64,000 nucleotides of DNA from Ascidia mentula (lineage: Eukaryota > Chordata > Ascidiacea > Phlebobranchia > Ascidiidae), in the NCBI GenBank assembly GCA_947561715.1, contig OX387202.1, positions 20,721,001 through 20,785,000 on the forward strand, written 5' to 3'. Position 1 is the first letter of the stretch; each line of letters starts with the position of its first letter. Shown here in pieces: positions 1-64,000 of the stretch. The notes under the pieces are model-generated. The model saw only the letters and a list, made by a program, of their open reading frames with translations. It was not told the origin of the DNA and did not search any database. Position numbers and translations under genes: made by a program.

Positions 1-789
1 CACCAAGTCGTTGAAACCCCAGGAACACCGAAGTCGAATCCGGTCGTTCCCCCACGAGCACGGAAATTGGGCAACGTATGTTTACATACCTTACCCTAAA
101 AAAAGTTTGGATGAATTTAAATTCAACGTTGAAAAAACACTCGAAAGCAGAGAAAAGGGTATTAAATTATCTGCTTAAATTATTGTGTACAGTTTTAAAT
201 GTTTGGGAATTAATTGATAGAATCGACATGGCATCTTGTGGATGATTTCCATGTGAGTATTTCAAGGACTAATGTCATACCTCACCACTGCATAGACCCT
301 TGAGTGGAAAGTCTCAGACAAAATTTAAAACGGTTTCGAAGATTTTCAATCACATTATCATCTGATGATTTGAATATTTATGTGAACGATGAAAAAACAA
401 GATCATTTTGTGGGTTTAAGGTAAGGGTGAAACTTTTTTGACAGCATTTCTTGTCTTGATTTGGTATCAGATTGTTTGTTATTGTTTGCAAACAATTCCA
501 GATTTCAGCGCAACCTGCAATTCAACAACTGAATAAAGTCGTTCAGATCGTGAATAAAGCTTTCATGGATTTTCATTGCAAGCCTTACTACACAAACCCA
601 TCCTATCACATGAGTGTTGCTTGGTATCTCGACCAATTCACAGAAGAATCCAAATTATTTTCAAAACTTTCATCAAATTGGAACAAAATAGAATTGGAGA
701 ACCCTGAACTTTTTGCAATTGATGTGGATGAGGTTGTTTGTAAAAGTGGCAACAAAATGTTTTCATGTAAACTAAGTTCCATCAGTTGA
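1..789 (+). pseudogene. USB1: USB1-like U6 snRNA phosphodiesterase, copy 1 (3' part, premature stop)
   Basis: USB1 is a nuclear 2H-type phosphoesterase that trims the 3' end of U6 snRNA. Three exons are visible: 1-158 (cut by the window edge), 221-420 and 502-789 (stop TGA at 787-789). The first carries the family block [20 protein letters not shown], very close to human USB1; copy 2 has R where this copy has the second H of HEHGNW. The two catalytic-type H-x-S motifs are HVS in exon 2 and HMS in the last exon, which ends with the conserved VCKSGNKMFS. Phases join cleanly (exon 1 ends G, exon 2 begins AA; GTAAG donor at 421). In exon 2 the codon after GACCCT is TGA where copy 2 has TTA, so the frame ends before the second H-x-S motif. 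Either a pseudogene or a sequencing/haplotype variant. Confidence 0.85.
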
Positions 790-1480
790 CATCCACAATA
801 CTCACATGGACATCGGTATTGCCAACATTTCGTCGGACTTTAGTGAGTTTTTCCACTTTTTGTGGTCGAGTTAAATTCTTGTTTAGCTCCAGATTTAAAC
901 TGCTACATTAATCTTATAATGTAACATTTTGTTTTTTTTTATATAATTTCTGTTTAACTTTTATTGTTTGTCTTATACAGGTTTCATCACAAAAACCTGT
1001 TGTGAACATTTCTAAACATGAGAACCAGCGGTGTTTATAAACGTGATATCATGAATTGCTGAACAGCCGCAAAATGCAGGTTTTTAATTTGAACTGTTTA
1101 TTATCACGTTGAGTTTATGCCGACCTAAACTCCATACATGAAGTAAAAACTGTGTACAAATTCGTTAAAAACAAAATTGATTGTAAAGAAAAATGCATAT
1201 GAGCCATAACGAACCATATGATTTGATACAGTTGGATACTAAGCAGTTGTTTGGGCATAATGCGCTCCACAGTGGTTCGTCTCTATTGTTTGATGCCCAG
1301 TTACGGGTACCCAACTGACTTACGTTGGAAATATCTGTTCCTGGCTAGTTTGCGAGCTAGTCCAGGGCCACAGTCACCAACTGCACTTATGAGACCCCTA
1401 CAAGACAAAACCATCCACAGTGTCCCCAGGTCTATTTCAATAAGGTTGGAATAGGAAAATTTTGGCTAAAAATATTTGTT
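790..1480. other. USB1 downstream spacer
   Basis: No gene seen. The stretch is nearly identical to 56500-57190 downstream of USB1 copy 2, so the duplication extends beyond the gene. A 67-codon open frame at 1251-1454 is preserved in both copies, but that is expected from the recent duplication and it resembles no protein I know. The AATAAA polyadenylation signal seen after copy 2 is not present at the matching site here. Confidence 0.6.
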
Positions 1481-1485
1481 TGTAA

Positions 1486-1672
1486 AAGAAACAGAAAACA
1501 ACAACAGTTGAACTGAAAGAAAATGTATTAAAATTGCAAACAGATGTTGAAGAAGCAAAAGTGAAGTAAATATCCTTGAACAATATAGCAGGAGAGAATG
1601 CATTTAAATATGTATGTTCGCAATTTTAATACTTTTTCTTTCAGTTCAACTGTTGTTGTTTTCTGTTTTTTT
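1486..1672. repeat. Foldback (inverted repeat, arms about 53 bp)
   Basis: The left arm (about 1490-1542) and right arm (about 1619-1671) are near-perfect reverse complements around a spacer of about 75 bp. The left arm reads AAACAGAAAACAACAACAG and the right arm CTGTTGTTGTTTTCTGTTT. The same structure is at about 57195-57376 in the second block. The left arm also reads as a short lysine-rich helical segment (VELKENVLKLQTDVEEAK), so it may be a coiled-coil piece of the neighbouring ORF1-like remnant that was duplicated in inverted orientation. Confidence 0.8.
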
Positions 1673-1699
1673 TTTGCAAACAAATATTTTGAGTAACAT

Positions 1700-2085
1700 A
1701 AACTAAAGAAGAATGCACCGACCAAATTGCAATTGCCAAACACATGGGAGTATTGATTCAAAAAACTGATCTGGCATCTCACACAGAATACCTGTGAGAA
1801 CAACAAGCAGCTCATCAAAATAATCCCCACTGATAACTGAAAGTTTATCTTAAGGAAAATCAAGAATTAAATATTTTTAACAAATCAAATCTGCATTTCC
1901 CTAACTCCAAAGAAACAACTTTCAACCTGCAAAATGTTTTCATGACAGAAAGTTTGACAAGACAAAACCGAAAATTATTCAACACTTGCTTGCAGCACAA
2001 AAAAAGACAAGCCTTTAAGTATATTTGGACAAACAGTGGGACAACACTACTTCGTGAAAATGATGTAAGTAAGATCGGAGCCATA
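1700..2085 (+). pseudogene. Decayed ORF1-like remnant with FP25-type C-terminal domain
   Basis: Broken + strand frames still read like protein. A first piece reads DQIAIAKHMGVLIQKTD; a later one from about 1850 contains NVFMTESLTRQNRKLF followed by AFKYIWTNSGTTLLREND. The pattern of a short helix, 'N-E/ESLT..N..L', lysine-rich stretch, then 'FKYVW...G.I.(V/L)R' resembles the C-terminal FP25-like domain found in ORF1 proteins of some non-LTR retrotransposons. Stops separate the pieces, so this is a dead copy. The same remnant is at about 57405-57790. Family assignment is by eye only. Confidence 0.4.
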
Positions 2086-2240
2086 ACTCAACTGCTGATT
2101 TGAAACAGCATTGAACTTCCATCTCTATAAAGCAAAGTATTGTATTTACATTTTTTTGTTATTTAATGTAAACAATGACTGTATTTTATACAAATCTACT
2201 ACACAACATGTGTGTTTCTTGTTTTCCCGCCATTATTCAG

Positions 2241-5232
2241 GGGTTCGTTGTGAAACCAAACGCGATCGAATATTTCAAGAACAGCAACCGCGATGCCCAG
2301 AAGATCGGGTCGATGGGACTCAACAGTCTCTGTGTTGTCACCTCACCGGACGAGAACGTCTTTGTAAGTCCCTGGTGTATGTAGGAGTAAAAGTGGGCTT
2401 TCGTGTGTTTACTAGAGATGAACACTTGTTAATCGAACCTCGCTGTGAGATCCTGTATAGTTGGACGATTCCGTCTTACCATGTAAAACACGTAACACTT
2501 AAAATCATAAAACGAATGTAATAAAGTTTAATAATATGTATGTTGCCTACACAAAAAGCACTTGTTTAAACATGATCAGTCTGGTATAATACAAGGGAAA
2601 TATACATTGATTCCATTAAGCATGTGATTTTTTGTGTAATATTACTGAACATTGACCGGCAGCTGTAGTTTCGATCCACACTTTCTATACTAGAAGTTAC
2701 GCCACCTCTATTTCACTACAGACGCAGACAGGTTTGTGGGAGATTGTGGTGTACGGGAGGAAGCACACCCTCCGACTCAGCACGGAGGTAGAGGAAGACG
2801 CGAACATCTGGAGCAGTGAGATCCAGGCTATGATAGATGGACAACCTCTGATTATCACCAAAACAAAGATCCTAATGGACAAGATCAAGGTACAGAAGTG
2901 TAGAATTGAAACTGAGCTTGTTGCTTGGAGTAATCTGCTTACAGGGCAACTGCTTCGATCTAATATGTCGGTAATGTGTCTGGTGATATCTTGCCACTTA
3001 GGTATCCAGGCGAAAAGCTTCTTGCATTGAAATTACCTGCTTAAAAAACACATCAGGAAATATTATTACAATGTTGTTAACAAAACGACTCTGCCCAAAG
3101 CATTTCATTATTTCACTTATATTTAGCATGTTGCCCATAGTGTATGAAAATATGACTAAAAATTTGTGTATGTTGCAACAGCGTTCAGATGACAATGAAA
3201 AGGAGATCGACTTAATCTACAAGAAGAACCCAATCTTCAGGCAATCAAGCGAACCTTTAAGATCCCCTTTGCTATCCCTTCCATACGAACAGGTGACCCT
3301 GCAATTATTACAACTATCCGTCCCAGAATCCAATACTAACGCAAACTTAATAGTGCTGCAAGTATCCTCGTGGTTGTCATAAAACCACGATGACGTCTAT
3401 ATCATCTTAACCGAACTATCTGTGACGTAACATTGCTCATATTGTTGTGTTGCTAACGAACCAAGTTGATTATTCCAAAAAAATTAAAAAATTAATAGTT
3501 TCGCTACTTAGAAAAATAGGCATAGAAATCATAATCAACCGATGCTCGCTCACAGGTGCCCTCTCGTGACGACCACTACACGTTAAGGGACGAGGCTGTG
3601 AGGATTTTTAACGTCCTCCTTCAAATGGAAGAACGGACTTTTCAGAACATTGAGGAGGAAGCGAAATCACTCCAGGTGAAAAAAATGAAAAAATATTTGC
3701 ACATGTTATGACGTTTGTCAGGTAATTGTGGATCTTTCTTTGCAATGAGTGGGGAATGATGTTCACAGATCACAATTTGTATCAAAGTTTTAAAGTACTT
3801 GAAGTCAATAAGCATTCAAAACAGACAATCAAAAAGCATTGCAACACCGTCCAGCCAACAAACCATCTATCTGTTCGTTCCAGGCGATCATGCGAGTGTG
3901 CCACGGCTCCAAGCTATTCCAGGACGAGCTTTATCTCCAATTAATCAAACAAACCGCCATCTACACCCTCCAACTCACCACAGACGAGCAAATGTGTGAC
4001 CAGCTTCATGTGACGTCATGTCCGCATTACTGGCATCTCATAGCTTGTATGCGTTGTGCGTACCACCCATCACGTCCCGTGCTGTCTTACCTGAAGCTGC
4101 ATCTGAAGAGGTATGACGTCACTAAGTGTGTAAATAACTTCGTTATCCAATGTAGAGTTCGCGGAACCCTTGACACAACAAAGGTTTACTAAATTTGGGG
4201 GTTCTTGGTTAAGTTAAACAATCGTTATAGGTTTCGCAGACGAAAAGTTTGTGAATATCTGGTCTGAGCGCTAATTCTAAAACATCTCTAACCCCACTTT
4301 GTTGGTAAACCAGAATTTATTGCTTGCCTCAATGCTTTGTATTCCCAGTAAAGTTGAAACAAAATGCTCGTTTAATGATAGATAAACCAAGAAATATCTT
4401 AAACCTTCACGTCCACCGACGATTTTGCCGGGCCAAACTGGTGGGGCGTGCGCCACTTTGGGAAGCACTTGCTACTAAGCAGTAGTTTTGCATTACAGCG
4501 GATCGGGTTATCTTACCTCGCGCTGTTGACTGCACACAAATGTGCCATAAGATGCCTGGGAATCTGTACAGTAATGATTATTCAGGGATCCCTTTTCACC
4601 GTTTGTTTATTAACATCCGTTATCAGGGTACAAGAGCGATTTCCTGGCACTCTTGGTGGAGCTTATGCTGAGTTCGGTGAAAATGCGCTGAGTCAGCAGA
4701 CGTCACGTCGACGTGAGATGGTTCCTTCCATTGCTGAGATTTGTGCTGTGCTGGAGATGAGGGACCTGGTCACTGTGATTAACTGCTATGGTGGCGCAAC
4801 ATGCGAAATCTACATTAACTCTTTCACCACTGCTGGAAAGGCAAGTAGAGCATTGCTGCAAATTGTAATGTCGAACACTCGGAAGTATTTCTTGTATAAT
4901 TTTGAATTGTATTTTCTTCTGATGATCTGGTTTTGTTGGTTGGTGGCAAACATGCTTCTTTTTCAATATTTGTTATAAAATTATGTTCTGCATTTTTATG
5001 TGTTCAGAAGCGTTTCGTTGTTTTAGTTACAAAATGTTTTTTCTTTAAATTAGAGGAGTTACTTTAGACAGTTTACGTCCAACTTTGGTGTTCAGGTTGT
5101 CCAGAAACTCCAGCATGAAATGAACGTGGAACGGAATAAGAACACGTTCGCATTATTCGAACACAAGGGCGATGTTGACAGAGCGATTGAACCAAACACC
5201 TTCCTCGCTGATATCGTTGCAAAGTTCGAACA
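2241..5232 (+). pseudogene. MYO10: MYO10 tail fragment, copy A (PH2 to FERM F1)
   Basis: Seven exons match the class X myosin tail: 2241-2363 (C-terminal part of the second PH region), 2722-2889 (PH, GLWEIVVYGRKH), 3182-3292, 3556-3675 and 3884-4110 (MyTH4; PIFRQSSEPLRSPLLSLPYEQ and DELYLQLIKQT), 4627-4840 (MyTH4-FERM linker, VQERFPGTLGGAYAEF) and 5096-5232 (FERM F1, NTFALFEHKGDVDRAIE). All are open and in phase as read. The first exon is chimeric: its acceptor and first bases match the IQ-motif exon of copy B at 9322, not the PH exon at 14223. The remaining FERM exons are absent; beyond 5232 the intron breaks off near 5493 into a second piece of MyTH4 intron. Without a head or the FERM end this is most likely a non-functional duplicate. 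Confidence 0.85.
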
Positions 5233-5493
5233 GTAAGTTGCCGTTGGAACTTTTTTACTTGATTTGAGAAGTCTAGTTACAAATTCGTTGCAAGGAATTG
5301 GTCACACAGCTTAAAGAAGAAAATAAAAATATTATCGTACAAAGTACATTTCGTAAATATTTAAAATATTTGAATTTTTTATCAAACATAGAAACTTGGG
5401 GTGTTTCAAAATCATGTCGTTTGCATCTGACTACCAAATGTTTTTAATTGCTTCCCCGCCAACATAAAATTTAACCCTTTCTCATGTAACGCG

Positions 5494-5818
5494 AAACATT
5501 CTGTTACAATGTTGTTAACAAAACGACTCTGCCCAAAGCATTTCATTATTTCACTTATATTTAGCATGTTGCCCATAGTGTATGAAAATATGACTAAAAT
5601 TTGTGTATGTTGCAACAGCGTTCAGATGACAATGAAAAGGAGATCGACTTAATCTACAAAAGGAACCTAATCTTCAGGCAATCTAAGCGAACCTTTAAGA
5701 TCCCCTTTGCTATCCCTTCCATACGAACAGGTAACCCTGCAATTATTACAACTATCCGTCCCGGAATCCAATGCTAACGCAAACTTATCAGTGCTGCAAG
5801 TATCCACGTGGTTGTCAT
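5494..5818 (+). pseudogene. Second MyTH4 exon fragment fused behind copy A
   Basis: From about 5503 the sequence repeats 3070-3380 of copy A: intron, acceptor TTGCAACAG, then the MyTH4 exon at 5619-5730 and part of its following intron. The exon is 112 nt instead of 111 (AATCTAAGCG versus AATCAAGCG), which shifts the frame. The left join falls in the FERM intron after CGCGAAACATT and the right join is near 5818, after GTGGTTGTCATAAAAC. A deletion/duplication scar. Confidence 0.85.
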
Positions 5819-6185
5819 AAAACGGAAAACGATTTTTCTTTTTAGCTCGGCACTTGTGGTGTTGTGTAAACAAACTGTCCAAATGTTTGTGTAAATCTGT
5901 CTTGCGTCATTAAAGCTTTGAACAGTCCTGACCCGGTTACTCAGCACTTGCGGATCTACGTAAGCATGAGTCAGCAATTCGTTCCCACAGTCACGCGTCA
6001 ACATTTGAACAAGAATAAATATCATATTCAGCTCAAACGCCAACGTTTTAAAGAGTTACACGTCTATATATTCATACTATGTTAATGAGAAGTTCCAAAA
6101 AATGCACACAATTTTCTTTGTATTACATCCTGTGCAACTATAGTCGAACCCATGAAATACTATATTCCTTGTCTCTGATTGGCAG
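5819..6185. other. Unassigned sequence upstream of the first motor exon
   Basis: No exon recognised. The 5' half of the myosin motor (P-loop, switch I) would be expected upstream of 6186 but nothing in this gap or the preceding block encodes it. Copy B therefore either starts inside the motor or has its first exons outside the window, with the USB1/copy A block lying within an intron. Confidence 0.5.
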
Positions 6186-8970
6186 GCCTGCGACTCACGT
6201 GACTCCCTTTCTATGGCGCTCTACTCCCAATTATTCCGTTGGATAATCTCGAAGGTGAATCACCGCATCAAAGGGCCGGACGACTTCCATTTCATCGGAA
6301 TTCTCGATATTTTCGGTTTCGAAAACTTCTCGGTAACGAAGTTGCTTTGATTGTATGAAGAAAAAGTTCTTCTTGTATAAACTGTTTTTATTGCAACCGA
6401 AGTTACGTCTGCCATCCGGCGAGGGTTGCCACAAGAACAGTTCCTTTAAATTAACAATACATGTCAGCTAGAGTTACACTGCAGTTGCTTTAATTGCTTT
6501 AAAACCAGCAGCGTTTCGTTTCAAGTCGAAATTACAAACGTTTTTTTTTACATTTTTGAAGCCCAGAAACGTGGACATATAAGTTTGTTTTGCTAAAGGG
6601 TTGCTTGGTTACAGTTATTTCTAATTCAAGATATACATTATTTGTTCTTGTTGCATCAATGTATTGTGTGAGAAAGTACTGAAATCTTTGCAATCATTCA
6701 GTCACCTTCTATCGCCGGGTCTACATGTGTTGTTTTCAGGTGAATCGTTTCGAGCAATTCTGCATCAACTTTGCAAACGAAAAACTACAGGAATTTTTTA
6801 ACCGGCACATTTTCAGCTTGGAACAAATCGAATACAACAAGTGAGTCTTCGTAAAACATCACTTACTGCATTGGAAAGCACAAATTTATGCAACAAAACA
6901 TGGAAAACATGCAATCTTCCCATTCCCCTCCACTTGTTATTTAGATTAATTAAGGACCTAAAAAACCTTTTCTGTGTTTTTTTTCTCTACATTTTTCACT
7001 TTTTCGCCTGTATTTTATATCTTCGGTCGTGGTAATATTTGTGGGGAATAACCTTTCGCTTTATCTTAACATACCACGTTGGGACTCGAACCCATGCTAT
7101 CCTGCACACGAACCCTAGTAAATTTGTTCACTTATTTGTGGGTTTTTTGGGATTTCAATCCCAACCATTTTATCATCGTTTTTAACTACACCGGGAATCG
7201 AACCCAGGATATCCTGGCCATGAATCCCGATCAGGTTCCTACTGATATATGAGTCGGGCGCTTGACCAATGTTGCCACCATTTCACAATCTTCCACTTTA
7301 CAGGGAAGGTATAGACTGGTGCGACGTCCAGTGGTCAGATAACAGTGAGTGTCTCGACCTGGTGGAGAAAAACCTCGGTTTGATGTCACTTATTAACGAG
7401 GAGAGTAGATTTCCGAAAGGAACGGACAAATCCCTGCTGCAGAAACTCCACAACCAACATGCGGTAAGTAAAAACATATTATTCACCCTACTTTGTTACG
7501 TCACAACTTTCTCAACAACTCGGTATCTCGGGTTTAAAGCACTAGTGTCCGCTTTGTTACGTCACAACTTTAACTCTGTTTTATTCGCAGAAAAATCCCT
7601 TCTACGTGAAACCTCGAGTGACCGGAAACCAGTTCGGGATTCGACATTACGCTGGGGAGGTAAAGGTTGAGGCTGGGTTGAAGCTGGGTTAAGACTGAGT
7701 TGAGGTTGGGTTAAGGCTGGGTTGAAGTTGGGATAAGGCTGGATGGAGGCTGGGTTGAAGTTGGGTTAAGGCTGGGTTGAGGCTGGGTTGAAGTTGGGTT
7801 AAGGCTGGGTTGAGGTTGGGTTGAGGCTGGGTTGAAGTTGGGTTAAGGCTAGGTTGAGATTGGGTATTCCCAAACCATTTTGCTTTATGCGTTCGTGGGT
7901 GATGGCTAACTTAATATTGCAGGTTCTCTACAATATCGATGGCTTCCTGGAAAAAAAGGCTTGTTGAAGGATTCCAGGTATGTATTTTAACTAATTTAAT
8001 TATCTAAAAAAAAACTCGTGACATTATTTTTCATAGCTGTGATCTTATCTACGACATGTTTGAAAAAGTTCGGGGAACTTCGGAAGACTCCGGGAAAAGT
8101 CGGAAAAAGCAGTCAGCCGTAACAGCAAGTGGCCACTTTAAAGTAAGTTCTCTTTCTACAGTTGAAGTTAATTTGGATTTTCCATACATTTAACAATTTG
8201 ACAGAAATCCCTCCACGCTTTAATGGAAAGACTTTCATCTGCAAGTCCGTTCTTCGTGAGATGCGTGAAACCAAATGTGGAGAAGGTGATTACTTGTAAA
8301 ATGTTCACAATGTATAAAATGCATATGTGGGTACCTAGTTACATAAATAATTAACTTTTGTTATTTTTCCTGTGTTGCGCAGGAACAAGGAAATTTAATG
8401 CACATAATATACGCAAATAAACATAAATATTAACAATCACAATCCCGTTCAAAAGCAACAAAAATATCAGCAGACGTCGCCGCGATCAGAAAGTTTGTAA
8501 CAAACTTGTTATTCACCACTAGGTGGCGGAGAACTTCAACCCCGGGGTCGTTCTAAACCAACTCCGTTATTCGGGAATGTTGGAAACTGTGAGAGTGAGG
8601 AAGGCTGGCTTTCCGGTCAGGCGGTTGTACAAAGACTTTCTTGACAGGTGGGTCACGTGACTATCTAGAACTGGTCTGTGATCCAGGTCTGTGATTGGTT
8701 GTTGCTTTCACGCGACATGGATCTAGTAATAACTAAAAATTCATGTGTAGAAATTTCCTCCACTTTCGACCATTTAAAATGTGCATGTTTGACCACAAAT
8801 CATGCATTAAGTCACACCAGTCTCTGTCGCTTAACTGCTAAATGTTTTGACCATTAAGATACGGAATGATTTGCGCTCTGTCGTCATCCAACGAACCACG
8901 TGATCACAGCAAGGAAGTTTTGAACTTGGTTGACCTCGAAGGGACGAATTGGAGACTCGGAAATACAAAG
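6186..8970 (+). pseudogene. MYO10: MYO10 copy B: second half of motor domain
   Basis: Class X myosin is an actin-based motor that works at filopodia. Nine exons cover the motor from switch II to the converter: 6186-6332 (DSRDSLSMALY, then switch II/relay start GILDIFGFENFS), 6740-6840 ([19 protein letters not shown]), 7304-7463 (GIDWCDVQWSDNSECLDLVE), 7591-7659 (YVKPRVTGNQFGIRHYAGE), 7923-7978, 8037-8142, 8205-8285 (SPFFVRCVKPN), 8523-8647 ([20 protein letters not shown]) and 8859-8970. Phases agree except at 7923-7978: about ten residues expected between FLEK and LLKDSR are missing and the frame meets TGA. The same order and sequence as human MYO10 supports the assignment. The N-terminal motor half is not in the window. 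As read, this copy cannot make a full motor. Confidence 0.9.
7664..7866 (+). repeat. G-rich minisatellite in a motor-domain intron
   Basis: Imperfect repeats of units such as GGTTGAGGCTGGGTTAAGGC fill most of this intron. Only purines plus T and scattered C occur on the + strand, with frequent GGG and GG runs, so the transcript could form G-rich structures. No function is implied by the sequence alone. Confidence 0.85.
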
Positions 8971-9176
8971 GTGGGATTTGAACAAGATCCATTCTTCACA
9001 GGTGTAAAGTATTTGCCGTCTTGGTTTGAGTCGCGAACTGCTGGCAGATCTTTCACTCAAGGGTCTTATGCGAAAACCCTGCGTAACCGCGCAATTGCCT
9101 CGAACAATGTTTACATTCTGTGTTATTTTTATTGATAAGAAATAATGACGTAACGTTGGATGTTTTAACTCTGCAG

Positions 9177-9519
9177 GCGTTCATGAAGGAAATTCTCGAA
9201 CAAAAGTTGGAAAAGGCGCGATTTGAAAAGGTGTCACGTGCCGCTATTATCATCTTGTGAAACCCTAGTTTTTTGGGGGTCTGCATAAAAACTTGATTGT
9301 TATTTTGCCGCCATTATTCAGGGGTTTGTTGCGCGGAGGAAGTTCAAACGCGTTCACAAGGCGATCATCACAATGCAGAAATTCGAGAGAGGAAGGAAAG
9401 CAAGAAAATTATTCAAACTTCTTCTCGCAGAAAAACGAGAGAGGGAGAGAAAAAGGGCGGAGGCGACGATCGTCTTCCAGAAATACACTAGAGGGCGGGC
9501 AGCCCGGAAGATGTTTAAG
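9177..9519 (+). CDS. MYO10: MYO10 copy B: lever arm with IQ motifs
   Basis: Exon 9177-9230 reads FMKEILEQKLEKARFEK, matching the end of the myosin X converter/lever. Exon 9322-9519 encodes two clear IQ motifs, ITMQKFERGRKARKLF and IVFQKYTRGRAARKMF, which bind calmodulin-type light chains. Human MYO10 has three IQ motifs. The first is reduced here: the 9177 exon read past its GTGTCA donor continues as VSRAAIII, matching the human VSHAAMVI, but then reaches TGA. So either part of the first IQ is lost or the exon boundary differs from my call. The 9322 acceptor region (CCGCCATTATTCAG) reappears in copies A and D. Confidence 0.8.
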
Positions 9520-9842
9520 GTAGGATGTTGCTGTTTTTGGATGGTTTCAATGCTGTTGGTAGTTTTAGCACAGGAGTACACAACCCATGCATGTCATATT
9601 AGTTGTCACATGCCAAACATTTGCGTGACCTCTTTTCAGTGATTGATGCTTGCTGGCAAGGAAACTTGACGCAATATTGTTGGACAAACATACTATCAAT
9701 AAACACACTTGGAGTTTACGATTTTCTACTTAAAATACTAAATACACCCAAAGCACTGTCACTTTGTGTAAAAAGTCATTGTGTGCATTTGATGATACGA
9801 TTTCCATGGCAACCTTCATATTTACACCTTCCCATTATTTAG

Positions 9843-10651
9843 ATCCTGCTTGAGAAACACAGACAACTCAAGGCTCTTAAGGAACAAATGGAAAGGGAGA
9901 GGAAACAGAGGGAGGAACAGGTTTGTCCGTCCCTTACTTTCCTTTTACCCCCCAGCTTTATAAATTTAAAGGTCACAATAACATTGTGTAAGAATCCTGG
10001 AACAGAACGGTTTCCTCCAATTTTATGAATTTCCACAGAAATTGTTTGACTAATATTTAAAGTTTGACATCGTGTTTGCAATAAGTTTGTTGAGGTTTCA
10101 AAAGTTGGGCGAATTGTTCTCAAAAATTAGGTTTTTTGAATAAACTAAGACAAGAAAATGGTTTCTGTAGGCGCGCTTGGAACGGGAGAGACTCGCGAGG
10201 GAGGAAGAAGAAAAAAGGCGAAGAGAGAAACAGGAACAAGAGGTGGTAAAAAAAACCTTAAAATTTTCTGATTTCCTTGCATAGAAGGAAAAGTTACCTT
10301 TCCTGTGTTGATTGTTTGAAGAAACCCAGACACCAAATTGCTTTAAATCTCAACAATCTGATTTTTGCAGTGGAAATACTGAAAAGATTTATTTTAGCAA
10401 TTGGTTGACATGTTTGTACAAGTAACACGAAAAGTGCAATATTTTCTGTGTGGTAATCATTCCCACAATACTTGGTCACTCTCTGATTATCTGGTGAAAT
10501 TTCCCCTTTCCAGATGGCGAGAGAGGCTGAAATGGCCAGGGAAGCGACGGAGAACGGATTGGAGGAGGACGCTGAGGGTCTTCCTTCACCCCCACCGCCC
10601 CCACCTTGTGAAAAAATGTACAGCCCCCGCAAATCCATGGATGGCGAACAC
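9843..10651 (+). CDS. MYO10: MYO10 copy B: charged helix and proline-rich linker
   Basis: Three exons, 9843-9920, 10171-10242 and 10514-10651, all phase 0. The first two are almost wholly charged (QLKALKEQMERERKQREEQ; RLERERLAREEEEKRRREKQ), like the single alpha-helix/antiparallel coiled coil that follows the IQ motifs in myosin X. The third leaves the helix and has a PSPPPPPPC proline run and PRKS. The helix is much shorter than in human MYO10. Confidence 0.75.
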
Positions 10652-10845
10652 GTGGGTGCTTGTGTGTGCTACGTATACGTTTTTGTGAAACAAATCTTGT
10701 TCTTTTAAACAAAATACTTGCTTTTTGGGTTGGTTACTTTCCAACACTTGGAACTTTTAATTTAATTGTTTCTTGGTTTCCGCCAGCAAGAGATTCAAAT
10801 CATATTTCTATTGTAAAAAAACAACTCGCCTATCTCTTCGGGCAG

Positions 10846-12651
10846 GAATCGGCTCTTGCGTCACTCGACGCCGTCATAGATTCCGCTGACGTAGACAGTG
10901 CTCACTCAACCGTGAACAAGAGGATGCTCTCATCCGGTGGAGAAGAGGAGCTTGATGATGCGGAACGGGAGGAGATGGAGAGGATCTTCCAACTTGAACT
11001 TGAGATCGCGCAGATGCATCGACGAAGCGAGGCCAGGGAGAGTCTTGCGCTGGAAGTGGTGAGAATGAGTGTTGTGATGTCATAATATGAGTCAGAATAC
11101 TGGAAGTTATTAAAGAACAATCTAAGTTGGCAAAAAACTAATCTGGTATTTTTACAAAAAAAGAATTTTTGTTTGTTTTGCTGACTCTAATAATTTTTAA
11201 TCAGGATCAACCTGAAGCAACCGATGAATTTGTAACGAACGTGGGTGAGGAATATTACCCCGACGAGAAGGCAGACGAAAACAGAGGAATGGACATTCTA
11301 CAGGTTACAAATATAAGTTGTTTGCGTGCAAACAACACTGTGAATGTTACTAGGATTTTGTTTTGTCCATACTAACAATTCAATCCGGCTCAATTGCATA
11401 ATGGGGGTTGCTATTTTAAATTCACTAACACATGATTTTGCGTAACTCGAGATCACTCTTATCATTTGTAATTCCGGTAATCAATCCGATGACGTCATCC
11501 TCGTGACGTAGCAAGTCAGCTTGTATTAGGTCTGAAATCATCTTAAAATAATTTACCGTTTAAATTATAATTGGTCTATAGTTTAATGGCGTTTTACTGA
11601 TTGATTTTAAATTGCCCCCGAGTGCGTAATATTGTGATTTATGCAACGCATAAGCGAGTTACTCGTAACCACAAAGCAAAGTTCGGGGTGCTGGTGATAC
11701 TATGGACAAAAAAGAAGATTTTTTAAACATTTTGTTGCTCCAGGATTTGGGTTTTGAAGATTTTGAAAGCCAAGTGGACGCAATGATGCATAACACATCG
11801 TATGACGTCGATCAAATGAATGTACGATATTTGTTTTTGTTTTAAGCTGATTTGCACGTTGTTTTGTAACAGTTACCTGAGTGGCGACGAGTCACATTGT
11901 AAGTTTCCGTGACGGGGAAGAGGTTGTGGTTATATTGTTTATGTTTGCAGGGAAGTATTCTCGCACTGGGTGACAATTAGTAAACAACAATGTGGCAGTC
12001 GTTTTATTTATGCTAGGAGCAAACGATTTGATATTATTTTATTAACACGTAACTCTGCAGTTGCCCGTGTGCGTTTTTCTTTTGCTACAAACAGACAAGG
12101 GTTTTGATTCTTGATTATTTAAAGTTAATCTTTATCGTTTCTCAACTAACAACAAGTGTAAAAGGTTAATTTCAACCTTACATGGGAAAGTTAGTAAACA
12201 AATATTTCCCCGACCCACAGAACACACAGGATGGAATTGTTCCAGATGACGAGGAGAATTACGAAGCGGAAGACATTAAAACGTCTGATATGGACGACGG
12301 TAAGTGTTTAAACGCTTTGTTTCAAAATTTCGCAGTTTTGACACGGGGTGCTATTACTTCTATGGCAAAGTAATGACGACATCATGTGATTTGTCGTGAC
12401 GTAATCAATGTTTTTGTATTGAAGTGATGCATGGGGGTTGAACTATTGCTGGTGTTTTCAATCAAACTTGTTGATAATGAAACATTATTCATGGGCGTTT
12501 ACCCACTATAGAGAGTTATTACACTGATTCGTCGTTTGATGACGTCGATGATGACGACATGAGTGACGATGGAACGTCCACTAGTGGCGGTATGGAGGTC
12601 GCAGAGAAGTGGAGTCCCAACGTATACTTTCATTCCTACCTCGACGTGAAG
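10846..12651 (+). CDS. MYO10: MYO10 copy B: acidic PEST-like linker
   Basis: Exons 10846-11058, 11205-11303, 11744-11821, 12221-12299 and 12512-12651 join in consistent phases. The first includes REEMERIFQLELEIAQMH, matching the human EEILRLEKEIEDLQRM coil. The rest are rich in D, E, S and T (DDVDDDDMSDDGTSTSGG), like the PEST region between coil and PH domains of myosin X. The last ends KWSPNVYFHSYLDVK, matching the human segment (PYFHSFLYMKGG) at the first PH domain. The 11744 exon (DLGFEDFESQVDAMM) matches the human SLNFDEIDECV region, but it lies after, not before, the coil exon; its exact use is uncertain. Confidence 0.65.
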
Positions 12652-13001
12652 GTTAGACGGAATAATATGTTGGACTGAGATTTCCACCTTCGTGGTTCCC
12701 AGTGTTCACAACTCGCATTCGTCCAACATGTTCTCACGGCGCACTGAAATTTCGTGACGTTTTAGGGATGTAATAGTAATACAGTTGTTGGTATTGATCA
12801 GTTCGCTTGTTACGTATCACATTGATCAGTGCAACAACTGAATGGTTGCTCAGTTTGTTATGGAAATAAAATTCACCTCCACGTAAGTTGGCCAACAACA
12901 TTTAAGCAACAATCTAGCAAGCGTCACACCAACCTCTTCCACTGTGAAGATTGGTTGATATTTGAAAACACATCATTGCACAACCTTACAACCTGTTATA
13001 G

Positions 13002-14952
13002 GGTGGCCTCATGAGCCAGTGGAAGAGACGGTGGTGCGTCCTGAGTAACAGCACTTTCATGATCTTCAGAAGCAAACAGGATAGTTTAAAGTGTGGCTGG
13101 CTGTTTAAGAAAGCTGACAGTGGCAAAGGAACTCTGAGAGGAACTCTCCCAAGGAAGAATTGGCAGAAAAGGTTGGTGGTCGGTGATGTATTTCATCTTA
13201 TATTTCCGTTGTTAGTTCTACGTAGCAGTTGTAAGTTACACGAAGCTTGAACACTAAACAAGGTACAACAACAAAACACTAAACAAGGTACAACAACAAA
13301 ACACTAAACAAGGTCACAGAGAAAGAGAATGGCATTGACATCATTATGACGTCATCAAAAGTGCACCACCTTTCGGCGGAATCGAGCGAGGAGGCGGGGG
13401 AATGGTACAGGTGAGTTTAAATCAGAATCGCCAACGTTTGGGAAAAAGTCTTTGGATGCAGTGTGGACTTTCACTGAAAATACTGTGAAATGTTATTGAG
13501 TGGAACTTTTTTTCCGCAGCATGTTGATGAAGATTGTATCGAGCACGGAGAAAGAGATAGCAAACATGGAAAGCGAGTTCGCGAACCCGAAGAACGCTCT
13601 GATGACGGTCGACGGTCAAACCGTTACCCAGGCAACCGCAACATCTGTGTCAGGTGACTCTCGTGTATTTGAGCAAGTTGTCAGTTTCTCTTGAGGGAGA
13701 GGACGTTACAATATAAATAGGTTTTGGGAGTTCTGGCACTGATTTTAATCTCAGGAATCGGTTACATTATGGATGCTACATTAGAACCAATTACTCCTAT
13801 CGTGGCATCGTGGCGACAAGATGTGAATAATATTAAGTGGTTTGTGACTGCAGGAAAGTCGAACACGTTCACTGTGACGACATCGCAACGTGTTTACACT
13901 TTCGCGAGTGATTCGGGGGAGGAAATGCATCACTGGATCACTTTACTCAATGAGAGCAAGAACACAGCAAGTTCAGGCGACTCGGTACGTGTTAAACAGA
14001 CAGAAACCAAACCCCATTTGACTTCAGGTTATAAATGATTGCTTCACAATTTGTCACAAATCAAAACGACAAAGTGAATTTTTAGAAAAATTACACAATA
14101 AGTTTTGTCAAGAAAATAAAAGTCAGTAACACTTTCTTTTATAACTCAATACATATTTTCTTTGTGGTAAGAGAACTCTTCAGGCTCGCCCACAATCTCA
14201 AATATTGTTAATACACTTTCAGGCTGGCCAGGATTCTTTCATACAGCAAGGTTGGTTGCTTAAAACATCTTTCGAGAAGCAGAAAGTGAGTCACCAACGT
14301 CGATGGTTCGTTCTGAAACCAAACGCGATCGAATATTTCAAGAACAGCAACCGCGATGCCCAGAAGATTGGGTCGATGGGACTCAACAGTCTCTGTGTTG
14401 TCACCTCACCGGACGAGAACGTCTTTGTAAGTCCCTGGTGTATGTAGGAGTAAAAGTGGGCTTTCGTGTGTTTACTAGAGATGACTACTTGTTAATCGAA
14501 CCTCGCTGTGAGATCCTGTATAGCTGGACGATTCCGTCTTACCATGTAAAACACGTAACAATTAAAATCATAAAACGAATGTAATAAAGTTTAATAATAT
14601 GTATGTTGCCTACACAAAAAGCACTTGTTTAAACAGGATCAGTCTGGTATAATACAAGGGAAATATACGTTGATTCCTTTAAGCATGTGATTTTTTGTGT
14701 AATATTACTGAACATTGACCGTCAGCTGTAGTTTCGATCCACACTTTCTATACTAGAAGTTACGCCACCTCTATTTCACTACAGACGCAGACAGGTTTGT
14801 GGGAGATTGTGGTGTACGGGAGGAAGCACTCCCTCCGACTCAGCACGGAGGTAGAGGAAGACGCGAACATCTGGAGCAGTGAGATCCAGGCTATGATAGA
14901 TGGACAACCTCTGATTATCACCAAAACAAAGATCCTAATGGACAAGATCAAG
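13002..14952 (+). CDS. MYO10: MYO10 copy B: PH domain region (one exon missing)
   Basis: Exons 13002-13171 (GGLMSQWKRRWCVLSN; split PH1), 13313-13410 (EKENGIDIIMTSSKVHHL), 13520-13653, 13854-13984 (EEMHHWITLLNESK), 14223-14426 (RRWFVLKPNAIEYFKNSN) and 14785-14952 (GLWEIVVYGRKH). In myosin X these PH domains bind PtdIns(3,4,5)P3 and bring the motor to the membrane. The exon that should follow NWQKR with WFVLRxSKLxYFEN is absent between 13171 and 13313. Phases there do not match (phase 2 into phase 0), so the second PH domain is incomplete. That gap holds a 25-bp tandem repeat (13253-13312), a likely deletion scar. Confidence 0.85.
13253..13312 (+). repeat. 25-bp tandem repeat, about 2.5 copies
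   Basis: Unit ACACTAAACAAGGTACAACA followed by ACAAA, repeated directly before the 13313 exon. It occupies the place where an expected PH-domain exon is missing. Confidence 0.85.
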
Positions 14953-15244
14953 GTACAGAAGTGTAGAATTGAAACTGAGCTTATTGCTTGGAGTAATCTG
15001 CTTACAGGGCAACTATTTCGATCTAATATGTCGGTAATGTGTCTGGTGATTATCTTGCCACTTAGGTAGCCAGGCGAAAACCTCATTGCTTTGAAATTAC
15101 CTGCTTAAAAAACACATCAGGAAATATTATTACAATGTTGTTAACAAAACGACTCTGCCCAAAGCATTTCATTATTTCACTTATATTTAGCATGTTGACC
15201 ATAGTGTATGAAAATATGACTAAAAATTGTGTATGTTGCAACAG

Positions 15245-16239
15245 CGTTCAGACGACAATGAAAAGGAGATCGACTTGATCTACAAGAGGAACCCAATCTT
15301 CAGGCAATCAAGCGAGCCTTTAAGATCCCCTTTGCTATCCCTTCCATACGAACAGGTGAACCAGCAATTATTACAACTATCCGTCCCAGAATCCAATACT
15401 AACGCAAACTTAATAGTGCTGCAAGTATCCACGTGGTTGTCATAAAACCACGATGACGTCAACATCATCTTACCCGAACTATCTGTGACGTAACATTGCT
15501 CATATTGTTGTGTTGCTAACGAACCAAGTTGATTATTCCAAAAAAAATAAAAAATTAATAGTTTCGCTACTTAGAAAAAAGGGCATAGAAATCATAATCA
15601 ACCGTTGTTCGCTCACAGGTGCCCTCTCGTGACGACCACTACACGTTGAGGGACGAGGCTGTGAGGATTTTAACGTCCTCCTTCAAATGGAAGAACGGAC
15701 TTTTCAGAACATTGAGGAGGAAGCGAAATCACTCCAGGTAAAAAAATGAAAAAATCGTTTTTAAATTTTGCTTTTTGATATTTCTCGAATTCCCGCCTGT
15801 AATTGAGTTTCCTCCCCTATATATTTGCACATGTTATGACAATGACGTTTGTCAGGTAATTGTGGATCTTTCTTTGCAATGAGTGGGGAACGATGTTCAC
15901 ATATCACAATTTATATCAAAGTTTTACTTGACGTCAATCAGCATTCAAAACAGACAATCAAAAAGCATTGCGACACCGTCCAGCCAACAAACCATCTATC
16001 TGTTCGTTCCAGGCGATCATGCGAGTGTGCCACGGCTCCAAGCTATTCCAGGACGAGCTTTACCTCCAATTAATCAAACAAACCGCCATCTACACCCTCC
16101 AACTCACCACAGACGAGCAAATGTGTGACCAGCTTCATGTGACGTCATGTCCGCATTACTGGCATCTCATAGCTTGTATGTGTTGCGCGTACCACCCATC
16201 ACGTCCCGTGCTGTCTTACCTGAAGCTGCATCTGAAGAG
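15245..16239 (+). pseudogene. MYO10: MYO10 copy B: MyTH4 domain (frame broken)
   Basis: MyTH4 with FERM binds microtubules and cargo receptors such as integrins. Exons are 15245-15355 (LIYKRNPIFRQSSEPLRSP), 15619-15737 and 16013-16239 (DELYLQLIKQTAIYTLQL; YWHLIACMCCAYHPSRPV). The middle exon is 119 nt, while copies A, C and D all have 120: GGATTTTAACG here versus GGATTTTTAACG elsewhere. The one-base loss shifts the frame in this copy only. Confidence 0.9.
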
Positions 16240-16376
16240 GTATGACGTCACTAAGTGTGTAAATAACTTGGTTATCCAATGTAGAGTTCGCGGAACCCTT
16301 GACACAACAAAGGTTTACTAAATTTGGGGGTTCTTGGTTAAGATAAACAATCTTTATAGGTTTCGCAGACGAAAAG

Positions 16377-16528
16377 TGTAAAGTATTTGCCTTCAGGTAC
16401 AGCCACATACACGCTTTCCTCGAGTAATTTATTGTAATGACCTCTCCGGCATACAGAGTGCTTATAAAGCGGTCGTTACGCTTCAACGAGCACACGTGGT
16501 AATTGCAACACAAACACAATATATAACA
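16377..16528 (-). repeat. 3' LTR of the Ty3/Gypsy element
   Basis: 152 bp, begins TGTAAAGTATT and ends ATATAACA on the + strand. Matches 20352-20503 at every base I compared. Confidence 0.95.
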
Positions 16529-19500
16529 ATCCTCCCTACAAACAAATCCTAATTCTCACATCCATATCTGGTTGGCGGATGTCGAGTTCTCGTAGGATAA
16601 CGAGCATGTGTGTCGTTCGAAAGGTTGGAACGGTTATCAAAAACAAAATCGTCGAAACACGGCGAATTACATTGTACAATATCACGAACGTTATTTCCCG
16701 ACATGTCAATTAACTGATTAATGTGACGCTTCCAAAGAAATTTACAATTTACACGTACAAGATAGGTCAGTGGCCCGAGAACTTTTTCAATGACGCCAAC
16801 TGCCCAACGCTTACTACGAGCGCGATAATCTAGGGTTGCCACTTTTTGACCAACTGCAAATGTTCGTGGCCGTTGCCCGTGGTGTTTGTCGATGTGCTTT
16901 TCTACACATTTCTCGACCCTTCCCTCTCCCGCGGATTGAACAAGATCCAGGCGGGTTCTCAGATTGCGCTTGATGAACAGCTTGGCAGGGGACTCTCCTA
17001 ACAATGCATGAGGAGCATTGCGGTAGGACAGCAAAAATCTTGACAGTTTGCTTTTGATGCTCCCGGTTTCGTTTGACATCGACTGTAAACCTCTCTTTAC
17101 GGTTTGTACAAATCTCTCCGCTTGGCCGTTTGTGGCTGGTGAGTATGGAGCAGTCTTCATATGACGAATACCGTTCATCTTCAGGAACGTCTGGAACTCC
17201 TGTGAAATGAATTGAGGACCATTGTCAGAAACAATCTTTTCCGGAATACCGTTCCTCGAGAAAACGTTGCGAAGTTCGTCTATAGTTGCAGCCGCCGTGG
17301 TGGAATGCATTGGGATTACCTCTGGCCACTTAGAATAGGCATCCACGATCACCAAGAGCATGTGGTTTTCCACAGGACCTGCAAAGTCTATATGTATGCG
17401 TTGCCATGGTTTAACACAAGTTTGCCAGGGGTGGTATTTTACTACAGGTGGTACGTTCCTATTTTGTAAGCACCCCGAACAGTTCTTGGACAATTCTTCA
17501 ATATGTTTATCAAGGTTGGGCCACCAGACGTAATTTCGTGCGATTTGTTTCATTTTCACAACACCCAGGTGTCCGTTGTGTAATTCCTGCAAAATAGAGG
17601 ACCTTAGATTTTCTGGAATAACCACTCTGGGTCCCCAAACCAAACATCCGTAAAATGTGGATAACTCATTTCTTCGATAATAATATGGCATATTGGCACT
17701 TTCCGGCACCCAATTGCCCGATGTCACGCAAGCAAACACCCGTGACAAAATTTTATCCGAACGTGTGTGTTTAGCAATATCCTCGGCCGTTACAGGCAAA
17801 AAGTCAATCTGCTTAAAATAAAAATTGCTTGCAGCATCGCACGAGGTTTCAGTGGAACCTTGCGGTAATCTAGACAAACAATCAGCGTTGCCGTGTTGAG
17901 TTGTACTGCGGTATTCGATGGAATAATTGTGGCCGGATAAAATAATGGCATAACGTTGCAAACGTTGTGCCGACATTACAGGAATGCTTCTTTTTGGATG
18001 AAATATAGAAGTGAGAGGCTCGTGGTCAGTCACTAGCGTAAAATGTCGACCAAACAAGTAAATGTGAAACTTTTGCACAGCCCACACAATTGCTAAAGCT
18101 TCTTTATCAATTTGCGAATAGTTTTTCTCGGACTTAGACAGAGATCTCGAGATGTACGCAATGGATCGCTCAATGCCTTCCGGCATTACATGTGACATAA
18201 CTGCCCCAATGCCGTACGGCGATGCATCACATGCTAACTTAATTGGCAAATTTACGTCATAATGCGTAAGAACCTTATCAGAAGCCATCGGTTTACGAGC
18301 TTTATCAAATGACTGAATGCATTCCAAGGACCAGTTCCATCTACGACCTTTCTCTAAAAGTTCACATAACGGATGCAACAAAGATGACAGATTGGGCAAA
18401 AATCGATGATAATAATTAACTAGGCCAAGGAACGAACGAAGCTGGGACACATTCTGTGGGGTCGGACAATTTGTGACCGCCTCAATTTTATCTTGTGATT
18501 TATGCAATCCCTCTTTATCTACAACATGGCCACAAAATTCAATTTGATTCTTGAAAAAATCACACTTGTTCGGATTGACTTTTAACCCATAAGACGACAA
18601 TCGCTGGAGAACATTTCGCAGATTTTCTGTATGTTCTAGATCTGTTGCTCCAGTTATTATCATATCATCCAATAAACATTGTACTCCTTTTAACCCTTGC
18701 AACACTTGATCCATAGCCTTTTGCCATAATGCCGGGGCTGAAGCTACCTCAAAAACTAGGCGGTTGTAACGAAAGAGTCCTTTGTGCGTATTAATGGTAA
18801 GCAAATGTTTACATTCGTCTTCCATTGTCATTTGCAAATACGCATTTTTTAAATCCAGTTTTGTAAAACGATTTCCTCCAGCTAACGTGGCAAAAATATC
18901 AGTTACTTTAGGCAAGGGATATTGCTCTATGTTTAAGACTGGATTTAAAGTTACTTTAAAATTACGGAGCCATCCTTTTTCAACACGGGTACGACAGGGG
19001 TTGCCCACTCACTGTAAGGAACGGACTCCAATATCCCTTCAGATGTCAGCCTCTCTAATTCAGCTTCAACTTTTTGCTTTATGGAGTATGGAAGTGATCT
19101 GGCCTTACAGAAAACAGGTTTTGCGTTAGATTTAAGATATAATTTTCCTTTTATTTCTTTTAATGTTCCTAATTTGTCATCAAACACCTCTGGAAACTCG
19201 GTGACCAGCGGACAGTTTGTTACATTAAACTTCAAACAACTAAAAACTTCATGACTTCCAGATTTACAAAAGGCACGCAGCCACTCACGACCAAATAAAG
19301 TCGGACCATTTATTTCCACAACATAAAGGTTCAAGTATAAACGGGTAGATCGGTATTCCACCGTAACTCGCAGAAACCCCAGAGGAATGATTCTCTCATT
19401 TGAATAAGTTTTTAAAACAATGCTTGTTGGTTGAAGTGTGGAGCCTTTAAACAAATTTTTGTAATCAGCTTCGGACATAATAGACAGTGCAGACCCAGTA

Positions 19501-20351
19501 TCTAGTTCCATTATAACAGGTTTTCCGTTAATTAGGGGTCGAAGCACTATATTATCATTTTCTGTAACACCAATGGAATTTAAACAACATTTTACTGGCA
19601 CCTGTTGATCTTCGGAAGCAATGTAGTTTAAATTTCGCTTGCTTCGATTCCGACAAGTCGATGCAATATGACCAATTCTTCCACACTTGTAACACTTGGC
19701 ACTTTTGAAAAAGCAATTGAATTCTTCATGACCAGAGCGACCACATCTGCCACACGCTCTTCGGTTTCTTAGATTTTCATTTCTACTAAACGTGTTAATG
19801 GACATGTCATTATTTCTCATTATTTTTGTATCAGCATCGGCTTTTTCCAAAGTGTTAGCTATTAGCACGGCTTGGGAAAAGTTCAAATTACTTTCAATTA
19901 ACAATCGCCGCTGTGTGGTCTCCGAAAGTATAACACAAACAAATCTTTGAGTTAATGCATCGTCCAAAAAATCACCGTACTGACAATTTTCACTTAACTT
20001 TCTGATAACAGCAACATACTGATTTACAGATTCTCCAGGAATTTGATCACGCTTTCCAAATTTAAAACGTTCAGAAATTTTGAGGGTCGTAGGGCAAAAA
20101 TGTTCTGTTAAAATTTTCACAATTTCCTTGTATGTTTTTGAGTAAGTTTTGGAGGGTGCAACCAAATCTTTCAAAAGACTGTATGTCTTAGCACCAACAA
20201 AATTCAAAAGCGCCGGTACCTTTTTGTCATTAGGAATGTCATTAATTTTGAAGAACTGTTCAATTCTTTCCACGTACGTTGGCCATGTTTCCGTTTCAGC
20301 ACAAAATTCACCAACACTTCCCAAGTAAGACGATCCCATCCTCGTCGCCAG

Positions 20352-20503
20352 TGTAAAGTATTTGCCTTCAGGTACAGCCACATACACGCTTTCCTCGAGT
20401 AATTTATTGTAATGACCTCTCCGGCATACAGAGTGCTTATAAAGCGGTCGTTACGCTTCAACGAGCACACGTGGTAATTGCAACACAAACACAATATATA
20501 ACA
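20352..20503 (-). repeat. 5' LTR of the Ty3/Gypsy element
   Basis: 152 bp, same sequence as 16377-16528, followed on the + strand by the AAAAG target duplication at 20504-20508. Confidence 0.95.
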
Positions 20504-20861
20504 AAAAGTTTGTGAATATCTGTTCTGAGCGCTAATTCTAAAACATCTCTAACCCCACTTTTGTTGGTAAACCAGAATTTATTGCTTGCCTCAATGCTTT
20601 ATATTCCCAGTAAATTTGAAACAAAATGCTCGTTTAATGAGAGATAAGCCAACAAATATCTTAAACCTTAACGTCCACCGACGATTTTGCCGGGCCAAAG
20701 CACTTGCTACTAAGCAGTAGTTTTGCATTACAGCGGTTCGGCTTCATACCTCGCGCTGTTGACTATACACTTGAAATGTGCCTAAGATACCTGGGAATCT
20801 GTACAGTAATGATTATTCGGGGATCCCTTTTCACCGTTTGTTGATTAACATCCGTTATCAG

Positions 20862-22205
20862 GGTACAAGAGCGATTTCCTGTCACTCTTGGTGGAGCTTA
20901 TGCTGAGTTCGGTGAAAATGCGCTGAGTCAGCAGACGTCACGCAACGTGAGATGGTTCCTTCCATTGCTGAGATTTGTGCTGTGCTGAAGATGAGGGACT
21001 TGGTCACTGTGATTAACTGCTATGGTGGCGCAACATGCGAAATCTACATCAACTTTGGCAAACGAAGAGTTTCGTCAGATTTTAATTCTTTCAGGGGTCG
21101 AGTCTTTTTAACACGTTCCGGAAGAGAGGGATAAAGAAGGTGAAGGAGGAAGGTGAGAGCGGTGAGATGAAGAGGACTCTCTTCCTGGAGGAACTGCAGG
21201 ATGTCAAATCAAACGTCCTGGATAGATGGAGGAGATTGAGAGGAATGCCGCAAGAAGACGCCGTGGTCAGTATCACAATAATCTCACTAAACAATAAGAC
21301 TGGAGTTTTGTGTTATTGGATGTCGGTGCATCTCTGCCCGTGGTTGATATTTATTGGCATTGTATTTGGGTGCTTGATGTTTAAATATTATTCGCATAAT
21401 TTTATGTTCAGCATATTTCGCGTTCTCTTCATTCCGTCTAATTCCTTTTATCTCAACAATTTGTTTCAGGCTGAATATGTTAACCTTGCACGTCGGTGGC
21501 CCGGATACGGATCCTACTTGTTTAAAGTTGAAAATCACGACGCGCAGTTCGGTCAAACCCTTCTCACTCTAGCGATATCGGCGCAGGGAGCAACTGTGTT
21601 CAAACGAGGTCACTCACAGTCCCTGGATCATTTCTCATATGAAAAGTAAGTTTGATCGAACAAAATGGTTCGTTTTCAACGCGGGAAGACACGAAACTTG
21701 TTGGAGTTATTGGCTCTCAACGTTTCTGCTTATCGGTCTTATGAATATAATGCAGTTTATTTTACGAAACATAAACTTACCATAACCATAGTAGTGGGGT
21801 AACGTGGAGTCCATATTTCCCTGCAGTTTATTTGGCGTCAGAAAACAAAATTGTTGGTAAACTACGGCCCAAATGTTTGATTCGGTCAAATGCCCACTTA
21901 CAAATAAAGTTTTCAAATAGAGTCTCGGGTTTGCTGCGGCCGGTTTCGAATTCGGCTCTGACGTTTGAAAAGTCTCAGAACCACTGTTCCAAACAATTAA
22001 ACAAGATTCTGCAGCTACATTCCTTGAGTTGAACATGTTATTGTGTCTTCCTCTCAGGATCCAGTCTTTCGGAGCGGGATCTGCGAATGTTTTCAGACTT
22101 CAGACCGGGTCAAGAGGGGACATTTCCTTCACCGCAGAACAAGTTAACGAGATTGTGAAACTCAAGCGAGCTTACGTCACCGCCCTCTTCCGCCGAAAGC
22201 ATTGA
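20862..22205 (+). pseudogene. MYO10: MYO10 copy B: linker remnant and last FERM exons
   Basis: A linker exon starts at 20862 (VQERFPVTLGGAYAEFGENAL) but carries a one-base loss (CACGCAACG versus CACGTCGACG). At about 21050 it runs straight into the intron that precedes the penultimate FERM block, so its end and four FERM exons present in copy D are deleted. The last exons are intact: 21095-21265 (LEELQDVKSNVLDRWRRLR), 21470-21645 (RRWPGYGSYLFKVENHDAQF, FERM F3) and 22058-22205 (IQSFGAGSANVFRL, stop TGA 22203-22205). A 214-bp insertion (about 21755-21968) not present in copy D enlarges the final intron. Confidence 0.9.
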
Positions 22206-24898
22206 AAGTTGACACCGAGCAATTTTATTGCGTTCAGATTTTAACGAAACTTTAGCATTTGTCGTTCTAGCCACAAACTTGAATGTTAAAATCAGGGGTT
22301 TTCCACAGGGTCACCATATGGACCACAGCGATCTATCTCAATGGCTTCCACATTACCACACAATATTACCTTCGCCGATGCATGTTTTTGTGACATTACT
22401 CAGCAAAAACTTTCGTCGGTTGGGAGGATCCACAGAGTTAACCAGGGTGTCGTTGGACCCGAACGAGCTCGCGAGTTGTTCCAAGTCTTTCACGTCCAAT
22501 AAGGTTTATTTACAGGATCATGTATCTTATAGTTTCGGCATATACGCTTACACCCACTCTCAATACTCCGCTCCAGTGTTTAAACCTTGCAGTTACGATT
22601 TTTATTTGTTTTGCCATTTTCACATGTTTTTTTCGCTAGTCATATTCTTTCTTGTCGTGAAGCACTTGGTGATCTTTCTGTCTATTTTGTTTTTCGGGAA
22701 ACCAAATTCCATAACCATAGAAATCACAACCAGTGATAAAGTTGTCAGTCCCACTCATGGCATTTTAACTTGTGATTTGTAATTTCAATATTATTTCACA
22801 ATTTTTCGCCGCAATCATGAACCGCACCCAAAACATGTGTTTCCGCCTAATTTTAACATCTAAATAACGTCACCAACACGACGACGTCACCACGTAACAT
22901 GAAATATTCCAACCACTTTCGTACCTATTGTTGTCAACCCTTTTATCCTTAGACTGCCTATCTTTTAACAATGTTATCTGTCTAATATTATTTATTGTAC
23001 ATTTGCATCAATTTATTGCTTCTTCGATTTGGTTGTTTAATAAACACAGTTCCTTGTATGTCTGCGGCAAGCCAGTTGAGGCCTGTGATGTCACAATTGC
23101 TTATTGTTACGTTCCAATTACTGCTATTGTTTCACTGTCGCTCGGTTTTGAAAAAGAAACAAACCCTGAATTGGGATCGAAAAGAAATTCGTATTTTGAG
23201 ATCTTGTCGGAAAATTCTGGTTTTTAACATGGCCTGAAGCTGACATCATGACCCTTGGTGTTTGGTGGCTGGAAATTCTATTTATCGAGTAATTTATTTC
23301 GAGTTCAGGAATCAATTCTACAAAACTTCACTCTCTCCATGCCATCTACATTCTGCCATGGAATGCAACCGGCAGACGCATCAGACGCGTCTGTGTCCTC
23401 CACAAACTGCTGCGTTAAGTTAGGTTGTTACACAAGAGTGTATAAGGTCTAACCTTGGGAGGTGACAAGAAAATGATTTGTAAAGGAAAGCCAAAGCTAG
23501 TATGCTACTCATGCCGAAGCAAATGTTTCAAACACCACTGTGTTCATCATCAGTGACAAGTAAGAATGAGTTGCAGCAATGTGTGCGCAGAGGTAGGCAG
23601 GTAACTGAACAGACAAAAACAACAACACAAATGAAACACGTGACAGACGCCACTCGAATGCCCACGGCCGTGACGTCATCATTTGGGCTGCAATGAGGAC
23701 CTGGATGTTGACAAGAAACCTTTTTACACAATTTACCCTCCCAAAAAACCTTTCCCATAAGTCGGTGAAATGGCGCCGCGATATCCGCGCATTTCTGTAA
23801 ATATTAGCGGTGAATTGGCGTGACTGCATTTTTGGGGTTTATCAGAGAAAGTCGAACTGAACTGAATCAAATTTACTGACATCCTCGAATCAGAAATCAA
23901 CTGTCAAATCTGATGGATCAATGTTTATATTTACATGGATTATCAACATATAGCATGGAAACGGTTGCATGCGATATTACAACAACGACATGTTATACAA
24001 CATAAAGCATGGAAACGGTTGCATGCGATATTACAACAACGACATGATATGCAACATAAAGCATGGAAACGGTTGCATGCGATATTACAACAACGACATG
24101 ATATACAAGGAATGATAAAACGGAATATGTTGTCAATATCTAATTGACACGTTGACATAATTCTATGGAAGAAGTGGCATCCGAAACGCACAAAATGTAA
24201 GAATATGTAGTGTCGACGTCATAATTGCAATTATTACGTTGTGTTTTTCTGGCATCAACCGTTTTTTTAATAACTTCGGATAATAATCACGCTGTAAACC
24301 AAGTTTAACTCATTTACGGCGAACGTGCTATTCGTTCGTTGACACTTCCAGCAACAAGCCGCCTTTTCAAATGAGTCACGTGGTAATCCGAACTCAAATA
24401 ACCCGGTATGCATTTTCTATATAGGCCACATGTCTTTTGCGTAAAAAATATACGAAGGGACAGAGGACAAAGGACATATAGGACAAAGACTTTTTGTACG
24501 CGTGGTTTGTAACGTGTTATTGTTAATCCTCGTGCGCTTGTTTATTATGTATTAAACTGATCGATTGACTTTGGGTTTGATAGCAGCCTTTTTATCAGGA
24601 GTCAGATATACGGCAGTGTTATTATTTGTGTAGACGTTTTAAGTAACGCTCTACAAATACCATGATAATAACAAACATGCAAAATGGCAAAGTTTTCGCT
24701 ACTAACACAAAAATTGTAAGGATTTGTGGAATAAATTCGGTTCGGTATAATTGCTTTCGTGTTATTTACGATTTAAAGCCTTTATCAAAACTGGTGAAAG
24801 TATTTACAATGTCTGTCAATAATTGTAAATCAACACGACGTTGCCATGGTAACTAACGACGCAATGTTAATTTTCGTCACTTTAAGCCTCCCCAACAT
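22206..24898. other. Spacer between convergent MYO10 and ficolin-like genes
   Basis: 22206-22790 is the MYO10 downstream flank and recurs at 63418-64000. The rest shows no gene I can support; open frames are short and unlike known proteins. A 54-bp tandem repeat lies at about 23951-24113. Confidence 0.6.
23951..24113 (+). repeat. 54-bp tandem repeat, three copies
   Basis: Units begin AGCATGGAAACGGTTGCATG at 23952, 24006 and 24060. Because 54 is a multiple of three, a + strand frame reads an 18-residue repeat (AWKRLHAILQQRHVIQHK) from 23935 to 24147. No splice context, start context or homology supports translation. Confidence 0.85.
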
Positions 24899-25082
24899 TT
24901 ACTCGCATTTCACTTTCATCTTAGAGCTCATTATTCCGCTCCATGAGTTTTTCCAATACCTCCAACTCATAGTGTTGACACTAGTAGAAGTTCTCGACCA
25001 CGGACCATTGAGTTGGGAATTTGAACAAGCACGATGCCACCAAGCTCCACCCCAAGTCACAGCACAATTAACACTTGGATAC
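24899..25082 (-). CDS. Ficolin-like gene: last fibrinogen-domain exon
   Basis: 184 nt, acceptor TTGCAG, begins [20 protein letters not shown] and ends KMKVKCE then TAA. The NCA...GAWW..C pattern is the C-terminal disulfide and ligand region of fibrinogen-related domains. Joins the preceding exon in phase 2 (AG|G, Arg). Confidence 0.92.
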
Positions 25083-28000
25083 CTGCAATTATAATTAAGT
25101 CGGTTGTCAACAACTCTGTGTTACAACTTATTTAAACTCAGTTAAAACTTGCGCTTAACTAAAACTTTAACGCAACCCCCTGTTTCAGAGCAATTGATTT
25201 TTACAATTGTTGATTTAGGGTGGGCGGTTAACTTTGTCAACGAAAATCAACTAATTTGAGGAAATGCATTTTATGTTTTTTAAAACAACTCGATTTACTT
25301 CGTTAGTAAAACAGAAATATAATCAGACTCGTTGTATCGTTATTACTCACCTATCATTGTCTCTGTTGCGTGTTGTAAATCTTATCCCGTTTAGATTGTA
25401 GGACCCAGTCATGGAATCTCCTGCATTCCCCGAATATCCGGATATAGTAATTGTGTAAGAACTTCCTTCATCGCCAATGCTGAAAGTACTGAAAACAACA
25501 ATGTCATAATGTTTAATTTAATGCAAAGTAATTTAAATAACAACCGATAATTTGTTGTTTTAAATCAATCCGCTTACATTGGTTTGTTGCTCATGGAAAT
25601 GATTGTTAAACATAAAACCCTTTATGACGTAATAAACGACATGTGTCATACATTGTGTTGTGTTGTGTGGGATAATTATTTGTCAACTAAGCAATAAACA
25701 CAAGGTGGGATTAGAAGTTTTGAGAAGGAAACCCAGTTATTTTTCAACTTTAAGTTCACAAACGACTGGAGGTCAATTTTTAAGCAACCTGAAACCTGTT
25801 CAATTTAAATAAGATGTCAATCAAGCATACGATGCTGACATTGCAAGATGTATTTGGAATATCTTACAGGAGAAGCAAAAGTTAGATGAGTTTTTGCCGA
25901 GACTATTCTGCAACCCGCATTTAACTATGTTGTTTGTGACAGAGTTTCTTAATATTTCTGATCCTACGTCACTGCTGGCAGGGTACGTGTGCCTCGGTTA
26001 AACGTTCATTTAAGGCGATTACAAAGAGGTTTTATTGTAGCTGAAGAACAAAGCGGATAAATCTAACTTTCCAGTCAAGATGCAACGTTTTGGCAAAGGT
26101 CAGTACTTGGCACTTAAGATTTTACCACAAGGAGTTGGGCAAAACGACCGCATAAACTCATCTGGGCAACACACTTTCCTGCAACACTGTCGCCTAAGGC
26201 AGTGGTTCTTAACATTATTTATTTTGCGCCAAATCTGTTATACTTTTTTAACTTTTTCTACCGCATGGCATTACCAATTACCAATAAGTGTTCAACACAC
26301 AGTGAATACAGATCATTATATTTCTTTTCCGACTACTTTTGTGTATTTCGGTGCCGACTAATTATCCACCTACAACCCTAAAATTTCCCACCGGATAAGA
26401 ACCACTGGCCTAAGGAATTAACTCTGCAGGCCAATGCACCCATTTTCTTGCATAGAGACCCAACAATATCCAATCAACCACGCAACGACCAGCAGCTAAC
26501 CCAGGGGTGGGCAAAGAGAACACAGAGTGTTTACACTATACAACTTATACACTGACAATCAAGTTGTGTCAGCGTCTTACACGTCGCGATTACGGGATTT
26601 TTGTTGCCTTATTCAAAACATTGGGGGCCGAGCATGTTGAGCAGAAAATCGAAATTTCAAACACTGGATTATGCATGGGTGTTAGATGGAGAATATAATA
26701 ACCATTTTCATCCCATATATCGATGCGGGACACAGCACTAATATTCACTGGATTGCTGCCATCAATTGTCAAACGGTTTGACCGTGGTCATTTTCGCTTG
26801 AACTGCGCAAAAAGGTGACGTTCGACCCAATCCGAGCCCCACTGAGCTCGGTCCTGGCAATCCGCGACCAAGCGATCGCGCAAACCTCAAGAGCGGTGAT
26901 GTGGGGTCGTTTCGAGTTGATTACCATCCCTATGTGTGTGCGGTATCTAAACTTTTTGTTTTCATAATTATTCCGAACCGAGTAAATGCATTGAAACACA
27001 TCAAGAATATTCTGTGTTGCTTCAAACTTAAAACACGAATTTTGTGAATCTGACGTAATAAGGAGGGTATTTCCCTAATGACTTTTAAGATTTTGTTAGT
27101 TATGACGACCTGGCAGCATCAGGTAAATTATCGTTGGAACAAAGGCATTAAATTGAAAACGTTAAATACGTCATAGTCTTACCTATACTCGGCAAATCCT
27201 TGACCTCCGGAAAAATCCTGAAGGTCAACACGAAGGCGACATCTAGTGGACGCACTGGTGATTTGATGCAGTTTCTCCAAACCTGATAAAATTTGTTGGT
27301 TGTAATAATATTGCTGAAAACACTGGAATTTAAATTGAATTAACTGATACTGTTATAGTGACTCTAGGATTGTTACGAAGCGTACTTGAAACGTTTTGCT
27401 TGGTTGGCCTGTATATTTAACTGGGTGTGTACAAGTTATAACAATGTGTTCGGTAAATGTATTCAACCTAAAACAAAGCTGGAACTCCTGTTGCTGCCAC
27501 AGGCATATTGCAATTTAAAATGTACCGCTCTTCTGGCATGAAATATACGTGCTGTATTTTTACGACGTTTCGTCTGCCATTCAGCGAGACCTCATCAGGT
27601 ATTGATGCCGCAATTTCAAAGTAAACTACACTAAAACATTCAGGGGCACAAAAAAGAAAAAGGACACGTTGACACCGCTTGTCAGATCACGTGACAGAGG
27701 CAAAACACGAAACACTGCGGGAGGCGAAACAGTTACAACAAATTGTTATAAACTGCCGGAAAGTAGACACAGTGTTGTTTGTCGTTGACGCATCCACTGT
27801 TTTTGTGTGTGTGAAACGACTCAAGAAAGAGCCGCTTGGTGTGGTCCAACTCCTTTTCCAGAACAAGGAAAGGGCTTTATCGAAGGCAACTTCGTGTCGC
27901 AGTGTCACCGCATGCTTGGCCAACGCAGTCTTGCTGGCATCTTTCGATGCGACATCACGGCGATGCTCTTTCAGTCGCGTCTTAAAGGCCCTTCTAGTTT

Positions 28001-31000
28001 CGCCGATGTAAATACCATCGCAATATTTGCATGGTATTAAACAGACCATTCCCTTTGGCTCGGAAGCTTCCGTAGCAATGGGTCGTGAAATTACATTGCC
28101 AAGCGTTGTATGGGGCTTAGTATAGATTTTAATGCCTAATCCGACATCAATCTTCGCAATGTTTCGTTAAGGCCAGGGTTGAAGGGAATAACATCTGTTC
28201 CGCTAGTGGGCGTTTCATCCTTACGGGTTATTGCCAGTATATTTTGAGCGTGCCATAACAGTGGTGATTGCTAGGGATACCGGTACATTGGTGAACAATG
28301 ACATCACATCAAAGGATACCATGCTGTCATGTTGCTCCACTCGTAAGCTCCGTACCTCGACTGCAAACTCGCGGGAGTTTTTTACATGGTGCGGACTATT
28401 GCCCAACAAAAGGAGCGATTATTTTAGCATTCTTGAGTCGATCCACATTCACAAAAACAGTGGATGCGTCAACGACAAAGAACAATGTGTTTACTTTCCG
28501 GCAGTTTATAACAATTTGTTGTAACTGTTGCGCCTCCCGCAGTGTTTCCTGTTTTGCCTCTGCCACGTGATCTGACAAGCGGTGTTAACGTGTCCGTTTT
28601 TGTGCCCCTCAATGTTTTAGTGCAGTTTACTTTGAAATTGCGGCATCAATACCTGATGAAGTCTCGCCGCATGGCAGACGAAGCGTCGTAAAAATACAGC
28701 ACGTATATTTTATGCCAGAAGAGCGGTACATTTTAAACTAAAACAAACTATTACGCAAAGTTTTGCAACATTTGTACTTGGTTAAGGATTGCTTTATTGG
28801 AATACAAACCCATCCAAAATTCTGTTGATAGATCCCCAAACCCGTTCTTGTAATCCACCCAATCTCTATCGAAACTCACAGATCCATCATAACGACGCTG
28901 GAACACCTGGTATTTATCCAGTAAAACACTTGACACTGATTTGCGGTAAATTGGTCTAAAAATGTTAGATGACCTCCATGTCAATATATGACTTTTCACT
29001 TTCGTGTGTAATTTCCTGACCTTTATAAACAACACAATCCCGGGCGTATGGTTAAATATTGTAGTGTGAAATCGGAAATTACTTGGCGTGCATAATAACC
29101 TCGCTTACCCAACATAGCGCTGGTGCCAGGGATTGCCCACCCCTGTGTTAGTGATATTTACCACATTATCAATACCTGCCACCCATCTTCACAGTAAACT
29201 TTATCTCCCGATCTGAGATGTTGGCGACCTTTAAGATCTGAAGCTTTACAGGAAACCGGCAAAACAGCATATATGAGATTCTGGAGATCTGCAGACGGTT
29301 AAAACTCATCAGATTGGCAGAAGTATTGAGTTAAACTCATTCACAAGCAAGTAGGCGGTGAAAACCACACAATATTTGCACGACCTTGATTATGACCAGA
29401 ATATACCGGTGCCAGATGGAACCCTCTCTGATTCGCACGTGATGACGTATATGTTGGGTTTGCCAATACCTTTGCCCGTAACACACGTCACGACTCGCTT
29501 CTGCCCCTACTGGTGTAGATTGGTGAGCACGCAAGTATCTACAGAGCTAGGGGTAGAAGCGAGTCATGACGTGACTTACGGGCAAAGGTTTTCAGAATTT
29601 GACACATATGTAAGATTTATATTTAAATAAAGTAAAACTCAACTGTTGGAAGTGTTACTCAGTTGACCTTGCAGTTGATCCACTCTGTTCAACAACTCTG
29701 TGAATAAAATGTTCGATGTATGTGTGGGCGTTGGATGTTAAGTGCATGAACTTAACTGTTAGATGTGCGTTTCTGCTCACTCTGCATTTGATCCACTCTG
29801 TTCGACAACTCTGTGAATATAATGTTAGATGTGTGAGTGGGCGTTGGATGTTAAGTGCATGAACTTAACTGTTAGATGTGCGGTTCTGCTCACTCTGCAG
29901 TTGATCCACTCTGTTCGACAACTCTGTGAATAAAATGTTCCATGTGTGAGTGGGCATTGAAAGTTAAGTGCATGAACTTAACTGTTAGATGTGCGGTTCT
30001 GCTCACTCTGTATTTGATCCACTCTGTTCGACAACTCTGTGAATAAAATGTTAGATGTGTGAGTGGACATTGAATGTTAACTGCATGAACTTAACTGTTA
30101 GATGTGCGGTTCTGCTCACTCTGCAGTTGATCCACTCTGTTCGAAAACTCTGTGAATAAAATGTTAGATGTGTGAGTGGACATTGAATGTTAAGTGCATG
30201 AACTTAACTGTTAGATGTGTGGTTCTGCTCACTCTGCAGTTGATCCATTCTGTTCGACAACTCTGTGAATAAAATGTTAGATGTGTGAGTGGACATTGAA
30301 TGTTAACTGCATGAACTTAACTGTTAGATGTGCGGTTCTGCTCACTCTGCATTTGATCCACTCTTTTCGACAACTCTGTGAATAAAATGTTAGATGTGTG
30401 AGTGGACATTGAATGTTAACTGCATGAACTTAACTGTTAGATGTGCGGTTCTGCTCATTCTGCAGTTGATCCACTCTGTTCGACAACTCTGTGAACAAAA
30501 TGTTAGATGTGTGAGTGGACATTGAATGTTAACTGCATGAACTTAACTGTTAGATGTGCGGTTCTGCTCACTCTGCATTTGATCCACTCTTTTCGACAAC
30601 TCTGTGAATAAAATGTTAGATGTGTGAGTGGACATTGAATGTTAACTGCATGAACTTAACTGTTAGATGTGCGGTTCTGCTCACTCTGCATTTGATCCAC
30701 TCTTTTCGACAACTCTGTGAATAAAATGTTAGATGTGTGAGTGGACATTGAATGTTAACTGCATGAACTTAACTGTTAGATGTGCGGTTCTGCTCATTCT
30801 GCAGTTCATCCACTCTGTTCGACAACTCTGTGAACAAAATGTTAGATGTGTGAGTGGACATTGAATGTTAACTGCATGAACTTAACTGTTAGATGTGCGG
30901 TTCTGCTCACTCTGCAGCTGATCCACTCTCTTCGACAACTCTGTGAATAAAATGTTCCATGTGTGAGTGGACATTGAATGTTAACTGCATGAACTTAACT

Positions 31001-34000
31001 GTTATATGTGTGGTTCTGCTCACTCTGCAGTTGATCCACTCTGTTCGACAACTCTGTGAATAAAATGTTAGATGTGTGAGTGGACATTGAATGTTAACTG
31101 CATGAACTTAACTGTTAGATGTGCGGTTCTGCTCACTCTGCAGCTGATCCACTCTCTTCGACAACTCTGTGAATAAAATGTTCCATGTGTGAGTGGACAT
31201 TGAATGTTAACTGCATGAACTTAACTGTTAGATGTGTGGTTCTGCTCACTCTGCAGTTGATCCACTCTGTTCGACAACTCTGTGAATAAAATGTTAGATG
31301 TGTGAGTGGACATTGAATGTTAACTGCATGAACTTAACTGTTAGATGTGCGGTTCTGCTCACTCTGCAGTTGATCCACTCTGTTCGAAAACTCTGTGAAT
31401 AAAATGTTAGATGTGTGAGTGGACATTGAATGTTAAGTGCATGAACTTAACTGTTAGATGTGTGGTTCTGCTCACTCTGCAGTTGATCCATTCTGTTCGA
31501 CAACTCTGTGAATAAAATGTTAGATGTGTGAGTGGACATTGAATGTTAACTGCATGAACTTAACTGTTAGATGTGCGGTTCTGCTCACTCTGCATTTGAT
31601 CCACTCTTTTCGACAACTCTGTGAATAAAATGTTAGATGTGTGAGTGGACATTGAATGTTAACTGCATGAACTTAACTGTTAGATGTGCGGTTCTGCTCA
31701 CTCTGCAGTTGATCCACTCTGTTCGACAACTCTGTGAATAAAATGTTCCATGTGTGAGTGGACATTGAATGTTAACTGCATGAACTTAACTGTTAGATGT
31801 GCGGTTCTGCTCACTCTGCAGTTGATCCACTCTGTTCGACAACTCTGTGAACAAAATGTTAGATGTGTGAGTGGACATTGAATGTTAACTGCATGAACAT
31901 AACTGTTAGATGTGCGGTTCTGCTCACTCTGCAGCTGATCCACTCTCTTCGACAACTCTGTGAATAAAATGTTCCATGTGTGAGTGGACATTGAATGTTA
32001 ACTGCATGAACTTAACTGTTAGATGTGAGGTTCTGCTCACTCTGCAATTGATCCACTCTGTTCGACAACTCTGTGAATAAAATGTTAGATGTGTGAGTGG
32101 ACATTGAATGTTAACTGCATGAACTTAACTGTTAGATGTGCGGTTCTGCTCACTCTGCATTTGATCCACTCTGTTCGACAACTCTGTGAATAAAATGTTA
32201 GATGTGTGAGTGGACATTGAATGTTAACTGCATGAACTTAACTGTTAGATGTGCGGTTCTGCTCACTCTGCAGTTGATCCACTCTGTTCGACAACTCTGT
32301 GAATAAAATGTTAGATGTGTGAGTGGACATTGAATGTTAACTGCATGAACTTAAATGTTAGATGTGTGGTTCTGCTCACTCTGCAGTTGATCCACTCTGT
32401 TCGACAACTCTGTGAATAAAAGGTTCGATGTGTGAGTGGGCGCTGGATGTCTAGTGCATGAACTTAACTGTTAGATGTGTGGTTCTGCTCACTCTGCAGT
32501 TGATCCACTCTGTTCGACAACTCTGTGAATAAAATGTTCGATGTGTGAATGGGCGCTGGATGTCTAGTGCATGAACTTAACTGTTAGATGTGTGGTTCTG
32601 CTCACTCTGCAGTTGATCCACTCTGTTCGACAACTCTGTGAATAAAATGTTAGATGTGTGAGTGGACATTGAATGTTAACTGCATGAACTTAACTGTTAG
32701 ATGTGTGGTTCTGCTCACTCTGCAGTTGATCCACTCTGTTCGAAAACTCTGTGAATAAAATGTTCGATGTGTGAGTGGACATTGAATGTTAACTGCATGA
32801 ACTTAACTGTTAGATGTGTGGTTCTGCTCACTCTGCAGTTGATCCACTTTGTTCGACAACTCTGTGAATAAAATGTTCCATGTGTGAGTGGACATTGAAT
32901 GTTAAGTGCATGAACTTAAATGTTAGATGTGCGGTTCTGCTCACTCTGCATTTGATCCACTCTGTTCGACAACTCTGTGAATAAAATGTTAGATGTGTGA
33001 GTGGACATTGAATGTTAAGTGCATGAACTTAACTGTTAGATGTGTGGTTCTGCTCACTCTGCAGTTGATCCACTCTGTTCGACAACTCTGTGAATAAAAT
33101 GTTCGATGTGTGAGTGGACATTGGATGTTAAGTGCATGAACTTAACTGTTAGATGTGAGGTTCTGCTCACTCTGCAGTTGATCCACTCTGTGCGCCAAAG
33201 CTGTCAACAAAACTCACGTTTACGTTGGCATGTTTTCGTCAGTCAAATAGTTTGGGGCTAAATGGTAAAAAAATCCTTTAAGCCGAAAAATCCTATTAAA
33301 AATAAGCTTCAGCTTAATCCCTGACAAGTGATGCAAATCTTGACTGTGGTTGCTATATGCAATACTTACTTTGCACAAAACAAATCTCTGCCATATATCC
33401 AGGTCACTTGTGTCGTACCACGAGGCTTGCAAGTGTAAGTCAGATAACTAACAAACAATAAAAACACAATACTTGACATAAACAAACTATTTTCAAAAAT
33501 AATCTGCTTTTATTGTGGGTGGTACGACATGAGTGACCTGTAGTAACCCCGACGGACTGTTCCTTTACGAAGGGGATTTGAGTTTTGTCACGTGATTGGT
33601 GAGTACGCAGGTATTTACACCACTAGGGGCAGAAGGGAGTCATGACGTGAGTTACGGGCAAAGGTTTTAGCATTTGTTATCTTGACACATCTGTGAGATA
33701 TCAATTTATATGAAAATGAAACTCAACTGTTGGAAGTGTTACTCAGTTGACCTTGCAATTGATCCACTTTGTTCGACAACTCTGTGAATAAAATCTTCGA
33801 TGAATTTACTTTAATATGATTTTATGAGAGTTCACCGTGTAGGGGATTTGTTGTACTGCTGTGTTTGTATCAAATATCTATCTGTACTGCTTGGTTTGTT
33901 AAAGTTTCCCTATCCAATATTAAATTTTGTCGAAAAGTGTTTAGAGAAGAATGTTATACCTGTAACAAGTCTCATCAAATCTTCTTTGCCAGCCACAGGT

Positions 34001-34221
34001 CCTTGGTCTCCCTTTTCACCTCGGTGACCTCGAGGTCCACGTGGTCCCATCTTTCCTGGTCTTCCTGTCTCTCCTCTGGCACCTTTCAAGCCGGAATGTT
34101 CTATCTCTGATCCTTGTTGTTGTCCGTCACAAATGGAAACAACTCTGCATACTTGTTGTTGTTGGTGAGTTATAACAAGATGGCCGACCAACAAAACTCC
34201 AAACAAAATAAATTTAAACAT
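24899..34221 (-). CDS. Ficolin-like lectin with expanded stalk-exon array
   Basis: Gene model on the minus strand: exon 33960-34221 (signal peptide, collagen), stalk exons 33728-33781 and up to 32 more in 29644-33200, then fibrinogen-domain exons 29176-29288, 28810-28906, 27183-27282, 25351-25488 and 24899-25082 (stop TAA 24899-24901). All junctions use GT-AG and every phase matches; the stalk exons are phase 1-1 and 54 nt. Ficolins are secreted pattern-recognition lectins that bind acetylated sugars and, in vertebrates, activate complement by the lectin pathway. With one stalk exon the protein is 315 aa, a usual ficolin length; with all 33 it is about 891 aa. Introns contain a hAT-type MITE (26200-26407) and a Penelope-like element (27514-28738). 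The gene faces MYO10 copy B tail to tail. Which stalk exons are really spliced in cannot be told from DNA. Confidence 0.85.
25351..25488 (-). CDS. Ficolin-like gene: fibrinogen-domain exon with Ca-site motif
   Basis: 138 nt. Reads [20 protein letters not shown], then [19 protein letters not shown] and RNRDND. The RDND run matches the calcium-binding loop (DxDND) of the family, and GYSGNAGDS is a typical block. Confidence 0.92.
26200..26407. mobile_element. hAT-type MITE, 208 bp
   Basis: Starts CAGTGGTTCTTAAC and ends AAGAACCACTG, inverted termini typical of hAT elements. A perfect 8-bp target duplication GCCTAAGG flanks it (26192-26199 and 26408-26415). No coding capacity. It lies in an intron of the ficolin-like gene. 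Confidence 0.92.
27183..27282 (-). CDS. Ficolin-like gene: fibrinogen-domain exon
   Basis: 100 nt, acceptor TTTTATCAG, donor GTAAGA. Reads [20 protein letters not shown] then [12 protein letters not shown], the classic 'GLxxIHxLT...LRVDLxDF' block. Phases join on both sides (G|GT Gly; AG|T Ser). Confidence 0.92.
27567..27598 (-). ncRNA. Hammerhead-ribozyme-like core in Penelope-like element (left arm)
   Basis: Read on the minus strand: CTGATGA, a GTCT...AGAC stem, then GAAAC and GTCGTAAA. This is the conserved hammerhead core order (CUGANGA, stem II, GAAA). Penelope-like elements are known to carry hammerhead motifs. Activity cannot be judged without folding stems I and III. Confidence 0.7.
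28653..28684 (+). ncRNA. Hammerhead-like core in Penelope-like element (right arm, altered)
   Basis: Inverted partner of the left-arm core: CTGATGA, a stem, but GAAGC instead of GAAAC. The invariant adenine is replaced, so this copy is expected to be inactive. Confidence 0.6.
28810..28906 (-). CDS. Ficolin-like gene: fibrinogen-domain exon
   Basis: 97 nt, acceptor AAATACCAG, donor GTTTGT. Reads [20 protein letters not shown] then [13 protein letters not shown], the strongest signature of the fibrinogen-related domain. Ends with one base completing the Gly codon of the next exon. Confidence 0.93.
29176..29288 (-). CDS. Ficolin-like gene: first fibrinogen-domain exon
   Basis: 113 nt. Reads [20 protein letters not shown] then [17 protein letters not shown]: the first disulfide pair and the 'YC..DGGW' block of the family. 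It begins with two bases that complete a codon, so it needs a phase-1 exon before it, exactly what the stalk exons supply. The acceptor used (CTGCAG at 29289-29294) is the best of two candidates. Confidence 0.85.
29469..29588. mobile_element. Palindromic MITE-like element
   Basis: Begins CCTTTGCCCGTAA and ends TTACGGGCAAAGG. Arms of about 50 bp are reverse complements (CGACTCGCTTCTGCCCCTA versus TAGGGGTAGAAGCGAGTC). Only the right half recurs at about 33596-33666, beside the first stalk exon. Confidence 0.75.
29644..33200 (-). repeat. 113-bp tandem array of 32 stalk-exon cassettes
   Basis: Units keep an exact 113-bp spacing from 29697 to 33200 with no indel at the points checked. On the minus strand each holds a branch-point-like CTAAC, acceptor TTTATTCACAG, a 54-nt open frame and donor GTTAAGT, leaving a 59-bp intron. 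The frame (after two bases) reads [17 protein letters not shown] with small changes: N to K, S to Y, Q to E, L to F. Exon copy k (0-31, low to high) spans 29644+113k to 29697+113k. No copy contains a stop. Copies 24 and 29 have TTTAAG where the donor GT should be. The copy at 29644-29697 is the variant [17 protein letters not shown] with donor GTTGAGT, matching the detached exon at 33728. An 18-residue period equals five alpha-helical turns and suits a coiled-coil stalk. Confidence 0.85.
33402..33540. repeat. Inverted repeat beside the stalk array
   Basis: GGTCACTTGTGTCGTACCAC (33402-33421) and GTGGTACGACATGAGTGACC (about 33520-33539) are reverse complements with two mismatches, about 98 bp apart. 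It may be the ends of a small foldback element. A strong donor-like GCAAAGTAAGTATT lies just below it on the minus strand, but I could not assign an exon. Confidence 0.6.
33596..33795 (-). repeat. Duplicate of the 29521-29711 block (half-MITE plus stalk exon)
   Basis: From ATTGGTGAG through the stalk exon this block matches 29518-29711 with scattered changes and small gaps. The two copies flank the 113-bp array, so the array expanded between the halves of a duplicated exon-plus-intron unit. Confidence 0.75.
33728..33781 (-). CDS. Ficolin-like gene: first stalk (neck) exon
   Basis: 54 nt, acceptor TTTTATTCACAG, donor GTTGAGTTT. Reads [17 protein letters not shown]. The preceding collagen exon ends with G, this exon starts AG, giving Glu and a continuous helix [15 protein letters not shown]. 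This is the expected trimerising neck between collagen and lectin domains. Confidence 0.8.
33960..34221 (-). CDS. Ficolin-like gene: signal peptide and collagen exon
   Basis: 262 nt. I start at ATG 34219-34221 because [19 protein letters not shown] is a good signal peptide; a longer frame begins at 34272. After cysteines in [10 protein letters not shown] come eleven Gly-X-Y triplets ([19 protein letters not shown] onward), then [10 protein letters not shown] and a GTATAAC donor in phase 1. A short collagen stretch of this kind fits the ficolin/collectin stem. Confidence 0.9.
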
Positions 34222-35087
34222 TTTCAAACAAGCTAGACTTTGAAAATCTGTAAATAGTTGCTCAGTCATCACATGGAAATTAACAAAGTAAACGTCAACG
34301 TTTAATTTGCACCAAAATTACCTAATTAACAACTACACTGAAAATATGGAAGATTCACTGAGACCTGCTGGCGAAAATCAATACACATTTATGCTGCGTA
34401 GATGAAACAAATATGAAAATAATGCAAATGATAAATGTGGAGTTTAAATAAATGTTGCGCATAATCCAACCTTAAACTGTTGACCAATGTTACGTTACTT
34501 AATGTAAAACTTTCAGTGCGGCCAGCAATTATGCAAGGAAGTGCCCAGTGCGTGCGTTTGTTGATTGTTAATTGCGCATAACTGCATTATCCCGTCTACT
34601 GAGGTCTCAACAACATCAGTAAACGAACGCAATGAAAAGAATGCTGTTGTTATGTACATCGTTGCCAAATACACCACAAAACTTTGTTAGGACAAACTGA
34701 TTTGTCAATTGTTGCGACACAAAAGTCACTTCTGCTTGATTTCTTACGTCACGCGTTGTAAAAAGGCACCTGCCACAAGTCACGTAATGCCTTAGTGATC
34801 GCAATGCGTCGACCTAGACACGCGGCGATCACGCATTCATCACGTGGACCGCTTGGTCTCGACGAAAACTAACATCCAACCGCATTTAAAAAACGTACTT
34901 TTACGTCAATTAACATTGTGCGCTAAGGATTTTTTGATGCAGATATAAGTCAGCCGCACAGAAAGTGTTGAGAATATTTGTTTATGATTAAAGTTGTTTT
35001 CTGATAACAAAGGAAACACATATCCTTGTAAACGAGTTTTGCAGTCCAGTTATCCATCGCAAATTACATCTGGCATCTCTACTTGGT
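34222..35087. other. Upstream region of the ficolin-like gene
   Basis: AT-rich with no supported gene. It must hold the ficolin-like promoter, but I see no TATA box or other element that I would defend. Confidence 0.5.
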
Positions 35088-35357
35088 TTAAACTTCACCT
35101 TCAACTCTATCAGTTATAACTTGTCCAGGTACGAGTGACATTAAACCACGGTCAGCTGCAATACAAGCTTGATCTGAACTGGATAACGTTGCGTTTCCAA
35201 CTGCACAGACCCGAGCAAACTCCAAGCAGTAATCACGACGCAACGGTAACTTGCTTAAAACTTCCTTCAATGTGCCGGAAACCTTTGAATTTCCGAGGAC
35301 CCAATCAGACCTGGCGTAACGAATGACGTCACTGCGTATCAGAATACATCTAGGCAA
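35088..35357 (-). CDS. Unrecognised open frame, partly duplicated
   Basis: An 89-codon frame reads WVLGNSKVSGTLKEVLSKLP, then LRRDYCLEFARVCAVGNATL and SSSDQACIAADRG. Its composition looks coding, and the changes in the second copy (39894-40103), for example A to V and C to R, are few. The duplicate is cut at 39894 where it meets a MYO10 exon. It could be a terminal exon of a host gene. I do not recognise the family. Confidence 0.35.
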   Translation of the reverse strand: MPRCILIRSDVIRYARSDWVLGNSKVSGTLKEVLSKLPLRRDYCLEFARVCAVGNATLSSSDQACIAADRGLMSLVPGQVITDRVEGEV

Positions 35358-35612
35358 TGGAAGTCGGTTTTAAATAACTTAAAGTGCGTGCGCTCGATTG
35401 CAAGAGTTTGTAAACTTTTACATTGATTCTGGCTTCGAGTTATGGCTACATTTAATTGGTTTGTTCGGGAACAAGACGTAGTTGATCTTAATGCAATTTA
35501 ATGAATATTTAAATTAGCTGATTTTCATTGCTTCGTTCCGTTTAACCCCCCCCCAAAAAAAAACCAAAAATAAAAATACAAAAATGCTTAGGGATCAAAA
35601 ACAAAATCTTTA

Positions 35613-36240
35613 AATCTCGTATAAATGAGTGCAAGCAATGAACCACACAGCATTTGCAGCCTGTATAAATGAGTGCAAGCTATGAACCACTCAGCATTTG
35701 CAGCCTGTGTAAATGAGTGCAAGCAATAAGCCACACAGCATTTGCAGCCTGTATAAATGAGTGCAAGCAATGAACCACACAGCATTTGCAGCCTGTATAA
35801 ATAAGTGCAAGCAATGAACCACACAGCATTTGCAGCCTGTATAAATGAGTGCAAGCAATGAACCACACAGCATTTGCAGCCTGTATAGATGAGTGCAAGC
35901 AATGAACCACACAGCATTTGCAGCCTGTATAAATGAGTGCAAGCAATGAACCACACAGCATTTGTAGCCTGTATAAATGAGTGCAAGCAATGAACCACAC
36001 AGCATTTGCAGCCTGTATAAATGAGTGCAATCAATGAACCACACAGCATTTGCAGCCTGTATAAATGAGTGCAAGCAATGAACCACACAGCATTTGCAGC
36101 CTGTATAAATGAGTGCAAGCAATGAACCACACAGCATTTGCAGCCTGTATAAATGAGTGCAAGCAATGAACCACACAGCATTTGCAGCCTGTACAGATGA
36201 GTGCAAGCAATGAACCACTCAGCATTTGCAGCTTGTATAA
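35613..36240 (+). repeat. 44-bp minisatellite, about 14 copies
   Basis: Unit CAGCCTGTATAAATGAGTGC + AAGCAATGAACCACACAGCATTTG, strictly 44 bp. It lies in the intron just before the FERM exon piece. The matching place in unit 2 (40361-40412) has little more than one copy, so the expansion postdates the duplication or contraction occurred there. All three minus-strand frames happen to be open, producing a spurious 228-codon frame. Confidence 0.92.
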
Positions 36241-36349
36241 ATATCTTGTGCTGACATTCGCAAATATTATCCAATCAACAAGTTGATGGTCGCTTACGAG
36301 ATCACAAACGAAAACGTCAACGCGAAATTCAAGAACGTTGACACCAAGA

Positions 36350-39300
36350 ACAAATGATAGCAATTCTGGGGAACCCTCGCTCGAGTGAAGGATCGAGAGA
36401 AGGAATGACATCAACGGTGACTCATTTAAATACGCCAAATTTTTCGCCTTTTGATTCGACATCAGAGCTGTGGGTTGACTACTGGTCTCACGTGGTACCC
36501 GACGATCGACTGGCAAAAGTATTTTTGACGAATCAATCTTCAGCTGTGTACGAGATGCTTTTCAATTTGGCTGCACAGGAATCGCCACCAAGAGATATCA
36601 ACGAGCTCACGTTAGAAGAAATCGTCCAACATATGAAGTTTCAGTTCGACCCCAAACGTTTCATAGTCCGTGAAACAAGTTTTGGACCGACATGAAGCGC
36701 AAGCCGGGTGAAACCATTCAAGAGCTCGCTGTTCGCATTCGACAAAGCGCAGCAACTTGCGACTTTGCATCCATCACAGATCGATTGGATGAAGCTTTGC
36801 GCACTCGTTTCATCTGTTCAATTGAAAACGAAGCGGTTTTGAAAGCTCTGTTCAGGACAAAGGATGACGAATTGAGTTTTGCTCGTGCAATTGACATTGC
36901 GGTCGAAACCGAAGATGCTGCCAAAATGGCTAAAGAAACTGTTTACTGGACGCAGCCATCGACTTCGTTGTTCAAGGTACGTGCTACAGCTAAACCGTGG
37001 GAGAAACGTAAAGTGGATTCGAGGTCGGTGCAATTACCTGAAGGGAGGAAATGTTATCGATGTGGCAAGACTTCGCGTCAGGATTCCGAATGTCGTTTCA
37101 AGAATGCAACCTGTCATTTTTGTCACCTAACTGGACACTTGGAATCCGTTTGCCGCAAAAAGATTCGACAGCGCACGTCCCATGGCATTAAAAGAATTGA
37201 GAAACTAAATTGTGTTTCCAATATTGCAGCAGCCACGCTCAAGTTGGAAGTTCCAATTTGTATTAACGATGGTTCGCAGTATCAGTCTGCAAGCAGGCAC
37301 AACTTGCCGGTGATGGGCACATTTACGTCTGCTACCAGTTGCGCAGATTCCGGAAAGGTAGCTTACCTTCATTTCAACGTCTGCGACATTCAACGTCTGA
37401 ATTTGGTGGGGCGGAACGAACTACAGAAAATGGTATTTCGTTAGACAAAGTTCTGTACGGCAAGTCAAACTTACAAGCTGGAGAGGTACTACAAGCCGTA
37501 ACCGCCCAAGAACCGCAAGATATATCACTATATGAAGAGTGTGTCAAGTTGTGCTCTGAATTTGCAGAACTGTTTAAGCCCAATCCAGGCTGTCTTCAAG
37601 ATTATGAACTGGAGGTACAACTCAAGGACGACACAAAACCAGTTTTCCGCAAACCGCGTTCAGTTCCGTTTGCTATGCAGAGTGATTTGTCCCAGGTTTT
37701 GGATTCCGGGATAAGCAAAGGAATTTGGACTCCAGTGAAGTTCAACGACTGGGGTACGCCAATAGTTCCGGTCCGCAAATCAATCACTTCTTCGCAAAAG
37801 CCTGCTTTAAGAATTTGTGGTGATTATTCAGTGACTTTCAATTCACAATTGGAGGTTCATCGTCACCCATTACCATTACCAGAAGATTTAATGAGAAATT
37901 TAGGTGGTGGTTTCACGAAGATCGATTTGGCGGATGCGTACAATCAAATCAAGTTGGGACCAAAAAGTCGGAAGAAGCTTGCTCTGAGCACACATCGCGG
38001 AGTTTTATTACAGAACGTATTGCCTTTTGGTATCAGTTCGGCGCCAGCTTATTTTCAAGAAATTATGGATGATATCACTAAAGACCTACCGGGTGTTGCA
38101 GTATATCTAGATGATATATTGGTCAGTGGTTCGTCTGCCAAGGACCACCTTCACAATCTCAAACGTTTATTGTAACGGCTCCAAGACAAAGGCTTACGTT
38201 GCAGGAAGGAAAAATGCAAATTTGCTCAACAGCAGGTTGAGTACCTTGGCCATGTTCTCTCCAACAAGGGCATCACGAAGGGTGCCAAAGTCGACGCTGT
38301 ACAACGTATGCCTGCTCCACACGATGTACCAACACTGCGGTCTTTCCTTGGATCTGTACAATTTTATGCAAAATTTTTGCCCGCAGAATTTTCAACTGTA
38401 GCAGAACCACTCTATCGTCTCACAAAGAAAGGCATTCCTTGGAAATGGAGTCAAAAAGAAGAACGTTCTTTCAATCAGCTGGAGGAATTGCTATCCAGAG
38501 ACCAGGTGTTGGTTCATTTTAATCCATTCATTCCTGTTGATATTGCTTGTGACGCATCAAGCGTTGGAATTGGTGCTACGTAGTTTTACCGTTTTCCCGA
38601 CGGCAGTGAGCGGCCAATTGCCAATGTATCGAAAACTTTGACACAAAGCCAGAGGAATTGCAGTCAAATTCAAAAAGAGGCTTTGTCAATCGTTTACGCT
38701 CTAAAGAAGTTCTTTCAATATTTGTTTGGAAGAAGATTCATCCTGATAACGAATCATAAACCACTGATGTCTTTATTTGGTCAACAAAAGCCTACACCAG
38801 CTTTGGCAGCCAACAGGTTGGCTCGATGGGCACTTTTCTTGAACCAATTTCAATACACCATCGAGTACAGAAAAACCAACGAACACAATAATGCTGATGT
38901 TTTAAGCCGACTTCCACAAGGCGATGATGTCACTTTCGACGGAGAGGAATGTGCCGATGACGTAACATCGTTTGTGCAATCGAAACAGTAGGAATGCAAG
39001 TGCAAATGGACTCCTCAGCACTTCGAAAAGAATCTTTTGACGAAGCAGGGTATGAAGCCGTAATACATCAGTTTGGACAATATTGCTGTCCAAAACGCAA
39101 TGTCACTTTTGAGAGGTACAAGTTTTTTTCTCGACATCAGCATCAAGGTGAGCCCATCGACCAATATATAATGGAATTAAATAACCTTTCTGCAAGTTGC
39201 AAGATTCGTTGATAAGAGATCAAATTGTGTGTGGACTTTGTGATATTCCATAAAAAAGAAAATCTCACTTTGACTAAAGCTGTACAAATTTCTGTCACAA

Positions 39301-39480
39301 ATCAAACGGTGGCAACGAAAAGTTTGCACATGCAACCACGTGTCGAGGCTGGGCATGTTGTTGTGCGCCGGAATGCCCGTCAATTGGAGCGGCGTTACCT
39401 CAATCAAGTCGAGAGGCAAGTTCCAGAGCCTCGTGTTCATACTGTGCTCTACGTCACGTGGCAAGGCAGTGTCCAGCTTG
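36350..39480 (+). mobile_element. Ty3/Gypsy fossil fragment 1
   Basis: Parts seen in order: gag with a CCHC-type knuckle (CYRCGKTSRQDSECR), reverse transcriptase (AVYLDDILVSG), RNase H and its connection region, then a piece of a second, different gag-like frame. No LTRs, integrase, primer-binding site or target duplication found. Degenerate, with several breaks. It sits between MYO10-derived sequences and has a paralogue at 40570-43760. Confidence 0.85.
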
Positions 39481-39493
39481 AGGGATTTAATAA

Positions 39494-39893
39494 CCCTCGC
39501 TGTGAGAGCCTGTATAGTTGGACGATTCCGTCTTACCATGTAAAACACGTAACACTTAAAATCATAAAACGAATGTAATAAAGTTTAATAATATGTATGT
39601 TGCCTACACAAAAAGCACTTGTTTAAACAGGATCAGTCTGGTATAATACAAGGGAAATATACGTTGATTCCTTTAAGCATGTGATTTTTTGCGTAATATT
39701 ACTGAACATTGACCGGCAGCTGTAGTTTTGATCCACACTTTTTATACTAGAAGTTACGCCACCTCTATTTCACTACAGACGCAGACAGGTTTGTTGGAGA
39801 TTGTGGTGTACGGGAGGAAACACACCCTCCGACTCAGCACGGAGGTAGAGGAAGACGCGAACATCTGGAGCAGTGAGATCCAGGCTATGATAG
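39494..39893 (+). pseudogene. MYO10 intron and partial PH exon (copy C, first piece)
   Basis: From CCCTCGCTGTGAG the sequence follows the intron downstream of the second PH exon (compare 2430 and 14500), then exon 39784-39893, which is cut after IQAMID by the duplication join. Confidence 0.88.
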
Positions 39894-40800
39894 ACGGTCA
39901 GCTGCAATACGAGCTTGATCTGAACTGGATAACGTTGCGTTTCCAACTACACAGACCCGAGCAAACTCCAAGCAGTAATCACGACGCAACGGTAACTTGC
40001 TTAAAACCTCCTTCAATGTGCCGGAAACCTTTGAATTTCCGAGGACCCAATCAGACCTGGCGTAACGAATGACGTCACTGCGTATCAAAATACATCTAGG
40101 CAATGGAAGTCGGTTTTAAATAACTTAAAGTGCGTGCGCTCGACTGCAAGAGTTTGTAAACTTCTACATTGATTCTGGCTTCGAGTTATGGCTACATTTA
40201 ATTGGTTTGTTCGGGAACAAGACGTAGTTGATCTTAATTCAATTTAATGAATATTTAAATTAGCTGATTTTCATTGCTTCGTTCCGTTTAACCCCCCCAA
40301 AAAAATCCAAAAATAAAAATATAAAAATGCTAATGGATCAAAAACAAAATCTTTAAATCTCGTATAAATGAGTGCAAGCAATGAACCACTCAGCATTTGC
40401 AGCCTGTATAAATATCTTGCGAATATAAAACATGGATTCTTTTTCCAGTGCTGACATTGGCAAATATTATCCAATCAACAAGTTGATGGCCGCTTACGAG
40501 ATCACAAACGAAAACGAAGACTTCTACTTCAAACGAACCGAGAACGTCAATGCGAAATTCAAGAACGTCGACACCAAGAACAAATGATAGCAATTCTGGG
40601 GAAGCCTCGCTCGAGTGAAGGATCGAGGGAAGGAATGGCATCAACGGTAACTCATTTAAATACGCCAAATTTTTCGCCTTTTGATTCGACATCAGAGCTG
40701 TGGGTTGACTACTGGTCTCACGTGGTACCCGACGATCGACTGGCAAAAGTATTTTTGACGAATCAATCTTCAGCTGTGTACGAGATGCTTTTCAATTTGG

Positions 40801-41108
40801 GTGCAAAATATTTGGAGTTAATAACTTTGAAGATTTACCTATTCAACATCTAGGTCCGTACAGCGGCCTGACATATCGTTAATGATGACGTCGCTGCTGT
40901 GCTCCCATGTTGTTGTCACGCGACATGCCTCTGGCTTGTTGCGCGTTGGTGCTGCTGCTGTTTCCCTTCTGCCTGCTCAGTCCTTTATTACCCTGACGCT
41001 TTTCTTGCATGCACTCATTGTAGTACTGATGATGAACGCAGTTAGTGTTCGAAACGTTTACTATTACTAATGTATAACAGCATTTTAGCTTTGGCTTTCA
41101 TCTTCAAA
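40801..41108 (+). mobile_element. 308-bp retroposed insertion with 13-bp target duplication
   Basis: Flanked by CTTTTCAATTTGG at 40788-40800 and 41109-41121; fragment 1 has a single copy at this site. A 13-bp duplication suggests target-primed insertion, as for LINEs, SINEs or Penelope-like elements. Near its end is a hammerhead-like core. No coding capacity; family unknown. Confidence 0.8.
41026..41055 (+). ncRNA. Hammerhead-like core in the 308-bp insertion
   Basis: CTGATGA, then GAAC...GTTC able to pair as stem II, then GAAAC. This matches the order of conserved hammerhead core bases. Stems I and III are not obvious, so the call is tentative. Confidence 0.45.
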
Positions 41109-44051
41109 CTTTTCAATTTGGCTGCACAGGAATCGCCACCAAGAGATATCAACGAGCTCACGTTAGAAGAAATCGTCCAACATATGAAGTTTCAGTTCGA
41201 CCCCAAACGTTTCATAGTCCGTGAAACAAGTTTTGGACCGACATGAAGCGCAAGCCGGGTGAAACCATTCAAGAGCTCGCTGTTCGCATTCGACAAAGCG
41301 CAGCAACTTGCGACTTTGCATCCATCACAGATCGATTGGATGAAGCTTTGCGCACTCGTTTCATCTGTTCAATTGAAAACGAAGCGGTTTTGAAAGCTCT
41401 GTTCAGGACAAAGGATGACGAATTGAGTTTTGCTCGTGCAATTGACATTGCGGTCGAAACCGAAGATGCTGCCAAAGTGGCTAAAGAAACTGTTAACGGG
41501 ACGCAGCCATCAACTTCGTTGTTCAAGGTACGTGCTACAGCTAAACCGTGGGAGAAACGTAAAGTGGATTCGAGGTCGGTGCAATTACCTGAAGAGAGAA
41601 AATGTTATCGATGTGGCAAGACTTCGCGTCAGGCTTCCGAATGTCGTTTCAAGAATGCAACCTGTCATTTTTGTCACCTAACAAGACACTTGGAATCCGT
41701 TTGCCGCAAAAAGATTCGACAGCGCACGTCCCATGGCCTTAAAAGAATTGAGAAACTGACTTGTGTTTCCAATATTGCAGCAGCCACGCTCAAGTTGGAA
41801 GTTCCAATTTCCATGAACGATCGTTCGCTGAACATAGAACTTGATAATGCTACAGGCGGAAATTTTCTGTCAAAAGAAACATGGAAGAAGATTGGTTCTC
41901 CAAAGCTGCTCAAAGCAACGTCCCAGTATCAGTCTGCAAGCAGGCACAACTTGCCGGTGATGGGCACATTTACGTCTGCTACCAGTTGTGCAGATTCCGG
42001 AAAGGTAGCTTACCTTCATTTCAACGTCTGCGACATTCAACGTCTGAATTTGGTGGAGCGGAACGGAATACAGAAAATGGTATTTCGTTAGACAAAGTTC
42101 TGTACGGCAAGTCAAGCTTACAAGCTGGAGAGGTACTACAAGCCGTAACCGCCCAAGAACCGCAAGATATATCAATATATGAAGAGTGTGTCAAGTTGTG
42201 CAGTGAATTTGTAGAACTGTTTAAGCCCAATCTAGGCTGTCTTAAAGATTATGAACTGGAGGTACAACTCAAGGACGACGCAAAACCAGTTTTCTGCAAA
42301 CCGCGTTCAGTTGCGTTCGCTATGCAGAGTGATTTGTCCCAGGTTTTGGATTCCGGGATAAGAAAAGGAAACGACTGGGGTACGCCAATAGTTCCGGTCC
42401 GGAAATCAATCACTTCTTCGCAAAAGCCTGCATTAAGAATTTCTGGTGATTATTCAGTGACTGTCAATTCACAATTGGAAGTTCATCGTCACCCATTGCC
42501 ATTACCAGAAGATTTAATGCGAAAGTTATGTGGTGGTTATGGCTTCACGAAGATCGATTTGGCGGATGCGTACAATCAAATCAAGTTGGGACCAAAAAGT
42601 CGGAAGAAGCTTGCTCTGAGCACGCATCGCGGAGTTTTATTGCAGGACGTATTGCCTTTTGGTATCAGTTCTGCGCCAGCTTATTTTCAAGAAAATATGG
42701 ATGAAATCACTAAAGACCTAACGGGTGTTGCAGTATATCTAGATGATATATTGGTCAGTGGTTGGTCTGCCAAGGACCATCTTCAGTGGTTGGTCTGCCA
42801 AGGACCACCTTCGCTGAAGGACTTGCTATCCAGAGACTGTTGGTTCATTTCAATCCATCCATTCCTGTTGGTATTGCCTGTGACGCATCAAGTGTTGGAA
42901 TTGGTGCTACGTTGTTTCACCGTTTTCCCGACGGCAGGGAGCGGCCAATTGCTAATGTATCGAAAACTTTGACACAAAGCCAGAGGAATTGCAGTCAAAT
43001 TCAAAAGGAGGCTTTGTCAATCGTTTACGCTTTAAAGAAGTTCTTTCAATATTTGTTTGGAAGAAGATTCATCCTGATAACCACTGATCTTTATTTGGTC
43101 AACAAAAGCCGACACCTGCTTTGGCAGCCAACAGGTTGGCTCGATGGGCACTTTTCTTGAACCAATTTCAGTACAGTACCGACTTCCACAAGGCGACGAT
43201 ACAACTTTCGACGGAGAGGAAAGTGCCGATGACGTAGACATCGTTTGTGCAATCGAAACAGTTGGAATGCAAGTGCAAATGGACACCTCAGCACTTCGAA
43301 AAGAATCTTTTGACGAAGCAGGGTATGAAGCCGTAATACATCAGTTTGGACAATATTGCTGTCCAAAACGCAATGTCACTTTTGAGAGGAACAATTTTTT
43401 TTCTCGACATCAGCATCAAGATGAGCCCATCGACCAATATATAATGGAATTAAATAACCTTTCTGCAAGTTGCAAGATTCGTTAATAAGAGATCAAATTG
43501 TGTGTGGACTTTGTGATATTCCATAAAAAAGAAAATCTCACTTTGACTAAAGCTGTACAAATTTGTGTCACAAATCAAACGGTGGCAACGAAAAGTTTGC
43601 ACATGCAACCACGTGTCGAGGCTGGGCATGTTGTTGTGCGCCGGAATGCCCGTCAATTGGAGCGGCGTTACCTCAATCAAGTCGAGAGGCAAGTTTCAGA
43701 GCCTCGTGTTCATACTGTGCTCTACGTCACGTGGCAAGGCAGTGTCCAGCTTGAGGGATTTAATAACCCTCGCTGTGAGAGCCTGTATAGTTGGACGATT
43801 CCGTCTTACCATGTAAAACACGTAACACTTAAAATCATAAAACGAATGTAATAAAGTTTAATAATATGTATGTTGCCTACACAAAAAGCACTTGTTTAAA
43901 CAGGATCAGTCTGGTATAATACAAGGGAAATATACGTTGATTCCTTTAAGCATGTGATTTTTTGTGTAATATTACTGAACATTGACCGGCAGCTGTAGTT
44001 TTGATCCACACTTTTTATACTAGAAGTTACGCCACCTCTATTTCACTACAG

Positions 44052-47000
44052 ACGCAGACAGGTTTGTTGGAGATTGTGGTGTACGGGAGGAAGCACACCC
44101 CCCGACTCAGCACGGAGGTAGAGGAAGACGCGAACATCTGGAGCAGTGAGATCCAGGCTATGATAGATGGACAACCTCTGATTATCACCAAAACAAAGAT
44201 CCTAATGGACAAGATCAAGGTACAGAAGTGTAGAATTGAAACTGAACTTATTGCTTGGAGTAATCTGCTTTCAGGGCAACTGCCACTTAGGTAGCCAGGC
44301 GAAAAGCGTATTGCTTTGAAATTACCTGCTTAAAAAACACATCAGGAAATATTATTACAATGTTGTTAACAAATCGACTCTGCCCAAAGCTTTCATTCTT
44401 TCACTTATATTTAGCATATTGACCATAGTGTATGAAACTATGGCTAAAAATTTGTGTATGTTGCAACAGCGTTCAGATGACAATGAAAAGGAGATCGACT
44501 TAATCTACAAAAGGAACCCAATCTTCAGGCAATCAAGCGAACCTTTAAGATCCCCTTTGCTATTCCTTCCATACGAACAGGTGACCCTGCAATTATTACA
44601 ACTATCCGTCCCAGAATCCAATGCTAACGCAAACTTAATAGTGCTGCAAGTATCCACGTGGTTGTCATAAAACCACGATGACGTCAATATCATCTTACCC
44701 GAACTATCTGCGACGTAACATTGCTCACATTGTTGTGTTGCTAACGAACCAAGTTGATTATTCCAAAAAAATTAAAAAATTAATAGTTTCGCTACTTAGA
44801 AAAAAGGCATAGAAATCATAATCAACCGTTGTTCGCTCACAGGTGCCTTCTCGTGACGACCACTACACGTTGAGGGACGAGGCTGTGAGGATTTTTAACG
44901 TCCTCCTTCAAATGGAAGAACGGACTTTCCAGAACATTGAGGAGGAAGCGAAATCACTCCAGGTAAAAAAAATGAAAAAATCGTTTTTAAATTTTGCTTT
45001 TTGATATTTCTCGAATTCCCGCCTGTAATTGAGTTTCCTCCCCTATATATTTGCACATGTTATGACGTTTGTCAGGTAATTGTGGATCTTCCTTTGCAAT
45101 GAGTGGGGAATGATGTTCACATATCACAATTTATATCAAAGTTTTACTTGACATCAATAAGCATTCAAAACAGACAATCAAAAAGCATTGCGACACCGTG
45201 CAGCCAACAAACTATCTATCTGTTCGTTTCAGGCGATCATGCGAGTGTGCCACGGCTCCAAGCTATTCCAGGACGAGCTTTATCTCCAATTAATCAAACA
45301 AACCGCCATCTACACCCTCCAACTCACCACAGACGAGCAAATGTTTGACCAGCTTCATGTGACGTCATGTCCGCATTACTGGCATCTCATAGCTTGTATG
45401 TGTTGTGCGTACCACCCATCACGTCCCTTGCTGTCTTACCTGAAGCTGCATCTAAAGAGGTATGACGTCACCAAAGTGTGTAAATAACTTCGTTATCCAA
45501 TGTAGAGTTCGCGGAACCCTTAACACAAAAGGTTTACTGAATTTGGGGGTTCTTGGTTAAGTTAAACAATCGTTATAGGTTTCGCAGACGAAAAGTTTGT
45601 GAATATCTGGTCTGAGCGCTAATTCTGAAACATCTCTAACCCCACTTTTGTTGGTAAACCAGAATTTATTGCTTGCCTCAATGCTTTGTATTCCCAGTAA
45701 ATTTGAAACAAAATGCTCGTTTAATGAGAGATAAGCCAAGAAATGTCTTAAACCTTAACGTCCACCGACGATTTTGCCTGGCCAAACTGGTGGGGCGTGC
45801 GCCACTTTGAGAAGCACTTGCTACTAAGCAGTAGTTTTGCATTACAGCGGGTCGGGTTATCTTACCTCGCGCTGTTGACTGCACACAAATGTGCCATAAG
45901 ATGCCTGGGAATCTGTACAGTAATGATTATTCAGGGATCCCTTTTCACCGTTTGTTTATTAACATCCGTTATCAGGGTACAAGAGCGATTTCCTGGCACT
46001 CTTGGTGGAGCTTATGCTGAGTTCGGTGAAAATGCGCTGAGTCAGCAGACGTCACGTCGACGTGAGATGGTTCCTTCCATTGCTGAGATTTGTGCTGTGC
46101 TGGAGATGAGGGACCTGGTCACTGTGATTAACTGCTATGGTGGCGCAACATGCGAAATCTACATTAACTCTTTCACCACTGCTGAAATGCTCTACTGAGT
46201 AAGTTTATTTAAGTGGAGCCGAAACTTTATCTTCATTGCTTCGTTCCGTTTAACCAACAAAAAAGCATAAAAATATAAAACTGCCAATGGATTTTCAAGA
46301 CTTATATATTATCCATATATTATATAGCAAATATTATCCAATCAACAAGTTGATGGCCGCTTACGAGATCACAAACGAAAACGAAGACTTCTACTTCAAA
46401 CGAACCGATTCTTTCTCGAATGAATTAAATGCAAACTCAATGCCAGCCAAGAAACGTTCTGTGAGTAAAGGTTTTTATTCGGTCTCAATTTGATTTTGTC
46501 GGTAATTAAGACGTTCTCATAAATTACGTAAAATTTCAAACTCGCCACGTAGATCTGCCCCACTTCGAACACATCCTTTCATCCCATGCTAGTTATCCGA
46601 TCCCATGGGGGCCTGACTCGATAGACTTGTGGTTTTATCGGTGCCCATGCCATTTTATTCCGCATATTTATTGTTCACACGCGTTCAAGTCGTTTTTGTT
46701 CAAAACAAAATTAAGTTATATTTGGACGTTGGCACCAACCGCGCATGAATCGTATTCCACAACTAATCGTCATTCTTTAAATCAGCTCGTATATTGATAG
46801 ATAGTAAAACAACAAAGAATTTTAATTTGTGGACGAAGCTAATTGAGGCCGAAACGTTAAAATTTAACAAATCGTTTTTGTCAACGAAGAGTTTCGTCAG
46901 ATTTTAATTCTTTCAGGGGTCGAGTCTTTTCAACACGTTCCGGAAGAGAGGGATGAAGAAGGTGAAGGAGGAAGGTGAGAGCGGTGAGATGAAGAGGACT

Positions 47001-47467
47001 CTCTTCCTGGAGGAACTGCAGGATGTCAAATCAAACGTCCTGGATAGATGGAGGAGATTGAGAGGAATGCCGCAAGAAGACGCCGTGGTCAGTATCACAA
47101 TAATCTCACTAAACAATAAGACTGGAGTTTTGTGTTATTGGATGTCGGGACATCTCTGCCCGTGGTTGATATTTATTGGCATTGTATTTGGGTGCTTGAT
47201 GTTTAAATATTATTCGCATAATTTTATGTTCAGCATATTTCGCGTTCTCTTCATTCCGTCTAATTCATTTTATCTCAACAATTTGTTTCAGGCTGAATAT
47301 GTTAACCTTGCACGTCGGTGGCCCGGATACGGATCCTACTTGTTTAAAGTTGAAAATCACGACGCGCAGTTCGGTCAAACCCTTCTCACTCTGGCGATAT
47401 CGGCGCAGGGAGCAACTGTGTTCAAACGAGGCCACTCACAGTCCCTGGATCATTTCTCATATGAAAA
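44052..47467 (+). pseudogene. MYO10: MYO10 tail fragment, copy C
   Basis: Exons: 44052-44219 (PH), 44470-44580, 44843-44962 and 45233-45459 (MyTH4), and 45976 to about 46183 (linker), which is cut at TTTCACCACTGCTG. It then joins intron sequence that in copy D follows the exon ending at 61774, so two FERM exons and the end of the linker are gone. Next come a partial FERM exon (about 46328-46459, YYPINKLMAAYEITN), 46917-47087 and 47292-47467 (RRWPGYGSYLFKVENHDAQF). The last exon is missing: sequence diverges at about 47585. Remaining exons are open. Confidence 0.88.
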
Positions 47468-47589
47468 GTAAGTTTGATCGAACACAATGGTTCGTTTTCA
47501 ACGCGGGAAGACACGAAACTTGTTGGAGTTATTGGCTCTCAACGTTTCTGCTTATCGGTCTTATGAATATAATGCAGTTTATTTAAGAT

Positions 47590-48348
47590 GACATTATGAT
47601 TTTAATTTAATGAACTCCGGCTGAAATTGTTAATGATTATCACCAATTTGTGACAGGCGATGTGTGCACAACCATTACAGCAAGACACCAGAACTGGAGA
47701 GATTTCTAATGAAACCAGAATCACAAAGCACGAAACACCAAATAATGACACACTTTCCAAACTGGTTTTGCGGAATGATCTGACGTAAAACAAAAGTTCC
47801 TGGTACTTGCACAATAGCTTGCTTAGTTTACAACATCCTTGTTTTTAAGCTTCCGCAACATAGAAGGAAGTTCTGAGAGTAGAATCCCCGTGTCTGTGAA
47901 CCAAAACAGGAACATTGACTGATCAATCCATTCATCCGTGCGCTTATGCTGAAACGCTGATCTCAAGACACCAACGTAAGCTATTACGTCATCCAGGGTG
48001 CACTGAACACAACACTATCCACTCATCATACGTTGCTATTCGTTGGAGGCGGCATCTGAAGACAGACCTTCAATCAATCAACTCCATACCAACGCCCGTT
48101 GACCACCTCTCATCGTCAAAGGACACCAACGAATCAACGAAGAAATGAACATTAATACGCGCGACGCTATACACAAATGCACGACGCACACAACCTATTG
48201 TTTGTTTACATCCGAATGAGTTTGAACCAATAGACAATGTTTTCCTCATCATCGAAGACTTCATGAAGATAAGTGCTGAAGAACTACACGGATTCCTAAC
48301 GGCCACGAACTTTATTGCAAGAAAGCTCTTGTAAACGGGGGGAGATAA
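47590..48348 (+). mobile_element. 3' internal remnant of an LTR element
   Basis: Sequence not shared with the other MYO10 copies and ending in a purine run (GGGGGGAGATAA) directly before an LTR-like 307-bp segment. The frames are short and I cannot name protein domains. Interpreted as the 3' end of a truncated LTR retrotransposon; fossil. Confidence 0.5.
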
Positions 48349-48655
48349 TGTAGTTAAAATTGTATTTTATCGCTTTTAATTGTTTTACAGACATTCATTC
48401 ATTAACGCACGTCACTCTTTAATTCGCCTCGTCACGATACTCGTGCGTTATTAATCTGATAAGCCGCTCTAGCACGTGAGAGAAATTAATCTTGGTCAGT
48501 TTCGCAACACCGGAACTTTCCGCTGACGAAAGCCTTACGATTCTTTGTTATCTACGTTTGTTTTATGACATTTTTACCCGGTCAACACGCTTGAAATTGA
48601 GTCTATATAATTGACCGCTTGGGCTGTAAAGCGAAACACTTTCTGAACCGTAACA
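48349..48655 (+). repeat. Probable fossil LTR upstream of USB1 copy 2
   Basis: Starts TGTAGTTAAAATTG after a purine tract, ends ACCGTAACA, and has TATATAA about 50 bp before its end. Size, TG...CA ends and position fit an LTR. No second copy is in the window, so this rests on structure only. It ends 114 bp before the USB1 ATG. Confidence 0.6.
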
Positions 48656-48769
48656 TCGAAAGTTTATGATGTTTCATTACGACTTTTGCACGCTTCAATG
48701 GTTTTTCGGGTGCTTTCCCTTATATTTGATTAAAAAGTGCCAGTTTGAAAACTGATTTCTGGTCAAAAA

Positions 48770-51700
48770 ATGGCGGCCTTGGCTTCGCTTTGTGACGCTT
48801 ACGGTAGTGATTCTAATTTTAGCGATAACGACGAGCAATTTACGCAAGTAGATCAAGCTGGCACCAAAGTGAATTTGCCTTTACCGCATGCTATTTCTTC
48901 ATTGTTTGGAGACACCAAGTCGTTGAAACCCCAGGAACACCGAAGTCGAATCCGGTCGTTCCCCCATGAGCGCGGGAATTGGGCAACGTATGTTTACATA
49001 CCTTACCCTAAAAAATGTTTGGATGAATTTAAATTCAACGTTGAAAAAACACTCGAAAGCAGAGAAAAAGGTATTAAATTATCTGCTTAAATTATTGTGT
49101 ACAGTTTTAAATGTTTGTGAATGAATTGATAGAATCGACATGGCATCTTGTGGATGATTTCCATGTGAGTATTTCAAGGACTAATGTCATACCTCACCAC
49201 TGCATAGACCAGGGGTGCACAACCTTTTTACTATTGCCGGCCGCAACACACACACTACTGTGTGCTAACGGCCGCCACTGAATATACTGCTTTTCCAACG
49301 ATATACCCCTGATAATTACGTCAAGTTGACGTGAGCAATATAAGAAAGGAATGGAAATGATTCCATACCTGAAAAATGTGCACTATTTATTATTTACATT
49401 TGCCAAATTATGTATATTACAATTAATGAAATGTCGAATTATTCAATGACTGCCTTGTTCTTGCACGCTAGGTTCACGTCTCCATCATAAAATAATCCAC
49501 TTCCCATTTGGGATTAAACGCTCCTTTCTCTTGTTTTGACAACCTTTTACGTTTCAGCGACATGACTGAGCGATTCCACTGTTTAGCTTTTTTTACAACT
49601 GTACATGCGTAAATAACAATTCACCGACATACTATTGATGTTTTATGACGTCACCATCCATATTGTTGCGCTTTGTCTCGGTTGCGGTGGCTGCACCAGT
49701 TACTACTCGCTACAGCGAACGAATGTGTATGACGCGGAAATGGAAATGGGCCTAATTAAAAGCTTAACTCTTGAGACCGCTAGAATAACAAGTTTCAGAA
49801 GCAACGACGGCCGCCAATGCATATATTTTGATATAAATGTGCACGGCCGCAAAAAATAGCGTCCGCGGCCGCATGCGGCCGTCGCAGGTTGTGCACCGCT
49901 GGTTTAAGGTAAGGGTGAAACGGCCGCAGGTTGTGCACCGCTGGATAGACCCTTTAGTGGAAAGTCCCAGACAAAATTCAAAACAGTTTCGAAGATTTTC
50001 AATCACATTATCATCTGATGATTTGAACATTTATGTGAACGATGAAAAAACAAGATCATTTTGTGGGTTTAAGGTAAGTGTAACGGACAGAACTGAGTAT
50101 GATTTCTGTGGGTGCACTCATGCGCGGAAACTTATTTTGTGTTTGGGTTGTGCGCGTGCTTGTAATGTTGAGTTAGTGTATCCATTGCAATCTAGTTATT
50201 TGTACGTTATTTTAATGCCTTCTTGGCTGTGATCAGTTGCATTTCTATTTGAATAAGGTGGAGCCGTGTAGGCATTTAGTTTTAAATCGTGTTTATTCTA
50301 GTTTTATTTATCTGTTTGCTGTGAAACTGCAAATTGGAATAAAAGGTTGAGAATTGCACGCATATAAAAAAGTACACGGCAATTAAGGATCTGTATCCTA
50401 CATTGAATTTAAAACTAAAGTCAAAACTGCATTGTTTTGAGTTACGTCTGTGATCTGTTCACATTGTGACGTAATACGCAACGTGCATAGTTGATTGGAA
50501 TGGATGAAGCAGGCGAGGAGCCCAATGTTTCTAAGGAACTGTTTAAAATACTGGACGTTGTACGCTCGGGAAATGGTTCTGTAGGGAGATCAAACGCTTC
50601 AATAACAAACTGTGGTTCCTTTGGAAAAAGTTTGCGTTCCATCAGCTCGCGTGCACGTAGACTTGTTGATGAAAAATCACTGGCACTAAAGTATGCTCAG
50701 GAACAAGTTGCCATTGAGGAAGAAAAACTGCTTGTTGAAGCTGAACAACGTCGTTTAACGTTGGAAGATGAACAACGTCGTTTAACTATGGAATCTGAGC
50801 GTCAACGTATAGAACTTGAAGGTAAAATAAAGAGCTTTGAATTGAAAAAGCAAATGGCTAAAGCCAGGGAAGAGGTGGCACAGGCCACACTGGCTGCTGA
50901 ACATGTCAGTGAAAGTTGCTCTTCATCAGAATCTTTGTCTGATATTGCGTTAGATGGTACACCAGCAAAAAGGTTGCCAATGAAACGTTTGACGTGCTTG
51001 ACTAAGGCTTTCGATGAGCGGCGTGGCGGAAAAGTTTCGGTTCATGATGTTTCGCCAACATCACCTTTTCTACTAGGAAGACCACATGTTAATGCTGCAT
51101 CTATAAATGTTCGTGCTGATCACGAATCACCACTTGTTGCATCAAACTCGTTGGGTCCACTGTTAGAATTGGACAAGGCGCATAAAGATTTGCCGCCGTC
51201 TCGGAGGGAAACTGGTATTTTGCCTCCAACCGATACTAATATTCCAGGCAAAGGAAGAAACGCTGACGTGGAATATGGGACTCTTGATCAAAGCCCTATG
51301 AACCAACCTCTTGGACCTGCAGTATCAGGTACTAGACCGTCTTCAGATATGGTGTTTTTTGCTGAAATGATCAAACAAAGTTTTAATTTGCCATGCTTGA
51401 CCATAGAGAAGTTTGATGGTGACCCGTACAACTATCACAAATTCCTAAATGACTTTGATCGTCAGATCAATCAAACGAACCTTAGTAACTCTGAAAAACT
51501 TAGTTACCTTCGTGAGTTTTGCACTGGACGTGCAAGGTCTAACATTGTGGAATGCAAAAGTTTGCCATCTGATATGGGCTATTCTGAAGCATTGAAAATA
51601 CTACACCATCGTCATGGACGAATTGAATTAGTGGTTCGTGCATATATGGACAAACTGATTGGAAGGAACCAGCTGCGAGAAAATGACTTTCGAGGTTTGC

Positions 51701-54700
51701 AAATGTTTCGTGCGCAGGCAGCCGAAAGTTACAAATTGTTTGGAAGATGGAGTTGTCGCTACACGCTGGACTTGCCACAGAATTTGGAGGCTGTGGCTCA
51801 GAGAATGCCACCGGATTATATTGCACAGTTCATTACAAAGTGTTCAAAACTTAGACTCAAAGGAATATCTCCAACGTTCCAGACTTTGCTTAATTTCTTG
51901 GAAGTTAAGTGTGAAGACATTCTGTCGCCGATGATGAAATACCTTGTGCGGGACACTCAAAAGACAAAGGTTAGGAACCAGTTTGGTAAACAATCTCGAA
52001 GTGTGTTTAATACAGTTGTAGCGAACACGGAGTGTGATGGACATCATTGTAAAGGGTTGGTGGAATGTTGAGATTGCGGTGGACGACATAGCTTAAAGGA
52101 TTGCAAGTCATTTATAGGACGGTCCCTCAAGGAGAAATACCAGTTGGCCCGTCGTTGCAGACTGTGCTTTAAGTGCCTTGGGGCTGGACACTACATTGAT
52201 GCATGTCCATCTGAGGAGACATGCCAAGTAAAAGGTTGTAGCAAGTCGCATCATACACTGCTACATTGGAGCAAGATTAACAATGCATTGGGACAGTCAC
52301 GTAAGGGGCGAAGCTCAAGTGCCGCCATTGACCCAGATACGGTAAATGGGGTCGGTGTTGTTGCTTCAACGTCTACTGCTCGATCATTTAATGTGCGATT
52401 GAAAGTTGTGCCCGTCAAGGTACGTACTGTGACATCGGATAAATGTGTACTTACATATGCATTTTTGGATAATGGTGCGAATACGACCCTGTGCTGTTCT
52501 CGTCTAATGGATAAGCTTGGGCTTAGTGGCAGGTTGAATCCTTTGTCTATTGAAACTATAGCGGGGACGCATAAGATTGATAGTTATTGTGTGACTCTTT
52601 CTGTTCATGGTGTGGGACAACACGCTGATGTAGTCTATGACCTAACTGATGTTAGGGTTGTTCCGAAATTACCCAGCTTGGCTGGGAGCATTCCTGTTGG
52701 CGAAGACAGTTTAAGATACCCACATATTAGCCATTTAGACTTACCCGTGGTTCGAGATGGTGGGGTTGATTTATTGCTGGCAGCTGATCTGCCTGAAGTT
52801 CATGAATATACAGAGATTATCCGTGGAGGTCATGGAGAACCTGATGCATTACATACACCACTTGGATGGTGTCTGTTTGGTACAGAACGCAACAGGGGAA
52901 AGACTCAAGCATCAGTAAATTTTGTACAGACTAGCTGTGATCAGTGTGGTCAACTTGATGAAATATTTGGACGAGACTTCATGGATCAGGGAGGTCATAA
53001 GCCCACATACTCATTGGAGGACAAGCGGGCTCTTGCTGTGATGGAAAGCACGGCCACTTTGGAGGATGGACATTACCAAATGAGCCTGCCCTGGAAGTCT
53101 AATAACCTAAAGCTGCCGTACAATAGAAATATGGCAGAGAGGAGACTAAAGAACCTTATGCGTCGCTTACAGAATGATGAGAAGCTTTGTGAGCAATATA
53201 AGAAGAAGATTGCCAATTACATTGAAAACGGATTTGCTCGTCGGATTCCGGATGAATGTCTGAAGCGTACTGATAAAACGTGGTATATTCCTCATCATGC
53301 CACTGGGAAGAAGTTTCGCATTGTATTTACAGCAACCTCTTAATGACAATCTGTTTCACGGCCCTGATTTGACCAACTCTCTTGTTGGTGTGCTTTTACG
53401 CTTTCGCCAAGACCCTGTGGCAATTATAGCGGATATTAAAGCCATGTTTCATCAGGTTACAGTCCTGCCTGTGGATTGTGACTCTTTGCGGTTTCTTTGG
53501 TGGCCTGCAGGTGATTTCACAAAGCCACCAGTTGATTATCAAATGATGGTCCACCTGTTTGGAGCAACAAGTTCTCCCAGCTGTGCAAGTTTTGCATTGA
53601 AAAAGACCGTGTCGGATAACAGCCATCTTGTTGGTGAAGATGCTGCAAAGAGTGTTTCAAACAATGCTAGTAATTTAGGATATGGTGCAGTGTGCTACCT
53701 TCGATTTGTTGACTCGGTTGGTCATGTCAGTATTTCATTAGTTTGCGGCAAAAGCCGAGTCACTCCCTTAAAGCCCGTTACCGTTCCGCGGCTTGAGTTG
53801 GTAGCCGCTGTTATTACGGCGAAGCTCGGTGCTATGGTGGTGCGCGAGTTGGATTACTTCATCGAAAACGTGATGTTTTGGACCGATTCGTTGACCGTGT
53901 TGCACTATATCCACAACACTTCAACAAGATTTCAGACATTTGTCGCCAACCGTCTTGCTGTGATTCATGAGTTGTCGAAGCCTTCACAGTGGCATCACGT
54001 TGGTACCAAGGATAACCCGGCGGATATTGCTTCGCGTGGTGTAATGCCGTAAGAATACAGTAATGTACGGACGTGGTTTGAAGGACCGGAGTTCTTGCAG
54101 AAGGAGGCGAAATTTTGGGCAAGTCGGCCGAATTTGGAAATTGGTTTATTCCAGGACGATTTGGAGATAAAGAGGCAGCGGCGTGTGTATGTCACGATTG
54201 TGTCTCCCGATGTGCTGCATCTTTTGCCGCTTCGCTATTCGTGTTTCAAAAGGCTACAGAGGGCGGTCGCGTGGTTGCTGCGTTTTAAACGGTGGATAAT
54301 TTGGAAATTCTCTCGCCGAGAGGATAGAAGACCAACATTTGAAGTTGAGGGACTTACAACCCACGAGATAACAAATGCGACACTGAGCATTGTTCGACTT
54401 GTGCAACGAAAGTCATTTCCGGAGGATGTAAGATGTTTGTTGAACTATGAGAGTTTTGCAGAAGCTTTACACCATACTGCTACACCCAATTACAAATCTA
54501 ATTTGTGTCCTCTCAACCCGTGTCGCGTTAAGGATGTACTGTATGTTGGAGGACGACTGCAACGAGCGAATTTGGACCAAGAACGTATGCATCAAATTAT
54601 CATGCCGTATCGCCACCATGTCACCGAATTGCTAGTCATGGACTGCCACATTAGAGAAGGACATTGTGGGGTGCTACATGTTCTTGCTTCTCTAAGACTC

Positions 54701-56499
54701 AAGTACTGGATAATTAAAGGACATTCCGCGGTGAGAAGTGTTTTGCGGAAATGCCTTTTGTGCAAATTAAGGAGCGCTAAACCCGGGACGCAGATATTGG
54801 GGCAGGTGCCTCTGGAGCGAGTTACAATTGGAAAACCTCCGTTTTCAAGTACTGGTGTAGATTATATGGGGCCTCTCTTTGTGAAGCTTGGAAGAAGTCA
54901 AGTTAAACGCTACGTTTGTGTTTTTACGTGTTTATGCACAAGGGCAGTGCATTTGGAAGTGTCTCCGTTACTGGATACCTCGGCGTTTATTAACGCATAT
55001 CGTCGTTTCACTTGTCGCCGTGGTGTCCCGACTGATATGTTTAGCGACAATGGAACAAATTTTGTCGGCGCAGAGCAGGGGCTTCGGGAAAGAATCAGTC
55101 AATGGAATCAACATCATGTCCATTCAAGTTTGCTGCAAGTTGGGACGAATTGGCATTTTAACCCACCAGCGGCCAGTCATCAGGGAGGAATATGGGAGAG
55201 AATCATCCGGTCAGTTCGACGGATTCTGTGCGCTTTGCTTGGGAGCACTTCTTTGACCGATGATACGTTAACGACCTTAATAAGTGAGGTAGAACGTATA
55301 CTGAACAATCGTCCGCTAACATCAGTTAGTGACGATGCCAAGGATTTGAAGGCTCTCACACCAAATGGGTTGTTGATCAATTCGCTTCATCCTTCCCTCT
55401 CTCCTGGAGTTTTTTGCAAGGCAGATGGTTATCGTCGATCCTGGCGCATGGCGCAGATGTTGGCTGATCGGTTTTGGGAGCGCTGGATGCGCGAATATAT
55501 GCCTTTGCTCCAGGTGCGTCAGAAGTGGATGCATCCTTCGCGAAACCTTGCTGTTGGAGATTTAGTTTTAATTGCTGATAACCAGACACCACGCGGTGAT
55601 TGGCCAAAAGGAATGATTGAAGAGGTCTTCCCCGACAAGGAAGGATCTGTTCGCAGAGTGTGTGTTCGTACTGCGCGTGCTGTATTCAAACGCGATGTAC
55701 ATAAGATTTGTCTCCTGGAGGCAGCATGACTTGTGTGTGGTGTTGTTTAGTGTTTGTTCTGCCGTTTTATTGATAAATAATTATGTGGTTATTATTTAGG
55801 GGTCGGAATGTAACGGACAGAACTGAGTATGATTTCTGTGGGTGCACTCATGCGCGGAAACTTATTTTGTGTTTGGGTTGTGCGCGTGCTTGTAATGTTG
55901 AGTTAGTGTATCCATTGCAATCTAGTTATTTGTACGTTATTTTAATGCCTTCTTGGCTGTGATCAGTTGCATTCTATTTGAATAAGGTGGAGCCGTGTAG
56001 GCATTTAGTTTTAAATCGTGTTTATTCTAGTTTTATTTATCTGTTTGCTGTGAAACTGCAAATTGGAATAAAAGGTTGAGAATTGCACGCATATAAAAAA
56101 GTACACGGCAATTAAGGATCTGTATCCTACAGTAAGGGTGAAACTTTTTGACAGCATTTCTTGTCTTGATTTGGTATCAGATTGTTTGTTATTGTTTCCA
56201 AACAATTCCAGATTTCAGCACAACCTGCAGTTCAACAACTGAATAAAGTCGTTCAGATCGTGGATAATGCATTCATGGATTTTCATTGCAAGCCTTACTA
56301 CACAAACCCATCCTATCACATGAGTGTTGCTTGGCATCTCAACCAATTCACAGAAGAATCCAAATTAATTTCAAAACTGTCATCAAATTGGAACAGAATA
56401 GAATTGGAGAACCCTGAACTTTTTACAATTGATGTGGATGAGGTTGTTTGTAAAAGTGGCAACAAAATGTTTTCATGTAAACTAAGTTCCATCAGTTGA
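48770..56499 (+). CDS. USB1: USB1-like U6 snRNA phosphodiesterase, copy 2 (interrupted by two elements)
   Basis: Exons 48770-49070 ([20 protein letters not shown]), 49133-50073 (split by a 733-bp hAT-like element at about 49211-49943; H-V-S motif in FHVSISRT) and 56212-56499 (H-M-S motif in YHMSVAW; ends VCKSGNKMFSCKLSSIS). Phases match when the element is ignored (G|AA Glu; AAG|ATT). USB1 removes 3' uridines from U6 snRNA in the nucleus; the two H-x-S/T motifs are its active site. A BEL/Pao element occupies the intron from 50079 to 56131. The ORF start context TCAAAAAATGGCGG is good. The exonic element would break the protein unless it is spliced out. An AATAAA follows at 56649. Confidence 0.85.
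49211..49943. mobile_element. hAT-like non-autonomous element in a USB1 exon
   Basis: Left end CAGGGGTGCACAACCT and right end AGGTTGTGCACCGCTG are inverted termini. The flanks CATAGACC (49203-49210) and GATAGACC (49944-49951) fit an 8-bp duplication with one mismatch; the exact edge is ambiguous by a base. The right terminus occurs twice (49882-49902 and 49922-49944), separated by a 20-nt piece of USB1. The ends are rich in GGCCGC. No transposase seen. Confidence 0.8.
50079..50402 (+). repeat. 5' LTR of the BEL/Pao element
   Basis: 324 bp, TGTAACGGACAG...TATCCTACA, with CATATAAAA near its end as a likely TATA box. Confidence 0.95.
55809..56131 (+). repeat. 3' LTR of the BEL/Pao element
   Basis: 323 bp, one T shorter than the 5' LTR, otherwise the same by eye. 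A purine-rich AGGGGTCGGAA lies directly before it. Confidence 0.95.
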
Positions 56500-57190
56500 C
56501 ATCCACAATACTCACATGGACATCGGTATTGCCACCATTTCGTCGGACTTTAGTGAGTTTTTCCACTTTTTGTGGTCGAGTTAAATTCTTGTTTAGCTCC
56601 AGATTTGAACTGCTACATTAAATCTTTTATGTAACATTTTGTTCTTTTAATAAAGTTTCTGTTTAACTTTTATTGTTTGTCTCATACAGGTTCCAGCACA
56701 AAAATCTGTTGTGAACATTTCTAAACATGAGAACCGGCGCTGTTTATAAACGTGATATCATGAATTGCTGAACAGCCGCAAAATGCAGGTTTTTAATTTG
56801 AACTGTTTATTATCACGTTGAGTTATGCTGACCTAAACTCCATACATGAAGTAAAAACTGTGTACAAATTTGTTAAAAGCAAAATTGATTGTAAAGAAAA
56901 ATGCATATGAGCCATAACAAACCATATGATTTGATACAGTTGGATACCAAGCAGTTGTTTGGGCATAATGCGCTCCACAGTGGTTCGTCTCTATTGTTTG
57001 ATGCCCAGTTATGGGTACCCAACTGACTTACGTTGGAAATATCTGTTCCTGGCTAGTTTGCGAGCTAGTCCAGGGCCACAGTCACCAACTGCACTTATGA
57101 GACCCCTACAAGACAAAACCATCCACAGTGTCCCCAGGTCTATTTCAATAAGGTTGGAATAGGAAAATTTTGGCTAAAAATATTTGTTTG
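56500..57190. other. USB1 copy 2 downstream spacer
   Basis: Paralogue of 790-1480. No gene seen other than the 3' untranslated end of USB1. Confidence 0.6.
56649..56654 (+). promoter_or_regulatory. Polyadenylation signal of USB1 copy 2
   Basis: AATAAA about 150 bp after the stop codon. The matching site in copy 1 (about 938-945) reads TATATAAT, so the signal is lost there. Confidence 0.6.
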
Positions 57191-57194
57191 TAAA

Positions 57195-57376
57195 AGAAAC
57201 AGAAAACAACAACAGTTGAACTGAAAGAAAAAGTATTAAAATTGCAAACAGATGTTGAAGAAGCAAAAGTGAAGTAAATATCCTTGAACAATATAGCAGG
57301 AGAGAATGCATTGAAATATGTATGTTCGCAATTTTAATACTTTTTCTTTCAGTTCAATTGTTGTTGTTTTCTGTTT
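57195..57376. repeat. Foldback, second copy
   Basis: Same inverted repeat as 1486-1672, with arms starting ACAGAAAACAACAACAG and ending CTGTTTTTTT. Confidence 0.75.
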
Positions 57377-57404
57377 TTTTTAAAAACAAATATTTTGAGT
57401 AACA

Positions 57405-57790
57405 TAAACTAAAGAAGAATGCACCGACCAAATTGCAATTGCCAAACACATGGGAGTATTGATTCAAAAAACTGATCTGGCATCTCACACAGAATACCTG
57501 TGAGAACAACAAGCAGCTCATCAAAATAATCCCCACCGATAACTGAAAGTTTATCTCAAGGAAAATCAAGAATTAAATATTTTTAACAAATCAAATCTGC
57601 ATTTCCCTAACTCCAAAGAAACAACTTTCAACCTGCAAAATATTTTCATGACAGAAAGTTTGACAAGACAAAACCGAAAATTATTCAACACTTGCTTGCA
57701 GCACAAAAAAAGACAAGCCTTTAAGTATATTTGGACAAACAATGGGACAATACTACTTAGTGAAAATGATGTAAGTAAGATCAGAGCCAT
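57405..57790 (+). pseudogene. Decayed ORF1-like remnant, second copy
   Basis: Duplicate of 1700-2085, still reading ESLTRQNRKLFNTCLQ; the following piece differs by a few residues from copy 1. Confidence 0.4.
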
Positions 57791-57946
57791 AACTCAACTG
57801 CTGATTTGAAACAGCATTGAACTTCCATCTCTATAAAGCAAAGTATTGTATTTACATTTTTTTGTTATTTAATGTAAACAATGACTGTATTTTATACAAA
57901 TCTACTACACAACATGTGTGTTTCTTGTTTTCCCGCCATTATTCAG

Positions 57947-60900
57947 GGGTTCGTTGTGAAACCAAACGCGATCGAATATTTCAAGAACAGCAACCGCGAT
58001 GCCCAGAAGATCGGGTCGATGGGACTCAACAGTCTCTGTGTTGTCACCTCACCGGACGAGAACGTCTTTGTAAGTCCCTGGTGTATGTAGGAGTAAAAGT
58101 GGGCTTTCGTGTGTTTACTAGAGATGAACACTTGTTAATCGAACCTCGCTGTGAGATCCTGTATAGTTGGACGATTCCGTCTTACCATGCAAAACATGTA
58201 AAACTTAAAATCATAAAACGAATGTAATAAAATTTAATAATATGTATGTTGCCTACACGAAAAGCACTTGTTTAAACATGATCAGTCTGGTATAATACAA
58301 AGGAAATATACGTTGATTCCATTAAGCATGTGATTTTTTGTGTAATATTACTGAACATTGACCGGCAGCTGTAGTTTCGATCCACACTTTCTATACCAGA
58401 AGTTACGCCACCTCTATTTCACTACAGACGCAGACAGGTTTGTGGGAGATTGTTGTGTACAGGAGGAAGCACACCCTCCGACTCAGCACGGAGGTAGAGG
58501 AAGACGCGAACATCTGGAGCAGTGAGATCCAGGCTATGATAGATGGACAACCTCTGATTATCACCAAAACAAAGATCCTAATGGACAAGATCAAGGTACA
58601 GAAGTGTAGAATTGAAACTGAGCTTGTTGCTTGGAGTAATCTGCTTACAGGGCAACTGCTTCGATCTAATATGTCGGTAATGTGTCTGGTGATATCTTGC
58701 CACTTAAGTAGCCAGGCGAAAAGCTTCTTGCATTGAAATTACCTGCTTAAAAAACACATCAGGAAATATTATTACAATGTTGTTAACAAAACGACTCTGC
58801 CCAAAGCATTTCATTCTTTCACTTATATTTAGCATGTTGCCCATAGTGTATGAAAATATGACTAAAATTTGTGTATGTTGCAACAGCGTTCCGATGACAA
58901 TGAAAAGGAGATCGACTTAATCTATAAGAGGAACCCAATCTTCAGGCAATCAAGCGAGCCTTTAAGATCCCCTTTGCTATCCCTTCCATACGAACAGGTG
59001 ACCCTGCAATTATTACAACTATCCGTCCCAGAATCCAATGCTAACGCAAACTTAATAGTGCTGCAAGTATCCATGTGGTTGTCATAAAACCACGATGACG
59101 TCAACATCATCTTACCCGAACTATCTGTGACGTAACATTGCTCATATTGTTGTGTTGCTAACGAACCAAGTTGATTATTCCAAAAAAAATAAAAAATTAA
59201 TAGTTTCGCTACTTAGAAAAAAAAGGCATAGAAATCATAATCAACCGTTGTTCGCTCACAGGTGCCCTCTTGTGACGACCACTACACGTTGAGGGACGAG
59301 GCTGTGAGGATTTTTAACGTCCTCCTTCAAATAGAAGAACGGACTTTCCAGAACATTGAGGAGGAAGCGAAATCACTCCAGGTAAAAATTGTTTTTAAAT
59401 TTTGCTTTTTGATATTTCTCGAATTCCCGCCTGTAATTGAGTTTCCTCCCCTATATATTTGCACATGTTATGACGTTTGTCAGGTAATTGTGGATCTTTC
59501 TTTGCAATGAGTGGGGAATGATGTTCACAGATCACAATTTATATCAAAGTTTTACTTGACGTCAATCAGCATTCAAAACAGACAATCAAAAAGCATTGCG
59601 ACACCGTCCAGCCAACAAACCATCTATCTGTTCGTTTCAGGCGATCATGCGAGTGTGCCACGGCTCCAAGCTATTCCAGGACGAGCTTTATCTCCAATTA
59701 ATCAAACAAACCGCCATCTACACCCTCCAACTCACCACAGACGAGCAAATGTGTGACCAGCTTCATGTGACGTCATGTCCGCATTACTGGCATCTCATAG
59801 CTTGTATGTGTTGCGCGTACCGCCCATCACGTCCCGTGCTGTCTTACCTGAAGCTGCATCTAAAGAGGTATGACGTCACCAAAGTGTGTAAATAACTTGG
59901 TTATCCAATGTAGAGTTCGCGGAACCCTTAACACAAAAGGTTTACTAAATTTTGGGGGTTCTTGGTTAAGTTAAACAATCTTTTAAGGTTTCGCAGACGA
60001 AAATTTTGGGAATATCTGGTCTGAGCGCTAATTCTAAAACATCTCTAACCCCACTTTTGTTGGTAAACCAGAATTTATTGCTTGCCTCAATGCTTTGTAT
60101 TCCCAGTAAAGTTGAAACAAAATGCTCGTTTAATGATAGATAAACCAAGAAATATCTTAAACCTTCACGTCCACCGACGATTTTGCCGGGCCAAACTGGT
60201 GGGGCGTGCGCCACTTTGGGAAGCACTTGCTACTAAGCAGTAGTTTTGCATTACAGCGGATCGGGTTATCTTACCTCGCGCTGTTGACTGCACACAAATG
60301 TGCCATAAGATGCCTGGGAATCTGTACAGTAATGATTATTCAGGGATCCTTTTCACCGTTTGTTTATTAACATCCGTTATCAGGGTACAAGAGCGATTTC
60401 CTGGTACTCTTGGTGGAGCTTATGCTGAGTTCGGTGAAAATGCGCTGAGTCAGCAGACGTCACGTCGACGTGAGATGGTTCCTTCCATTGCTGAGATTTG
60501 TGCTGTGCTGGAGATGAGGGACCTGGTCACTGTGATTAACTGCTATGGTGGCGCAACATGCGAAATCTACATTAACTCTTTCACCACTGCTGGAAAGGCA
60601 AGTAGAGCATTGCTGCAAATTGTAATGTCGAACACTCGGAAGTATTTCTTGTATAATTTTGAATTGTATTTTCTTCTGATGATCTGGTTTTGTTGGTTGG
60701 TGGCAAACATGCTTCTTTTTCAATATTTGTTATTAAATTATGTTCTGCATTTTTATGTGTTCAGAAGCGTATCGTTGTTTTAGTTACAAAATATTTTTAC
60801 TTTAAATTAGAGGAGTTACTTTAGACAGTTTACGTCCAACTTTGGTGTTCAGGTTGTCCAGAAACTCCAGCATGGAATGAACGTGGAAGGGAATAAGAAC

Positions 60901-63417
60901 ACGTTCGCATTATTCGAACACAAGGGCGATGTTGACAGAGCGATTGAACCAAACACTTTCCTCGCTGATATCGTTGCAAAGTTCGAACAGTAAGTTGCCG
61001 TTGGAACTTTTTTACTTGATTTGAGAATTCTAGTTACAAATTCGTTGCTAGCAATTGGTCACACAGCTCAAAGAAGAAAATAAAAATATTATCGTACAAA
61101 GTACATTTCGCAACATGTAATTTAACCCTTTCTCATGTAACGCGAAACATTCGAATTCAAACAGAACAAACTCGGAATCACAAACGAATCCGGATAGTGG
61201 CGGTAAGGATTCGGAATGGGTATTCTACTTCAAACTTTACTGTGTGTTCGATCCGATTGATGCACGGGAAGACTCAATCGAATATCACTTCGTTTACGAA
61301 GACGTGAGTCGGGAGTTTCTCTGTTTCCAATCAGTGATTTTAGTTTTTTTGATTGAAAACTTGCCTCGGTTGATTCTGTCGTCATGGTAACCTGGCATCC
61401 AACGCGGATTTCACGAAGCCCTAGAATTCCTAACATGAGCTACTGGATACCTTAAATCGTCTGGGTTCCTTCTCAACTCAAATAACTTTGGCGAAAAAAT
61501 TTCGGGAAACACTGACTTTGAGTGATTGACTTAAAATAAATATTTACTCATTTTTGTATTTTGTATTTTGTAAACGCAGGAGTTTCCAATGCAGAAAATA
61601 AATTTCATACAACCTCTAGCTTTCTTAAAAACATCAACTCAGAACTTCCCTATTGTCGCAGGTCCACGAACAAGTGATACAGGGACTTTACCCTCTATCT
61701 GATGACGTATTGAAAGATATCGCAGCTTTAAGGTTGCAATTCGCTGAAGGAAATTACCATCAAATCAATATTGAGTAAGTTTATTTAAGTGGAGACGAAA
61801 CTTTATCTTCATTGCTTCGTTCCGTTTAACCAACAAAAAGCATAAAAATATAAAAATGCCAATGGATTTTCAAAACTTCTTTTGCGAATATAAAACATGG
61901 ATTTCTTTTTCCAGTGCTGACATCGGCAAATATTATCCAATCAACAAGTTGATGGCCGCTTACGAGATCACAAACGAAAACGAAGACTTCTACTTCAAAC
62001 GAACCGATTCTTTCTCGAATGAATTAAATGCAAACTCAATGCCAGCCAAGAAACGTTCTGTGAGTAAAGGTTTTTATTCGGTCTCAATTTGATTTTTTCG
62101 ATAATTAAGACGTTCTCATAAATTACGTAAAATTTCAAACTCGCCACGTAGATCTCCCCCTCTTCGAACACATCCTTTCATACCATGCTAGTTATCCGTT
62201 TCCATGGGGGCCTGACTCGATAAACTGTGGTTTTATCGGTGCCTGTGCCATTTTATTCCGCATATTTATTGTTCGCACGCGTTCAAGTCGTTTTTGTTCA
62301 AAAGAAAATTAAGTTATATTTGGACGTTGGCATCAACCGCGCATGAACCGTATTCCACAACTAATCGTCATTCTTTAAATCAGCTCGTATATTGATAGTT
62401 AGTAAAATAACAAAGGATTTTGATTTGTGGACGAAGCGAATTGAGGCCGAAACGTTAAAATTTAACAAATCGTTTTTGTCAACGAAGAGTTTCGTCAGAT
62501 TTTAATTCTTTCAGGGGTCGAGTCTTTTCAACACGTTCCGGAAGAGAGGGATGAAGAAGGCGAAGGAGGAAGGTGAGAGCGGTGAGATGAAGAGGACTCT
62601 CTTCCTGGAGGAACTGCAGGATGTCAAATCAAACGTCCTGGATAGATGGAGGAGATTGAGAGAAATGCCGCAAGAAGACGCCGTGGTCAGTATCACAATA
62701 ATCTCACTAAACAATAAGACTGGAGTTTTGTGTCATTGGATGTCGGGACATCTCTGCCCGTGGTTGATATTTATTGGCATTGTATTTGGGTGCTTGATGT
62801 TTAAATATTATTCGCATAATTTTATGTTCAGCATATTTCGCGTTCTCTTCATTCCGTCTAATTCCTTTTATCTCAACAATTTGTTTCAGGCTGAATATGT
62901 TAACCTTGCACGTCGGTGGCCCGGATACGGATCCTACTTGTTTAAAGTTGAAAATCACGACGCGCAGTTCGGTCAAACCCTTCTCACTCTGGCGATATCG
63001 GCCCAGGGAGCAACTGTGTTCAAACGAGGTCACTCACAGTCCCTGGATCATTTCTCATATGAAAAGTAAGTTTGATCGAACACAATGGTTCGTTTTCAAC
63101 GCGGGAAGACACGAAACTTGTTGGAGTTATTGGCTCTCAACGTTTCTGCTTATCGGTCTTATGAATATAATGCAGTTTGAAAAGTCTCAGAACCACTGTT
63201 CCAAACAATTAAACAAGATTTTGCAGCTACATTCCTTGAGTTGAACATGTTATTGTGTCTTCCTCTCAGGATCCAGTCTTTCGGAGCGGGATCTGCGAAT
63301 GTTTTCAGACTTCAGACCGAGTCAAGAGGGGACATTTCCTTCACCGCAGAACAAGTTAATGAGATTGTGAAACTCATGCGAGCTTACGTCACCGCCCTCT
63401 TCCGCCGAAAGCATTGA
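57947..63417 (+). CDS. MYO10: MYO10 tail, copy D: intact PH-MyTH4-FERM without head
   Basis: Thirteen exons, all open and in phase: 57947-58069 (PH), 58428-58595 (PH), 58887-58997, 59262-59381 and 59641-59867 (MyTH4), 60384-60597 (linker), 60853-60989 (FERM F1, NTFALFEHKGDVDRAIE), 61165-61303 (WVFYFKLYCVFDPID), 61662-61774 (ALRLQFAEGNYHQIN), 61915-62059, 62515-62685, 62890-63065 (RRWPGYGSYLFKVENHDAQF) and 63270-63417 (stop TGA). MyTH4-FERM of myosin X binds microtubules, integrins and netrin receptors. This is the only copy with the whole FERM. Its first exon is chimeric with the IQ exon acceptor, and no motor, IQ or coil exons precede it; USB1 lies upstream instead. The intron after 60597 starts GC. 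No promoter or initiator ATG could be assigned, so whether it is expressed is unknown. Confidence 0.88.
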
Positions 63418-64000
63418 AAGTTGACACCGAGCAATTTTATTGCGTTCAGATTTTAACGAAACTTTAGTATTTGTCGTTCTAGCCACAAACTTGAATGTTA
63501 AGATCAGGGGTTTTCCACAGGGTTACCATATGAACCTCAGCGATCTATATCAATGGCTTCCACATTACCACACAATATTACCTTCGCCGATGCATTTTTG
63601 TGACATTACTCAGCAAAAACTTTCGTCGGTTGGGAGGATCCACAGAGTTAACCAGGGTGTCGTTGTACCCGAACGAGCTCGCGAGATGTTCCAAGTCTTT
63701 TACGTCCCAATAAGGTTTATTTACAGGATCATGTATCTTATAGTTTCGGCATATACGCTTACACCCACTCTCAATACTCCGCTCCAATGTTTAAACCTTG
63801 CAGTGACGATTTTTATTTGTTTTGCCACTTTGACATGTTTTTTTCGCTAGTCATATTCTTTCTTGTCCTGAAGCACTTGGTGATCTTTTCTGTCTATTTT
63901 GTTTTCGGGAAACCAAATTCCATAACCATAGAAATCACAACCAGCGATAAAGTTGTCAGTCCCACTCATGGCATTTCAACTTGTGATTTGTAATTTCAAT
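63418..64000. other. MYO10 copy D downstream flank
   Basis: Nearly identical to 22206-22790 after copy B, so the duplicated block extends past the gene end and off the window. No gene seen. Confidence 0.7.

Follow-up and report, generated by a model that had tools for sequence, protein, structure and literature searches.

Lectin heads carried on tandem repeats, and coding exons amplified within a gene, have each been described. Tandem helical neck repeats hold the lectin head of DC-SIGNR/CLEC4M (L-SIGN), with a unit of 23 aa (69 bp) and a repeat number that differs from person to person and is believed to affect binding (PMC2971551, PMC3261175). Coding exons of the primate NBPF/Olduvai genes have been amplified many times within genes (PMC9313022), Dscam contains duplicated exons in tandem arrays (PMC1397879), and ficolin transcripts are known from ascidians (PMC5465252). 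Literature searches at the level of titles and abstracts found no amplified neck-exon array in a ficolin.

The array reported here comes from Ascidia mentula (GCA_947561715.1, OX387202.1, positions 20,721,001 to 20,785,000 of the forward strand); this whole stretch of 64,000 nt is referred to as the window. Its closest analogues appear to be the DC-SIGNR/CLEC4M neck VNTR and the NBPF exon amplification. As in DC-SIGNR/CLEC4M, a lectin neck is predicted to be built of repeats that vary in number, with whole codons in each coding repeat. However, DC-SIGNR/CLEC4M is a membrane lectin whose repeats share exon 4, whereas each A. mentula repeat has its own exon and intron in a ficolin-type gene, and there are up to 40 of them. 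The NBPF block is given as about 4.7 kb with six exons, in contrast to the A. mentula unit of one 54-nt exon and one 59-nt intron. Dscam arrays are spliced mutually exclusively, whereas the near-identical A. mentula cassettes are symmetric, and every one of them could be joined to the next. Like vertebrate and ascidian ficolins, the predicted protein has collagen repeats, a neck and a C-terminal fibrinogen domain, and its putative N-terminus contains Cys. At a probability of roughly 70%, we read the array as a series of genuine neck (stalk) exons in a secreted ficolin-like lectin, with stalk length given by exon copy number.

Organization of the gene and its array

The gene lies on the minus strand of the window. 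Exon 1 (33960..34221, 262 nt, donor GTATAAC) encodes the collagen-like part and, translated in the spliced frame, begins with a hydrophobic stretch that is likely a signal peptide, followed by a Cys-containing N-terminus with VCRVVSIC and by 11 Gly-X-Y triplets before the head, as read from the translation. The Pfam Collagen score for the window protein is 22.3 bits, under the cut-off of 27.2. The head is predicted from F1, the first fibrinogen-domain exon (29176..29288, 113 nt), F2 (28810..28906, 97 nt), F3 (27183..27282, 100 nt), F4 (25351..25488, 138 nt) and a last exon with stop TAA (24899..25082, 184 nt). A C-terminal fibrinogen-like domain is recognized by Pfam (Fibrinogen_C, 1.6e-51), and the best solved matches of the protein are FIBCD1 (2e-39), tenascin-R and ficolin-2 (9.5e-37). 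Judged by its predicted frames, the gene is intact and ficolin-like.

Between the collagen exon and F1, at 29644-33781, lie the 33 units that the original prediction had placed there. Exon 1 ends and F1 begins in phase 1, and all 33 cassettes have a 54-nt open frame in phase 1-1, as had been proposed. Cassette 1 (33728..33781) is followed by intron 1 (33201..33727), which at 527 nt breaks the 113-bp register; by eye only, an inverted-repeat element appears to lie inside this intron. Cassette 2 (33147..33200) is the first unit of type B, to which cassettes 3-32 (29757..33087) also belong, and units 3 to 33 each follow 113 bp on, ending with cassette 33 (29644..29697). The 59-bp intron expected throughout is found after units 2-32 and not after unit 1. 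Units 1 and 33 are of a second type (A) with donor GTTGAGT; they are 3 nt apart from each other and 13 and 12 nt, respectively, from the internal consensus, to which units 2-32 stand at 0-5 nt. TRF scores this array as 31.4 copies of a 113-bp repeat, with 95% matches. A unit of 113 bp cannot be divided into whole codons, and the repeats are separate rather than within one exon, with 59-nt spacers, AG before each and GT after 31 of the 33.

The splice motifs had been claimed for each unit, which does not hold universally: CTAAC occurs in 20/33 units, TTCACAG in 32/33 and GTTAAGT in 28/33. The AG acceptor is present in all 33 and the GT donor in 31, which are fully intact; cassette 4 (32921..32974), although open in frame, and cassette 9 (32356..32409) have TT in its place. 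If the intron after cassette 4 were retained, an in-frame TAA awaits. The predicted spliced product has 297 aa with no cassette, 315 with one, as had been calculated, 855 with 31 and 891 with 33.

Recurrence of the array and the proposed cassette-encoded stalk

Cassette arrays are present at at least 39 further loci of the genome, and given this recurrence the array is more than chance. Among the matches listed, 40 loci including the window hold 401 units, with 2-40 cassettes per array locus in frame between stem and head. The copy-number part of the original prediction is strengthened by these paralogues and by two pairs of sister arrays (L009/L021 and L014/L017) that are one whole unit apart. 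Ten more collagen-exon loci have 1-3 cassette matches, six of them one. The 40 fetched stretches contain both the collagen exon and F1 in 23 cases, F1 only in 14 and the collagen exon only in 3; F1 is open in 37/37 array loci having it. No collagen exon was found in the fetched upstream stretch of the 14 loci, nor in 5 kb more upstream of one of them (L010), where reading revealed additional neck-like exons in phase 1-1, one of 63 nt and one of 66 nt. In the neighbouring fibrinogen cluster (C70, 17.5 Mb), the one gene read (L050) carries a collagen exon, and cassette matches there do not exceed 2.6 bits. A diverged paralogue, L048, has a single 54-nt phase 1-1 cassette with its sequon kept. 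That cassette matches the window at 92% over 25 nt, and its two flanking introns gave no match to the window at E <= 0.01.

Observed directly in this genome are the array with its phase, its position within intact genes, the ladder of copy numbers and the conserved splice signals. We suggest that a single ancestral 54-nt phase 1-1 exon between collagen stem and lectin head underwent tandem duplication along with its short intron, and that unequal exchange among near-identical 113-bp units then produced the ladder, from 1 to 40 copies across paralogues. Each unit gained or lost would be exactly 18 residues, so that the head domain stays in frame at any cassette number. With near-identical in-frame stalk exons in a row, recombination could change protein length in clean steps, each corresponding at ideal alpha-helix geometry to five turns, about 2.7 nm, and usually to one N-glycosylation sequon.

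The original description of a stalk stands insofar as an intact ficolin-like gene has, between collagen and head, symmetric exons (phase 1-1) in tandem whose encoded repeats follow a helix-like pattern. It is unlikely that the cassettes instead make up a linker that is flexible and glycosylated. They are polar and rich in Ser/Asn/Gln, and an N-x-S/T sequon occurs in 381/401 units, as such a linker would have it; against it, residues 2, 6 and 9 are hydrophobic in 401/401. The hydrophobic period was first computed on six joined copies, which gives only harmonics of 18, and shuffles were used as the control. Their amplitude at the helical period of 3.6 reached that of type B in 574/20000 shuffles and that of type A in 80/20000, which speaks for a helix, whereas the L048 amplitude is ordinary (reached in 1996/20000). 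In type B, two of five expected core positions are polar (Q13 and T16), but L occupies position 13 in A-type and L049 units. Core-breaking changes number 0/8 (p = 0.049), or 0/6 (p = 0.085) with Ala, Trp and Cys as hydrophobic, in a weak test chosen post hoc. Pfam leucine-zipper models matched the repeated cassette only below cut-off. The neck-exon reading would have a stalk that is glycosylated and probably helical, and that may also be oligomeric.

Predicted splicing and conservation of the cassettes

AG, GT and the open frame are all present in 380/401 units of the 40 array loci, and two arrays are fully intact (L032, 40/40; L012, 31/31). We infer that most intact cassettes would be spliced in, which in the window gene means 31 of 33, the two broken-donor units being skipped. 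The 59-nt intron size occurs too in an intron that fits a chaperonin gene of this genome. A GTTAAGT donor preceded by A at -1 departs from the textbook form, which counts against the cassettes as exons; it would pair in the bulge register. An alternative donor, GTTCAT at +6, was rejected, as the resulting 59-nt exon contains an in-frame TAA and breaks the frame. Another, GTGAGC inside the exon, is compatible with the sequence and would make the exon a symmetric one of 30 nt, but it would not account for the conservation at +2 to +8. Patterns for cassette-cassette, F1-F2 and collagen-cassette junctions found no spliced retrocopy in the genome at up to 3 mismatches, a null that is uninformative because the F1-F2 junction, expected in any spliced copy, is equally absent.

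Within the neck-exon reading, a sub-case is that the donors and acceptors, all near-identical, combine in many different pairings and let a single gene yield a ladder of stalk lengths. Splicing may in this way set the choice of length within one gene. The splice signals are near-identical across units and any skip would remain in frame, and the window gene has its two broken donors. Introns of 59 nt favour pairing of neighbouring sites, which counts against such variable splicing. One study links donors in the bulge register with alternative donor choice (PMC9311317). We regard variable splicing as unlikely.

A rather unlikely alternative is use of the edge cassettes alone, with the internal units forming an intronic minisatellite of disused exon copies that splicing skips. 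Units 1 and 33 are indeed of a distinct type and close to each other, and genes with a single cassette exist. Inside arrays, nonsynonymous (44/121) and synonymous (12/33) variant types are equally frequent, and selection inside arrays was dropped as strong proof. Donors are broken in 20/401 units, with +1G (18/339) far more variable than +2T (1/339). Cassette 6 in both L009 and L021 would form a stop at the next junction if spliced; nonsense variants comprise 1 type of 8 possible, plus a stop within one L043 cassette, too few to judge. The equal N and S types, the 20 broken donors and the junction stops at two loci argue against full constraint. Since N and S types are equally common, the case for real exons rests on splice signals and diverged paralogues, not on within-array selection.

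Against a skipped array, no other 7-nt stretch of the unit is as conserved as the TTCACAG acceptor, with 1/21 possible variant types versus 48/132 in mid-intron (Fisher p = 0.0024) and the fewest among 107 seven-base windows, although the exon window AGCAGAA (3 variant types) almost matches it. Also against skipping, no exon indel was seen in the 401 units, each of which is at most 7 nt from a consensus in its exon, and the forty units of L032 are intact. In all five units of altered 113-bp length, the change sits in the intron. Mean diversity of the exon (0.038) is below that of mid-intron by 0.048 (permutation p = 0.013), and exon variant types (57/162) are no rarer than those of mid-intron. 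Among diverged paralogues, pN/pS is below 1 in 15/15 pairs involving L048 or L049 (0.18-0.84).

Free-standing satellite DNA with no link to a gene would fit the high copy number and homogeneous units, but is highly improbable, as a ficolin flank exon adjoins 40/40 fetched arrays (among the matches listed), leaving no gene-independent array, and the diverged one-cassette gene retains the exon and not the intron.

Possible implications for lectin reach

Should the array be spliced in, the number of exons would encode a dimension of the protein, and each recombination event would alter the stalk by some 2.7 nm, taking an ideal helix, without endangering the frame. Stalk length may in turn tune the reach of the lectin heads. 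As a tentative extension, the roughly 50 ficolin loci could form a 'digital ruler' in which 1-40 exons set the distance of the heads, free pairing of splice sites adds further lengths and the resulting geometry diversifies recognition in addition to head sequence. Annotation pipelines might treat such arrays as satellite DNA to be masked and annotate only a short ficolin. The neck-exon reading, if true, would provide a clean system in which to study the course of concerted evolution of exon and intron under weak constraint and the handling of 30-40 near-identical neighbouring exons by the spliceosome. It would also lend itself to asking what the distance between lectin heads means for innate recognition.

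The window gene and its array of cassettes

A complete ficolin-like gene occupies 24899-34221 on the minus strand of the window. Its signal/collagen exon (33960-34221) is followed by consecutive 54-nt exons (29644-33781), then by fibrinogen exons F1 (29176-29288), F2 (28810-28906), F3 (27183-27282), a fourth (25351-25488) and a fifth containing the stop codon (24899-25082), all on the minus strand. The joined frame is open with 0, 1, 31 or 33 cassettes, giving 297, 315, 855 or 891 aa, respectively. Pfam recognized Fibrinogen_C in the product (1.6e-51) as well as a sub-threshold Collagen match, and the closest relatives among solved structures were FIBCD1, tenascin-R and ficolins.

All 33 units in the window are 54 nt long, open, phase 1-1 and preceded by AG; GT follows 31 of them, and TT follows units 4 and 9. 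The original prediction placed CTAAC, TTCACAG and GTTAAGT in each unit, which was borne out for most units but not all (20, 32 and 28 of 33, respectively). The two type A units, 1 and 33, differ from each other by 3 nt and from the consensus of type B (units 2-32) by 13 and 12 nt, respectively. Units 27-29 are identical to units 16-18, an identity that, judged from sequence, fits unequal exchange or conversion. Elsewhere in the genome, array locus L021 (33 units) has one extra unit relative to L009 (32), with 4 substitutions across matched units, and L014 (9 units) and L017 (8) also differ by one unit.

Other features of the window were read alongside the gene. The F2-F3 intron holds, by eye, an ORF resembling a Penelope-type GIY-YIG endonuclease (27687-28166, minus strand), and about 1.4 kb upstream of the gene lies a 44-bp tandem repeat (35619-36242; 14.2 copies, 95% matches) in which several minus-strand frames are open. 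Several long retroelement-like ORFs, some duplicated, were seen by eye at 16549-20450 (minus strand) and at 36674-43160 and 50491-55729 (plus strand). A MyTH4-domain ORF at 3812-4192 (7.9e-11) has similar ORFs at 15932-16321 and 59560-59895; the window holds at least three of this type, flanking the ficolin gene on both sides, and their recurrence suggests a large segmental duplication unit.

Array loci and diverged paralogues across the genome

In the 195.8-Mb genome, which includes the window, a 451-bp array probe had numerous matches across contigs C70 and C69, and locus counts are lower bounds. Every match listed was fetched, giving at least 39 array loci besides the window (40 with it). 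A profile of the window units found 405 same-strand cassette matches in these 40 loci, of which 4 were dropped at a 50-bit cut-off, leaving 401 units; cassettes per locus ranged from 2 to 40. The fetched stretches included both the collagen exon and F1 in 23 loci, F1 only in 14 and the collagen exon only in 3. F1 was open in all 37 loci having it. Its acceptor was away from the projected place in L040 and L043, F2 was damaged in L036 and L039, and the collagen exon of L043 lacked most of its collagen part. Two array loci, L010 and L046, form a second subfamily with other phase 1-1, neck-like exons upstream of the array (63 and 66 nt in L010); no collagen exon was found near either array.

A collagen-exon search of the genome listed 40 places, 26 of them within array loci. 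Ten of the other 14 were examined and had 1-3 cassette matches each, six having one; one-cassette locus L051 has a stop inside its cassette, and L053 appeared degenerate. Searches of the genome also returned at least 176 Fibrinogen_C matches, and Glyco_hydro_6 matches at two places, the latter a domain suggestive of a tunicate. At least dozens of the fibrinogen-domain matches form a second cluster on C70 (16.8-18.0 Mb). A single gene of that cluster, L050, was read; its collagen exon carries a helix-like tail, and the gene contains no cassette of 54 nt.

A single cassette, NLTNKVDLLQTKFNESSS, is present in the diverged paralogue L048 and agrees with those of the arrays in length and phase. This exon matches the window array, while neither of its flanking introns matched at E <= 0.01. 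In L049, also a diverged paralogue, the exon tested (its second cassette) matches the window array and two of three introns do not; the third, the first after the collagen exon, has a 26-nt match (85%, E = 0.002) that may, from its sequence, represent a decayed cassette. All 15 pairs involving L048 or L049 had pN/pS below 1 (0.18-0.84), as raw ratios from very few sites.

Evidence for and against constraint on splice signals and on the putative stalk

Several counts favour the units being exons under constraint. In the 339 units with 113-bp spacing, the acceptor TTCACAG, the last seven intron bases, showed 1 of 21 possible variant types compared with 48 of 132 mid-intron (p = 0.0024), the fewest among 107 seven-base windows. 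Counts were also low at donor positions +2 to +8 (4 of 21), but so was the count in one exon window, AGCAGAA (3 variant types). Substitution of donor +1G by A or T was seen in 18 of the 339 units, and loss of +2T in one. Mean diversity was lower in the exon than mid-intron (permutation p = 0.013).

In the encoded peptide, residues 2, 6 and 9 are hydrophobic in all 401 units, and an N-glycosylation sequon is kept in 381. The period-3.6 amplitude was reached by 574 of 20000 shuffles for type B, 80 for type A, 270 for an L049 unit and 1996 for L048. Core-breaking single changes were absent (0 of 8 by one definition, p = 0.049; 0 of 6 by the other, p = 0.085) in a test picked after the variant table was seen.

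Other observations, however, weigh against constraint on the units as exons. Within arrays, N variant types (44 of 121) are as frequent as S (12 of 33), variant types per possible change are as many in the exon as mid-intron, donors are broken in 20 of 401 units, and cassette 6 creates a junction stop in both L009 and L021. Recent homogenisation together with harmless in-frame skipping would explain these observations; so would partial disuse of cassettes.

Short introns and a proposed stalk

The size of the array introns was compared with five chaperonin-gene junctions of the same genome, a biased sample chosen for short-looking gaps; each had several open solutions, and those keeping the expected protein were taken. 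A 59-nt GT-AG intron fits one junction, in what we take to be the CCT-epsilon gene, and introns of 70, 72 and 85 nt fit three others; the script resolved no length at the fifth. Because of these fits, 59-nt introns appear normal in this genome, as far as five selected junctions indicate.

Ficolin transcripts are already known from ascidians (excerpts of PMC5465252). A lectin neck with in-frame helical repeats in variable number is described for DC-SIGNR/CLEC4M (excerpts of PMC2971551 and PMC3261175), to which the putative cassette stalk is similar in its variable repeat count. The array of cassette exons likewise resembles the amplification of coding exons in NBPF (excerpt of PMC9313022). Among the open-licence titles and abstracts listed by literature searches, none concerned a neck-exon array in a ficolin.

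We infer that the array is transcribed and spliced. The collagen stem of ficolins trimerises the protein, and that of the window gene would do the same. The cassettes would most likely continue this stem as a helical stalk of 18 residues per unit, each unit contributing five turns, or about 2.7 nm by ideal helix geometry, and usually one sugar site. The fibrinogen heads would then be held at the end of a stalk of about 84 nm with 31 units, or about 108 nm with 40.
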